A stretch of 48,270 bases of DNA from positions 1 through 48,270 of the forward strand of contig JAJFUH010000229.1 of the NCBI GenBank assembly GCA_021372535.1. Direction: 5' to 3'. Below, piece after piece: positions 1 to 48,270 of the stretch. The notes under the pieces were generated by a model. That model did not search any database. It was not told where the DNA came from and saw nothing but the letters and a program-made list of their open reading frames with translations. How positions within the stretch are numbered: position 1 is the stretch's first letter; each line of letters starts with the position of its first letter. Origin of the DNA: a bacterium. GTDB taxonomy: Bacteria > Latescibacterota > Latescibacteria > Latescibacterales > Latescibacteraceae. The position numbers and the translations under genes are program-made.

Positions 1-419
1 CTGAGGGAGATCGACGGCTCCTGAACCGCAGACAGCCCGCTTATCCGCCATACAAGCACCTGCTCGTCGCCGCCGCCAGATGCATACAGATATTTGCCGT
101 CGGAGCTGAATGTCAGGCCATAAAAACCCTTCTCGACCGGCAGTTCTCCCGCGATACTGTCCTGCTCCGTGTCGATGAGCGAGATGAACTGCCTGCTGAA
201 ACCGTTGTTCGTGACAGCAAGGAGTTTCCCGTCCGGAGAAAGGGACATATTGAGCGGCAGATCGCCGACCGGCAGGTGTGTTCCCGCCGGCGTGAGCACC
301 CAGCGGTTGGGAAGGAGTGTCCCCGCCTTTGTGGGGCCGGGCAGTTCGGGCGGTTTCGCACAGGAAAACAATGCAAGCGCCATAACCACACACAGTACAT
401 ACAATGTGCTCTTTTTCAT
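1..419 (-). CDS. YncE-type beta-propeller lipoprotein, N-terminal part
   Basis: Only the first 139 codons lie in the window; the gene runs off the left edge. It opens with a lipoprotein signal: a basic start, a hydrophobic stretch and the lipobox-like LALFSC, so the protein is probably exported and lipid-anchored. The mature part carries propeller-blade signatures (LSPDGKLLAVTNNG near residues 56-69, and FSSDGKYLYASGGGDEQV further on), typical of YVTN/YncE propellers. The segment with LPNRW, LTPAG and GDLPLN resembles the start of the large 'bifunctional YncE family/alkaline phosphatase family' proteins, but a phosphoesterase half cannot be checked here. Transcribed divergently from the GH2 gene. 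Confidence 0.75.
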   Translation of the reverse strand, partial: MKKSTLYVLCVVMALALFSCAKPPELPGPTKAGTLLPNRWVLTPAGTHLPVGDLPLNMSLSPDGKLLAVTNNGFSRQFISLIDTEQDSIAGELPVEKGFYGLTFSSDGKYLYASGGGDEQVLVWRISGLSAVQEPSISL

Positions 420-691
420 GTGTTTTTCTCCCAAATTTTTTTTTAAATCGGTGAAACATTCAGACCATCAGACAGTTACGTTTATTCACACCATGACACA
501 CTCTCTTTGCAGAACTACCGGAAAAATTTTTGCGCCATGCATGGAAAAGATATATACTGTACGGTATAACATTCACCAGTTTATTTCAAGTCAATTTTTT
601 ATAAAAAACCCATGATATTTATACAAATTCCAAAAGATATTCGTTCGAAAACAATGAAAATGATACACATGAACATGAAAGGATGGCGCCA
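420..691. other. Divergent intergenic region
   Basis: This 272-base AT-rich spacer separates two divergently transcribed export genes, so it should hold both promoters. I see no convincing -35/-10 pair. A perfect 10-base palindrome (CCATGCATGG, 535-544) and a loose inverted repeat TATAC-N6-GTATA just downstream (about 551-566) are possible operator elements, unproven. Confidence 0.35.
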
Positions 692-3600
692 GTGAACAGG
701 TCACGGTATACTCTCAGGACGTTCTTTTTTGCGGTACTCTGCTTTATGACGGGTGTTGCTTCCATGTATGGAGCACCGGGACGGTATGAAAAGGAATTGG
801 CGGGAAACGGCTGGAAGCTCTGGCTCGACCGTGAAGCCACATGGATCGATGACGATATATACCTTCCCCCCGCGGATGTTTCGCGTCTGCCGGTGAATCC
901 CCCCACCTGCGGGTGGGAGAATCTGGACGATGCGGGCGGTAAGAACGTGTCCGTTCCCGGTACTGTCGAGGAGCATTTCTGGAGCGCAAGCGGAAATCCG
1001 GTCGGCACTGCGGGCGATTACCACGGTGTTTCCTGGTGGAGCACAAAGTTCAGCCTGGACCCTTCGCTCAAGGGGAAAAGAATCATCATCGTCTTTGAAT
1101 CGGCCAACCTCAGGGCGGAAGTATTCGTAAACCGCAGGCTCGTCGGCTACGATGTCGTCGGAAACACCCCGTTCGAAACGGACGCCAGCGGAGCGGTACG
1201 GTTCGATGGCGAAAACCGTCTCGACATCCGCATCACCGATCCCGGCGGAAACTTCAGCTGGCCCGCCCATACCGTATTTACCTGGGGAAAAAATACCCTG
1301 CCCATCGTACGCGGTTTCGGGGGGATTACCGGGAAAGTGACACTGCGGGCCACAGACGCCGTTCATGTGGACGACATCTGTGTCCTTAACAAACCGCAGA
1401 TCAGGGATGTCGATATATTTATCACCGTGGGAAATTCCTCGGGCGTCCAAAAGGACGGAAAACTGACCCTCACCATCAGCGAGTGGAACAATCCCGCGAG
1501 TATTCTCTGGGAAAAGACCATATCGGCATCCGTACCGCCGGAAGGAAAGGAGCTTTCGCTCGGGGTCAGTGCCCCCAAGGCAAAGACTTGGAACCTGCTC
1601 GACCCGCATCTCTATGTTGCCGCGGTCACATTCACCGGAGCGGACGGCGCCGGTTCGGATACCATGACGAGGAGGTTCGGCTTCCGGTGGTTCGATATCA
1701 GGGATAAGGACGGGGATCAGCGCCTCTATCTCAATGGGAAGCGTGTGTTCATGATGGCCACGGTCAATCGCGGATACTGGGCAACGAACGGCATGTACGC
1801 TACACCGGAAACGGCGCGGAAGGATGTTGAAACCGCCCTGGCGCTCGGCTACAACTCCCTCGCGTTTCACAACGCCATCGGCCAGCCGCTTCTCGTTCAG
1901 TACGCCGACGAGTACGGTATTCTCTGTACCGGCGAATCGGGCGGATACCGTATCAACGATGACCGCGGCAAGCCGGTGCAGAATGAGATAACCCGTGCGC
2001 TGCGCCGTGAGAAGCTCATACGGTTTGTCAAACGCGACCGCTCCTATCCCTCGCTCATCGCCTATATGCTCAAAAACGAGGACGGGAATCCTGCAGACGA
2101 GGACGATATTGCAAACATGACGAAAGTCCGCGCGCTCGACCCCTCGCGGATACTCCTCTACACCGGCGACTGCGACAGGATCAGGCCGGAATTCGCCAAA
2201 CTGAACAAACATCCCCTGAAGCTTTTCTACAAGCCGTACGACCCGAAAGAATATTATTACGGCTGGTTCGACATGCACCACTGGAATCCCGAGCCGGGCT
2301 ATCTCGACGATTACTACCGTAATCCCCGGAATTACATGCGCCTTAACGTGGTTGACGGTGATTCGACGCGTCACATTCCGGAAGACGAGATCATCTTCTA
2401 TGGCGAAGAGGGAGCGTTCGGTACAATGTTCCGCCTCGGAAAAATCAGGGAGGACATCTACCGCAAGGGAAATGCCGACGGCTGGCGTGAAGGGGAGCAT
2501 ATCGACTGGTACAACGCTTATGACAGGTTCCTCGATGAAAGTGGATTCAGGTCATCGTTTCCCACTGTTGACGACCTCACCCTCGCGCTCGGGAAAAACA
2601 TGCACTACTTCCACGGCCGTATCATCGAAAACGCCCGCATCTCGAACATCATCGATGCATACAACCTGAACGGCTGGGCGAGCGCAGCCACTCACTCCGA
2701 CATAGCGGATGCATACCGCTATCCCACAGGGGATCCGTCCATCCTCAGGTATTACAACCAGCCCCTCTATATCGCGGTTAAAATCCGCGACAAGGTCATG
2801 CCGGTTGGTACATCCCCGGTAGCGGATATTTATATAGTCAATGAGGTCGACCTCAAGGGTAAACACACGCTCGAACTCGACCTGAAAGACCCTGCGGGCG
2901 CAACGGTATTCTCGAAATCGTATCCCGTGACTGTCACAGGTGGCGAGGAGTTCGGCCAGCTCCTCGTGGAAGGCGTGGCTCTTCCACCGGTGACCGCGCA
3001 CGGGTACTACCGTCTCGATGCCCGTCTCACCGGCTCAAAGGGAACGGCGTGCTCCGGGTTCGACGATATCTTCTCGGTGGACTACAGGAACGGCGCTCCG
3101 CTTCCCGGCAAAGGAGCGGTGATCGACACGACGGGAACGGTCAGTGCTCTCCTTCGCGAGGCGCGGGGGATTACCCTTCCGGAATTCACCCCTGAAAGCC
3201 CTCAGTTGGATTACATTATCATTGGCGGACACGATTTCAGGAAAATCGTGAGGACTGTTTATACCGCCGTGATGGAACAGGTGGTCAACGGCGCCACGCT
3301 CATCGTGCTCGACAACGCCGACCAGTGGGCTCAGCAGTGGGATAACATCTATGCGTACCAGGCGGTTCAGTACAACGGCAGCCGAAACGTCGGAGGAGGA
3401 GGCCGCCTGTTTGTGGGCAGGAGCACCCTGCTCACCGGTCTTCCCGTTTCGCAGTCGATGAACTGGGAATACCAGGTATTCTACCGTAAGAATATTTGGG
3501 GGCTCGATATCGGCCGTATCGGGAACGAGACGGTCGTCGCCCTTGCTTCTCAAAGCCGCAAGGATATCCTCACCTCAGTCGCGCGCATACCCTTCGGCAG

Positions 3601-3715
3601 GGGGCGGATTATCGTGAGCACGCTCACCATGCTGCCCGAGCTCGGCTCCGACAGGCCCCAGTCGGCAATGGCAAAGAAGCTGTTTTTAAACTATATCGAG
3701 TATGCGAAGAAATAA
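692..3715 (+). CDS. Secreted glycoside hydrolase family 2 protein
   Basis: I prefer the GTG at 692: AAAGGA sits 8 bases upstream, whereas the in-frame ATG at 683 abuts that same AAAGGA. A signal peptide (RTFFFAVLCFMTGVASMYG) is followed by GH2 architecture: a jelly-roll sugar-binding domain (VNLRAEVFVN-like segment, WWSTKF), an immunoglobulin-like domain, and a TIM barrel. The acid/base is probably the Glu of KNE (E466 counted from 683), in the usual context RDRSYPSLIAYMLKNE. The nucleophile is probably one of E575/E576 in FYGEEGAFG. The C-terminal 190 residues form a Rossmann-like module (YIIIGGHDF, GATLIVLDNAD). Family members cleave beta-galactosides, beta-mannosides or beta-glucuronides; the substrate here is unknown. 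Roughly 60% identical by eye to the protein at 36363-39404. Confidence 0.88.
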   Translation: MNRSRYTLRTFFFAVLCFMTGVASMYGAPGRYEKELAGNGWKLWLDREATWIDDDIYLPPADVSRLPVNPPTCGWENLDDAGGKNVSVPGTVEEHFWSASGNPVGTAGDYHGVSWWSTKFSLDPSLKGKRIIIVFESANLRAEVFVNRRLVGYDVVGNTPFETDASGAVRFDGENRLDIRITDPGGNFSWPAHTVFTWGKNTLPIVRGFGGITGKVTLRATDAVHVDDICVLNKPQIRDVDIFITVGNSSGVQKDGKLTLTISEWNNPASILWEKTISASVPPEGKELSLGVSAPKAKTWNLLDPHLYVAAVTFTGADGAGSDTMTRRFGFRWFDIRDKDGDQRLYLNGKRVFMMATVNRGYWATNGMYATPETARKDVETALALGYNSLAFHNAIGQPLLVQYADEYGILCTGESGGYRINDDRGKPVQNEITRALRREKLIRFVKRDRSYPSLIAYMLKNEDGNPADEDDIANMTKVRALDPSRILLYTGDCDRIRPEFAKLNKHPLKLFYKPYDPKEYYYGWFDMHHWNPEPGYLDDYYRNPRNYMRLNVVDGDSTRHIPEDEIIFYGEEGAFGTMFRLGKIREDIYRKGNADGWREGEHIDWYNAYDRFLDESGFRSSFPTVDDLTLALGKNMHYFHGRIIENARISNIIDAYNLNGWASAATHSDIADAYRYPTGDPSILRYYNQPLYIAVKIRDKVMPVGTSPVADIYIVNEVDLKGKHTLELDLKDPAGATVFSKSYPVTVTGGEEFGQLLVEGVALPPVTAHGYYRLDARLTGSKGTACSGFDDIFSVDYRNGAPLPGKGAVIDTTGTVSALLREARGITLPEFTPESPQLDYIIIGGHDFRKIVRTVYTAVMEQVVNGATLIVLDNADQWAQQWDNIYAYQAVQYNGSRNVGGGGRLFVGRSTLLTGLPVSQSMNWEYQVFYRKNIWGLDIGRIGNETVVALASQSRKDILTSVARIPFGRGRIIVSTLTMLPELGSDRPQSAMAKKLFLNYIEYAKK

Positions 3716-3747
3716 TAGTATCTTAACCCGATCTATTCATGAATTCA

Positions 3748-3770
3748 GAACGGGGATTTACGCGGATTTA
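3748..3770. repeat. Interspersed GGATTTACGCGGATT repeat, copy 1
   Basis: A short copy of a repeat with core GGATTTACGCGGATT. The same core occurs in intergenic DNA at 39451-39490 and 43827-43866. It lies between the GH2 and M28 genes and is not coding. Confidence 0.6.
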
Positions 3771-3918
3771 TTTTTATATCTTTTTGATGTAGATGATTAA
3801 TTGTTACGAAAGACAGTATTAATAATCTATTATGTCTCTTTGTGCTTTTGTGGTGAAATATTTTCATGAATAATCAGAGATGAATATCTCTGGTATTACA
3901 TAGTCCAGGGGGCGAAAG

Positions 3919-6009
3919 ATGATAAAAAGAGTCTGTGCGCTGTTGATGACTTTCTTTATCTTGACATCATGGAGCGTTTCGGCTGAAGAAATGAACATTG
4001 ACGAGCTGCTCCGCGTTTTCACAAACAAGGTATCGGGCTCACGGGCCCGCGATTACACCATGAGATTGTGGCGGTACGACAAGTGGTCGACGCTTCCCAT
4101 GTGGAAGAATACCATGAAAGAGGTAAGATCGATCATGCGCGAGCGGGCGTTCGACGAAGCCGAGGTTGTCGATACCCCTGCGGACGGAGTCACCCAGTTC
4201 GGCACATGGACAAACCCGCTCGGCTGGGATGTGAAACAGGCAACGCTCGAAGTGATCGAACCTGCAAATATCCCCGATGAATACCGTTATCTCTGTAACT
4301 ATACCGACAATCCGACCTCTCTGAACAACTGGAGCTGTCCGACTCCTCCCGGAGGGATTGAAACCGGGCTTGTCCTCCTCGAAAATCCCGATCCGGAAGA
4401 GCTTAAAAAACTCGATGCAAAAGGCAAAATCGTGCTGGTCGACTCGGGCAGCCGCGGACTGAAACGGTATCTTGCGGAATACGGCGTGCTCGGTCTGGTG
4501 AGCGATGAAATCGAGGAGCAGAACAGCGATTTCATCAACGCAAACCAGTGGCTTAACGGATGGACCGACCTGCCGGGGGGCTGGCTCATGAGCGCTTCGG
4601 ACGACAGACACCAGTTCGGTTTCTCGATTTCGCAGAAAAAGGCCGGATATCTCAGGAATCTGCTCAGGCAGGGCACGACGGTGCGTGTCCGTGCCGTTAT
4701 CGACAGCAGATACTACACCGACGACACCATCCCTTATGCGACCGGGTGCGTCAAAGGAACGGAGCCGGACGGCCAGGAAATAATCATCGGCGGACACCTG
4801 CTGGAATGGGGAGCAAACGACAACTGCACGGGCAGTTCAGCGATACTCGAAGCAATCGGCACCATAAACGACCTCGTGCGGTCGGGAGTGCTTCCCGCCC
4901 CCGGACGAACCATACGCCTCTGGTTCGGCCACGAGGTGTATGGCTCGAACGCATTTACGGTATATAATCTCGAACGTCTCAGGACAAAGGCGATTGCATC
5001 GGTGAACTGTGATTCGCCCGCGGTCGATCATGAGCTTTCTACAACGAGCGTCACCATGGTTCTGAACCCGAACTGCGCGCCCTCGTTTACCGATGCGCTT
5101 TTCGCTGAGATCATAAAGCGATACCATGAGCGCTATATTCCTTACAAACACTGGCATACAGAACCATATATAATGATGGACATTTTCCCCGATCCGATGG
5201 TCGGCGTCCCGACAAACGCGATCACCTTATACAATTTCTATGGTGAGCGCACCCACCACAATTCCATGGATACCATCGAGAAGGTCGATCCCCGCTCGCT
5301 CCATGACCTCAGTACACTCATGGCTGTCTATGTATACTATCTGGCGTGCGCCGGATATGATGAAACCCCGCTGATCGAGCGGCTCACGTTCGACAGGGGT
5401 GTCGGGGTGATTCTCGAGAAATCACGTGACATGACACTCCGTCTGACCGCGGACGGGGATGGGAACGCCCTTGGAAAAGCGCTCGACGAAGGTTCGCGGA
5501 CAATTTCGTATTATGCGGAGCTTCAGAAACAGGCGCTCAGGAACATCGAACGGCTTGTACAGGAAAAAAACAGGGCTGAAACTCAGAAAGACATTGCCCG
5601 GTATATGAAAAAAACGGACGAATTCTGTGAATTCATGACCGGACAATATCGTGAAGCCGTTCGGGAAAAAGCAGAAAAGGAATCGCTGAAAATCGTCAAA
5701 TATTCAAAGGGAAAGGGTACCTGGGAGCAGGAGGCAGAAACGATCATTCCGAAACGCACCACGATCGGGACAATCACCCTCGAAGGGATTCCCCGCGATC
5801 AGTGGAAAGTGGTGAAATCCTCCTCGCGCTGGTGGTCGCCGACCAACTGGGGGAATGCATCGTACTGGTGGTGTGACGGCAGACGTAACCTGAACGAGAT
5901 CAGGGAGCTTGTCGAACTCGAAGCGGGAAGACCTGTCGTGAATTTCGACCTCATCGCATACTATAAATTTCTCAAAGAACAGGGGCTCGTCGAGTTTGTT
6001 CAAAAATGA
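3919..6009 (+). CDS. Secreted M28-family zinc peptidase with C-terminal wHTH-like domain
   Basis: An N-terminal signal peptide (MIKRVCALLMTFFILTSWSVSA) predicts export. A protease-associated-like insert (about residues 140-260, LVLLENPDPEELKKLDAKGK) precedes the M28 core. Candidate zinc ligands and catalytic residues are H293 (GGHLLE), D301 (GANDN), E339 (FGHEVYGS), D365 (VNCDSP) and H446/H447 (HHNSMDTIEKVD), matching the family order H-D-E-D-H. The last ~80 residues (WWCDGRRNLNEIRELVE, then YKFLKEQGLVEF) look like the winged-helix-type domain seen at the end of DUF4910-type aminopeptidase-like proteins. Likely an exported aminopeptidase. It follows the GH2 gene by 203 bases on the same strand and ends before a strong terminator. 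RBS-like GGGGGCGAAAG precedes the ATG. Confidence 0.85.
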   Translation: MIKRVCALLMTFFILTSWSVSAEEMNIDELLRVFTNKVSGSRARDYTMRLWRYDKWSTLPMWKNTMKEVRSIMRERAFDEAEVVDTPADGVTQFGTWTNPLGWDVKQATLEVIEPANIPDEYRYLCNYTDNPTSLNNWSCPTPPGGIETGLVLLENPDPEELKKLDAKGKIVLVDSGSRGLKRYLAEYGVLGLVSDEIEEQNSDFINANQWLNGWTDLPGGWLMSASDDRHQFGFSISQKKAGYLRNLLRQGTTVRVRAVIDSRYYTDDTIPYATGCVKGTEPDGQEIIIGGHLLEWGANDNCTGSSAILEAIGTINDLVRSGVLPAPGRTIRLWFGHEVYGSNAFTVYNLERLRTKAIASVNCDSPAVDHELSTTSVTMVLNPNCAPSFTDALFAEIIKRYHERYIPYKHWHTEPYIMMDIFPDPMVGVPTNAITLYNFYGERTHHNSMDTIEKVDPRSLHDLSTLMAVYVYYLACAGYDETPLIERLTFDRGVGVILEKSRDMTLRLTADGDGNALGKALDEGSRTISYYAELQKQALRNIERLVQEKNRAETQKDIARYMKKTDEFCEFMTGQYREAVREKAEKESLKIVKYSKGKGTWEQEAETIIPKRTTIGTITLEGIPRDQWKVVKSSSRWWSPTNWGNASYWWCDGRRNLNEIRELVELEAGRPVVNFDLIAYYKFLKEQGLVEFVQK

Positions 6010-6054
6010 TCGGGAGCACCGCCCTGTCAATCAACTGATTTCATTGCCGGATAG

Positions 6055-6103
6055 ACGGAGAAACCGGAATCGTGGAATCATTACCGGTGTTCTCCGTTTT
6101 TTT
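6055..6103 (+). terminator. Rho-independent terminator after the M28 gene
   Basis: A GC-rich inverted repeat (ACGGAGAAACCGG at 6055-6067 with CCGGTGTTCTCCGT at 6084-6097) is followed by seven T residues. It lies 45 bases after the stop of the M28 gene and between convergent genes. The T-run serves the + strand only. Confidence 0.85.
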
Positions 6104-6153
6104 CCTTTTTTCTTCATGCTCAGATTTTTTACATCGTGATTTCGTGCGAAATG

Positions 6154-9100
6154 CTATCTGACTCCTGCCGAATTGTTCTCTTCAAGTATTTCCCGAATTG
6201 CGTTATCCGGGTCGACAACCACGTTCAGGTTTCGCGATTTCGGTACATTCGGGAATGTAACCACTTCCCGTTTCGGAATAAAATCCGTCGGCGCATCAAG
6301 CTGAACGATTCTCTGTTCAGCCACCGTTTCCTCGCCGGTGAGGAGCCTCACTAAAACATTCTTCGCGGCGCTGTTGCCGAGATTGTGGACAATCACGGTT
6401 ACTTTCGATTCCGTTCGGCTTATATCACGGGTATCGACAGCGAGATCGGGAAGTTCCGCCGGACGATCAACCCGTTCGATCTGTTCGACTCTGATAACGA
6501 GCGGCGTGTGCGGCGGCACGGGGAGCGTCACCACATCAAAACGGCTCAGCTGCTGCTCTATTTTCCAGATGGCTTCACCCGCTTTACCGGTTCCATCCGG
6601 GTCGCGGTACAGGCCTATCCGGTAACGGCCGTCCTGAATCCTGCAGAGGCGCATCGCAAGGCTGCGTGTCCGGTTGTCGAACGAGTAGCATACTGCTTCG
6701 AGGGAGGTGTCATCCGCTTTGAGGATTATCCGGGCGACCTCGGGTCCGCCGCCGGAGGGCCACATCACCGCAAGCTTGAGATGCGCATCCCATCGCGTTC
6801 CCCGCGATCCACCGAGAAGGTAACGGTATGCGTCATCGGCGCCATAAGGCCTGAAATCGTCACGGTGAATGTTGGATCCGGTATACCGGAAGAAGTTGAA
6901 ATCAGTGCAGGTCGAAGCGAAAAGATGAAGATCGCCGGTTACCTTGTCGAGCGGCTCAGTAACATAGGGCTCGGTCGGAACATCCTTTCCCCAGTACCAG
7001 TTCAGAACGTTGACCGATGATTTGAATGCTCCGCCGTTGCCATAATTGAGCGGTGTCCGCTCGGGATGACCGGAATGCCATGCCGATTCCATCTCACGTT
7101 CGGCGGCATAGGCCTGCCCGAGGTTGTTGACGACGGTGTTGTAGCGCTCGCTGATGAAATCACCCACATGGAGACGGTCGATCGGGTGAATACGGCAGTA
7201 CCCATCCTTGAAAAGCCCGGTCAGCTCGAATTTCGTATGTACCGTGTCAATAACCGCCCGCGCGCTTTCGCTGCCATCGAGCGGAAGATCGGCCTGGTGG
7301 AAACTGATGAACAGCGTGTCGTCATTCCACCCGCCGCCCACCTGCCCGTCCGGGTTCTGGTTCTTCACCCACCAGTCGGCGATACTGTGGCGGAACGTGT
7401 TGTAAATATGCATGTAGAGCGCCCAGTCGGGAGCACCGGACGGGTTGGGAAACCGTATGAGTTCTATGAGCGCCGGATCGGGCGGAGCGCCATCGATGAC
7501 AAACTGCCTCGATTTGGGGCCGCAAAGGAGATCGAGGAAATTCGCGGTGAAATGGTCGGGCTTGACCCGCTTTACCGCCAGCGCAGGCAGAATCATATCG
7601 AAGGGGCCGCCGTAGGAATCGGGATGGTCGAGAGAAACCGTCCTGCCGGTGAATTTCCACGGCATGAATTCGTACATTTTCGAATACTGAGCTTTTGCCG
7701 ATATGATTTCCTTGTCGGCATAGGCATCCACGGCGATATAGGGTGCTGCGGTTGCAACGTAAAGGTGCGCAGGCGATTTGACGTCGCCGAGCGCGAGGTC
7801 GCATCCCCCCGCTGTTCCGAGATCAATCCAGAGACGGTCGCCTCCTGTCAGCACGAGGTCGGTAAAGTCAATGGTGAGGACAAGCGTTCTGAATCCGCCG
7901 GGAAATCCCCTGAGACTGACCGCAAACTGGTTCCAGAGCCGTGACGGTACCGCCGGATCGTGCACCCGGACATACAGAGCCTCGCTGTCTCGTGCGGTTT
8001 TCAAGGGAATGGAAAGCGTGACCGCTGTCACACCGGTGGGATCGGTGAACGGCTCGCTCATTATATTGAGCCGACGGAACGCACCGATGTCGACCGTTTC
8101 ACGTTTGCCCCGGACGTCGCTTCGGGAAGCGAGAGCAATACGCCGCTCATCACGGGCGGTCAGGGCATGGAAAGCGAAATCGTACCGGCTGTCGAGCCCG
8201 CCGGTCATCGGCAGCACGGTATACACCGTACCGGCCGGTTCGGAATTCTCCTGTTTGCCGACATGGTACAACCCCACGTTGTGAATGCGCTTGTCGCCGG
8301 AGACGGGCAGATGTACCGCATCACCCTGAAATCCCGGCGGACACCCATAACCGATGGTGAACGGTATCCTGAATGCCGCTCCTTCTGTCGCGGTGATCAT
8401 CGAGCCATAGAAAAATCGCTCTCCCGCCGGAATGGTGAAAAGATCGGCCTTTTCTTCCCTGTCCGGTGAACCTGCCTGAACGGTTACATCGGTCAGGTTG
8501 CCGGTGACCGTCACATAGTTGACCGCGGCGCCCGGAGGAGTCGGGATATCGACTTTCCCGGCATGGAAATCGGCATCTCCGGGGATGATGGTGAAAAACG
8601 CATATTCGTGCGGCCAGGCCATCTCGTTACGGCCGTCGATGACATACCATCCCGGAATGTGCCCGTCAGTGGCATCGCAGGGCCATACTTCGGTAACTGT
8701 CATGCCGTAATCAGGCGCAGCGACGGGAAGATTTTCGCTCCTGTCCGAGCCGCTGACACGTGCAATACGGCCGATATCATACTGTTTACGGGTATACACC
8801 GTAGATTCATCGCCGGGAGCCCTGTTCGATTTCACGAGGTTCTGAATTTCGGAACGGGACAGCGGGCGATCCATAAGGTAGAGTTCATCATAGGTCAGCC
8901 CCGGCGCGGCGAGGTGAAACAATCCCGGCGGCAGTGTTTCGAACCAGCCGTCGCCGCCCCAGGTTGAAGCGATTTTCTCTCCGTTGAGCCAGAGTTCGAG
9001 CCCGTTCGCCCAGTCCCAGTTGAGCACGACGTGGTTCCAGCGCTCTGAGTCCCAGACCGTACCGGGAGCGAGCTCGTGGCGGACATAGCGGGCATCGCGG

Positions 9101-9633
9101 AGGTAAGCCGATATTTTGAGGTCTTTATCGATATCGATACCGATGAGGTCGCGCTCCTTGCGGCCAAACGCGATGGAAGCCTGCTCGAAGAGGCGGCAGG
9201 CGTAGGGAGGTTTCCCTTTCGCCCAGAACGCAATTGCTCCGAGCCGTGGGCTGATTCTGCCTTCGCCCCACCAGAAGGGCTCGTAGAAACCGTACGACTC
9301 CGAACCCCATGTGGGTAGTATGGCGATATCGAAAATAACCGCTGTGGTGAGATCAAGGTCTGTTCCCGTCATGTTGTCGGTATCCGGCATCTGCGGAATG
9401 AAACCGAGATGAATCCCCTTACCGAATCTGCCTTCAGGGAAATCGATCCTGCGTTTTTCGAGGGACATTTTCCCCGATTGGGTGATAAACTCATCGGCGA
9501 GAAAATCCGTCGTATCGAACGACATATGGCAGGTGACCACGGAGCGACGCGGCCCGATGGTGTCACTTCCGGCGGCTGATGTTCCAGCACCGGTTAACAA
9601 CAGACATACTGCAAGCCACAGGGTGACATGCAT
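6154..9633 (-). CDS. Large exported protein with LamG-like and CARDB domains
   Basis: A signal peptide (MHVTLWLAVCLLLTGAGTSA) starts this 1159-residue protein. Residues ~30-270 resemble a LamG/concanavalin-A-like jelly roll (CHMSFDTTD, GAIAFWAKGK, WNHVVLNWDWANGLELWLNG, YDELYLMDRPLS). The centre (~280-1050) is rich in Trp, Tyr and Gly; I cannot assign it to a family. Phrases such as WWVKNQNPDGQVGGGWNDD resemble alpha/alpha-barrel polysaccharide-active proteins, but this is weak. The last ~100 residues match a CARDB adhesion-like domain (PDLAVDTRDIS, VTVIVHNLGNSAAKN, REILEENN). Role inferred: surface or secreted carbohydrate-binding protein. It is the last gene of the metal-uptake strand run, 76 bases after a permease. 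The RBS (AAAGGGGG) lies in a possible self-pairing leader. Confidence 0.75.
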   Translation of the reverse strand: MHVTLWLAVCLLLTGAGTSAAGSDTIGPRRSVVTCHMSFDTTDFLADEFITQSGKMSLEKRRIDFPEGRFGKGIHLGFIPQMPDTDNMTGTDLDLTTAVIFDIAILPTWGSESYGFYEPFWWGEGRISPRLGAIAFWAKGKPPYACRLFEQASIAFGRKERDLIGIDIDKDLKISAYLRDARYVRHELAPGTVWDSERWNHVVLNWDWANGLELWLNGEKIASTWGGDGWFETLPPGLFHLAAPGLTYDELYLMDRPLSRSEIQNLVKSNRAPGDESTVYTRKQYDIGRIARVSGSDRSENLPVAAPDYGMTVTEVWPCDATDGHIPGWYVIDGRNEMAWPHEYAFFTIIPGDADFHAGKVDIPTPPGAAVNYVTVTGNLTDVTVQAGSPDREEKADLFTIPAGERFFYGSMITATEGAAFRIPFTIGYGCPPGFQGDAVHLPVSGDKRIHNVGLYHVGKQENSEPAGTVYTVLPMTGGLDSRYDFAFHALTARDERRIALASRSDVRGKRETVDIGAFRRLNIMSEPFTDPTGVTAVTLSIPLKTARDSEALYVRVHDPAVPSRLWNQFAVSLRGFPGGFRTLVLTIDFTDLVLTGGDRLWIDLGTAGGCDLALGDVKSPAHLYVATAAPYIAVDAYADKEIISAKAQYSKMYEFMPWKFTGRTVSLDHPDSYGGPFDMILPALAVKRVKPDHFTANFLDLLCGPKSRQFVIDGAPPDPALIELIRFPNPSGAPDWALYMHIYNTFRHSIADWWVKNQNPDGQVGGGWNDDTLFISFHQADLPLDGSESARAVIDTVHTKFELTGLFKDGYCRIHPIDRLHVGDFISERYNTVVNNLGQAYAAEREMESAWHSGHPERTPLNYGNGGAFKSSVNVLNWYWGKDVPTEPYVTEPLDKVTGDLHLFASTCTDFNFFRYTGSNIHRDDFRPYGADDAYRYLLGGSRGTRWDAHLKLAVMWPSGGGPEVARIILKADDTSLEAVCYSFDNRTRSLAMRLCRIQDGRYRIGLYRDPDGTGKAGEAIWKIEQQLSRFDVVTLPVPPHTPLVIRVEQIERVDRPAELPDLAVDTRDISRTESKVTVIVHNLGNSAAKNVLVRLLTGEETVAEQRIVQLDAPTDFIPKREVVTFPNVPKSRNLNVVVDPDNAIREILEENNSAGVR

Positions 9634-9636
9634 GGA

Positions 9637-9700
9637 ATTACCCCCTTTGGATTCACTGAGAAAAGATTTGCTTCATTTGCGAAAATTACAGGGGGGTAAT
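9637..9700 (-). promoter_or_regulatory. Leader stem that may sequester a ribosome-binding site
   Basis: On the minus strand the leader of the LamG gene contains ATTACCCCC (9692-9700), about 50 bases upstream of GGGGGTAAT (9637-9645). The second arm contains the ribosome-binding site, 4 bases from the ATG. They form an uninterrupted 9-bp pairing that would hide the site. No T-run follows, so this is not a terminator. Regulation is inferred. Confidence 0.45.
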
Positions 9701-9709
9701 ATATGGTAT

Positions 9710-10546
9710 TCACAGCTTGATCGGCATATGCTTTTTAAACAAGGCAGCAATAATCAGTACAAATCCCATCATGGACACAAGCGATGGACCGCACGAAAAA
9801 TCAAAACAGTATGAAAAGGCAAGACCTGCAATTGAAACCAGAGCGCCCATGAGCCACGTGATGATGAGCCTGCTTCTCCATCCCTGAGCGAACAGGGCGG
9901 AAAACGTTGCGGGAATGATAAGATATGCAAATGTCAAAAGGACTCCCGAAATCTCGACCGTGTATGTAATAACGATCCCCATGGAAGCATAAAAGAGAAA
10001 ATCCCACACCATAACATTCATGCCGCCCTGCGCCGCGCCTTTGTAATCTGTTGTCAAACGGATGAATTTCGACCGGAAAATGTAATGGAATATACCAATA
10101 ATACTGTAAACTGCGGCACATAACAGTATTTGAGGCCACTTCGCCCAGAGAATGCTCCCGGCAAACATTTCCTCGAGGTGTACATCTCCGCCCGCGGCAA
10201 GAGAAAGCAGAAAAATCGTCGCAGCTGCGGCAATGGCATATGATACGCCGATAACTGTCTCCTGAGATATTCTGGTAACTTTTTTTGATACAAACGAGAA
10301 AAAGGCTGCCGCACAGATCGTGCAGCCAAGGGCAAAAATTCTTTCTACAACACTATGTTCTTCCAGCGCATGCTGCCTGAACAGGATGAACACGAGCGCC
10401 GAACCCACAGTCGCAATCTGTGCAAACGCGATATCGATGAATATGATTTCACGTTCGAGCACATGAATTCCAAGATATCCCAGAATAAACAGTATCACCA
10501 GACATGCAACAAATGACGGGAGCAGAAAATATGCGGCTTCCCACAT
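9710..10546 (-). CDS. ABC-3 family metal transporter permease
   Basis: A polytopic membrane protein of 278 residues with about eight hydrophobic segments. It matches the ZnuB/TroD (ABC-3) permeases for Zn, Mn or Fe. Visible family features are FIDIAFAQIATVGSAL in the early loop and the central YTVEISGVLLTFAYLIIPATFSALF motif. It lies downstream of a paralogous permease and a ZnuA-like binding protein, so the pair probably forms a heterodimeric inner-membrane channel. No ATP-binding subunit is in this cluster. Metal specificity cannot be read from the sequence. Confidence 0.85.
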   Translation of the reverse strand: MWEAAYFLLPSFVACLVILFILGYLGIHVLEREIIFIDIAFAQIATVGSALVFILFRQHALEEHSVVERIFALGCTICAAAFFSFVSKKVTRISQETVIGVSYAIAAAATIFLLSLAAGGDVHLEEMFAGSILWAKWPQILLCAAVYSIIGIFHYIFRSKFIRLTTDYKGAAQGGMNVMVWDFLFYASMGIVITYTVEISGVLLTFAYLIIPATFSALFAQGWRSRLIITWLMGALVSIAGLAFSYCFDFSCGPSLVSMMGFVLIIAALFKKHMPIKL

Positions 10547-10678
10547 CTGAATTTCCCTTTCTGTTTTATGGTACGAGCAATATCAACAGTCTTATGGTTC
10601 ATGGTTCATGGTTTGTGGTTTGTGGTTTTTTTCACGTGATTATCCATATCCCGCAGATACAGTTTTCGCAGAAGCATC
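10547..10678. repeat. Spacer with short tandem repeats between permeases
   Basis: The 132-base gap between the two permease genes contains degenerate tandem units on the + strand (ATGGTTCATGGTTCATGG, then GTTTGTGGTTTGTGG) at about 10592-10628. No ORF and no ATPase remnant is recognisable. Confidence 0.5.
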
Positions 10679-11488
10679 CTATGCTTCTCCGGGTACGAAA
10701 ATGCGGGTAATAAGAGCGATAAAGAAAAAACCACCGAGAGCCAGCACAAGACTCGGGCCATAGGGCAGTCTCAGAAAATACGAGAATAAGAGCCCTACAA
10801 TCGAAGCACAGAATCCGGCAGTCCACCCGATTATCAGTCCCGGCAGCCAGTTCTTTGTAAACAGTACACCGATGGCGGCAGGAATCATCAGAAACGCATA
10901 CGCGAGAAGAACCCCGGCTATCGGGACAATCAGCACCGTGATAATTCCCTGGCTGAGGAAAAACAGGAGATCCCAGAAATTCTCATGTTTTATTCCCTTT
11001 CGTTCGGTGATGCCTATAATGTGATGCCGGTACTTGAAATGGAAAATCGACAGAACGATATAGGAAATGATAGTTACCCAGACAAGAGGCCATGTGACCC
11101 AGAGCAGGCAGCCCGACAACGTCTGGGTGATATATGCGCTGCCGCCCGAAATCTTGTCGGCGACCAGAAACGATGCCACAAGCGCCATACAGTAGATAAT
11201 ACCGATCACCGCCTCACGGGGAATCTTTCCGCTTTTCGGTTTCACCACCGCGAGAAGAAACGAACCGAACACAACGGCAATAAACGACACAAAATAAGAT
11301 GCCGTGGTGCCGCCTTCTATACCGAACCCGATTCCCACGATAACTCCAAAGGCAGCGAGCTGATCAAGCGAAAGATCGGAAAAAATGAGATTCCTCCGTA
11401 TGATATGCAGCCCGATATAGGTATGTACGGAAAGCACCACCGCCAGTAACAGTATCTGAATCATGAAAAAGGAAAGAAAATTCTGCAT
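10679..11488 (-). CDS. ABC-3 family metal transporter permease (paralogue)
   Basis: 269 residues, multi-spanning, of the same ABC-3 family as the next gene. It shows FSDLSLDQLAAFGVIVG in the early loop and PIAGVLLAYAFLMIPAAIGVLF in the conserved central region. It starts 42 bases after the stop of the ZnuA-like gene, with GGGAGAAATAT upstream of the ATG, so co-transcription is likely. Two different permeases side by side suggest a TroC/TroD-like heterodimer. Confidence 0.85.
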   Translation of the reverse strand: MQNFLSFFMIQILLLAVVLSVHTYIGLHIIRRNLIFSDLSLDQLAAFGVIVGIGFGIEGGTTASYFVSFIAVVFGSFLLAVVKPKSGKIPREAVIGIIYCMALVASFLVADKISGGSAYITQTLSGCLLWVTWPLVWVTIISYIVLSIFHFKYRHHIIGITERKGIKHENFWDLLFFLSQGIITVLIVPIAGVLLAYAFLMIPAAIGVLFTKNWLPGLIIGWTAGFCASIVGLLFSYFLRLPYGPSLVLALGGFFFIALITRIFVPGEA

Positions 11489-11530
11489 ATATTTCTCCCT
11501 GAAATAAAATGAACATCACACGGATAGTGT

Positions 11531-12601
11531 TTATTGTGTGGAAATGATACCTCCCGATTTTCCCTGAACGGCTTTGTTGATGCTGTCAATCCAGTACGAA
11601 ACAAGTTTGAAATTGTCCGAAACCTCGGGTATGGCATCGACGGAAAGCGGGAGAAACAATGCCTGGATACCGGTTTTCTGGGCAATGGTTGTCGGTTTCC
11701 TTTTTTCGAAATAGCTCGCCACGAGCATGACATCTACACCATGCTCCTTAATGAGATTGATCGTTGTCTGGACATCCTTCGGCGAAGGCGGTATTCCCGG
11801 CTTCACTTCTATGAATCCGATTATGTTGAGCCCGAAATCACGGGCGAAATAGGCCCAGTTCTTGTGGTAGGCAACAACCTCCTTGTTCCTGAACGGCATT
11901 GCCTGTTTCAACCAGCCGCCGAGCGAGTTTATCAGTTTCTCGCCCTGATACTCCTTGTCCAGAAATTCGAACAGCGTTCCAGCAAGCAAAAGATCGCTCA
12001 GATGATCCCCTCCGATGAGCTCCACCAGTTTATCACCGAACATGCTCCTGTCAATCTTATCGACAAAGGCTTTTTGACGCTTATCGTAGTAATCGGCGTT
12101 CTCGGGATCGACTTTTTTGAGGCCCATGCATATATTATCAGAAATTTTTATCCAGTTCATCGGACTCGTATGAATGTGGGGATTTCCATAGACATGAATA
12201 TCGCCTTCCGTCCGGCTTATCGTCGTCGGTTTTTCAAGTATATCGAGACCGGTATATACCGTCACAAATCCCACGGCGCCGTCCATTATTTTATCGTTCC
12301 GCGCCTTATCGAGCAGCGTCGATGCCCAGACTTCAAGGTCCATTCCCGTGGTCACGAACATGTCCGCCTTTTTAAGTTTCAAAGCAAGGCTCGGTTTCGG
12401 TGCAACGAAATGCGGGTCCTGATCCCCCTGCGAGAGATACTCCACAACAACCTTGTCTCCGCCGATTTCTTTGACTATGGAAGCATAATCGGAAAATGTC
12501 GTCACCACATAAACCGGCGACTTCGCATAAACACCCGATGCACCGATTACCAGGACTGCCATCAGGTACATCGCAAAAGTAAAACACCATTTTGTTTTCA
12601 T
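11531..12601 (-). CDS. ZnuA/TroA-like metal-binding protein of an ABC importer
   Basis: A signal peptide (MKTKWCFTFAMYLMAVLVIGASGVYA) precedes a cluster-9 (ZnuA/TroA) solute-binding fold. Probable metal ligands are H64 (DQDPHFVAPKP), H142 or H144 (NPHIHTSP) and H246 (VAYHKNWAYF), the spacing expected for the family. The fourth ligand should lie in the C-terminal LPLSVDAIPEVSDN segment. It has no long His-rich loop. It likely delivers Zn2+ or Mn2+ to the two permeases encoded directly downstream. It starts 46 bases after the stop of the outer-membrane barrel gene. Confidence 0.85.
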   Translation of the reverse strand: MKTKWCFTFAMYLMAVLVIGASGVYAKSPVYVVTTFSDYASIVKEIGGDKVVVEYLSQGDQDPHFVAPKPSLALKLKKADMFVTTGMDLEVWASTLLDKARNDKIMDGAVGFVTVYTGLDILEKPTTISRTEGDIHVYGNPHIHTSPMNWIKISDNICMGLKKVDPENADYYDKRQKAFVDKIDRSMFGDKLVELIGGDHLSDLLLAGTLFEFLDKEYQGEKLINSLGGWLKQAMPFRNKEVVAYHKNWAYFARDFGLNIIGFIEVKPGIPPSPKDVQTTINLIKEHGVDVMLVASYFEKRKPTTIAQKTGIQALFLPLSVDAIPEVSDNFKLVSYWIDSINKAVQGKSGGIISTQ

Positions 12602-12646
12602 AGTAACACTCCGTTTTTTATATGTTTACTCTCCGTTAAGCATACA

Positions 12647-13978
12647 TCAGTATGCTTCGTGTTTGTGAGGTCCCATCGACCAGACCGACTGAAGAAAAAC
12701 CGCATGATCGTTATCGGCAAAACTTCGCTGTGTATAACTGTACTGGAGGCGCATCATGACAAATTCGCTCTGCCAGAAATCGATTGACGGCGTTATGTCC
12801 CATTCATTCTTTTTGACCGGATCCATCGGGAGCTGTGTATACCCGTACCGGAGACCGATCCAGTAACTCGGTCCCATTTTATTTCTGATATAGGTATAGA
12901 AACCGTATCGGTTGATATCTTTCCCCGCGCCTTCACGCTGGCTGACGATAAATTCGCCACGTAATTCGGTCGTCCTGTAATGAGACCTTGCGGCCGGAAC
13001 CCATTTGTAGGCGATATCTACATCTGCCAGCTTCGTGGCATACTCGTTCTTTTTATCATTGTATCCGTACGCGCCCGAAAGACCGATTTCAAGGTAGGTA
13101 TCCCGTGACAGATCGTAATAGTTTTTAAGATGCATCACCCCGATGGGATTATTATATTTCGTATCGAATGCATGGCCGTCACCTCCTGTGATTATCTCGC
13201 AGTCAAGCTCGTTTACATGCGCCCAGAGTTTCGGCAGGAGAAAATTACCGGCGATGCCGATGCCGCCAAAATTATTCGTTCCGAAAAGCTCGGTAAGCAC
13301 ATGGGGACGGTCGACCTGAGGAAGGCCGTGATCGTGCCAGCGGTTGAGTATCCCGAACTGGGTATTGTATTTTCCGACTTTCAGATTGAGACCGCCGGGA
13401 AGATTGAGCCACTCCATGTACGCCTCACCGATCATTTCGGAAAGCGATACTTTACCCGTACCGGGTATTCCGAGAAAAAATTTTCCGCGGGTGAACGGAT
13501 CGAGGGGTGAGATGATGTGGAATTCGGCTTCACGCAGATAGAACTGGTCCCTCCCGTCGGTAAAATCACTCGTTTCAGTGATGAATGCCGCATCGCTCGA
13601 AGAATAGCTGCCAAAAAAATCACCGGTGAGACTGATCTCGGGATTTAACTGGGCCTGCTGACGTTCTCCGCCCCTGAAAACACGATTGACAGTCTGCTCT
13701 TGTTCCTGACTGCTTAATTTCAGCGTCTGCACTTCTTTCAGGAGGTTTTCAAGTTCCGATTCGCTTTTTTCAGCAGCCTGCGCTTTTTCAAGCTTTTCGA
13801 TCCTTGATTCAAGATCGGTGATTTTTCCGTTATATTCTTTCTGTTCCTGTATCCCGGTGTTTTCTGTCCGGGTACCCGAAACGGATGCCGCCGGAGGGGC
13901 GGATTTGTTCTGGGCGCCGGAAGGTACATTCAGGAGAAGAAACAGTGTTATACATACAATACACCATACCTTATACAT
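12647..13978 (-). CDS. Outer-membrane beta-barrel protein of the metal-uptake cluster
   Basis: I choose the ATG at 13978 because GGAGA lies 6 bases upstream; the ATG at 13990 is itself inside that sequence. A signal peptide is followed by a coiled-coil segment (KITDLESRIEKLEKAQAAEK and repeats of E/K/L) and then many alternating aromatic strands, as in porins with an N-terminal coiled-coil anchor. The terminal strand VFLQSVWSMG ends in PHKHEAY, a small His-containing tail. Position next to ZnuA-like and permease genes suggests it passes metal ions or metal chelates across the outer membrane. Function is inferred from topology and context. Confidence 0.75.
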   Translation of the reverse strand: MYKVWCIVCITLFLLLNVPSGAQNKSAPPAASVSGTRTENTGIQEQKEYNGKITDLESRIEKLEKAQAAEKSESELENLLKEVQTLKLSSQEQEQTVNRVFRGGERQQAQLNPEISLTGDFFGSYSSSDAAFITETSDFTDGRDQFYLREAEFHIISPLDPFTRGKFFLGIPGTGKVSLSEMIGEAYMEWLNLPGGLNLKVGKYNTQFGILNRWHDHGLPQVDRPHVLTELFGTNNFGGIGIAGNFLLPKLWAHVNELDCEIITGGDGHAFDTKYNNPIGVMHLKNYYDLSRDTYLEIGLSGAYGYNDKKNEYATKLADVDIAYKWVPAARSHYRTTELRGEFIVSQREGAGKDINRYGFYTYIRNKMGPSYWIGLRYGYTQLPMDPVKKNEWDITPSIDFWQSEFVMMRLQYSYTQRSFADNDHAVFLQSVWSMGPHKHEAY

Positions 13979-14221
13979 TCTTATCTCCATTGTGATTTTT
14001 CTAATATTTTGTTATTTCTATAAATTACACCACAACACCTTATTGACAGTACACATAATACCAGACTTTTATCCGTTTCCGGGAAAAGTGCAATAATTTC
14101 CCGGAAAGGATAGTCCGTTCGCTTCAATGTGTTAGTGTATTAGCATATAGGATTATATAGCTTAATACTATATTGTTATTGCGATTTTATTTTGGCAAGG
14201 TACTGCCGTTTCAGGGGATTA

Positions 14222-14506
14222 CTATGCGCAAGGTGGCGCGCGGAGAGATATTACCGTGAGAAATTGAAGTGGAAATAAGAGATTGTCTGTAACGATGATA
14301 AAGCCGAGTAACGGCATGATACTGAAAATGCCGAAGAAAACCGTAAAGTAGTGAACAAGCTCTGTTGACTGGTATGCCTGACAGAGAAGGCATTTATTGG
14401 GGATAAGAGGGTTCTCGCCCATATGCCCGCACACATAATCATATCCGATCATGGTCAGGGCGACGAGCGCAAAGAACAGGAAAACTATGTAGAATTTGTT
14501 TTTCAT
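14222..14506 (-). CDS. Small membrane protein with CxxC, function unknown
   Basis: The reading frame is open upstream, but the ATG at 14506 (MKNKFYIVFLFF) is the natural start for a 94-residue protein. It has two hydrophobic segments (about residues 5-22 and 48-80) flanking a loop with Cys26 and a KCLLCQAY CxxC motif. I recognise no family. It is the first gene of the minus-strand run that leads into the barrel and metal ABC genes, 243 bases upstream of the barrel, so a role in metal uptake is possible. The RBS is weak. Confidence 0.45.
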   Translation of the reverse strand: MKNKFYIVFLFFALVALTMIGYDYVCGHMGENPLIPNKCLLCQAYQSTELVHYFTVFFGIFSIMPLLGFIIVTDNLLFPLQFLTVISLRAPPCA

Positions 14507-14669
14507 AGGCCGATTAGTTTGACAATATCCGATACTTGTAAAAAATAAAGCGAAACCATTCGAGAATGTCAAGATTATTCGAGAACTACATTCAAATATT
14601 TATTGTTTCCTCCGGATATCACAAAAGGAATATCATGGTATCCCAACATGTTTACAATCACTTAAGGCA

Positions 14670-15257
14670 TTACAGCCCGTATTTCGCCTTGAGATCTCTG
14701 AGTCCTTTTTCATACATCTCCTGATTGTCGGGACCGCCGATACCGTCATAGAGGACAGGGACATTCTTTTCAAGGAGAGGGACGATATCCCTGAACTTTA
14801 TTTCCGAGCCGAAATAGAGCCCGAGTTCGCCAAGAATCCTCCTGTTGGTGAGAGTAACGCTTGCAACGGTATCCGGATTTTGCGCCGAACTGCATGTGTA
14901 TCCGGCGCCCCAGACACTTCCGAGCGGATCGGGCATGAGGTGTGTGCATCCGACACAGGCATCGTCATACGCCTCGATTATGCGGATCACGAGATCGGGT
15001 TCGTTTTCCAAACGGGCGACAAGCGGGTCCCATTTGACCGTCTTCCGTTCGTTCCGTGCCCCATAGTAAGTAACCAGATACGGGGGATGATAGGCGCGCA
15101 GGTACATGGGGCGACCGCCCAGGACAACATTCGAGCGGTCGATGGCAAGTTTCTGAGTTTGGGCTGCAGCGATACCTCCTGCGGTCCGCGAGAGAACAAG
15201 GGCGGTTCCCGCTCCCATGCCTTTCATGCAGATTCTTCGTGATATCGGATGGTTCAT
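14670..15257 (-). CDS. Tat-exported DUF1284-like cysteine protein
   Basis: The ATG at 15257 is preceded by AAGGAG at good spacing; the frame is open to 15293. The N-terminus carries a twin-arginine-like signal (ISRRICMKGMGAGTALVLS). The mature part resembles DUF1284: LRAYHPPYLVTYYG, then DDACVGCTHLMPDPLG with paired cysteines, and a later C near TCSS. DUF1284 proteins are thought to bind metal or an iron-sulphur cluster through these cysteines; that is unproven here. Most DUF1284 proteins are short and cytosolic, so the Tat signal is noteworthy. It is a lone gene, with about 160 bases to the next gene downstream. Confidence 0.55.
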   Translation of the reverse strand: MNHPISRRICMKGMGAGTALVLSRTAGGIAAAQTQKLAIDRSNVVLGGRPMYLRAYHPPYLVTYYGARNERKTVKWDPLVARLENEPDLVIRIIEAYDDACVGCTHLMPDPLGSVWGAGYTCSSAQNPDTVASVTLTNRRILGELGLYFGSEIKFRDIVPLLEKNVPVLYDGIGGPDNQEMYEKGLRDLKAKYGL

Positions 15258-15506
15258 CTTCCAGCTCCTTATGAGTACGGTGACAGGACTCATATGTATT
15301 TACTGAATTATTATATCCTTATTCCCCCGGAACATTACGGCCGGTCGGGAAAAAAGTTACAAATTATTGCTCCGGCGAAAAATAATAATACTAATGAGAT
15401 ATTTTACAATTTTGTAAGAAAACATCAAGCGATTAAAAAATGCCCCTATGAGATAGCCATTCCCAACTTAGTATTAACTTCTGAAAATAAATGGTTAGAT
15501 ATAAGA

Positions 15507-15538
15507 GGGCTGTGAAAAAGTATATTTTTCACGAGCCC
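15507..15538. repeat. Strong AT/GC composite hairpin
   Basis: GGGCT+GTGAAAAA pairs with TTTTTCAC+AGCCC around the 5-base loop GTATA, with one bulged G: a 13-bp stem. It could be a terminator or the end of a mobile element; no gene ends next to it on the + strand. Confidence 0.55.
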
Positions 15539-15562
15539 GATAATGAAATGTATTGTTTCGGT

Positions 15563-15635
15563 GCTGTCAAGGGTATGTAAGCTTGTCCCCGAATCATTAA
15601 TCGGGGATCAGCACTTCGTGCCGACCCTTGACAGC
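15563..15635. repeat. Cloverleaf-like palindromic element
   Basis: A perfect 12-bp outer stem (GCTGTCAAGGGT at 15563-15574, ACCCTTGACAGC at 15624-15635) encloses two hairpins: TCCCCGA/TCGGGGA (15586-15607) and GCAC/GTGC (15611-15621). The first inner hairpin resembles the REP-like hairpins at 25578-25598, 25790-25810 and 39616-39639. Confidence 0.65.
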
Positions 15636-15700
15636 TTATATCCACACTTACAGACTTTATCACAAGACTTTTAATCAGATTAAGTAAATCCTAACAGAAA

Positions 15701-17965
15701 TTAAACGATTCCTTTTAAGTATCTTCCAGTATAACTCCTTTTACACTTAATCAAATCTTCAGGAGTTCCTTCAAACAATATTTCTCCACCTTTAGAACCT
15801 CCCTCAGGACCCAAATCTATCACCCAATCAGCGTGTTTAACAACATCAAGATTATGTTCTATAACAATCACAGTATTGTCATTATCAACCAGATTCTTTA
15901 TTATTTTCATTAATCTATCAATATCTGCCATATGCAAACCAGTTGTTGGCTCATCCATAACATAAACATTCCCTTTTTTATGTAATTCTGATGCCAGCTT
16001 GATTCTCTGGCATTCTCCACCTGACATAGTGCTTAGCGGTTGTCCAAGTTCTAAATAATCTAGGCCGACATCGCATAAAATCCCAAGTTTTCTTTTGATT
16101 TCTTTATTCTCAAAAAAATCAACTAATTCTGTAATAGTCATATTAAGAGCATCAAAAATACTTTTTCCATTATATTTCAATGCTAAAACTTTTTCAGTAT
16201 ATCTTTTGCCGTTGCATTCATCACAAGTAACTTTGACTTCATCCATAAAACTCATTTCATAACTTATTGTTCCAAGCCCCTTACATTTTGGGCATGCTCC
16301 TTTGGAGTTAAAACTGAATAAAGAAGGATTTGAATTTGTTACATGTGCAAATTCTTTTCTGATCAGATCAAAAACTCCAATATAGGTTGCAGGATTAGAA
16401 CGAGAAGATTTTCCCACAGGAGACTGGTCAATGATAACTGCATCTTTATTCTCCTTAACAAAAACATCATTTATCAAACTGCTTTTCCCTGAACCTGCAA
16501 CTCCAGTTATGCAAGTTAAAACTCCTTTTGGAATTTTTGTAGAGACATTCCTTAGATTATGCAAAGATGCATTTTTAATCTCGATATAATCCTGCCATAT
16601 TTTCCTATAATTATTAACTTTCTCGTTTTTGTTCAAATACTCAGCAGTCAATCCTTTTGATTTCTTTAAGCCTTCAAAGGTTCCAGAATAGATTATTTCT
16701 CCACCCAAACTTCCTGCTTTTGGCCCAATATCAATAATGTGCTCTGCACATCTGATTAATGCAGGGTCATGTTCAACAATAAAAACACTATTACCTTTCT
16801 CTTTTAGCTTAACTAGTATTTCAATTAGTTTGTTAATATCCCTTTGATGAAGTCCTATAGACGGCTCGTCCATTATATACATCATATCTACTAAATCGCA
16901 ATCAAGCTGTCTTGCCATCTTTACTCTCTGGCTTTCTCCTCCTGATAAGGTAGCAACTGAACGGTTCAAAGAAAGATAGCCCACACCAATCTCGATCAAG
17001 TGAGAAAGAATCTGCCTCATCTTCTGAACCATTGGCTTTGCAATATCTCCTTTAATAGTTCCGAGATAATCATAAAGGTCATTGAATTCCATATTTATTA
17101 ATTCAGAAATTGTTTTTCCATTCACTTTTACACTTCTTGCTTTTTCATTTATTCTTGAACCGCCACAGGAATCGCAATCAGAATAAACAAAATATCTTTG
17201 ATAGGCATCTTTCCTCTCTTTGGACAATTCCTCTTTTGCTTTATTTACATATATCCTCTCGAGTTTTCTGGCTATGCCCTCAAAGTTCTTTGAATATGTT
17301 CCAGCGCCATGCTTTTTTTCAATAGGAATAGACTTCACATAAAGAAAATCATTCAATTCTTTTTCTGAGAAATCCTTTAGCTTCTTATCCACATCAAAAA
17401 GACCTGCTGCAATCATCTCTCTCCAGTTCCATCCTCCAACCTTATGGTCAGGATGGTTAATTGCTCCCTCCCTAATTGTTTTTTCCTTATCCAAAAGCAT
17501 ATTTACATCAACTTTAATCTGTTTTCCTAATCCTTTACAATGTGGACACATACCCAATGGATGGTTAAACCCAAAAACAAATGAGGGTCCTATAAACTTG
17601 TCACCACATCTGGAAAAAAGGAGCCTTAGGTAAGTATACAACTCCGTTGCTGTTCCAACAGTGCTTCTTAAGGTAGTCCCCATTCGTTTTTGGTCAATAA
17701 CAATTGCTGTCGAAATATTTTTTATCTCTTCGACAGGTGGTTTGGACAGTTTAGGCATCCTTGCTCTTGCAAAGGAAGAAAAAGTTTCAATAAGTTGCCT
17801 TTGAGACTCAGTGTAAATTGTATCAAAAACCAATGAAGATTTTCCAGAACCAGAGACTCCTGTAAATACAACTAATTTATTTTTGGGAATTTCTAATGAA
17901 ACATTCTTCAAATTATGAGTCTTTGCATTTTTTATTATTATTTTATCGTGATTCATTTTTTTCAC
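15701..17965 (-). CDS. UvrA2-type ABC ATPase (short UvrA paralogue)
   Basis: At 754 residues this is shorter than excision-repair UvrA (~940) and matches the UvrA2/DrrC-like group that lacks the UvrB-binding insert. NBD1 has Walker [10 protein letters not shown] (36-44), a signature LSGGESQR and Walker B with [12 protein letters not shown]2 has [17 protein letters not shown] and MDEPTTGLH. Zinc-binding pairs are visible as CPHC...CDSC and CPKC...CDEC. Paralogues are linked to tolerance of DNA-binding drugs rather than core repair. Base composition is clearly AT-rich compared with neighbours. It overlaps the DUF3795 gene by 23 bases; the second ATG (17956) is an alternative start. Probable horizontal acquisition. 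Confidence 0.88.
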
Positions 17966-18350
17966 CGCAGTTTAAACAAATTGGTCTGTGGACGCAAAGA
18001 ACTTTACCACATTTGTGACATTTCCATCTTGATTTTTCATTCTTAACGAACTTGGTTATGCCTAAATTCTTAATGTTTTCAAGATTTTCAATCATGCTCA
18101 TTCCATGCTTTGTTCTGTATCTTTTATCAAGATTCTTTAATCTTTTACATGGATATTTGTCGCATTTATCTGAGCAAAATTTCATTTTATTTTTCTTTAG
18201 AACTTGACAACTTCTTATGATGCATTGTCTACCATAACTTGATTTGTATGCATCCATTTCCCTGCAACCATGACATTTGTTTTTATCTCTAAGATAACCT
18301 AGGCATATTCCGCAGTTCATTCCGCAGGGCGCAATTAAATTACTTTTCAT
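17943..18350 (-). CDS. DUF3795 cysteine-rich protein
   Basis: A 135-residue protein with repeated Cys pairs: APCGMNCGICLGYL at the start, CHGC, CSDKCDKYPCKRLKNLDKRY, and a C-terminal zinc-ribbon-like CHKCGKVLC...CLNCG. The N-terminal pattern is that of DUF3795, a family of unknown function proposed to bind zinc. It is AT-rich like the downstream UvrA2 gene, whose start it overlaps, so the two are probably co-transcribed and translationally coupled. The likely role is accessory to the same resistance function; that is inference. Confidence 0.75.
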   Translation of the reverse strand: MKSNLIAPCGMNCGICLGYLRDKNKCHGCREMDAYKSSYGRQCIIRSCQVLKKNKMKFCSDKCDKYPCKRLKNLDKRYRTKHGMSMIENLENIKNLGITKFVKNEKSRWKCHKCGKVLCVHRPICLNCGEKNESR

Positions 18351-18398
18351 TTTTATAATCCTTAATAAATTTAATTAACCATCCTTTTTCTGCTTTAT

Positions 18399-18693
18399 TC
18401 AGATATATTCTTCTTGTTGCCAGTTGAATATTTCCAAGAGGGCATTTGCCATCAATAAGAATTTCTCTAATTCATTATAGCATTTTATCATCTTGTAAAG
18501 TGATTCTGAGTATTCTGTTAATTGCTCCATAGCTTCTTTCTTGTTTAATAAATTCAAATTTGCCAAACCTATGACAATTGGGTGCTTAGAAGCTTGCCAA
18601 GCCGAAATCATTTCTTTTTAATTTATCCTTGAAAACTTTTTTGCCTTGTTCAGTAATTGAATAAATCTTCTGAGTAACATTGTTTTTTGAAAG
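18399..18693 (-). pseudogene. PadR-like regulator remnant, truncated and frameshifted
   Basis: Two overlapping frames together read as the end of a PadR-type winged-helix regulator. The upstream frame gives VTQKIYSITEQGKKVFKDKLK (wing and first helix, split here by the frame); the downstream frame gives SKHPIVIGLANLNLLNKKEA and a helical C-terminus. They join if one T is removed from the TTTTT run near 18615-18619. The 5' half of the wHTH is missing: an in-frame stop lies at 18694-18696, next to the GC-rich repeat. The gene probably once regulated the DUF3795-UvrA2 pair. A sequencing indel could explain the frameshift, but not the truncation. Confidence 0.65.
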
Positions 18694-19299
18694 TTAAACT
18701 ATAGGGTACCTCTAATAATTCCTTTTAGGGTGAGCGAATTATAAAAAAAGTCACATTTATTTCTCAAAGCCCCCTTCCTGCCCTTCGGGCATCCTTCCTC
18801 CGAGGGGGCAGGAACTAACCGTGGTGCAACGACTTCCCTTGCCCCCTCCGGGGGACACGAAGCGCAGCGTAGAGCCGCGAAGCGCAAGGGACCGAGGGTC
18901 AGGGGGCTGTAGTTAAAAAACTCGCCTTTTTTTAACATCTGTAAAACGACTTTTACAAAAGGCCCGAGTTATAAAATTCATGGCTGCATGTAAGTAGTAT
19001 AATATTGCATAATAGACCGTAATACCAAAAAAAATATTTGCAGGACAATACCGGTATAGAATCGGACGTCATTTTTTATAATCAGCCGTTGTTTTGTCCG
19101 CAAAAATATCATCTGACCATATCCTTTTATGAGATACACCCGTTAAACATGAACAGATTTGAATAATTGACATTAATGAGTGAATGTAGTATTTTGGTTG
19201 ACAAGAGCATAAATTATAAATACTATGAATATTAAAATCTTCAAAACCTTTCTTCAATAAACAATAACACTTAACTCTTTAAGAAAGACACACGTTTTC
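18694..19299. other. Intergenic region with GC-rich palindromic element
   Basis: About 600 bases without a supported gene. The middle (18757-18912) is a GC-rich repeat in AT-rich DNA, described separately. From 18940 to 19299 the DNA is AT-rich leader for the E1 gene; no clear promoter is visible. Confidence 0.6.
18757..18912. repeat. GC-rich nested inverted-repeat element
   Basis: Outer arms AGCCCCCT and AGGGGGCT bound the element. Inside are CCTGCCC/GGGCAGG, TGCCC-TTC-GGGCA and GCCCCC-TCC-GGGGG hairpins. The composition contrasts sharply with the flanks, and it abuts the truncated PadR-like gene. It resembles a non-autonomous interspersed repeat; no coding sequence is supported. Confidence 0.55.
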
Positions 19300-21294
19300 G
19301 TGTCTGAACTCAGGATCAAACGATACCCACAGAAGCTAACCCGGCAGGATTTTTATCCGCTCGCTTATTATTATATGTACCTTACACGGCAGCTCGAAAA
19401 CCGTATGATCGAGTTGTTTCAAAAAGGATACATCAAGGGTACGGTAACGATAAGCAGCGGAAATGAGGCTACCGCTATCGGTATGGCTCTTCCTCTGAGA
19501 CCGTGCCTCGATGTGGTTACATTCATGCACCGTGATATAGCTTCTCATCTTATTATGGGAGTCAAACCTTATACCCTGCTCTGTCAATATATGGCGAACA
19601 GGGAAAGTCCGACTCACGGATGCGAGGGGAATGTCCACCACGGCGATGTCTGCAATCGTCGGTTTCCCATGATAAGCCATCTCGGCAAGATGTTCAGTCT
19701 CGCTGTGGGGGGCACATGGGCCGCACGCCGTAAAGGCGATGGTGCGTTCGGATTGACGATCATCGGCGACGGCAGCAGCAGCACGGGTGAATTCCACGAG
19801 GCGCTCAATATCGCTTCTATCCACCATGTGCCTGTGATCTTCCTCATCCAGAACAACCATTACTCCTTCTCGACTCCGACAGAATTTCAGTACAACTGCG
19901 CCAGTCTGTCCGATCGCGCTCATGGTTATGGTATCAAGGGTGTGACCATCGACGGCACCGACCCGTGGGAAGTCTACAGCACGGTCTTCGATGCGTTGGC
20001 CGCCATGGATGCCGACCCGGCGCCGACGCTCATCGAGTGCGATACCATCCGTCTTCATGGTCATGCCGTATATGATAAAGCCGAATATATCACCCCTCAA
20101 CAGCGGGAAGAGTTTCTGAAGCGCGACCCTGTTCCGAAAACGCGCCGCATACTCAATGAGACATATTCGTTTCCCGAGGCTGATATCGCCGCCATGGAAC
20201 ATGAAATCGACAGCGATGTTCAAAAAGCGATCGACAGCGCTCTGAAAGTTCCCCGCCCCGATGCTCAATCCCACGCATGGACGGTATATGCCGACTCACC
20301 GGCTACCCGAATCGAGCCGTTCAGGGCCAAAAAGATCAAGAATGGTGACGCGGTCAACCACGCCCAGGACTATATCCTCGCCCATAATCCCGGAGCCGTC
20401 CTTCTCGGGCTCGATGTCGGCACATATGGTTCGGCATTCAAGACCAGCAAGGGATTGATCAAACGTTATGGCCCCGAGCGCGTCATGGACATGCCACTGA
20501 GCGAATCGGGCATCATGGGATTTGCCCTCGGCGCTTCTCAGGTCGGCATCGAACCGATCGTCGAATTCCAGTTCGCCGATTTTTCCACGGAAACCGTGAC
20601 ACAGCTCGGTCTCAATACCGGTACATGGTTTACCCGTTCATCTCAGGGAGTGCCTATGCTCGTGCGGCTGCCCTGCGGCGGCGGGCTGACTCTCGGACAA
20701 TTCCACTCTGGCGAATACGAGGGCCTCTGGTCGCTGTTCCCGGGCTTGAAGCTGCTCTATCCTTCAACGCCCCAGGAAACTTTCGAAGCGCTTGTCGCAG
20801 GATTTTACGACCGTAATCCCTGTCTTGTGTTCGAAAATAAACTCCTGTACTGGAACAAAACCGGGGATATCGATTTCGATGGCGACCTCAAAGCGGTATG
20901 GCGACCCCGCAGGTATACGGAAGGCGGTGACCTGACCATCGTTGCCATCGGTGCGATGATCGACCAGGCTCTCTCGGCAGCAGCCCAGTCGGGTTATTCC
21001 GTCGATGTATGGAATCCTTTTGTCTTGAAACCGCTCGATCTTGGCCCCGTCATGGAATCAGTCGAAAAGACGGGGAAATTGATTGTGGTGCAGGAAAGCG
21101 GCGAATCCCAGGGGATAGGCAACCGTATTATTTCCCTGATTACCCAGGAATGTTTCAGCTTTCTGAAGAACCCGCCGAAACTCATTGCTGCTCCGGATGC
21201 GATGGCTCCTTTCGCACCGGAGCTCGAAGCCTGTTTCAGGCCGAATGCACAGGGTATTCTGGAAACGATTAAAAAATTACTCGGAGAAAGGTAA
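19300..21294 (+). CDS. 2-oxoacid dehydrogenase E1, alpha and beta subunits fused
   Basis: A 664-residue thiamine-diphosphate enzyme. Residues ~10-330 are E1-alpha: the ThDP motif runs from GDG (156-158) to NN (185-186) with GEFHEAL between, and a phosphorylation-loop-like region SLSDRAHGYG follows. Residues ~345-664 are E1-beta (LLGLDVGTYG, LSESGIMGFALGA, VEFQFADF, VRLPCGGG, FHSGEYEGL). Such fusions decarboxylate a 2-oxoacid and pass the acyl group to a lipoyl domain. The start is GTG at 19300; an in-frame stop lies upstream and no better start exists. The RBS is weak and the start lies in a small hairpin (19290-19303). The stop overlaps the next start (TAATG), so the next gene is translationally coupled. 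No E2 acyltransferase core or E3 is in the window. Confidence 0.88.
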   Translation: MSELRIKRYPQKLTRQDFYPLAYYYMYLTRQLENRMIELFQKGYIKGTVTISSGNEATAIGMALPLRPCLDVVTFMHRDIASHLIMGVKPYTLLCQYMANRESPTHGCEGNVHHGDVCNRRFPMISHLGKMFSLAVGGTWAARRKGDGAFGLTIIGDGSSSTGEFHEALNIASIHHVPVIFLIQNNHYSFSTPTEFQYNCASLSDRAHGYGIKGVTIDGTDPWEVYSTVFDALAAMDADPAPTLIECDTIRLHGHAVYDKAEYITPQQREEFLKRDPVPKTRRILNETYSFPEADIAAMEHEIDSDVQKAIDSALKVPRPDAQSHAWTVYADSPATRIEPFRAKKIKNGDAVNHAQDYILAHNPGAVLLGLDVGTYGSAFKTSKGLIKRYGPERVMDMPLSESGIMGFALGASQVGIEPIVEFQFADFSTETVTQLGLNTGTWFTRSSQGVPMLVRLPCGGGLTLGQFHSGEYEGLWSLFPGLKLLYPSTPQETFEALVAGFYDRNPCLVFENKLLYWNKTGDIDFDGDLKAVWRPRRYTEGGDLTIVAIGAMIDQALSAAAQSGYSVDVWNPFVLKPLDLGPVMESVEKTGKLIVVQESGESQGIGNRIISLITQECFSFLKNPPKLIAAPDAMAPFAPELEACFRPNAQGILETIKKLLGER

Positions 21295-22622
21295 TGAACG
21301 ATAAAGCTTTTCAAATGTCACTCTATCTCCCCATACAGGGTCTCACTGAGACAGTCGTGACAGTCGTTGAATGGCAGGTTGCGGAAGGTGATCATTTTGA
21401 AAAAAATCAGGTCATAATGCTCTATGAAACAGCCAAAGCGCTTTATGACTTCGAGGCTCCCTGCGCCGGGAAAGTGGTAAAACTTCTCCGGCCAGCGGGA
21501 GAAATTGTCCCGTATAATGAGCCGATCATGGAGATCGAAACAACCGATTCTGGCATGAAAAACTGGATTCCGCCCGCTTTTACCGAACCCGTCGAAGCGG
21601 ATGTCGACGTTGAGGAAAGCATGGTATCCCCGGCGGTAACGAACGAGGTGGTCAATGATGGTACCACCATTCTGGGTATCGGCGGGTACCTTCCGTCACG
21701 GGTGGTTACCAACGAGGAGCTGGTCGTGGGTTTTCCCGAGATCAACGCCGATTATATATACCAGGTCAGCGGCATTCGTGAGCGACGGTGGGCCGCGAAT
21801 GGTGAAAAACCCTCGGACATGGCCTACAAGGCATCAATCGATGCCATCAGGGATGCGGGAATACCGAAAGAAGACATCGATGCCATCATTCTTTCCACGA
21901 CCACGCCTGATTTCGCGATGCCATCCACCGCATGTATCCTGCAGAACCGTCTGGGTCTCAGGGGCATACCTGCCTTCGATCTCAACGCCGCATGTTCCGG
22001 CTGGCTCTATGCGGTCTCGATGGCACGCGGAATGATTCTTTCCGGACTGGCAAAAAATGTCCTCACTGTGGGTGTCGATTTGCAATCACGTCTCCTGGAT
22101 AAATCGGACCGGAGCACATACTTCATTTTCGGCGATGGCGCCGGCGCTGCGGTCATTTCTTCCGGAACTTCCGGCCACCTGATCCGCAGAATAATCCTCG
22201 GAGCAGATTCGAAGGGACTTCGCATGGCGCGGCGTGAGGAGCCCGGCTATTGCATTTCCGAAGGCTGCGAAGATTTCGATCCATGGATTCGCCTCGAGGG
22301 TCCCGCGCTTTTCCGGTTCGCGACAGAGAGTTTTGCCAAGCTGATCCGCGATGTCATCATTAAAAGTGGCTGGAAACCGGCGGAAACACGGTGGGTTATC
22401 CCTCATCAGGCAAACGGGCGGATTCTCAAGGCCGCTGCAAAACAGAGCGGTGTTTCCTTCGACCGTTTCTATCTCAACATCGAAACGGTGGGAAATACAT
22501 CGAGTGCGAGTATACCGCTGGCGCTCGTGGAAATTAAAAACAGCCTCAAACCGGTCGATAAGCTCATTCTCTGTTCGGTCGGAGCAGGAGTGACATCGGC
22601 TGCCATTTCGGTGGAATGGTGA
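21294..22622 (+). CDS. Lipoyl domain fused to ketoacyl-ACP synthase III
   Basis: Residues 1-85 form a biotinyl/lipoyl domain with ETAKA, predicting lipoylation of K48. A linker rich in Pro, Glu and Val leads to a full KAS III (FabH-like) domain (~120-442). The catalytic triad is intact: C234 (NAACSGW), H371 (PHQANG) and N401 (VGNTSS); the 30-residue His-Asn spacing equals that of FabH. No E2 acyltransferase catalytic domain is present, so the acyl-lipoyl arm sits on the ketosynthase itself. Together with the coupled E1 fusion this suggests the ketosynthase is primed directly by a decarboxylated 2-oxoacid. The acceptor, probably malonyl-ACP or an acyl thioester, is unknown. The ATG at 21294 follows GGAGAAAGG. 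Confidence 0.88.
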   Translation: MNDKAFQMSLYLPIQGLTETVVTVVEWQVAEGDHFEKNQVIMLYETAKALYDFEAPCAGKVVKLLRPAGEIVPYNEPIMEIETTDSGMKNWIPPAFTEPVEADVDVEESMVSPAVTNEVVNDGTTILGIGGYLPSRVVTNEELVVGFPEINADYIYQVSGIRERRWAANGEKPSDMAYKASIDAIRDAGIPKEDIDAIILSTTTPDFAMPSTACILQNRLGLRGIPAFDLNAACSGWLYAVSMARGMILSGLAKNVLTVGVDLQSRLLDKSDRSTYFIFGDGAGAAVISSGTSGHLIRRIILGADSKGLRMARREEPGYCISEGCEDFDPWIRLEGPALFRFATESFAKLIRDVIIKSGWKPAETRWVIPHQANGRILKAAAKQSGVSFDRFYLNIETVGNTSSASIPLALVEIKNSLKPVDKLILCSVGAGVTSAAISVEW

Positions 22623-22744
22623 TGTATCCCTGCAGTACCTGGATTTTTTACGGTTTTCTCCTGACCTGTATGAATTGCAGCTCTCACTACATAAATCGTA
22701 CATTTTAACAAGATAATCCCTCTGAAACGTATAAGGAGCAGTTT

Positions 22745-24706
22745 ATGTCATATCCGAACCTCTTCAGCCCCATTAAACTCGGCTCAGTCGAAATGCCCAA
22801 CCGAACGGTGATGGCCCCGATCAACAACGGCCTCTTGAGCACCGATGAAACATGGCCGTTCCAGACAATCCGCTACTACGAGGAACGCGCAATCGGCGGT
22901 ATCGGCCTCATCATTACCGGCGCAGTCCGTGTGAGCACGCTCGCGGGAATCCCGAAAGTGGGTATCTTTCACGAACGCTTCATCCCTTCACATAAAAAGC
23001 TGGTCGACCGTATCCACAAGTACGATACGAAAATCTTCTGCCAGCTTACCCTCAACGGCGGTAAAGTCGGAAAGGAAGCCCCTTCCGCAATCTATAATCC
23101 CGCGTACCCGTGCAGACCGCCGGAACTGACCACTGAACAGCTCGACGGTCTTGTGGAAGACTTCATCAGGGCTGCGGGATACGCCCGCGAAGCCGGTTAC
23201 GACGGCGTCGAGATTCATGGCGGGCATACCTATTTTGTCGGACAGATGATGTCGCCGTCCACCAACAAACGGACTGACAAGTACGGCGGCTCGTTCGAGG
23301 GAAGGATGAAATTCCCTGTCGATGTCCTTGAAGGAATAGCACGGGAATATCCAGGATTTGCGGCGGGCATCAAATTCAGCGCATACGAGGAACTTCCCGG
23401 GGGGATCGATATTCCGCTCGGTATTGAAATCGCAAAGCGCCTCGCCTCTCTGAATCCTGCGTATCTCCATGTGAGCACGACATCCACATCCCTCATGATC
23501 AAGAGCCGGTGGTCATCAGTTCCGCACATGTATATCACGAGGAACACCCTCATGCCGCTGGCGGAAAAGGTTAAAAAAGCCTGTACCGGAGTACCAGTCA
23601 TGGGAACCGGCGGGATAACCGTTCCCGAGGATGCGGAGCGGTTCATCGCCGAAGGAGCCTGCGATGTGGTTGCGCTCGGCAGAACGGTGCTGGCGGACCC
23701 CCACTGGCCGAACAAGGCGAAGGAGGGGAAAGCGAAAAACATCACCCCGTGCATACGGTGCAATCTCTGTTATTACCAGCTCTGGTCCAGCGAGCCGCTC
23801 ATCTGCACCATGAATCCCTATCTCTCCCATGAGAACGAACTGCACTTCACTCCAGCCGACCGCAGGAAAACAGTCATGGTAGTCGGCGCGGGACCTGCGG
23901 GTATACGGTGCGCGCTTACCGCTGCGAAACGCGGGCATGATGTGACTCTGTATGAAAAGATGCCGTACATCGGAGGCATGGTGTATCCGGGCGGGAAACC
24001 GCAGTTCAAGGATGATCTCCAGCGTGTGCTGAAATGGTATGAAACGGAGCTTGCCGAAAGCACGGTCACCGTAAAGCTCAGTACCGAAGTCACCCCGGAG
24101 CTCGTCGAGGAGGAAGCGCCCGATGTTCTCGTGATCGCGGTCGGCGGTGATGTCATAAAACCCGGCATTCCGGGGATCGATCAGCCGCATGTCGCATCGG
24201 CGATCGATGTGCTCCGTGATGTGTCGAAATACAGAGGCACAAAAGCCGCTGTCATCGGCGGCGGCGAGGTGGGATGCGAAGCCGCCTGTTATCTTGCCGA
24301 CAACGGGTTTAAAGAAGTGACAGTCATCGAGATGCTCCCCGACCTCATGCCGCAGAGCAACAAAATTATCCTCAACCATATGGAGCTGCTCCTCGAAGAC
24401 CGGAACATCAAGGTCATGACAGGTACCCCGGTCACCGCAATCACTCCCGAGGGTATAGAGGTTTGCCTCAAGAGCGGAAAGCTCTGGGGAATCGAAGCTG
24501 ATCTTGTTGTCTATGCGGTCGGTATCAAGACACCTGGTCAGCAGATCGTATCTTCCGGGCCGGCGATGAAAGTACAGCCCAAGAGCGGTCTCATCCCGGC
24601 GCTCTCGATGAAAGCGGAGGAAGTGTATGTCATCGGGGACTGCACCTGCGTCGCCCGTATCCTCGAAGCGACCGCGGAAGGAGAGCGCATCGGACGGTGG
24701 GTGTAA
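22745..24706 (+). CDS. Old-yellow-enzyme/2,4-dienoyl-CoA reductase family flavoprotein
   Basis: A 653-residue multidomain reductase like FadH and BaiCD. Residues 1-330 are the FMN TIM barrel (GVEIHGGHTYF, then SPSTNKRTDKYGGS). Cys336, 339, 342 and 354 (CIRCNLC...C) should hold a 4Fe-4S cluster. Residues 377-653 are an FAD/NAD(P) module (VVGAGPAG at 379-386; AAVIGGGEVGCEA). Electrons would flow NAD(P)H-FAD-FeS-FMN to reduce an activated C=C. The usual barrel AHGY is altered to GGHTY, so substrate geometry may differ. AAGGAG lies 6 bases before the ATG. It follows the ketosynthase by 122 bases on the same strand, so it may act on its product. Confidence 0.85.
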   Translation: MSYPNLFSPIKLGSVEMPNRTVMAPINNGLLSTDETWPFQTIRYYEERAIGGIGLIITGAVRVSTLAGIPKVGIFHERFIPSHKKLVDRIHKYDTKIFCQLTLNGGKVGKEAPSAIYNPAYPCRPPELTTEQLDGLVEDFIRAAGYAREAGYDGVEIHGGHTYFVGQMMSPSTNKRTDKYGGSFEGRMKFPVDVLEGIAREYPGFAAGIKFSAYEELPGGIDIPLGIEIAKRLASLNPAYLHVSTTSTSLMIKSRWSSVPHMYITRNTLMPLAEKVKKACTGVPVMGTGGITVPEDAERFIAEGACDVVALGRTVLADPHWPNKAKEGKAKNITPCIRCNLCYYQLWSSEPLICTMNPYLSHENELHFTPADRRKTVMVVGAGPAGIRCALTAAKRGHDVTLYEKMPYIGGMVYPGGKPQFKDDLQRVLKWYETELAESTVTVKLSTEVTPELVEEEAPDVLVIAVGGDVIKPGIPGIDQPHVASAIDVLRDVSKYRGTKAAVIGGGEVGCEAACYLADNGFKEVTVIEMLPDLMPQSNKIILNHMELLLEDRNIKVMTGTPVTAITPEGIEVCLKSGKLWGIEADLVVYAVGIKTPGQQIVSSGPAMKVQPKSGLIPALSMKAEEVYVIGDCTCVARILEATAEGERIGRWV

Positions 24707-24748
24707 ACCTCACGGAATTATACAGATTCAAATCCTGCAATCCGCCCG

Positions 24749-25546
24749 TTACCAGTTTTTGTATCCCGGCGCGGGGACAGGCTGCTGGAGACCGTCCACG
24801 GGAATGTGACGGCCGTTGATCCAGTAGGCGCGCGGCGATGCCACGAACACGATGACATCGGCGATTTCCTCGGGGCTGCCGAGCCGGCCCATGGGGAAAC
24901 TTTCGCGCCGATAGGTCTCGAATGCATCGGGATTCTTCTGACGCCATTTTTCCCAGATTCCATCGGGGCTGATCATGGAGCCCGGCGAGATGGTGTTCAC
25001 CCTGATATTGTCGTGCACGAGTTCGAGCGCCAGCGGCTCGGCAAGAAAAATAAGCGAATTCTTCGCCGCACCGTACTGGCTTCCCTTCGCGAGCTGGGGC
25101 AGCCATCCCGAGACGGAGGCGATATTGATGACCGATCCGCCGCCCCGCTTTCGCATGAACGGAACGGTGAGTCGTATCATTCGCACAGTCTGGAATACGA
25201 TATTATCGAATGTTTTATGCCAGTCCTCGTCGGTGGCCTGAAACAGGCTGTCGCCGAACCGTTTACCCACATTGTTTATCAGGATGTCTATCCCGCCCAG
25301 CTTGTCCGCCGTCTCACCGGCAACACTCTCCGCTTCACTCGGAATACAGACATTCGCACGGATTCCATGAGCCCGGACACCTTGAGCGCGGAGCTCTTCG
25401 ACCACTCTCCCGATCGTTTCCTCTTCATCGATCGAGCAGACACAGACATGAGCGCCTTCTCCGGCAAATGCACGCGCAGCCCGCAGCCCGAGACCGTTCG
25501 TTCCGCCCGTTATGAGGACAACCTTATCCTTCAACTTCAAATCCAT
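24749..25546 (-). CDS. Short-chain dehydrogenase/reductase
   Basis: A 265-residue classical SDR. Cofactor motif TGGTNGLG (13-20), NNVG (91-94), catalytic S144 with Y158 and K162 (YGAAK), and the NTISPGSM segment after the active site. It has no Asp/Arg pattern that clearly decides NAD versus NADP. It has a perfect Shine-Dalgarno (AAGGAGG). It is convergent with the reductase gene, so it is not in that operon, but proximity suggests it may reduce or oxidise the ketone produced by the same pathway. Substrate unknown. Confidence 0.85.
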   Translation of the reverse strand: MDLKLKDKVVLITGGTNGLGLRAARAFAGEGAHVCVCSIDEEETIGRVVEELRAQGVRAHGIRANVCIPSEAESVAGETADKLGGIDILINNVGKRFGDSLFQATDEDWHKTFDNIVFQTVRMIRLTVPFMRKRGGGSVINIASVSGWLPQLAKGSQYGAAKNSLIFLAEPLALELVHDNIRVNTISPGSMISPDGIWEKWRQKNPDAFETYRRESFPMGRLGSPEEIADVIVFVASPRAYWINGRHIPVDGLQQPVPAPGYKNW

Positions 25547-25577
25547 TTTTTTCCTCCTTATACAAACTCTCTATGTC

Positions 25578-25598
25578 ACCCTGAACCGGTTTCAGGGT
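25578..25598. repeat. REP-like hairpin ACCCTGAA/TTCAGGGT
   Basis: A perfect 8-bp stem with a 5-base loop, in the context GTCA...TCTGTTCC. It matches the outline of the other REP-like hairpins in the window. Confidence 0.6.
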
Positions 25599-25750
25599 CT
25601 GTTCCAATCCATAAATCCATCGGAATCCAGTATCAATGATCGCACAATGGAATATTAAATTGAATCTGGTTATTCAATGAGCTCATAATCACTAATTCAT
25701 TGTATGAGTATTGTCATTCCCAAGAACGAAGTGAATAGGGAATCCAGTAT

Positions 25751-25852
25751 TATTGCTTCGGTGATTAAATAGTGACATCGGATGAGGTCATGCCGAACTT
25801 GTTTCGGCATCTATTCCAGGTATTAGTATCATTATTTATTCGCCGGAGTATT
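25751..25852. repeat. 102-base direct repeat, copy A
   Basis: About 90% identical by eye to 25951-26052. It contains the hairpin ATGCCGAA/TTCGGCAT at 25790-25810. Confidence 0.75.
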
Positions 25853-25950
25853 AACATCGCTATGCCGTGAGTGTTGGATGATGGATTCCCGTTTTCAAAG
25901 GAATGACACTTTAACGTGTAAAAAACATCCCATTCGTAAGCGTTATGTAC

Positions 25951-26052
25951 TATTGCTTCGGCGATTAAACAGTGATATCGGATGACGTCATGCCGAACTT
26001 GTTTCGGCATCTATTCCTGCTATTGGTATCATTATTTATCCGCCGGAGCAAT
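25951..26052. repeat. 102-base direct repeat, copy B
   Basis: Second copy, offset by exactly 200 bases from copy A, with the same hairpin at 25990-26010. Both lie between the SDR and universal stress genes. Confidence 0.75.
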
Positions 26053-26127
26053 AATCAAATAACCATAAAATTGAATTCCATACCGGTCCTTTTTATATCT
26101 GCAATACCTCACAAATGAAATACATTT

Positions 26128-27024
26128 TCATACAGGCACGAGAAGCATCGAACGTTTTGTACGGGCCAGCACCCTGGCGGTGACGCTGTTTTCCCAGAAT
26201 GCAGCGGTACCCGCTTTACCATGGGTACCCATGATAAGTATTCCGGCATCGATCGATTCCGCAACATCCGAGATAACCGCAGCGGGATCGCCCCGCAGCA
26301 CCTCCGATGTGACCGGAACAGTAAGGTCATGGAAAAAATGAACCTTATTTTCCAGATAGATAGACACTTCATTGTATTCAAGCTCGAGAGCCGCTCTTGT
26401 TGCGCCCGGCATCAACCGCCGTTCCGCCGCCTGCCTGCCTGACAGCGTACCGGTTGTCGGAACAACAGACAGAAGATGCAGCCGCGCTCCCGATGCCAGG
26501 GCGAGCTCAGCCGCAGCTTGTAAACCGGTCTCGTGAGCACTTTCGCCGTCCGTAGGAGCAAGAAGAACACGGCATTCAAACGCTCCATGCTCCCCGACTG
26601 TTTCCGGCCGCACAAGCAGGACAGGTATATCGCCGGCAGCAACCACCTGCTGCGCGATACTTCCGAAAACCACTGATTTGAGACCGCCCCGTCCATGCGA
26701 ACACATGACGATAAGATCGTGCGAAAATTCCTGCTGATGACCGACAATGCCGCGCGCGACATCGCTGGTTTTGCCGGTATGTACATGGAATTCCACGGGA
26801 ATCTCAGGCGGGAAAACCTGCCGCGCCAGAGTTTCCAGGTAAATATGTGCTTCCTCGGGACTGCTCAGGTGACGGTCTCCGTGGATTGTGGGCGAGACAT
26901 CCTCTTCGATGACATGGATAAGTGTGATACGGGAACCGAAAATACGGGCGATGCACAGAGCCGGTTTCAGCGCCGATTCCGCAAGAACCGACCCATCGAG
27001 GGGTATGAGGATATGCTTATACAT
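26128..27024 (-). CDS. Tandem universal stress protein (UspA x2)
   Basis: 298 residues made of two UspA domains (1-~145 and ~150-298), each starting with a strand like ILIPLDGS or VLLAPTDGES. The ATP-binding signature G-x2-G-x9-G-S appears in the first (SHGRGGLKSVVFGS). In the second (THGKAGTAAFWENS) the final Gly is replaced by Asn, so only one site may bind nucleotide well. It starts 3 bases after the stop of the NRAMP gene and is surely in the same transcript. UspA domains next to NRAMP are a recurrent pairing thought to modulate transport or stress response. Confidence 0.88.
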   Translation of the reverse strand: MYKHILIPLDGSVLAESALKPALCIARIFGSRITLIHVIEEDVSPTIHGDRHLSSPEEAHIYLETLARQVFPPEIPVEFHVHTGKTSDVARGIVGHQQEFSHDLIVMCSHGRGGLKSVVFGSIAQQVVAAGDIPVLLVRPETVGEHGAFECRVLLAPTDGESAHETGLQAAAELALASGARLHLLSVVPTTGTLSGRQAAERRLMPGATRAALELEYNEVSIYLENKVHFFHDLTVPVTSEVLRGDPAAVISDVAESIDAGILIMGTHGKAGTAAFWENSVTARVLARTKRSMLLVPV

Positions 27025-27027
27025 GGT

Positions 27028-28344
27028 CTACTTCCCGAATATGGTCTGATAGAGCAGGTATCCGTTAAGAAATATGATCAATATCGCCACTATTATGGCT
27101 GCGAATGTGGTTATGGCACGATTTTTAAGGTCGCCCATCAGATCGCCTCTCCTCGTGAACATGATAAGCGGTATTACCGCAAACGGGAGTCCGAAGCTGA
27201 GCACCACCTGGCTTATCACGAGCGTCCGTGTCGGATCGAGGCCTGCCATGATCACCGCAAGCGACGGGAAAACCGTGATCAGCCGACGGAGCCAGATGGG
27301 AATATGACGTTCGAGAAATCCCTGCATGATCACCTGACCGGCCATTGTCCCCACAGTTGTCGACGACAACCCCGCAACGAGAAGGGAAATGGCAAAAATC
27401 GACTTTGCGGCGGAACCGAGCAGGGGTTCGAGGGTGATATGGGCATCCTCGATTGTGGCGACCGAACTGAGGCCGGCGTGGTGGAAAGTCGCCGCAGCCA
27501 TCATGAGCATGGCCGCATTGACAAAACCGGCCACGCCCATCGCTATGGTCACATCGGCCACCTCGAAGTTGAACAGCCGCCTGCGGTGCACCGGATTGGT
27601 AACCCTGATGCGCCCCTGTGTCAGCGAGGAATGGAGAAAGATGACATGCGGCATCACGGTTGCTCCGAGTATGCCGGTGGCGAGGAGCACGCTCTCGGCG
27701 CCATTGAAGTGTGGTGTAAACGCATGATACACAACCTTGGACCAGTCGGGCTTGTCCAGGACGGTTTCAACCACATAGCAGAGAGCGATAACACCGAGCA
27801 TCGCGGTAATAACCGCTTCGAGGGGACGGAATCCACGGTTCTGCAGCCCCAGAATTGCAAAGGTCACTGCTGCGGTCACCAGACCGGCAACCCAGAGAGG
27901 CATTCCAAACAGCAGGTAAAATCCGAGCGCCGCGCCGACAAACTCGGCAAGGTCGGTCGCTATCGCTACAAGCTCCATCAGCACCCACATTCCCCACACA
28001 ACCCAGCGCGGGAAATGGAGACGGCATAATTCGGCAAGATTATGGCCGGTGGCGATACCGACTTTTGCCGATGTCACCTGGATGAGCATTGCCATGAGGT
28101 TGCTGGCGACGACTACCCAGAGGAGTGTATACCCGAATTTTGCCCCGCCCTCTATATTGGTTGCAAAATTCCCCGGATCGACATACGCGATGCTCGCAAT
28201 GAACGCCGGTCCTAAAAAAGGCAGGAGACGGGCAAATCCCCGTTTTGTGCTCTCCCCGGAGAGAACCCGGGTTGCTGAATCAACGGTCTTTGTATCCCCG
28301 GTTCTGACAGTTTCCCGTGGGGATTTTTTATGGAGTTCATCCAT
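27028..28344 (-). CDS. mntH: NRAMP-family divalent metal transporter
   Basis: A membrane protein with about 11 hydrophobic segments. It has the TM1 metal-binding motif DPGN (D68-N71 counted from the upstream TTG) and the TM6 motif MPH (ATVMPHVIFLH), both diagnostic of proton-coupled Mn2+/Fe2+ NRAMP transporters. The reading frame is open from a TTG at 28380; I choose the ATG at 28344 (MDELHKK), which keeps a soluble N-terminal tail before TM1. The RBS is not decisive. It is co-transcribed with the downstream tandem UspA gene. Likely manganese uptake, in the inner membrane. Confidence 0.85.
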   Translation of the reverse strand: MDELHKKSPRETVRTGDTKTVDSATRVLSGESTKRGFARLLPFLGPAFIASIAYVDPGNFATNIEGGAKFGYTLLWVVVASNLMAMLIQVTSAKVGIATGHNLAELCRLHFPRWVVWGMWVLMELVAIATDLAEFVGAALGFYLLFGMPLWVAGLVTAAVTFAILGLQNRGFRPLEAVITAMLGVIALCYVVETVLDKPDWSKVVYHAFTPHFNGAESVLLATGILGATVMPHVIFLHSSLTQGRIRVTNPVHRRRLFNFEVADVTIAMGVAGFVNAAMLMMAAATFHHAGLSSVATIEDAHITLEPLLGSAAKSIFAISLLVAGLSSTTVGTMAGQVIMQGFLERHIPIWLRRLITVFPSLAVIMAGLDPTRTLVISQVVLSFGLPFAVIPLIMFTRRGDLMGDLKNRAITTFAAIIVAILIIFLNGYLLYQTIFGK

Positions 28345-28752
28345 CGAGTCTATCTGCCTCTCGATTTCTGTAAACGGCAATGAATATAATTGGTAATTAT
28401 AATGTTACAAATAACAGGATTGACTCCGGCTGAGCGTATTACCCCGAAAAATCGGTTTTTATAATATAACCCATCATGTGAAAGGGAAGCACATTTTTTT
28501 CTCCCGTCCATCGGCACCAATGGCCTGTACAATCCCAATCCCTGCTCATTCATAAAAAGCTTCGCCAATACACTCGGACGGTCTCTCTTTTTCATCAGGG
28601 TGTTTATGCTATTCATTTCCTCTCCCTGAAATCATTATATATCCGTATGCACTTTTCTGTTGCTTACCGGGAATATAACACCCATTATATGGTAACCTTA
28701 CGGAAAATCCATTCAAAACAGAGCATGGACATTTCATTACAGGGATTCATCG
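28345..28752. other. Divergent intergenic region between mntH and the sugar importer
   Basis: About 400 bases between divergent operons, expected to hold both promoters. An AT-rich segment around 28455-28475 includes CCGAAAAATCGG followed by TTTTT, a weak terminator-like hairpin on the + strand. A minus-strand reading frame of 88 codons (28350-28616) has a good RBS but no recognisable family. Confidence 0.4.
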
Positions 28753-29757
28753 ATGAGAAAAAAGAACTGCATCTGCCTTTTAACTGTAATCGCAGTGATG
28801 CTCGTCTGGACGATTATTCTTTCAGGATGCGGATCCCGCGGCGCAAAACCGGTCAAGATAGGTTTTCTCGTGTCCAACCCCGAGCAGACGTGGTTCCAGA
28901 ATGAATGGCGCTACGCCCAGAAGTGCGCGGACAGGTATGGATTCGAGCTGATCAGGATCGGGGCTACCGACGGCGAAAAGACACTTGCCGCAATCGACAA
29001 CCTGGCTGCCCAGGGTGCGCAGGGATTCGTCATATGCACGCCGGATGTCCGTCTGGGTCCGGGGATTCTGGCACGCGCTGCTTCATACAGGATGAAGGTG
29101 ATTACCGTGGATGACCAGTTTGTCGGTTCAGACGGTTCATTCATGGATGTCCCGTATATGGGTATCTCCTCGGTATCGATCGGATGGTCGGTCGGAAAAG
29201 CTCTCCATGAGGAGTATCTGAAGCGCGGATGGACAATCGATGACACCGCTGCGCTCGCTGTCACATTCGAAGAGCTCAATACCTGCAAGGAACGTACCGA
29301 CGGGGCCACGGAGGCTTTGATCGAAGCGGGTTTCCCCGCTGAAAAGATTTTCAGGGCACCCCAGAAACACAGCGATGTGCCGAGCGCATTCGATGCGGCG
29401 AATGTCACGGTGACACAGCATCCCTATATCAGGCACTGGCTTGTCTATTCGGTCAACGACGAGGGTGTGCTCGGTGCTGTCCGGGCGCTGGAAAATCGGG
29501 GCTTCGGAGCCGATTCGGTCGTGGGTATCGGCATTGGCGGAGATGTGTCGAAATCGGAGTTCGAAAAGAGCGAGCCGACCGGTTTTTTCGCCACGTGCCT
29601 TCTCAATCCATACCGCCACGGCTATGAAACCACCGAATATCTCTACAAATGGATCAAGGACGGCATCGAACCCCCGAAAGACATACGGACAACAGGGGTG
29701 ATCGTAACCCGTGAAACCAGGGCGGGTATTATGAAGGAATTGGGCTTATCGGATTAA
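28753..29757 (+). CDS. Sugar-binding lipoprotein, AraF-like copy 1
   Basis: A lipobox ILSGC puts the lipid on C26. The rest aligns with E. coli L-arabinose-binding protein AraF through its length: GFLVxxPE.xWFQNEW, DGEKTLAAIDNLAAQGAQGF, ICTPDVRLG, VDDQF, the RT after the hinge, NDEGVLGAVRALENRGFGAD and a C-terminal ITRE-type end. AraF sugar contacts K10 and E14 are replaced here by S41 and Q45; the Asp pair (VDD), the Arg and one Asn (VND) are kept; N232 is Gly (IGIGG). It is therefore AraF-fold but probably binds a different sugar. First gene of the importer cluster. Confidence 0.85.
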   Translation: MRKKNCICLLTVIAVMLVWTIILSGCGSRGAKPVKIGFLVSNPEQTWFQNEWRYAQKCADRYGFELIRIGATDGEKTLAAIDNLAAQGAQGFVICTPDVRLGPGILARAASYRMKVITVDDQFVGSDGSFMDVPYMGISSVSIGWSVGKALHEEYLKRGWTIDDTAALAVTFEELNTCKERTDGATEALIEAGFPAEKIFRAPQKHSDVPSAFDAANVTVTQHPYIRHWLVYSVNDEGVLGAVRALENRGFGADSVVGIGIGGDVSKSEFEKSEPTGFFATCLLNPYRHGYETTEYLYKWIKDGIEPPKDIRTTGVIVTRETRAGIMKELGLSD

Positions 29758-29784
29758 GTCGGGGATGGATCGGGGATGGTATTC

Positions 29785-30789
29785 ATGAACATTACTTTTT
29801 TCAGAAAACATACGGCATCGATCATCACATTGTTCGCCGTATTACTCATCTGCGGCAGCTGCGGGGACAGAGGCGAGAAAAGGATAAAAATCGGGTTCCT
29901 CGTCAAGCGTCCTGAGGAAATATGGTTCCAGAACGAGTGGAAAGGCGCCCAGGTATGCGCGGATAAACTCGGTTTCGAGCTCGTTAAAATCGGGGTGACC
30001 GACGGCGAAAAAACGCTCGCTGCCATCGACAACCTCGCAGCACAGGGAGCGCGGGGATTCGTCATCTGCACACCGGATGTCCGTCTGGGACCGGCTATCA
30101 TGACAAAGGCGCGCGCGTATGGCATGAAAGTCGTCGCGGTGGATGACCGTCTCGTCGATGCGGAGGGCAGGCCCATGGATGTCCCGTACCTGGGTATGGA
30201 TGCCGCGGAGATCGGGAGGATTGTCGGAAAAGCCCTCCATGAGGAATTGGTAAAACGCGGCTGGAATCCCGATGAGACCGCCGCCCTCGCGGTCTCGTTC
30301 AACGAACTCGAAACATGCCTCGACCGGACAGGCGGAGCAATGGAAGCGCTGGTTGGAGCCGGGTTCCCTGCGGAAAAAATCTTCAGCGCCCCGGTCAAAA
30401 CTACCGATATACCCGGCGGATTCGATGCATCGGATGCCGTATTCACTCAGCACCCTACTGTAAAACGGTGGCTCCTGTTCGGCTGCAATGACGAGGGTGT
30501 GCTCGGCGGGGTACGCGCCCTCGAAAACCGTGGTTTCGGGGCGGAATCGGTGATAGGAATCGGAATCGGCGGAAGCTCGACAAAATCCGAGTTTGAAAAG
30601 GAAGTGCAGACAGGTTTTTTCGCGACGGTATTCGTGAATGCCGCCATGCATGGATTCAGGACAACGGAAATGGTGTACCGGTGGGCCGGGGATGGTGTCG
30701 AGCCGCCGAAAGAAACGGCGACAGTCGGGAAGATCCTCACAAAAGACACCTACGGAGAGGCATTGCAGGAACTCACCCTCTCACAGTGA
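29785..30789 (+). CDS. Sugar-binding lipoprotein, AraF-like copy 2
   Basis: A tandem paralogue of the preceding gene, with the same length and a lipobox (ICGSC, C26). An ATG at 29776 is in frame, but MNITFF at 29785 gives a normal signal. Here the AraF sugar contacts are conserved: K41 and E45 (LVKRPEE), VDD, R before T in DRTGG, and CND; only the N232 equivalent is Gly. This copy is closer to true arabinose-type specificity than copy 1. Both feed the single AraG/AraH-type transporter downstream. The interval is only 27 bases. Confidence 0.85.
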   Translation: MNITFFRKHTASIITLFAVLLICGSCGDRGEKRIKIGFLVKRPEEIWFQNEWKGAQVCADKLGFELVKIGVTDGEKTLAAIDNLAAQGARGFVICTPDVRLGPAIMTKARAYGMKVVAVDDRLVDAEGRPMDVPYLGMDAAEIGRIVGKALHEELVKRGWNPDETAALAVSFNELETCLDRTGGAMEALVGAGFPAEKIFSAPVKTTDIPGGFDASDAVFTQHPTVKRWLLFGCNDEGVLGGVRALENRGFGAESVIGIGIGGSSTKSEFEKEVQTGFFATVFVNAAMHGFRTTEMVYRWAGDGVEPPKETATVGKILTKDTYGEALQELTLSQ

Positions 30790-30874
30790 AAATAGTACAG
30801 GCCATGACATCTCGGGTACCGGGAAACTATAAAAAGAAACTTGCGCTTAATGAAAGTACCATCGATTGACCGAA

Positions 30875-32386
30875 ATGACCCAATCAGATAATACGGCGTA
30901 TCAGCCCTACCTTGCGTTCGAGGGAATCGGCAAATCCTTCCCGGGAGTGCGGGCGCTCGATGATGTATCGTTGTGCGCCGGGGAAGGAACGGTGCATGCC
31001 CTTATCGGAGAAAACGGCGCGGGGAAATCGACCCTGCTCAAGATACTCTCGGGCGTATACGCTCCCGATTCGGGAACGCTTAGCCTCGAAGGGATTCCCC
31101 GGACGTTTCAAAACACACAGGACGCCATCAGGGCCGGGATAGCGGTAATTTACCAGGAGCTCCACCTCGTGCCGGAGATGAGCGTCGCCGAAAACCTTCT
31201 CCTGGGACATCTGCCGAATCGTTTCGGCCTGGTGCAGAAAAAAAAGGTACGGGAACTCGCGGCTGCGACACTCGAATCTCTCGGTGAGACAGTCGATCCA
31301 GCTGTCAGAATCAGCGCTCTTCCCATAGCCCAGCGTCAGATGATCGAGATCGCAAAAGCCCTCATGCGCGACGCAAAGGTGATTGCATTCGACGAGCCGA
31401 CGAGCAGCCTGACCGAACGTGAGGTCAAAAAGCTCTTCGCTGTCATCGGGAGCCTTAAACAAAGCGGCCATGTGATCCTCTATGTTTCCCACCGCCTTAA
31501 CGAGATATTCGAAATCTGCGATTCGGTAACGGTGTTCAGGGACGGTAAGGTTGTCGAAAACTGCGGGGACATCTCGAAAGTCAACCATGACTACCTTGTC
31601 AAGCGCATGGTGGGGCGATCCATCACGGATATTTACAGTTATGCTCCGCGCCCCCACGGAATTCCTGCCCTTGAAGTCGAGGGACTGACCGGACCGGGGC
31701 TGACCGGACCGGCTAACCTGACCGTGGCGCAGGGCGAGACCGTGGGGATTTTCGGGCTTGTCGGCGCGGGCAGAACCGAACTGCTCAAGCTTATCTGCGG
31801 AGCTGTGAAACCACGATCGGGCACAGTCCGGATACACGGGGAAAAAGTCGCGGTCAACAGTCCGGCATCGTCCATCAGGCATGGTCTCGTATTCACTCCT
31901 GAGGACAGAAAAAACGAGGCGGTTTTTCCGCTCGGCTCAGTATGCGAGAACATCAATATCGCCGCACGTCGCATTGTATCGCGATGGGGACTTATCAGCG
32001 AATCGTGGGAACGGACAAACGCCGAGAAATTTATCGGCATGCTCTCGATCAGGACACCGTCGGCAGACCAGCTCATGAGGAATCTCTCGGGCGGGAACCA
32101 GCAGAAGGTGATACTTGCTCGGTGGCTTTCGGAACGTGTCAGGGTCATGCTGCTCGACGAGCCGACACGGGGAATCGATGTCGGTGCGAAAAGCGAGCTC
32201 TACGGAATCATATCACGGCTCACGGCAGAGGGGATCGGGATCGTCGTCGCTTCGAGCGAGCTCCCCGAGATTCTGGGCATATCCGACCGTATCATTGTCA
32301 TGCGCCAGGGAATGATGACCGCATCGCTTTCACGCAGCGAGGCGGATGAAGAGCGTATCCTGCACTATGCCCTGCCGGTCGCATGA
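30875..32386 (+). CDS. AraG-like sugar ABC transporter ATPase (two NBDs)
   Basis: Frame is open from a TTG at 30866; the ATG at 30875 is the better start. Two nucleotide-binding domains as in AraG, RbsA and MglA. NBD1 has Walker A GENGAGKST and Walker B IAFDEPTSSLT, with signature LPIAQRQM in which the usual Gly is Ala. NBD2 has the degenerate Walker A GLVGAGRTE normal for this class, with canonical LSGGNQQK and LLDEPTRGIDVG. It energises sugar import with the permease downstream. It is followed by a 100-base gap. Confidence 0.88.
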   Translation: MTQSDNTAYQPYLAFEGIGKSFPGVRALDDVSLCAGEGTVHALIGENGAGKSTLLKILSGVYAPDSGTLSLEGIPRTFQNTQDAIRAGIAVIYQELHLVPEMSVAENLLLGHLPNRFGLVQKKKVRELAAATLESLGETVDPAVRISALPIAQRQMIEIAKALMRDAKVIAFDEPTSSLTEREVKKLFAVIGSLKQSGHVILYVSHRLNEIFEICDSVTVFRDGKVVENCGDISKVNHDYLVKRMVGRSITDIYSYAPRPHGIPALEVEGLTGPGLTGPANLTVAQGETVGIFGLVGAGRTELLKLICGAVKPRSGTVRIHGEKVAVNSPASSIRHGLVFTPEDRKNEAVFPLGSVCENINIAARRIVSRWGLISESWERTNAEKFIGMLSIRTPSADQLMRNLSGGNQQKVILARWLSERVRVMLLDEPTRGIDVGAKSELYGIISRLTAEGIGIVVASSELPEILGISDRIIVMRQGMMTASLSRSEADEERILHYALPVA

Positions 32387-32409
32387 CATAAATGAGGAGC
32401 GAGCGATAT

Positions 32410-32469
32410 ATGAACGGTTTTGTTTTTCATATTCTATTATCAGTTTCCTGCTTTCTCAATTTCAGTTAA
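32410..32469 (+). CDS. Possible 19-residue hydrophobic peptide
   Basis: In the gap between the ATPase and permease genes, an ATG preceded by AGGAG (spacing 10) opens a 19-codon frame with mostly hydrophobic residues (NGFVFHILLSV...). It could be a small membrane peptide, a relic or chance. No homologue is recognised. Confidence 0.2.
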   Translation: MNGFVFHILLSVSCFLNFS

Positions 32470-32486
32470 CGCCATGAGGTGTCACG

Positions 32487-33452
32487 GTGAGCATCAGAAA
32501 CACACATGATCTGAGAACCGGCATCAAGGGTTTGTGGGATACCGCGAGCATACTCGTAGTTTTTGTCGTTCTGTTTGTGCTCCTTTCGATATTCGTGCCG
32601 TACTTTTTCTCCTGGGTAAACATGGTCGGACTGGCGCTTTCGGTCGCCACAGTGGGCATGATAGCCTGTACCATGCTTTTCTGCCTCGCTTCGGGTGATT
32701 TCGACCTTTCCATAGAGTCGGTCGTCGCCTTCACCGGCGTCCTCGTGGCTGTGGTTATCAACGCGACCGGGAGTATTACTGCGGGTATTGTGTGCGGTCT
32801 CTGCGCGGCGGGACTTGCCGGTCTCTTCAACGGCATCATCATCGCCAAATTGAAAATCAACGCCCTTATCACAACGCTCGCCACCATGCAGATCATGCGC
32901 GGGCTCGGATTCATCGTCTCGAAAGGGACCGCGGTTGGGATTAAAGCGCCCGGATTTTTTGTCCTCGGGTCGGGAAGTTTCATCGGCATCCCCATCCCGG
33001 TATGGTTGACCATTCTGTCATTCGGCGCATTCGGTTTTCTGCTCAACAGGACCACGTACGGCCGAAACACGCTCGCAATCGGCGGAAACAGGGAAGCCGC
33101 CCGTCTCGCCGGCATCCCGGTTGACAGGATCAAAATCGTGATATTCACCACCCAGGGAATCATGGCGGGACTGGCAGGGATTGTTCTTGCATCGCGCATG
33201 ACAAGCGGCCAGCCGAACACATCGGTGGGGCTTTCACTCGATGTCATCTCTGCCTGCGTGCTCGGAGGGGTATCGCTCTCCGGCGGGGTGGGAACCATGC
33301 TCGGTACGATTGTCGGCGTCCTCATCATGGGAACGGTGCAGAATGCCATGAACCTTCTCAACATACCGACATTCTACCAGTATGTGGCGCGGGGCATCAT
33401 ACTCCTTCTCGCGGTGCTCTTCGACCAGCTGAAACACCGGAGAAATGAATAG
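32487..33452 (+). CDS. AraH-like sugar ABC permease
   Basis: 321 residues, multi-spanning, strongly like E. coli AraH: GDFDLSIESVVAFTGV, KINALITTLATMQI, GRNTLAIGGNREAARLAGIP, SRMTSGQP and VISACVLGGVSLSGG. It starts at GTG with GAGGTG upstream. It forms the inner-membrane channel with the AraG-like ATPase and serves both AraF-like lipoproteins. It is followed on the same strand by the UroD-like and MttB-family genes. Confidence 0.88.
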   Translation: MSIRNTHDLRTGIKGLWDTASILVVFVVLFVLLSIFVPYFFSWVNMVGLALSVATVGMIACTMLFCLASGDFDLSIESVVAFTGVLVAVVINATGSITAGIVCGLCAAGLAGLFNGIIIAKLKINALITTLATMQIMRGLGFIVSKGTAVGIKAPGFFVLGSGSFIGIPIPVWLTILSFGAFGFLLNRTTYGRNTLAIGGNREAARLAGIPVDRIKIVIFTTQGIMAGLAGIVLASRMTSGQPNTSVGLSLDVISACVLGGVSLSGGVGTMLGTIVGVLIMGTVQNAMNLLNIPTFYQYVARGIILLLAVLFDQLKHRRNE

Positions 33453-33568
33453 AATCTATGATAATCGGCCAGACACGAATTGTAAGGATGAACGCGAAAA
33501 ATATTAAGGCGGGAAATACCCTATAAAGTATTACATATAATCCTGTTATTCACCGGGAAACCGAGCAT

Positions 33569-34735
33569 ATGAATAATTACGAGCGTTTCATTCAAACCAT
33601 CTCATGGCAACCGGCCGACCGTATCATGACCTACGAGGTCATGGACAACACGGAGATACTGAAATATTACGGCGGTTTTGATCCTTCGCATCGGTATTCC
33701 TTCGAGGAGCTCGTCGAGGTCAATGCCCGGATGCTCAAAAACATCGGAATCGATGTCACCCGCAATATCCATGACCCCGTCAACCACTGGATGGGTGCAA
33801 AAATCGCCAACTGGATACGTTTTTTCGGCGTAAATCCCGATAACTGGGAATTGTCCCATACGGGCGATACGGCGTGGATATCGAAACGTCCCTTTTCCAA
33901 TCTCCGGGAGCTCGAAAAAAATATGCCCGTCCTTCCGAAATTAGAGGAGGTCAGGGAATGGTATGAGCCCGTTTTACAGACCATAAAGGAGATATTCGAT
34001 TCATACGATCTCGTCTATATCGGCGGTATCGAGGGGCCGATATGCGACGCCTATACGTATACCGACACAGAGCTGTTCTGCACCGCGCTTTATGATGCTC
34101 CCGAGCTCGTCTCCCATATCATGGACTGCACGGGCACATTCTCGGCGTATATCGCCCGTATTTTTGCCGAACATCCTGCCTCGCCTCTTCTGTTCATGGG
34201 CGAGGACATGGCGGGTAAAACAGGCCCGTTCTTCAGCCCTGACTTCATCCGTGAGCACGGCCTTCCCCGATGGCGGTGGATTACCGAACCGCTCAGGGAA
34301 AGGGGAATCAGGTTCCTGTTCCACACCGACGGCCGGTATGGCCCGCTCCTTCCGATCATTTTCGAGGAACTCGGCGCGGACGGTCTCAATCCCATCGAGC
34401 GGATGGGCTGCAACGATATTTTCGCCATCCGGGAATCGTACCCGGACAGGCTGCTGTTCGGGAATGTCTGCTGCTCGTCTACTCTGCCCTTCGGAACGCT
34501 CGAAGACATCGAGGATGAAACGCTCGAGCTCATCGAAAAAATCGGCCCGCAGGGCGGCATACTCATCGGATCGTCGAGCGAGGTGAACGATATCGTCCCC
34601 CGCGACCATGCGGTGAAACTGTACGAAACCGTTCTGGAGTACGGCTCGTATCCCATTGACTGCGAAAGAATACGGAAAAGAAGAGCGGAAATCAGGAGCC
34701 GCCTGAAACTGCGAAAATCCATCGGTGATTCATAG
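33569..34735 (+). CDS. UroD-like protein, corrinoid methyltransferase context
   Basis: 388 residues with the uroporphyrinogen-decarboxylase fold: NYERFIQTISWQPADR at the start, the GGIEGP and GEDMAGKTGP segments, and LFHTDGRYG (H252-D254). In MtaA/MtbA methyltransferases the equivalent segment supplies a Zn ligand as H-x-C. Here the Cys is Asp, so a classical thiol-methylating zinc site is not visible. Such UroD-like proteins often accompany MttB-family genes. True haem-pathway HemE is unlikely from context. A TATAAT lies 28 bases upstream of the start, but no -35 partner is visible. It precedes the MttB-like gene by 109 bases. Confidence 0.75.
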   Translation: MNNYERFIQTISWQPADRIMTYEVMDNTEILKYYGGFDPSHRYSFEELVEVNARMLKNIGIDVTRNIHDPVNHWMGAKIANWIRFFGVNPDNWELSHTGDTAWISKRPFSNLRELEKNMPVLPKLEEVREWYEPVLQTIKEIFDSYDLVYIGGIEGPICDAYTYTDTELFCTALYDAPELVSHIMDCTGTFSAYIARIFAEHPASPLLFMGEDMAGKTGPFFSPDFIREHGLPRWRWITEPLRERGIRFLFHTDGRYGPLLPIIFEELGADGLNPIERMGCNDIFAIRESYPDRLLFGNVCCSSTLPFGTLEDIEDETLELIEKIGPQGGILIGSSSEVNDIVPRDHAVKLYETVLEYGSYPIDCERIRKRRAEIRSRLKLRKSIGDS

Positions 34736-34844
34736 ACTTCTTTTCTGAATATCAGTGTTTTGGTGACTTGGCGATAATCATCAACAAAAACAAATAATTT
34801 CATTGATTCTGATTCGTATTGTTTCCGATAAAGGGATTGCCCCG

Positions 34845-36272
34845 ATGATGAAAATACAGGTTCTCGGACAGGAAGGTGTTGCGCGGATCGATGAAGCGGC
34901 GCGCCGGATTCTCGAACGGACGGGTGTCGAGATTCCCCACAACGAAATGCTTGGCCTTTTTGCCCGTGCGGGAGCGAAGGTCGACATCCCCTCACGGCGT
35001 GTGCGTATTCCTCCAAAGCTCGTGGACGAATGCCTCGAATCCGCAGGCAAAACATTCACCATCTACGGCCGTGACCATACCAAAAAGGCTTCGTTCGGGA
35101 CAGGCAGCCGCAACTACAATTCGATCGCCGGCGAGGCTTATTGGGTGGATGAGAATGGTAAACGGCGTTTTGCGACCCTCGGCGATGTGGTTACCGCGTC
35201 AAAGCTTACCGATGTCCTGCCCTGGATAACCATTGCTGGCGCCATGGCGGACCCGCATGAAATCGATGCTTCCTTCCGGTGCGTCGAAGTCGCGGCGGCT
35301 CTCCTCCGCACAATCGCCAAACCGGTAACCTTCTGGTTCCATGACCGGGCAAGCGCGGCGTTTGTCATCGAGCTGTTCGCTGCGCTGGCGGGGTCATCGG
35401 AAGAGCTCGCAGCTTTTCCTCCCGCCTACCCGTTTCTCGAACCGATCAGCCCGCTCCGTTTCCCCCAGAACGGCATAGACCTCCTGTTCGAAACATGCCG
35501 CGTCCCCCTGCCGGTTCCGGTCGGCCCGATGGCACAGACCGGTCTGAGCGCTCCTGCAACGCTCGCCGGTACCCTCGCCCTGGAGACAGCCGAGATACTT
35601 GCCGGTATATGTGTCACCCAGCTCATACGGCCGGGAACACCGGTCTGTTTCGGCGGTATCCCCCATGCCTTCGACATGCGCACCACGCAGTTGATATTCG
35701 CAGGTCCCGAACAGGGACTGATGGCTGTCGCCATGACCGAAATGGGCAGGCAGTACGGCCTTCCGGTGTATATCAATGTCGGGCTTACCGACAGCAAGTG
35801 CGTGGACGCCCAGGCGGGTCTTGAGATCGCCGCAACCCTGCTTATGGGTGTGCTCTCGGGCGCCGATATATTCGGGCACCTCGGTATCGCGGGTGTCGAT
35901 CAGGCATCCAGCCTCGAAATGCTCGTGTTTCAGCACGAGGTCATCGACTATATCGAGCGGATCATGCGCTCGTTTGCCATCGATGAAGAGCGGCTTGCGC
36001 TCGATCTGATAGACTCGCTCGGCCCGGGGGGAACATTTATCGCCGAAGAACACACGGTGCGGCATTTCCGTGAAGAGATATGGATGCCTTCCATTTTGGA
36101 CCGGTCATATTGGGATCACTGGGAAAAAAACGGCGGACTGACCACCGCGGAAAAAGTGAACGACCGCATGGGGGAACTTCTTGCACAGTACACGCCTCAT
36201 CCGCTCGACGATACGGTCGACCGCGAGGTGGAAAAAATACTCGAAAACGCACGCAGGAAACTCGGCAGATAG
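34845..36272 (+). CDS. MttB-family (non-pyrrolysine) methyltransferase
   Basis: A 475-residue member of the trimethylamine methyltransferase MttB family: ERTGVEIPHNEML, SRRVRIPPKLVDECLESAGK, FATLGDVVTASKLTDVLP, GPMAQTGLSAPATLAGTLALE and the C-terminal HTVRHFREEIWMPSILDR. It has no internal TAG, so it lacks pyrrolysine; such homologues demethylate quaternary amines such as glycine betaine onto a corrinoid protein. No corrinoid-binding protein or reactivase lies in the window. I choose the ATG at 34845 over the TTG at 34803: AAAGGG precedes it at suitable spacing. The substrate cannot be stated. The ABC importer in front suggests a sugar-like or sugar-linked methyl donor. Confidence 0.82.
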   Translation: MMKIQVLGQEGVARIDEAARRILERTGVEIPHNEMLGLFARAGAKVDIPSRRVRIPPKLVDECLESAGKTFTIYGRDHTKKASFGTGSRNYNSIAGEAYWVDENGKRRFATLGDVVTASKLTDVLPWITIAGAMADPHEIDASFRCVEVAAALLRTIAKPVTFWFHDRASAAFVIELFAALAGSSEELAAFPPAYPFLEPISPLRFPQNGIDLLFETCRVPLPVPVGPMAQTGLSAPATLAGTLALETAEILAGICVTQLIRPGTPVCFGGIPHAFDMRTTQLIFAGPEQGLMAVAMTEMGRQYGLPVYINVGLTDSKCVDAQAGLEIAATLLMGVLSGADIFGHLGIAGVDQASSLEMLVFQHEVIDYIERIMRSFAIDEERLALDLIDSLGPGGTFIAEEHTVRHFREEIWMPSILDRSYWDHWEKNGGLTTAEKVNDRMGELLAQYTPHPLDDTVDREVEKILENARRKLGR

Positions 36273-36362
36273 CGGTCAATCAGATAAATTCAGAAAATTA
36301 ATTGACTGTGGTTAACAGAAATTTTTATTGAATGTACCTATAATGTCTTTAGCGAAGTCAGC

Positions 36363-39300
36363 TCATTTCCGCCATGTTTTCCCGGGAGTTTCCAGCAGAT
36401 TCAGAAAAAGCTTCTTTGCCACTACGGACTGCGGAGTATCGGAAGCGAGTTCCGGCACGATCCGCAGGGTGCAGAGAAACACCTGGCCTTCACCGAACGG
36501 CGTGCGGGAGAGGGCGGTCACGATGTCTCTCCGGTTTTCGCAGGCGAGGGCAACGAGCACTTCCGAACCGAGACGGTTCATGTCGATACCCCATATATCG
36601 CCGCGGTAGAATACCTGGTATTCCCAGCTCATCGCCTGCGACTGCGGAAGTCCTGCAAAAACGGGGCTTTCCCCTGTAATAAACCTGCCGTCGGCCCCCC
36701 AGTGTACGCTCCGATAGTACTCCACGGACGGATGCCTGTAGAGATTGTCCATGACATGCTGAGCCCAGAGATCGGGCTGGTCGAGAATAATAAGCGTCGT
36801 TCCGTTCGCCACCCGGTCCATGACCGCATTGATGTACCTGCTCCGGTAGGACGCCCTGCCGACTTTATCGAAATCATGCGGGCCGATGACGATAAAATCC
36901 GGGTCGGGTGCCTCGGGATCGAATGCGGGCAGGGTAATACCCCTCGACTCCTTCAGAAACCTGTTGATGATCCCCGTAGTGTCGATGACAGCGCCCGTGC
37001 CACTGATGCCTGGCCCGGTATGGTAATCGACAACAAACAGCTCATCATGACCCGAGGCTTTAACCTCCGATTTCTTTTTAAGCTCGGCGGTAAGTGTATA
37101 GTATCCGGGCTTCCGCACCGCGGGGAGTGTGATTCCCTCGACGAGCAGCTCGCCGAATTCCTCTCCGCCGGTCACGGTTACCGGATAACTGCCGGAGTAA
37201 ACAACAGCGCCGTCGGGGTCGTCGAGCCGTATCTCAAGGGTATGCTTACCGTTGAGACCGGCTTCGTTGACGATAAAGAAGTCGGCCACCGGAACAGCGC
37301 CGTCAGGAAGCACCTTGTCGCGTATCTTGACTGCGATATAGAGCGGCTGGGCATAGTATGATAATATCGAGGGATCGGCTGTTGGATAACGGTATACGTC
37401 CACGATGTCCTCGGCAGTAACGGGCGCCGCCCACCCGTTGAGATTATAACCGTCCGAAATATTACCCATCCGGACGTTTTCAAGAACGCGCCCGTGGAAG
37501 TAATGGAGGCTCCGTCCCATGCTCAGGGTCAGGTCATCGACAGTGGGAAATGAAGTCCTGAAACCGCTCTCGTCGAGAAAACGGCTATAGGAATCGAACC
37601 AGGAAAGATGCTCCTGCTCCCTGAAACCGGAAGCGCCCGTCCTGGCAAGCTCGTTCTTTATCTTTTCGAGGCGCATCATGGTTCCCCACTGACCCTCCTC
37701 GCCCCAGAAGATGATCTCATCCGGTTCGAGACGGTGAACGGAATCGCCGTACGCAACGGTGCCGCGCATGTAGAACCGCGGATTGTTGTAAATGTCGTCC
37801 ACATATCCGGGATACCGGAACCAGTGGTGATGATCCCACCAGCCGTGATAGTAGAGCGAATCATCGAACGGTTTCATGTGAAGTTTATACGGGTCGTGCG
37901 CGAGACGGGTAAAGGTATCGAATCCCTTGTCACGGTTCCGGTCGCTGTCGTAGGTTATGATACGGCCGGGATCGAGTTTGTGAACCATCTTCATGTTGAA
38001 GATATCGTCTTCGCTCGGCGGATTCTGCGCCTCGTTTTTCATGTTGTAAATGACCATGGAAGGACTTGAGCGGTCGCGCTTGACCATTCTCACGAACTTC
38101 TCTCGGCGCCAGATCATGGCGGTTTCGTCCGGAGCGGGCATGCACCGGTATCCGGAGGGCTCTTCGTAGGACAGGAGACCGGCTTCGTCGCAGAGCTCGA
38201 TAATGTACTGCTGGCCGATGGCGCGGTGAAAGAGCATCGTGTTGTATCCGAGCATCAGGGCTGCATCGATATCGCGCTTCGCCATCACGGGTGTGGGAAA
38301 TATCCCGTTCTTCGGCCAGAATCCCCGTGTCATCGCCGCGAACAGGAAAACACGCCTGCCGTTGAGGTAAAACCGTTTGTCCCCGTTCTTTTCGCCGATA
38401 TCGAACCACCTGAATCCGAATCGCCGGCCCATGGAATCGACACTCCCGCCATCCTCAGTCCTGAACGTGGCACTCGCCACATAGAGATGAGCGTCACGGA
38501 TATTCCAGACATGGGCTTTCGGCGCCCTGACTTTGATCGGAATGGTTTTCTCTCCCGGAGGAACCGATTCAGCGGTCGTTTTTTCCCAGAGGATGTTCGA
38601 GGGATTTCCCCACTCATGGACAACGAGCGACAGCGCGCCTTCGCGGGTTTTACCCGAAGCGTTTCCGAGGGTGACGAATACTTCGACATCCGTGACCGTT
38701 GGCTTGTTCTCGACATACACGTCACCAATGAATATCTCGTCGGTCGCCCGTACATACACTCTGCCCGTGATTCCGCCGAAGCCATGCACCGCCGGAACCA
38801 AGTTCCTGCCCCAGCGGCAGAGATCGTTGTCCTCCCAGGTAAAATTGCCCACCGGATCGGTAATGCGCACATCGAGTCTGTTGGGAACACCGAAAACGAC
38901 TGTTTTTGTCGCATCAACCTCGAACGGGGTGTTCCCGATAACATCATACCCGACAAGCGTACGGTTGACAAACACTTCAGCCCTCAGGTTGACCGAATCG
39001 AACGAGAGGACAATACGTTTCCCCCTGAGCGATGAATCGAGCATAAAGGTCGTGCTCCACCATGAGACACCGCGATAATCACCGGCGATACCGATCGGAT
39101 TACCATTCGCACCCCAGTAGTGTTCCTCGATAGTTCCCGGCACGGCGACCGTTTTACCGGGCAGCCGGTCGAGCCGGTCCCATCCGCATGAGGGTTGATT
39201 CACCGGTACTTTCGAGAGATCGACCGGCGGCATGTAAACAGGGTCGTTTTTCCAGTTCGCTTCATGATCGAGACGAAGTTCCCATCCGGGTCCGGACAGT

Positions 39301-39404
39301 TCATGCTTCCAGCGGCCCGGTTCCGCTCCGGAACGGGATACATTTGCCAATAAAAGAAGCAGCGTAAAGAAATAAAACCTCCGAAAAACACTACAGACGC
39401 TCAT
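36363..39404 (-). CDS. Secreted glycoside hydrolase family 2 protein (paralogue)
   Basis: A signal peptide (FYFFTLLLLLANVSRSGA) precedes the same domain order as the GH2 at 692: jelly-roll sugar-binding domain, Ig-like domain, TIM barrel and C-terminal Rossmann-like module. The acid/base is probably E458 (MVIYNMKNE) and the nucleophile one of E569/E570 (FWGEEGQWG). Roughly 60% identical by eye to the first copy. It is convergent with the MttB-family gene, leaving 90 bases between stops, and it lies downstream of the GH42-like gene on the same strand. Probably exported and active on an oligosaccharide of the same class; the exact glycan is unknown. Confidence 0.88.
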   Translation of the reverse strand: MSVCSVFRRFYFFTLLLLLANVSRSGAEPGRWKHELSGPGWELRLDHEANWKNDPVYMPPVDLSKVPVNQPSCGWDRLDRLPGKTVAVPGTIEEHYWGANGNPIGIAGDYRGVSWWSTTFMLDSSLRGKRIVLSFDSVNLRAEVFVNRTLVGYDVIGNTPFEVDATKTVVFGVPNRLDVRITDPVGNFTWEDNDLCRWGRNLVPAVHGFGGITGRVYVRATDEIFIGDVYVENKPTVTDVEVFVTLGNASGKTREGALSLVVHEWGNPSNILWEKTTAESVPPGEKTIPIKVRAPKAHVWNIRDAHLYVASATFRTEDGGSVDSMGRRFGFRWFDIGEKNGDKRFYLNGRRVFLFAAMTRGFWPKNGIFPTPVMAKRDIDAALMLGYNTMLFHRAIGQQYIIELCDEAGLLSYEEPSGYRCMPAPDETAMIWRREKFVRMVKRDRSSPSMVIYNMKNEAQNPPSEDDIFNMKMVHKLDPGRIITYDSDRNRDKGFDTFTRLAHDPYKLHMKPFDDSLYYHGWWDHHHWFRYPGYVDDIYNNPRFYMRGTVAYGDSVHRLEPDEIIFWGEEGQWGTMMRLEKIKNELARTGASGFREQEHLSWFDSYSRFLDESGFRTSFPTVDDLTLSMGRSLHYFHGRVLENVRMGNISDGYNLNGWAAPVTAEDIVDVYRYPTADPSILSYYAQPLYIAVKIRDKVLPDGAVPVADFFIVNEAGLNGKHTLEIRLDDPDGAVVYSGSYPVTVTGGEEFGELLVEGITLPAVRKPGYYTLTAELKKKSEVKASGHDELFVVDYHTGPGISGTGAVIDTTGIINRFLKESRGITLPAFDPEAPDPDFIVIGPHDFDKVGRASYRSRYINAVMDRVANGTTLIILDQPDLWAQHVMDNLYRHPSVEYYRSVHWGADGRFITGESPVFAGLPQSQAMSWEYQVFYRGDIWGIDMNRLGSEVLVALACENRRDIVTALSRTPFGEGQVFLCTLRIVPELASDTPQSVVAKKLFLNLLETPGKTWRK

Positions 39405-39450
39405 ATACCCCGTCCTTTATCAATATGTTACGATTCACAAAATACAATAG

Positions 39451-39490
39451 AACACGGATTTACGCGGATTGGGTGGATTTTCACAGATTT
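39451..39490. repeat. Interspersed GGATTTACGCGGATT repeat, copy 2
   Basis: Core GGATTTACGCGGATTGGG followed by TGGATTTTCACAG. Related to 3748-3770 and 43827-43866. Confidence 0.65.
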
Positions 39491-39615
39491 GTATATAAAA
39501 ATATTAAATATATCTAATCATTGACAATTCGTAACCCAAATTTATCTGAAAATGCATTTATTGTTCCCCTGGGCTGAAGTACCGTCATGGTGTCCGGAGT
39601 CCTTGTTAAGCCGTC

Positions 39616-39639
39616 ATTCCCGAATCTTTAATCGGGAAT
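39616..39639. repeat. REP-like hairpin ATTCCCGA/TCGGGAAT
   Basis: An 8-bp stem in the context GTC...ATCC, like the inner hairpin at 15586-15607 and the weaker 25716-25743 copy. Confidence 0.6.
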
Positions 39640-39724
39640 CCATGTGCAGCCTGTATATATTTATCATCTGTCGATGTGACTATCTATGGTCATTGAAATT
39701 TTTCATAATTCCGGTTAATACTGT

Positions 39725-41734
39725 TTATTCGCCCGGCGTTACGAGCAGTTTATACATTGCTACTTCGCCTCCCGTTTTGGGGAACGTAAACCGCCATATG
39801 GGCAAATCACGTTTTATGCCGAGTTCATCGCACAGCACCGTAAAAAACGTATTCCATCCCGTTTGCCGGAGGGCAAGCCTGCTGTCACCGAACGGCATCG
39901 CGGAGAAAACAATCACCTCTCCCCTGCCGAGCGAGCGGCTGTAAACCGCCGGGGTGCCATCCTCGTACGTGAAGAGCACTTCAGCTCCGGCGGGGATGTT
40001 GAGCGTTCGCGCCGTCACACCTTTTTTCCCGGGCTGAAGTATGAGCCGGTCGATACCCTTGAATCTCTGAGAGCCTTCCGTCGCCGGAAGCATATGCGAG
40101 GCCTCACGGTTCTTTCCGAGCGGAGCCCCCATAAGGCGTTTACGGAACGAAGCCAGCGAGCCTGTCTCGATATCGGAAATCAGCGCATCGGGATCGAGGA
40201 TAACGAGAGTTGCTCCCTGTTCGACACGGCTGATAAGCTTTTCAGCAAACTCGCGGGAGACATACGAAAGCTGGGGAGCTATTATCAGACGGGCGTCATC
40301 GAGCGACTGAAGTCCACGCCTGACATGATTTTCGCTGACAAAGGAATACCACGCACCGAGCTTTTCACCGAGGAGCGCATGAAGCATATAGTGGCCGTTC
40401 AGAAGGTCGTCGTTCACCGCATTCCGTGAATCATCGCTGAACAGCACTGCTATTTCCGCCTTCTTGGGAATATCGAGCGCGGGAAGGTCTTTCCAGAGCC
40501 TGCTCAGGCGGAGGATTTCACGGTAGTACTCCCGATGGGGAAACCGTGAAGCGCCGAACCATTCAAGATGAGTCACTCCCGCTTTTGCAGCCTGGCTGGT
40601 CAGCTCACGGAGCCCATCCGGCGTCGGCAGGCCGTTTTCGAGAAATCCCTCCATGATGATCTTCGATGGTTTCCCCGCCGCGAGGTCGGTGATGAGCTTT
40701 GCGACAAACCCGACATGGTAGAGCGCCCGTTCACGGCCATCCTGAGTAAAGTTGCGCGTGGGATACGGGTCTGCGGAAAAGCTGTCGGTCACCTCATATA
40801 TGGCGGATTGATCGATACGGTCGATGGAATTCGGGACATCCTTGTTGATGAAATCCATGATATTTATGGCGTTACGGTTATAGGCATGGTATTCGATGCC
40901 GGGGGCGTAGCGGTGCACGAGATCGTACTGCGGCTTGGCGGCTTTATAGAGTTGCCCGTTGAGCCAGCGCCAGACCGCTATCCGCATGAGCGCAACATCG
41001 TGGGGAGACCTGTTGAGGACAGCGGGATCCGTCATTTCCCATGGTCGCGCCAGGGTCGTGTCCTCCGCCGTGAGGGCAATCGTTATACCATATTTTTCCC
41101 TGAGCTCACGGTTTACCTGATCGACTGCTCCGGGCGCTCTGGCAGTCCCGGCCCAGTTAAACGGTTCATCCTGTCCCAGCACACATGAAAGCCATGGTTT
41201 ATCGCCGTACTTTTTAAGCCATTCCTCGGTCCCGGCGCGGGCGGCCTCGATGAAACGGGGGTCCCAGCAGGCGACAAGACCGTGCTCCCAGCTTTGATAA
41301 ACCTCGGAAAATACAAATGTGGCTCCTGCCTTTTTCGCTGCATTTGAATATGCCGTCAGGGGAGCCATGATGGGAAATTTCATGCCGTATTTTTCATTGA
41401 ATTCGTTCACCACCGGCTCGCCGAGACTGGCAATGGCCTCGAGCGCAAAAGGCCCGTCGATGCCTGCCGCCGCGCTTTCGAGGAGAAAGTGATGCTGCTC
41501 GGAAGCCCAGGTTTCATCGGTGTACCCTTTTGTCCTGCCATAGAGGCCATAATAGAACGATGTCACCTTGCGATCGATGCGCCGGTCGGTGAGCACTGTT
41601 TCATACACCGCGCCGGGACGGTCGACGATAAAGGGATCGGTCTGCGCAGGCGCCGGAGTACCCGCACAAAACAGGAGCAGGAAAAAACCTCCATACAGCA
41701 GCATATCACGGCGGTACCATTTCAGAAATTCCAT
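39725..41734 (-). CDS. Exported GH42-like protein, putative glycosidase
   Basis: A membrane-anchor or signal segment (LLYGGFFLLLFCAGTPAPA) is followed by a TIM-barrel-like region and, from about residue 430, a flavodoxin-like module (DIPKKAEIAVLFSDDS, ARLIIAPQLSYV, GATLVILDPDAL) as in beta-galactosidase trimerisation domains of GH42. A putative acid/base is E190 in GQDEPFNW, although GH42 normally has NE at this point; the nucleophile I cannot place with confidence. The final ~120 residues form a beta-sandwich-like tail. It starts 23 bases after the RidA-like gene, with GGGAGAG before the ATG, so it is in one operon with that gene. Activity unproven. Confidence 0.65.
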   Translation of the reverse strand: MEFLKWYRRDMLLYGGFFLLLFCAGTPAPAQTDPFIVDRPGAVYETVLTDRRIDRKVTSFYYGLYGRTKGYTDETWASEQHHFLLESAAAGIDGPFALEAIASLGEPVVNEFNEKYGMKFPIMAPLTAYSNAAKKAGATFVFSEVYQSWEHGLVACWDPRFIEAARAGTEEWLKKYGDKPWLSCVLGQDEPFNWAGTARAPGAVDQVNRELREKYGITIALTAEDTTLARPWEMTDPAVLNRSPHDVALMRIAVWRWLNGQLYKAAKPQYDLVHRYAPGIEYHAYNRNAINIMDFINKDVPNSIDRIDQSAIYEVTDSFSADPYPTRNFTQDGRERALYHVGFVAKLITDLAAGKPSKIIMEGFLENGLPTPDGLRELTSQAAKAGVTHLEWFGASRFPHREYYREILRLSRLWKDLPALDIPKKAEIAVLFSDDSRNAVNDDLLNGHYMLHALLGEKLGAWYSFVSENHVRRGLQSLDDARLIIAPQLSYVSREFAEKLISRVEQGATLVILDPDALISDIETGSLASFRKRLMGAPLGKNREASHMLPATEGSQRFKGIDRLILQPGKKGVTARTLNIPAGAEVLFTYEDGTPAVYSRSLGRGEVIVFSAMPFGDSRLALRQTGWNTFFTVLCDELGIKRDLPIWRFTFPKTGGEVAMYKLLVTPGE

Positions 41735-41757
41735 GATTCTCTCCCTGTGAATGCTCT

Positions 41758-42354
41758 TTACTTTCTCACCACCGCTATGGCGTTGGTCTCGACAAACTGT
41801 TCGGGGCCGAAAAGTTTCACGACCTGCATGTTGGTCATGGCGTGCTGGCCTTTTGGAAAATATTCCTTGATGAGTTTACGGACGACCGGTCCCGCAGCGC
41901 CGATATTTTTCCCGCCCGCGTCGGGGTCCATGAAACTCTGGAGAAACACCACATCGTCCATGGTGGCGCCATAATGTTCAAGCACCGCTTTCATGTTTTC
42001 GAGGGTCTGTCTGAACTGGGTCTCGAAGTCCTCGCCGACCGTCACCTTGTCATACTCCCATGTTTTGTCCTTCACCCGGCTGTGAGAGAGCTGCCCGGCA
42101 ACGAATATCAGATTGCCGACCTTAACTCCCTGGGCATAGTTGGCATCTTTTTCCCAAGGCACGCCGAATCCGAATTTTTCAGGGACAAACGACTCCTTAT
42201 ATTCGGTAAGCGCTTTGAGCGCCTCCTCACGGGCAATGGCACGCATGGCGGCATCTTCCCTGTTTTTCTGAGAAAGATCATGGCTGCACCCGGACAAGAG
42301 AGCGATACATCCGACTGCACCGAACAACAGCGCCGATATGATTTCACGCTTCAT
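41758..42354 (-). CDS. RidA-like domain lipoprotein, exported
   Basis: The ATG at 42354 follows GAGG at short spacing; the frame is open to 42423. The protein starts with a lipoprotein signal and lipobox (LLSGC, C23), then a RidA/YjgF-like domain (VKVGNLIFVAGQLSH, FETQFRQTLENMKAVLEHYG, VVFLQSF). In true RidA an Arg near the C-terminus is essential for imine hydrolysis. The matching segment (HAMTNMQVVKLF) has no Arg, so deaminase activity is doubtful. It is unusual for this normally cytosolic fold to be exported. Co-transcribed with the GH42-like gene. Confidence 0.75.
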   Translation of the reverse strand: MKREIISALLFGAVGCIALLSGCSHDLSQKNREDAAMRAIAREEALKALTEYKESFVPEKFGFGVPWEKDANYAQGVKVGNLIFVAGQLSHSRVKDKTWEYDKVTVGEDFETQFRQTLENMKAVLEHYGATMDDVVFLQSFMDPDAGGKNIGAAGPVVRKLIKEYFPKGQHAMTNMQVVKLFGPEQFVETNAIAVVRK

Positions 42355-42415
42355 TCCTCTATCCTCCCCTGACTGTCTCCTGAAATATCTCTTTGTCTCT
42401 CTGCCCTTTTGCCCC

Positions 42416-43681
42416 TTAATCATCTATAGCCTGATACACCAGTACCCGGTAGGTGTTGACGAGCGTCTTGTCCCAGTAGGAACCCATCTGAGACATGAAG
42501 ATGCCGATCATGTCCTCTTCCGGATCGATCCAGAAACGGGTGTAATAAGCGCCATCCCAGCCCACGATTCCGAGTGATTCGAGCTCGTCATACTTGCCCC
42601 GCTCCGACCGTATCCCGAATCCGTATCCGAACTTGTCGCCGCTGTTGGGGCGAAAAGCCGAATACAGGTCGCCGATGGAATTTGTGGTCATGAGCTCGAC
42701 CGTTTTACGGCTCAGTATGCGAACGCCGTCAAGCTTACCGCCGTTCAGAATCATCTGCGCGAACCGCAGGTAGTCGGGTGCGGTCGACACGAGCCCTGCG
42801 CCTCCCGAGAAATAGGTCTGTGTGCACAGGTATGCGGGGTCGACGGCATCCTTTGTAAAACCGCCCTTCGGATTGAGCGAATAGAGCCGTGCCAGCCGAG
42901 GGAGTTTTTCCTTCGGGAGGACGAGGTATGTGTCATTCATGTTGAGGGGAAGAAATATGCGCTCACGGAGAAATTCATCGAATGTTTTGCCCGATACAAC
43001 TTCAACAAGGTACCCGAGCACATCGATCGACATGCCGTAATGAAATTCCTCTCCGGGATTGCTGATGAGCGGCAGCCCGGCCAGTTTTCTGATCATTTCG
43101 CCGATGGTTCCCTGTGTCGGTGTAAGGCCGACGGTCATTCCCGCTTTTTTATAGAGATCTGACTGGAGACCATCGCCATAGGTAATCCCGGAGGTATGGT
43201 TCAGGAGATTCCGGATGGTGATTTCGGATTTCGCCGGGACGAGCGTATAGGAATTCCCCGTGGAAGACGGAACCATGACCTGCGGATTTTTGAATTCGGG
43301 GATATACTTCGACACCGGATCACTCAGGAGTATCCGTCCCTCTTCGTACAGAATCATCACCGCGGTGCTCGTAATAGCCTTCGACATCGAGGCGATACGG
43401 AACATGGCATCCTTCGTCATGGGTTTGCCCGCCTCGATATCCATCATGCCGAACGACTCGTAATGCGCGATTTTCCCGTGACGGGCAACGAGAGTGACCA
43501 TTCCTGTTATCTGTTTATTATCGATGTACCGCTTCATGACCGTATTGATACGGTCGAGCCGCCGGGACGACAATCCGACCTCTTCGGGCCGTGCTGTCGG
43601 GAATCCCTGGCCGAAGACCGGTACTGTCAGCATGAATACGACGGTCAGCACAGAAACGAGCGTTAATACAGTTCTTTTCAT
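42416..43681 (-). CDS. Exported class-C beta-lactamase-family serine hydrolase
   Basis: A signal peptide (LTLVSVLTVVFMLTVPVFG) precedes a beta-lactamase/EstB-type fold. The SxxK motif is S98-M-S-K101; a second motif is YG in FHYGMSIDVLG; the third (usually KTG or HxG) is WDG in VGWDGAYYT. Such periplasmic proteins act as esterases, D-aminopeptidases or penicillin-binding-like enzymes rather than true beta-lactamases. It is first in a minus-strand group with the RidA-like and GH42-like genes (61 bases to the next start). Substrate unknown. Confidence 0.82.
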   Translation of the reverse strand: MKRTVLTLVSVLTVVFMLTVPVFGQGFPTARPEEVGLSSRRLDRINTVMKRYIDNKQITGMVTLVARHGKIAHYESFGMMDIEAGKPMTKDAMFRIASMSKAITSTAVMILYEEGRILLSDPVSKYIPEFKNPQVMVPSSTGNSYTLVPAKSEITIRNLLNHTSGITYGDGLQSDLYKKAGMTVGLTPTQGTIGEMIRKLAGLPLISNPGEEFHYGMSIDVLGYLVEVVSGKTFDEFLRERIFLPLNMNDTYLVLPKEKLPRLARLYSLNPKGGFTKDAVDPAYLCTQTYFSGGAGLVSTAPDYLRFAQMILNGGKLDGVRILSRKTVELMTTNSIGDLYSAFRPNSGDKFGYGFGIRSERGKYDELESLGIVGWDGAYYTRFWIDPEEDMIGIFMSQMGSYWDKTLVNTYRVLVYQAIDD

Positions 43682-43972
43682 GGAATCCTCCTGATAGAGT
43701 TAGATTATAGCGAGTGTGTACCCTATGAAACTAAGGCTTTTACTCGAAAGCAAGCGATTTCTTCGTTACCAGAAAGAGACAATAAAACTTCCGGAAAGTA
43801 ATATATGAAGTTGATAAATATGGAATGGAACGCGGATTTACGCGGATTGGGCGGATTTACGCGGATAAAAAAATGCAGAATTTTGAAAGGTAATCTTTTT
43901 GAATTATCCGGGTTGACAATTGTTCATGGCCGATTTGAAAAATGATACGGGTGATTTATCGTGTAGCCCGAC
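43682..43972. other. Intergenic region with one repeat copy
   Basis: A 290-base spacer upstream of the serine hydrolase and downstream of the propeller gene. It contains the GGATTTACGCGGATT repeat at 43827-43866. No gene or clear promoter is seen. Confidence 0.55.
43827..43866. repeat. Interspersed GGATTTACGCGGATT repeat, copy 3
   Basis: The most complete copy: GCGGATTTACGCGGAT occurs twice in tandem with a GGGC linker. Related to 3748 and 39451. Confidence 0.7.
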
Positions 43973-46183
43973 TCATTTCACCATTACAATTTTCCCCGTT
44001 GCCGTCCGCCCGCCGCAGGTCAGTCGGGCGAAGTAGATGCCCGCCGAGACCGGCGCACCGCTGTTGTCCTTGCCGTCCCAATGGAACCGGTGTGTTCCGG
44101 CGGTCATACGTTCCGAGGCAACCTTACGGACTTTCTGGCCTGCGATGTTGTAGATGGTAAGCGTTGTGAACCCGGCATCAGGGATAACGAACTCGATGGT
44201 CGTCGAAGGGTTGAAGGGGTTGGGGAAGGAACGGATAATGGGAACCGGTTCGGGTTTCGTTTCGTTTTCATCCACTGAAGTGATGATTACTTCTCCGGTA
44301 TACCGGGAGACACCGTTGTCGGTGCCAAACCAGATGGTGTTGTTTTTTTCGATCGCGATGGCGTTGACCTTTTTATTACAGAGACCGCTGTTCTGAGTAA
44401 AAAATGTCGTCCAGTTTTCACCGTCAAAACGGCTGACACCAGCATCGGTGCCGATCCACAGAACATGGTTCATATCTTCGGCAACTGAAAGTGTATTATC
44501 GCTGACAAGACCACTGTTATCTGTTGTGTAATTCTGCAGATTTTCACCGTTATAATAATATATTCCATCATTGGATGGTATCCATATGGTGTTATTGCTG
44601 TCCGCATAAATACCATAAACCATGATTTGTTGCTCTATATTTATTGGAACATCAATGCGAATATTATCATCAGTATAAAAAGTAAGACCATAATTATTGT
44701 GCAGGAATTGTTCGGCTTTCCAGAAATAATTTTTTGAATCAATACAAAAGTAACTTCTTGTACTTTCTGACCATCCAGCCACAGCATTACGTTTTTGAGG
44801 AATATTTAAAAGTGATTTGTTTATATTTCTATAGCCCTTAAATCCGGACAAAATTCCGTTGTAATATATAAATATATGTCCGGGAAATTCTTGGGGGACA
44901 CTGTCTGCAGCTGATCGAAACAAAACATTATTGTTATAATCGACAGCAACTTCCAGTATATGTTCTTTGCGACCGTACGGGAAAATATCGCTGTAATAGA
45001 TTATCGGCAATTTATTAAGGGTGACGCCATCATAGAATAAAGCACCGTCAAAACCCGCTGTAAACCAAATGACATTGTCCGGTGACACGGCGATCGATTC
45101 ACCGATCAGTGAATATCCGTCTATGGTAAATCCGTGCCACGCCCCCTTGTCATAATACGTGATTTTATCAGTTTTGTGTCCGAACCATACGACATTATCA
45201 TGATCTATTGCAATATCGAAAAAACCCATGTCGGCAGGACCTGTGCAGGAAATATTCCCCGTGAATTTAACACCATCAAATCTGGTTAATCCATGATTCC
45301 CCGCTAACCAGATTTCTCCACCATTACCGGCTTTTACTATTCGGCATATCGATTTTTCAAGACCGTCTTCATCCAAAAACACATCTTTCTGATCATCTTT
45401 AATTCTAAAGAGGCCTTTATGGGTTCCTACCCAGAGAGCGCCCTGCGAATCCGTTTCAACAGAATAGAGGTGCCATAGTGAACTGATAACAGAGATCGAT
45501 GACCACTCGTTACCATCGTACGAAATAACTGAACCGTTGTAATCGCCGAACCAGATTGTGTTTTTATTATCGACTGCAATGGAAACAACATTGGGTTGAT
45601 ACGTATTATAAAGTGTCCACTTTTCACCATCGAACGATATGATGCCCATTCCCCAAGTACCTATCCAGATAGTATTGTTTTTATCAACCATGATCTTTTT
45701 CAATAAACCAGCCGGTGCTCCGTTATCTTGTTTGAAAAGTGTCCACTTCTGGCCATTATAACATGATACTACATTGCGTGATATAAACCATTTGATGTTA
45801 TTGTTATCAATAGTAACATCAAGAATCTGTAAGTCGCCAATTTTTTCTGTATCCTGAAACGATATCCATGTTGTTCCATCGAACCGTGAAACACCACCGT
45901 TCGTCGCTATCCATTTCACACCGTCCCGATCAACTGCAATGCCATTTATCGCATCATCAACAAGGCCGTCGTCGGTTGTATAGGCCAAAGAAGCGCCCGT
46001 CGTTTTATCATATGCAGCAAGGCCGTTCGGTGTTCCTATCCAGACCGTGTTGTTTTCAACGGCAAGAGCGGTAATGGTATCGACAATATTCGTACGGTAG
46101 GTTGTCCATGTATCTTCCGCGAAAATTGGTTGTGAAAAACAGATTAAGATAAAAACACCCTTCAAAATAAAAAAATATTTCAT
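43973..46183 (-). CDS. Exported two-component-regulator-propeller protein with sorting tail
   Basis: A signal peptide (FILKGVFILICFSQPIFA) precedes about 640 residues of short repeats with the pattern N-x-I/V-W-I/F-G-T/x-x-G-V-S-R-F-D-G-x-x-W, the Reg_prop blade motif; about a dozen or more copies are visible and would fold into two beta-propellers. There is no kinase domain. The last ~90 residues (RSFPNPFNPSTTIEF, LTIYNIAGQKVRK, GIYFARLTCGGRT) are a FlgD-like/type IX secretion C-terminal sorting domain. Predicted secreted or surface-attached. Lower GC than the enzyme genes. Confidence 0.85.
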   Translation of the reverse strand: MKYFFILKGVFILICFSQPIFAEDTWTTYRTNIVDTITALAVENNTVWIGTPNGLAAYDKTTGASLAYTTDDGLVDDAINGIAVDRDGVKWIATNGGVSRFDGTTWISFQDTEKIGDLQILDVTIDNNNIKWFISRNVVSCYNGQKWTLFKQDNGAPAGLLKKIMVDKNNTIWIGTWGMGIISFDGEKWTLYNTYQPNVVSIAVDNKNTIWFGDYNGSVISYDGNEWSSISVISSLWHLYSVETDSQGALWVGTHKGLFRIKDDQKDVFLDEDGLEKSICRIVKAGNGGEIWLAGNHGLTRFDGVKFTGNISCTGPADMGFFDIAIDHDNVVWFGHKTDKITYYDKGAWHGFTIDGYSLIGESIAVSPDNVIWFTAGFDGALFYDGVTLNKLPIIYYSDIFPYGRKEHILEVAVDYNNNVLFRSAADSVPQEFPGHIFIYYNGILSGFKGYRNINKSLLNIPQKRNAVAGWSESTRSYFCIDSKNYFWKAEQFLHNNYGLTFYTDDNIRIDVPINIEQQIMVYGIYADSNNTIWIPSNDGIYYYNGENLQNYTTDNSGLVSDNTLSVAEDMNHVLWIGTDAGVSRFDGENWTTFFTQNSGLCNKKVNAIAIEKNNTIWFGTDNGVSRYTGEVIITSVDENETKPEPVPIIRSFPNPFNPSTTIEFVIPDAGFTTLTIYNIAGQKVRKVASERMTAGTHRFHWDGKDNSGAPVSAGIYFARLTCGGRTATGKIVMVK

Positions 46184-46234
46184 TGTTTCCGCCCTTGAAC
46201 TCTTTGATATTTTAAAAAAAACGAAATTATTATG

Positions 46235-46283
46235 AAAAAATGAGATTATCAGTAATCTGAGGGGTGGATAATTCCACCCCTCA
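46235..46283 (-). terminator. Terminator after the beta-helix gene
   Basis: A perfect 10-bp stem (TGAGGGGTGG/CCACCCCTCA, loop of 6) lies just past the stop. A second small stem (AGATTA/TAATCT) and six T residues follow on the minus strand. It separates this gene from the propeller gene. Confidence 0.75.
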
Positions 46284-46292
46284 TGGATTTAT

Positions 46293-48155
46293 TCAATTAT
46301 CAATTTCCCACCATCTAGTGTAATAAAGCACATCCTTGTCTATATTCGACGAGGTATTTGTGAAGTGGAGTTTCTTCCGGTCGTATACCATATAGAGGTA
46401 ATTTGTGTTGCCCGCAAGGCTCAGTATATAATACGATGATGACATGTTCTCCACCTGCACCCCAAACGGATTTGAATATATACCGCGATACACTTGCATA
46501 TTGCTGCTTGTTTTCTTTGCTATTAAAAGACTGTCGCCGTACGCGGTCATTGCGGTTACATAGTATTCACCAGCCGCCCGGAGAACAGGACTACCTGATT
46601 GCATGCTATATACATAAGTCGAGTCCGTGGCGAGATCCTTGAATGCAGCAAATACATACTGGTTGTTGACAAAAGCAACAGCCGTCACAGAATCAAATGC
46701 AGCAGAACTCCATACTAATGTATTTTTTAAAGTACTTTCAGTACTTTCATATATTTTAGCGTCTCCACTTTCGACTAGTGCCGTAACAAAGGTCGAGCTA
46801 GTTTTAGGAGCAAGAGCCGTTACGGTTACACCATTCGATGTTCTTCCGGAATAAACACGTGGTGCTTCCACAGATGAAGATGCAGTACTGGATTTATCGA
46901 ATTTATATACTTTACAACTATCAGAAGAGGTATCAAATGCGCTGATAATGACACTTGCAGAAGTTGTACACATATCTCCCTGTGCATAATATCCACTTTT
47001 TGCCCGTGATCCTAAAAAATGTTTTATAGGCCCTCCCTGCTTTCGGAATTTGTAAAGAGATGTCTTTCCTTCATCGAGCCTGTAAACAGCCAGATAAGCA
47101 CTATCAGCGTCACATGTAACACCATATGTTTTTACTAAATTGGACTCGGAAAATAAATAACTGATAGTATTGCCCCAGAATTCTGAAATGAAAGGATAAT
47201 GGTTATTACTGCTGTAAAATGGACCTAAATAATTATCGTCTATTACACTATAAGGATCACTGAATGTGTTATCTGTAACTATTATATTTGTACTACTGTC
47301 TTCTCCTTTATCTGTTTCAGGACAATCCTCGATAAATCCAAAATGTGCACCTTGAATTGTATTATTATCAATGGTTATACTGTTGCAGATATCCCTTAGT
47401 TTTATAGGATCACCTTCACCATTATTGGTAATATCGTTTCTTTTAATTTCAGAATTCTCTGTATATGTTAAATATATTTCATGAGCACATTGTGTTTCGA
47501 ATGGGTTATCATAAAAATCATTATCGTTTATTTTTACATTACTTAGCATATTTGTATGACCACTATATCCCCCGCTTACAATTGAATAAAAATAGTATGG
47601 TTCTTGACCAACAGACCATTCATTCCCGAAGTTGGTGAATTCGCAGTACGAGATTTCTGTGTAATCGGCATCAGGGGTCATATAAATATTGTTCATAGTG
47701 CAGACATCACCATTCCATTGCCATGAATCGTAACCATCGAATTTTATGTCTTCAATGGTATTTCCGGCATTATCAATTCTCATGACATACTGCAGACTGT
47801 CGTCCGGTGAATACCCGTAAATGACGGGTATAAAAGGCTCACCTGTATTACGTATCATGGTGATATTCGATTTGTCAACAAAAATCTGTGCTCTCACTGT
47901 GCTGTCCCATCCTCCACTGCCGCTATATGTCGTATCGCGCGGTGTCTCGAGAAATTCACCCTTTAATGCAATTGTATCACCGTTATTACAGCGATTGAGC
48001 GCCCTTTTGAGAGTTTTGAATGCATCGGTACTCATATTGGTCCCATAGTGTGTATCGCTACCATCCCAGCCATCAACATACCACGTGGCTCCCCAGATTG
48101 TGGCTGCACACAAGAATATAGCTATGGTGCTCATGAAAAACAATGATCGTCTCAT
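46293..48155 (-). CDS. Exported right-handed parallel beta-helix protein
   Basis: I choose the ATG at 48155: GGAGTG lies upstream at the right distance; the frame is open to 48185. The signal is RRSLFFMSTIAIFLCAATIWGA. The first ~300 residues show beta-helix rungs typical of pectate-lyase-like/PbH1 proteins (YVDGWDGSDTHYG, KTLKRALNRCNNGDTIALKG, IKRNDITNNGEGDP, ITIDNNTIQG, IIVTDNTF). The rest is a Ser/Tyr/Thr-rich beta region without a clear family, possibly a propeller of irregular blades. No catalytic residues can be assigned. It has no sorting tail, and a terminator follows. Low GC like its downstream neighbour. Confidence 0.75.
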   Translation of the reverse strand: MRRSLFFMSTIAIFLCAATIWGATWYVDGWDGSDTHYGTNMSTDAFKTLKRALNRCNNGDTIALKGEFLETPRDTTYSGSGGWDSTVRAQIFVDKSNITMIRNTGEPFIPVIYGYSPDDSLQYVMRIDNAGNTIEDIKFDGYDSWQWNGDVCTMNNIYMTPDADYTEISYCEFTNFGNEWSVGQEPYYFYSIVSGGYSGHTNMLSNVKINDNDFYDNPFETQCAHEIYLTYTENSEIKRNDITNNGEGDPIKLRDICNSITIDNNTIQGAHFGFIEDCPETDKGEDSSTNIIVTDNTFSDPYSVIDDNYLGPFYSSNNHYPFISEFWGNTISYLFSESNLVKTYGVTCDADSAYLAVYRLDEGKTSLYKFRKQGGPIKHFLGSRAKSGYYAQGDMCTTSASVIISAFDTSSDSCKVYKFDKSSTASSSVEAPRVYSGRTSNGVTVTALAPKTSSTFVTALVESGDAKIYESTESTLKNTLVWSSAAFDSVTAVAFVNNQYVFAAFKDLATDSTYVYSMQSGSPVLRAAGEYYVTAMTAYGDSLLIAKKTSSNMQVYRGIYSNPFGVQVENMSSSYYILSLAGNTNYLYMVYDRKKLHFTNTSSNIDKDVLYYTRWWEIDN

Positions 48156-48205
48156 TTTTCCACTCCTTATTTGTAATACAGTCATTTTATAAGATTTATT
48201 TTGGG

Positions 48206-48270
48206 TTATTTCATCAGCGTTATTCTGTGGCTCAGAAATTCCTTTCCAGCCTCAAGACGCACGAAATACA
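48206..48270 (-). CDS. C-terminal end of another sorting-tail protein
   Basis: Only the last 21 codons are inside the window: YFVRLEAGKEFLSHRITLMK then TAA. This matches the end of FlgD-like/type IX sorting tails (compare GIYFARLTCGGRTATGKIVM in the propeller protein). The rest lies past the right edge. Confidence 0.7.
   Translation of the reverse strand, partial: YFVRLEAGKEFLSHRITLMK

Follow-up and report, generated by a model that had tools for sequence, protein, structure and literature searches.

Lipoyl arms of 2-oxoacid dehydrogenases are the textbook donors to CoA. NapB/NapD form a cassette of the same kind as QncN/QncL, with an E1-like ThDP enzyme, a lipoyl domain, an acyltransferase, and an acyl carrier protein (ACP). 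In QncN/QncL/QncM and SclQ, this combination provides a glycolyl unit for NRPS (PMC6335953). Here, we analyzed a 48,270-nucleotide contig (the window) of a bacterial metagenome-assembled genome (MAG) that is 95.9% complete and in which a ThDP E1 gene overlaps a gene joining a lipoyl domain to a β-ketoacyl-ACP synthase III (KAS III). Our literature searches found no description of a lipoyl-KAS III enzyme and no earlier description of wiring that leads from an E1 through a lipoyl arm to a ketosynthase. If our reading of the pair is right, lipoyl donation straight to an enzyme that makes C-C bonds would open a new way into the synthesis of fatty acids or polyketides.

A first-pass annotation of this DNA had described an intact ThDP E1 alpha-beta fusion overlapping, at TAATG, a protein that joins a lipoyl domain (ETAKA, K48) to a KAS III with a complete C234-H371-N401 triad, and every element of that description was borne out (Table 1). 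The E1 frame runs uninterrupted from a GTG at 19300 to a TAA at 21292-21294 and encodes 664 aa, with an alpha half at approximately aa 26-321 and a beta half at approximately aa 345-653. The single chain carries the Pfam domains E1_dh (1.9e-52), Transket_pyr (1.5e-24), and Transketolase_C (4.2e-24); its ThDP motif reads GDGSSSTG...IQNN; and its active-site regions, intact throughout, align without interruption with those of solved PDH and BCKDH E1s. By homology, the alpha part is closest to branched-chain E1s and the beta part to Geobacillus PDH. Used alone as a query against viral contigs, the E1 gave no match.

Table 1. Features of the E1/lipoyl-KAS III locus (positions in the window)
Feature	Position	Strand	Basis
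Promoter-like TTGACA-17-TACTAT, 5′ of the pair	19198..19226	+	Consensus scan
E1 alpha-beta, single-chain ThDP 2-oxoacid dehydrogenase	19300..21294	+	Pfam/NCBIfam; alignments to solved BCKDH and PDH E1s
ThDP/Mg-binding motif GDGSSSTGEFHEALNIASIHHVPVIFLIQNN, E1 aa 156-186	19765..19857	+	Sequence
Lipoyl domain-linker-KAS III fusion, 442 aa	21294..22622	+	Frame; Pfam/NCBIfam
Lipoyl domain, E2 type, ~aa 9-83	21318..21542	+	Pfam PF00364
K48, predicted lipoylation site, in ETAKA	21435..21437	+	Sequence
Flexible linker, acidic/Pro/Ala-containing, ~aa 84-122	21543..21659	+	Pfam gap; AlphaFold
KAS III (FabH-type) domain, aa 124-442	21663..22619	+	NCBIfam; AlphaFold model; fold comparison
Degenerate CoA site: I150, Y154, V158 replacing FabH T28, W32, R36	21741..21767	+	116-homologue alignment
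C234, acyl-accepting catalytic cysteine (FabH C112)	21993..21995	+	Alignment
H371, catalytic (FabH H244)	22404..22406	+	Alignment
N401, catalytic (FabH N274)	22494..22496	+	Alignment
OYE/FadH-like FMN + FAD/NAD enoate reductase, 653 aa	22745..24706	+	Pfam/NCBIfam
FabG-like SDR, 265 aa, convergent	24749..25546	-	Pfam/NCBIfam

The fusion, which shares the TAATG at 21292-21296 with the E1 stop, is likewise uninterrupted from its ATG (21294) to its TGA (22622). Biotin_lipoyl (PF00364) spans aa 16-81 (8.3e-12), and the residues around the lysine, E45-T-A-K48-A, form a lipoyl-type motif; domain and motif mark an E2-type lipoyl domain with a lipoylatable lysine, the modification itself being predicted. 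Biotin in place of lipoate was considered and rejected, as the motif is ETAKA versus the biotin-type EAMKM. The AlphaFold model has pLDDT values of <50 over aa 53-118, in keeping with a disordered linker, and Pfam detected in the fusion neither an E3-binding (peripheral subunit) domain nor an E2 acyltransferase catalytic core. ACP_syn_III and ACP_syn_III_C span aa 228-442, and the protein exceeds the NCBIfam cutoffs for KAS III (PRK09352, 310 bits versus 249; fabH, 293.6 versus 292.1). The KAS III domain was modeled with pLDDT values of mostly 90 to 98 and a target-normalized TM of 0.94 against FabH 4ryb; profile and fold agree on the family. M. tuberculosis FabH W42A/R46A/R161A mutants were also among the entries in the fold comparison.

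C234, H371, and N401 align with E. coli FabH C112, H244, and N274, which are invariant across 116 KAS III homologues. The ACP-docking positions K214, R249, and K256 are R, R, and K in the fusion, and the second adenine-stacking residue, R151, is retained. In FabH, W32 and T28 touch the adenine of CoA and R36 touches its pantetheine part (PMC4606726; PMC9040583); R36 has an implied role in ACP binding as well (PMC9040583), so its loss is not a pure CoA signal. W32 is kept in 114 of the 116 homologues, as is R or K at position 36. The fusion departs at 4 of the 35 columns that are conserved at ≥90%, W32 (here Y) among the four, and R36 and T28 are likewise altered (to V and I, respectively). Judged by alignment, the CoA-contact residues are specifically lost from a domain that otherwise appears catalytically intact, and these changes give a sharp prediction that one assay can test. 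The domain also forms the longest branch in the KAS III tree, which is compatible with relaxed selection or with new chemistry other than condensation.

The absence of an E2 core or E3 adjoining the pair, already noted in the first pass, extends for the E2 core (PF00198) to the whole 95.9%-complete genome, in which a search that found 10 of 14 controls returned none. PF00364 matched only a biotin carrier, the fusion, and, weakly and partially, a membrane-fusion-like protein, leaving the fusion as the only E2-type lipoyl domain in the genome; the two GcvH proteins are of a class that differs from E2-type acceptors. Lipoylation genes are present (LplA/LipB and LipA), and the need for a route to reoxidize lipoamide is answered by a single canonical Lpd, a true E3, on a separate contig (C50:66854-68227; 490.7 bits versus a cutoff of 408.8). 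An ordinary FabH is encoded apart from the fusion, in plsX-fabH-fabD, which would free the fusion KAS from a housekeeping role. A congeneric genome (G007) has a locus with the order E1a-E1b-E2-pfkB-Gfo/Idh, its E2 possessing an E3-binding domain; the matching locus here, on one unbroken contig (C181), reads E1a-E1b-Gfo/Idh, with E2 and pfkB absent and no remnant of either. The genome holds a second, two-subunit E1 pair without an E2.

In this region, promoter-like sites are not above shuffles (9 found versus 6.2 expected), so the one ahead of the pair is weak. The enoate reductase gene begins 122 bp 3′ of the fusion, across a gap that has no forward terminator-like site; it is likely on the same transcript as the pair and is a candidate downstream reductase. 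As an E3 it was rejected, because its FAD domain has no Lpd-type CxxxxC. The FabG-like SDR is a loosely fitting candidate for a 3-oxoacyl reductase. No ACP was recognized among neighboring ORFs, in a search that took in part of the small ORFs.

The first pass had suggested looking for the same fusion in other genomes. None was found in 64 genomes of the same phylum, in plasmids (where matches begin at or near the KAS domain), in viral contigs, or in two limited scans of ∼85,000 genomes, one of which, pattern based, returned 110 stretches (80 loci were readable and, with one exception, were judged to be ordinary FabHs or chance). Only one MAG is known to carry the fused form. A split analogue occurs in the cultured Amycolatopsis acididurans (L152/L172), in the order E1a, E1b, free lipoyl protein, KAS III, and 3HCDH, a dehydratase gene lying upstream. 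The four functions and their order are those of the window, again without an E2 core, but they are encoded by four separate genes, including a 77-aa lipoyl protein with the motif ETDKV. A tblastn match that had joined its lipoyl and KAS segments was rejected as a fusion, since stops lie between them. The search pattern required a lipoyl motif before the KAS, so this locus is not a blind confirmation. Its KAS III, unlike ours, keeps the CoA residues, lacks the ACP patch, and belongs to an actinobacterial subfamily; in the tree it sits within an 18-member clade with 100/100 support, the window KAS falling outside. Since the two KAS III domains come from different subfamilies, the pairing looks convergent, with at least two origins. 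Elsewhere this subfamily also adjoins ccrA or mevalonate genes; those homologues in Streptomyces plasmids that are nearest to the Amycolatopsis KAS III lie beside ccrA/HCDH or mevalonate genes and not beside E1. Among 299 Amycolatopsis-family genomes, no lipoyl gene adjoins any further KAS III locus that was retrieved, and 395 further actinomycetes yielded several E1 pairs with a free lipoyl protein, none with KAS III.

We consider it reasonably probable that the two proteins make up a minimal 2-oxoacid dehydrogenase complex, with KAS III replacing the E2 acyltransferase core, and that acyl-CoA is bypassed. E1 would decarboxylate a branched-chain or pyruvate-like 2-oxoacid and reductively acylate lipoyl-K48; the arm would swing on its ∼40-residue linker into KAS III and pass the acyl group to C234; decarboxylative condensation with malonyl-ACP would give a 3-oxoacyl-ACP; and the cell's single, general Lpd would reoxidize the dihydrolipoyl arm. 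The broader proposition, a CoA-independent ketosynthase that evolved at least twice and persists here now that the cell has lost its sole E2, we hold at about even odds. The route from E1 through the lipoyl arm to the KAS, as first proposed, gains from the genome-wide lack of an E2 core, the loss of CoA contacts, and the split Amycolatopsis version, and we regard it as partly supported: these are independent tests on sequence, each able to speak against the proposal, and they agree with it. K48 lipoylation, each transfer step including that to C234, C-C bond formation, extender, substrate, and product are what we infer from sequence. If correct, fatty-acid-like synthesis could begin without acyl-CoA, bypassing acyl-CoA pools, and the pair would be a compact module turning 2-oxoacids into branched starters.

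The strongest competing explanation, though unlikely, is that KAS III substitutes for E2 without forming a C-C bond, passing the acyl group from lipoyl to cysteine and from there to an acceptor such as an ACP, CoA, or a hydroxyl group. KAS III-like acyltransferases such as CerJ and PtmR are known (PMC7466098; PMC4425429), and the QncN/QncL cassette shows that transfer from a lipoyl domain to a carrier can work (PMC6335953). However, transferase-type relatives alter the condensing triad (Cys-His-Asp in CerJ; PMC4425429), which the fusion keeps in full, and the 3-hydroxyacyl-CoA dehydrogenase and dehydratase beside the Amycolatopsis KAS III need a 3-oxoacyl product, which counts against mere acyl transfer.

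Less probable still is a lipoyl domain that serves as a relic or docking module, with the KAS primed by acyl-ACP or acyl-CoA from elsewhere and E1 serving other proteins. The single occurrence, the long branch, and the second E1 pair without an E2 would fit, and an acyl-ACP donor would account equally well for the altered CoA site. Yet the lipoyl motif is intact, as are the genes for lipoylation, the fusion overlaps E1 translationally, and the genome offers this E1 no further lipoyl acceptor of the E2 type. We think it improbable that the orphan C181 E1, alone or together with the adjacent one, feeds the lipoyl-KAS arm in place of a lost PDH-like E2: it occupies the place of the G007 E1a-E1b-E2 and, with E2 gone, is also without any other E2-type acceptor, but the translational overlap suggests that the dedicated partner is the adjacent E1, and the C181 enzyme may act on an acceptor that resembles GcvH or has no lipoyl group. 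An assembly chimera or decaying gene is the least probable, despite the MAG source and the lack of a close homologue for judging selection, given that both frames (664 and 442 aa) run unbroken on a single 48-kb contig and retain every catalytic residue, and given the analogous operon in a cultured strain.

The pair resembles PDH/BCKDH complexes in its alpha2beta2-type ThDP E1, E2-type lipoyl arm on a flexible linker, and E3 in the cell, and differs in having KAS III in the position of the E2 core and no E3-binding domain. It shares with FabH/KAS III the fold, the triad, the basic ACP-docking residues, and a score above the NCBIfam fabH cutoff, and it differs in the N-terminal lipoyl domain and the I/Y/V at T28/W32/R36. 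In the carbazole-pathway pairs CqsB3/CqsB1 and NzsH/NzsJ, a ThDP enzyme also acts right before a KAS III-like enzyme, but it makes a free alpha-hydroxy-beta-keto acid and uses no lipoyl carrier (PMC7466098). On the favored reading, in which E1 primes KAS III through the tethered arm, the pair would share with the QncN/QncL/QncM, NapB/NapD, and SclQ cassettes the charging of a lipoyl domain by E1 and the use of its acyl group in biosynthesis instead of for acyl-CoA; there, an E2-type acyltransferase, a domain that the window pair lacks, and an ACP deliver an intact acyl unit, whereas the lipoyl domain of the window pair is attached to a condensing enzyme.

Two overlapping genes in the window, which spans an entire contig of 48,270 bases from a Latescibacteraceae genome of 5.35 Mb and 95.9% completeness, encode a single-chain E1 and a fusion of a lipoyl domain to a ketosynthase III (KAS III). 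The E1 has an intact ThDP motif and aligns over its full length to solved branched-chain and pyruvate E1s, its alpha part being closest to branched-chain E1s and its beta part to Geobacillus PDH. Its stop codon shares bases (TAATG) with the start codon of the fusion at 21294. The fusion scores above the NCBIfam cut-offs for fabH and PRK09352, with its lipoyl lysine, K48, in an ETAKA motif and a C234-H371-N401 catalytic triad. The first-pass annotation described the pair correctly. In the AlphaFold model, the KAS domain (pLDDT mostly 90-98) matches Neisseria FabH 4ryb with a target-normalised TM of 0.94; aa 53-118, linker included, are disordered, and the lipoyl fold was modelled poorly because the input alignment held a single lipoyl sequence.

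Features of the window and of related loci (aa, amino acids; L numbers, fetched loci)
Feature	Location	Strand	Remarks
UvrA-like tandem ATPase, 754 aa	window 15701-17965	-	By eye shorter than canonical UvrA; possibly a UvrA paralogue
E1 alpha-beta, single chain, 664 aa	window 19300-21294	+	Pfam E1_dh, Transket_pyr, Transketolase_C
Lipoyl-KAS III fusion, 442 aa	window 21294-22622	+	Pfam Biotin_lipoyl aa 16-81; both KAS III halves aa 228-442
OYE-type enoate reductase	window 22745-24706	+	122 bp downstream of fusion
Periplasmic sugar-binding lipoproteins	window 28753-29757, 29776-30789		Tandem duplicated; precede next entry
Simple-sugar ABC ATPase	window 30866-32386		
Second E1, two-subunit	L048 (G000:C181:9500-26490, window genome), 7722-9697		E2 and pfkB lost relative to congeneric G007
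Second E1a-E1b-free lipoyl set, Amycolatopsis acididurans	L174 (C77), 2849-5007	-	No adjacent KAS III
ThDP-type enzyme by eye, 800 aa	L172:14266-16668		3' of Amycolatopsis operon; no Pfam match; adjoins next entry
PapA-like acyltransferase	L173:107-1351		
N-terminal lipoyl domain (NTDKA) + E1 alpha-beta, 801 aa	L209 (G051:C210, same phylum), 1483-3888	-	By architecture, a self-acylating E1-lipoyl arrangement

An E2 encoded elsewhere might have used this E1, as the first-pass annotation recognised, but a whole-genome search for the E2 catalytic core (PF00198) returned none (10 of 14 control genomes were positive). The three PF00364 domains in the genome belong to the fusion, a biotin carrier (a carboxylase subunit with an EAMKL motif) and, as a weak, partial match, a membrane-fusion-like protein. 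At the second E1, the gene order is E1a-E1b-Gfo/Idh, lacking the E2 and pfkB genes of the corresponding G007 stretch (E1a-E1b-E2-pfkB-Gfo/Idh; E2 complete with lipoyl, E3-binding and catalytic domains). Since this stretch is unbroken on one contig and its 0.5-kb gap holds no E2 remnant, the missing E2 is not merely an assembly hole at that locus. The second E1 has no obvious acyl acceptor other than the fusion or GcvH, the genome having no E2. The genome encodes two GcvH proteins, a lipoate ligase/octanoyltransferase, LipA and a single true Lpd, which scores 490.7 bits against a cut-off of 408.8, so lipoylation is possible, as is the lipoamide reoxidation that the first-pass annotation had called for. 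An ordinary FabH lies in a plsX-fabH-fabD cluster. The OYE-type enoate reductase, without CxxxxC, was rejected as an E3; it could act at a later step.

Were acyl-CoA the primer, the CoA site should be kept. We aligned the KAS domain with Escherichia coli FabH (whose numbering follows) and 116 KAS III proteins, which were drawn from fetched loci and form 55 clusters at 70% identity. The triad, invariant among the 116, is retained, and the ACP-docking positions K214/R249/K256 are R/R/K. Of 35 columns conserved at ≥90%, the fusion differs at only four (W32, F115, G183 and G291). Among the residues with CoA roles (T28, W32, which stacks on adenine, and R36; PMC4606726, PMC9040583), T28 is I, W32 is Y (W in 114/116) and R36 is V (R or K in 114/116). 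Two caveats apply: R151 is unchanged, and R36 may contact ACP as well as CoA. The residue pattern fits a non-CoA donor with an ACP acceptor; an acyl-ACP donor would also fit.

Searches of viral contigs, plasmids and 64 genomes of the phylum, and a limited genome contig scan, turned up no close relative of the fusion; it is known from a single MAG, its KAS domain on a long branch. A DNA pattern (lipoyl ETxK motif 66-86 codons 5' of the FabH N-terminus), restricted to one Glu codon and limited linker lengths, gave 110 stretches across ~85,000 genomes. Among the 80 readable, one, from A. acididurans K13G38, had a true lipoyl gene immediately ahead of KAS III. Here the functions are on separate genes: E1alpha and E1beta come first, then a free-standing lipoyl protein of 77 aa with the motif ETDKV, KAS III and a 3-hydroxyacyl-CoA dehydrogenase; a FAS1-type dehydratase is encoded upstream. 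Together, these steps of condensation, reduction and dehydration would make one elongation round from a 2-oxoacid primer. In this KAS III, the CoA residues are retained and the ACP patch is missing, in line with a putative malonyl-CoA extender. It belongs to an actinobacterial clade (support 100/100) that excludes the window KAS, so two KAS III lineages are joined to E1 and lipoyl; other clade members adjoin ccrA and 3-hydroxybutyryl-CoA dehydrogenase or mevalonate genes. The operon is supporting evidence and not blind, because the pattern demanded lipoyl ahead of KAS. In the other actinomycetes examined, no KAS III lay beside E1 and a free lipoyl protein. Six actinomycete loci (L241, L252, L258, L244, L247 and L257) carry E1alpha/E1beta pairs, then a free 79-90-aa lipoyl protein and no E2, in sugar-kinase-like, SDR or CoA-transferase-like contexts.

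Given this architecture with intact sites, a genome that has no E2 but can supply the cofactors and an E3, the loss of CoA-site residues and a split analogue, the best reading is that E1 would acylate lipoyl-K48, the acyl group would pass to C234 and condense with malonyl-ACP to 3-oxoacyl-ACP, and Lpd would reoxidise the arm.

A precedent for E1 and lipoyl in biosynthesis is given by QncN/QncL and SclQ, in which the glycolyl unit goes to an E2-type acyltransferase and an ACP (PMC6335953). The literature searches turned up no condensing enzyme attached to the lipoyl arm. The window pair resembles a 2-oxoacid dehydrogenase complex up to acyl-lipoyl but has no E2 core, and the fusion resembles FabH from the acyl-enzyme onward but lacks its CoA-site feature.
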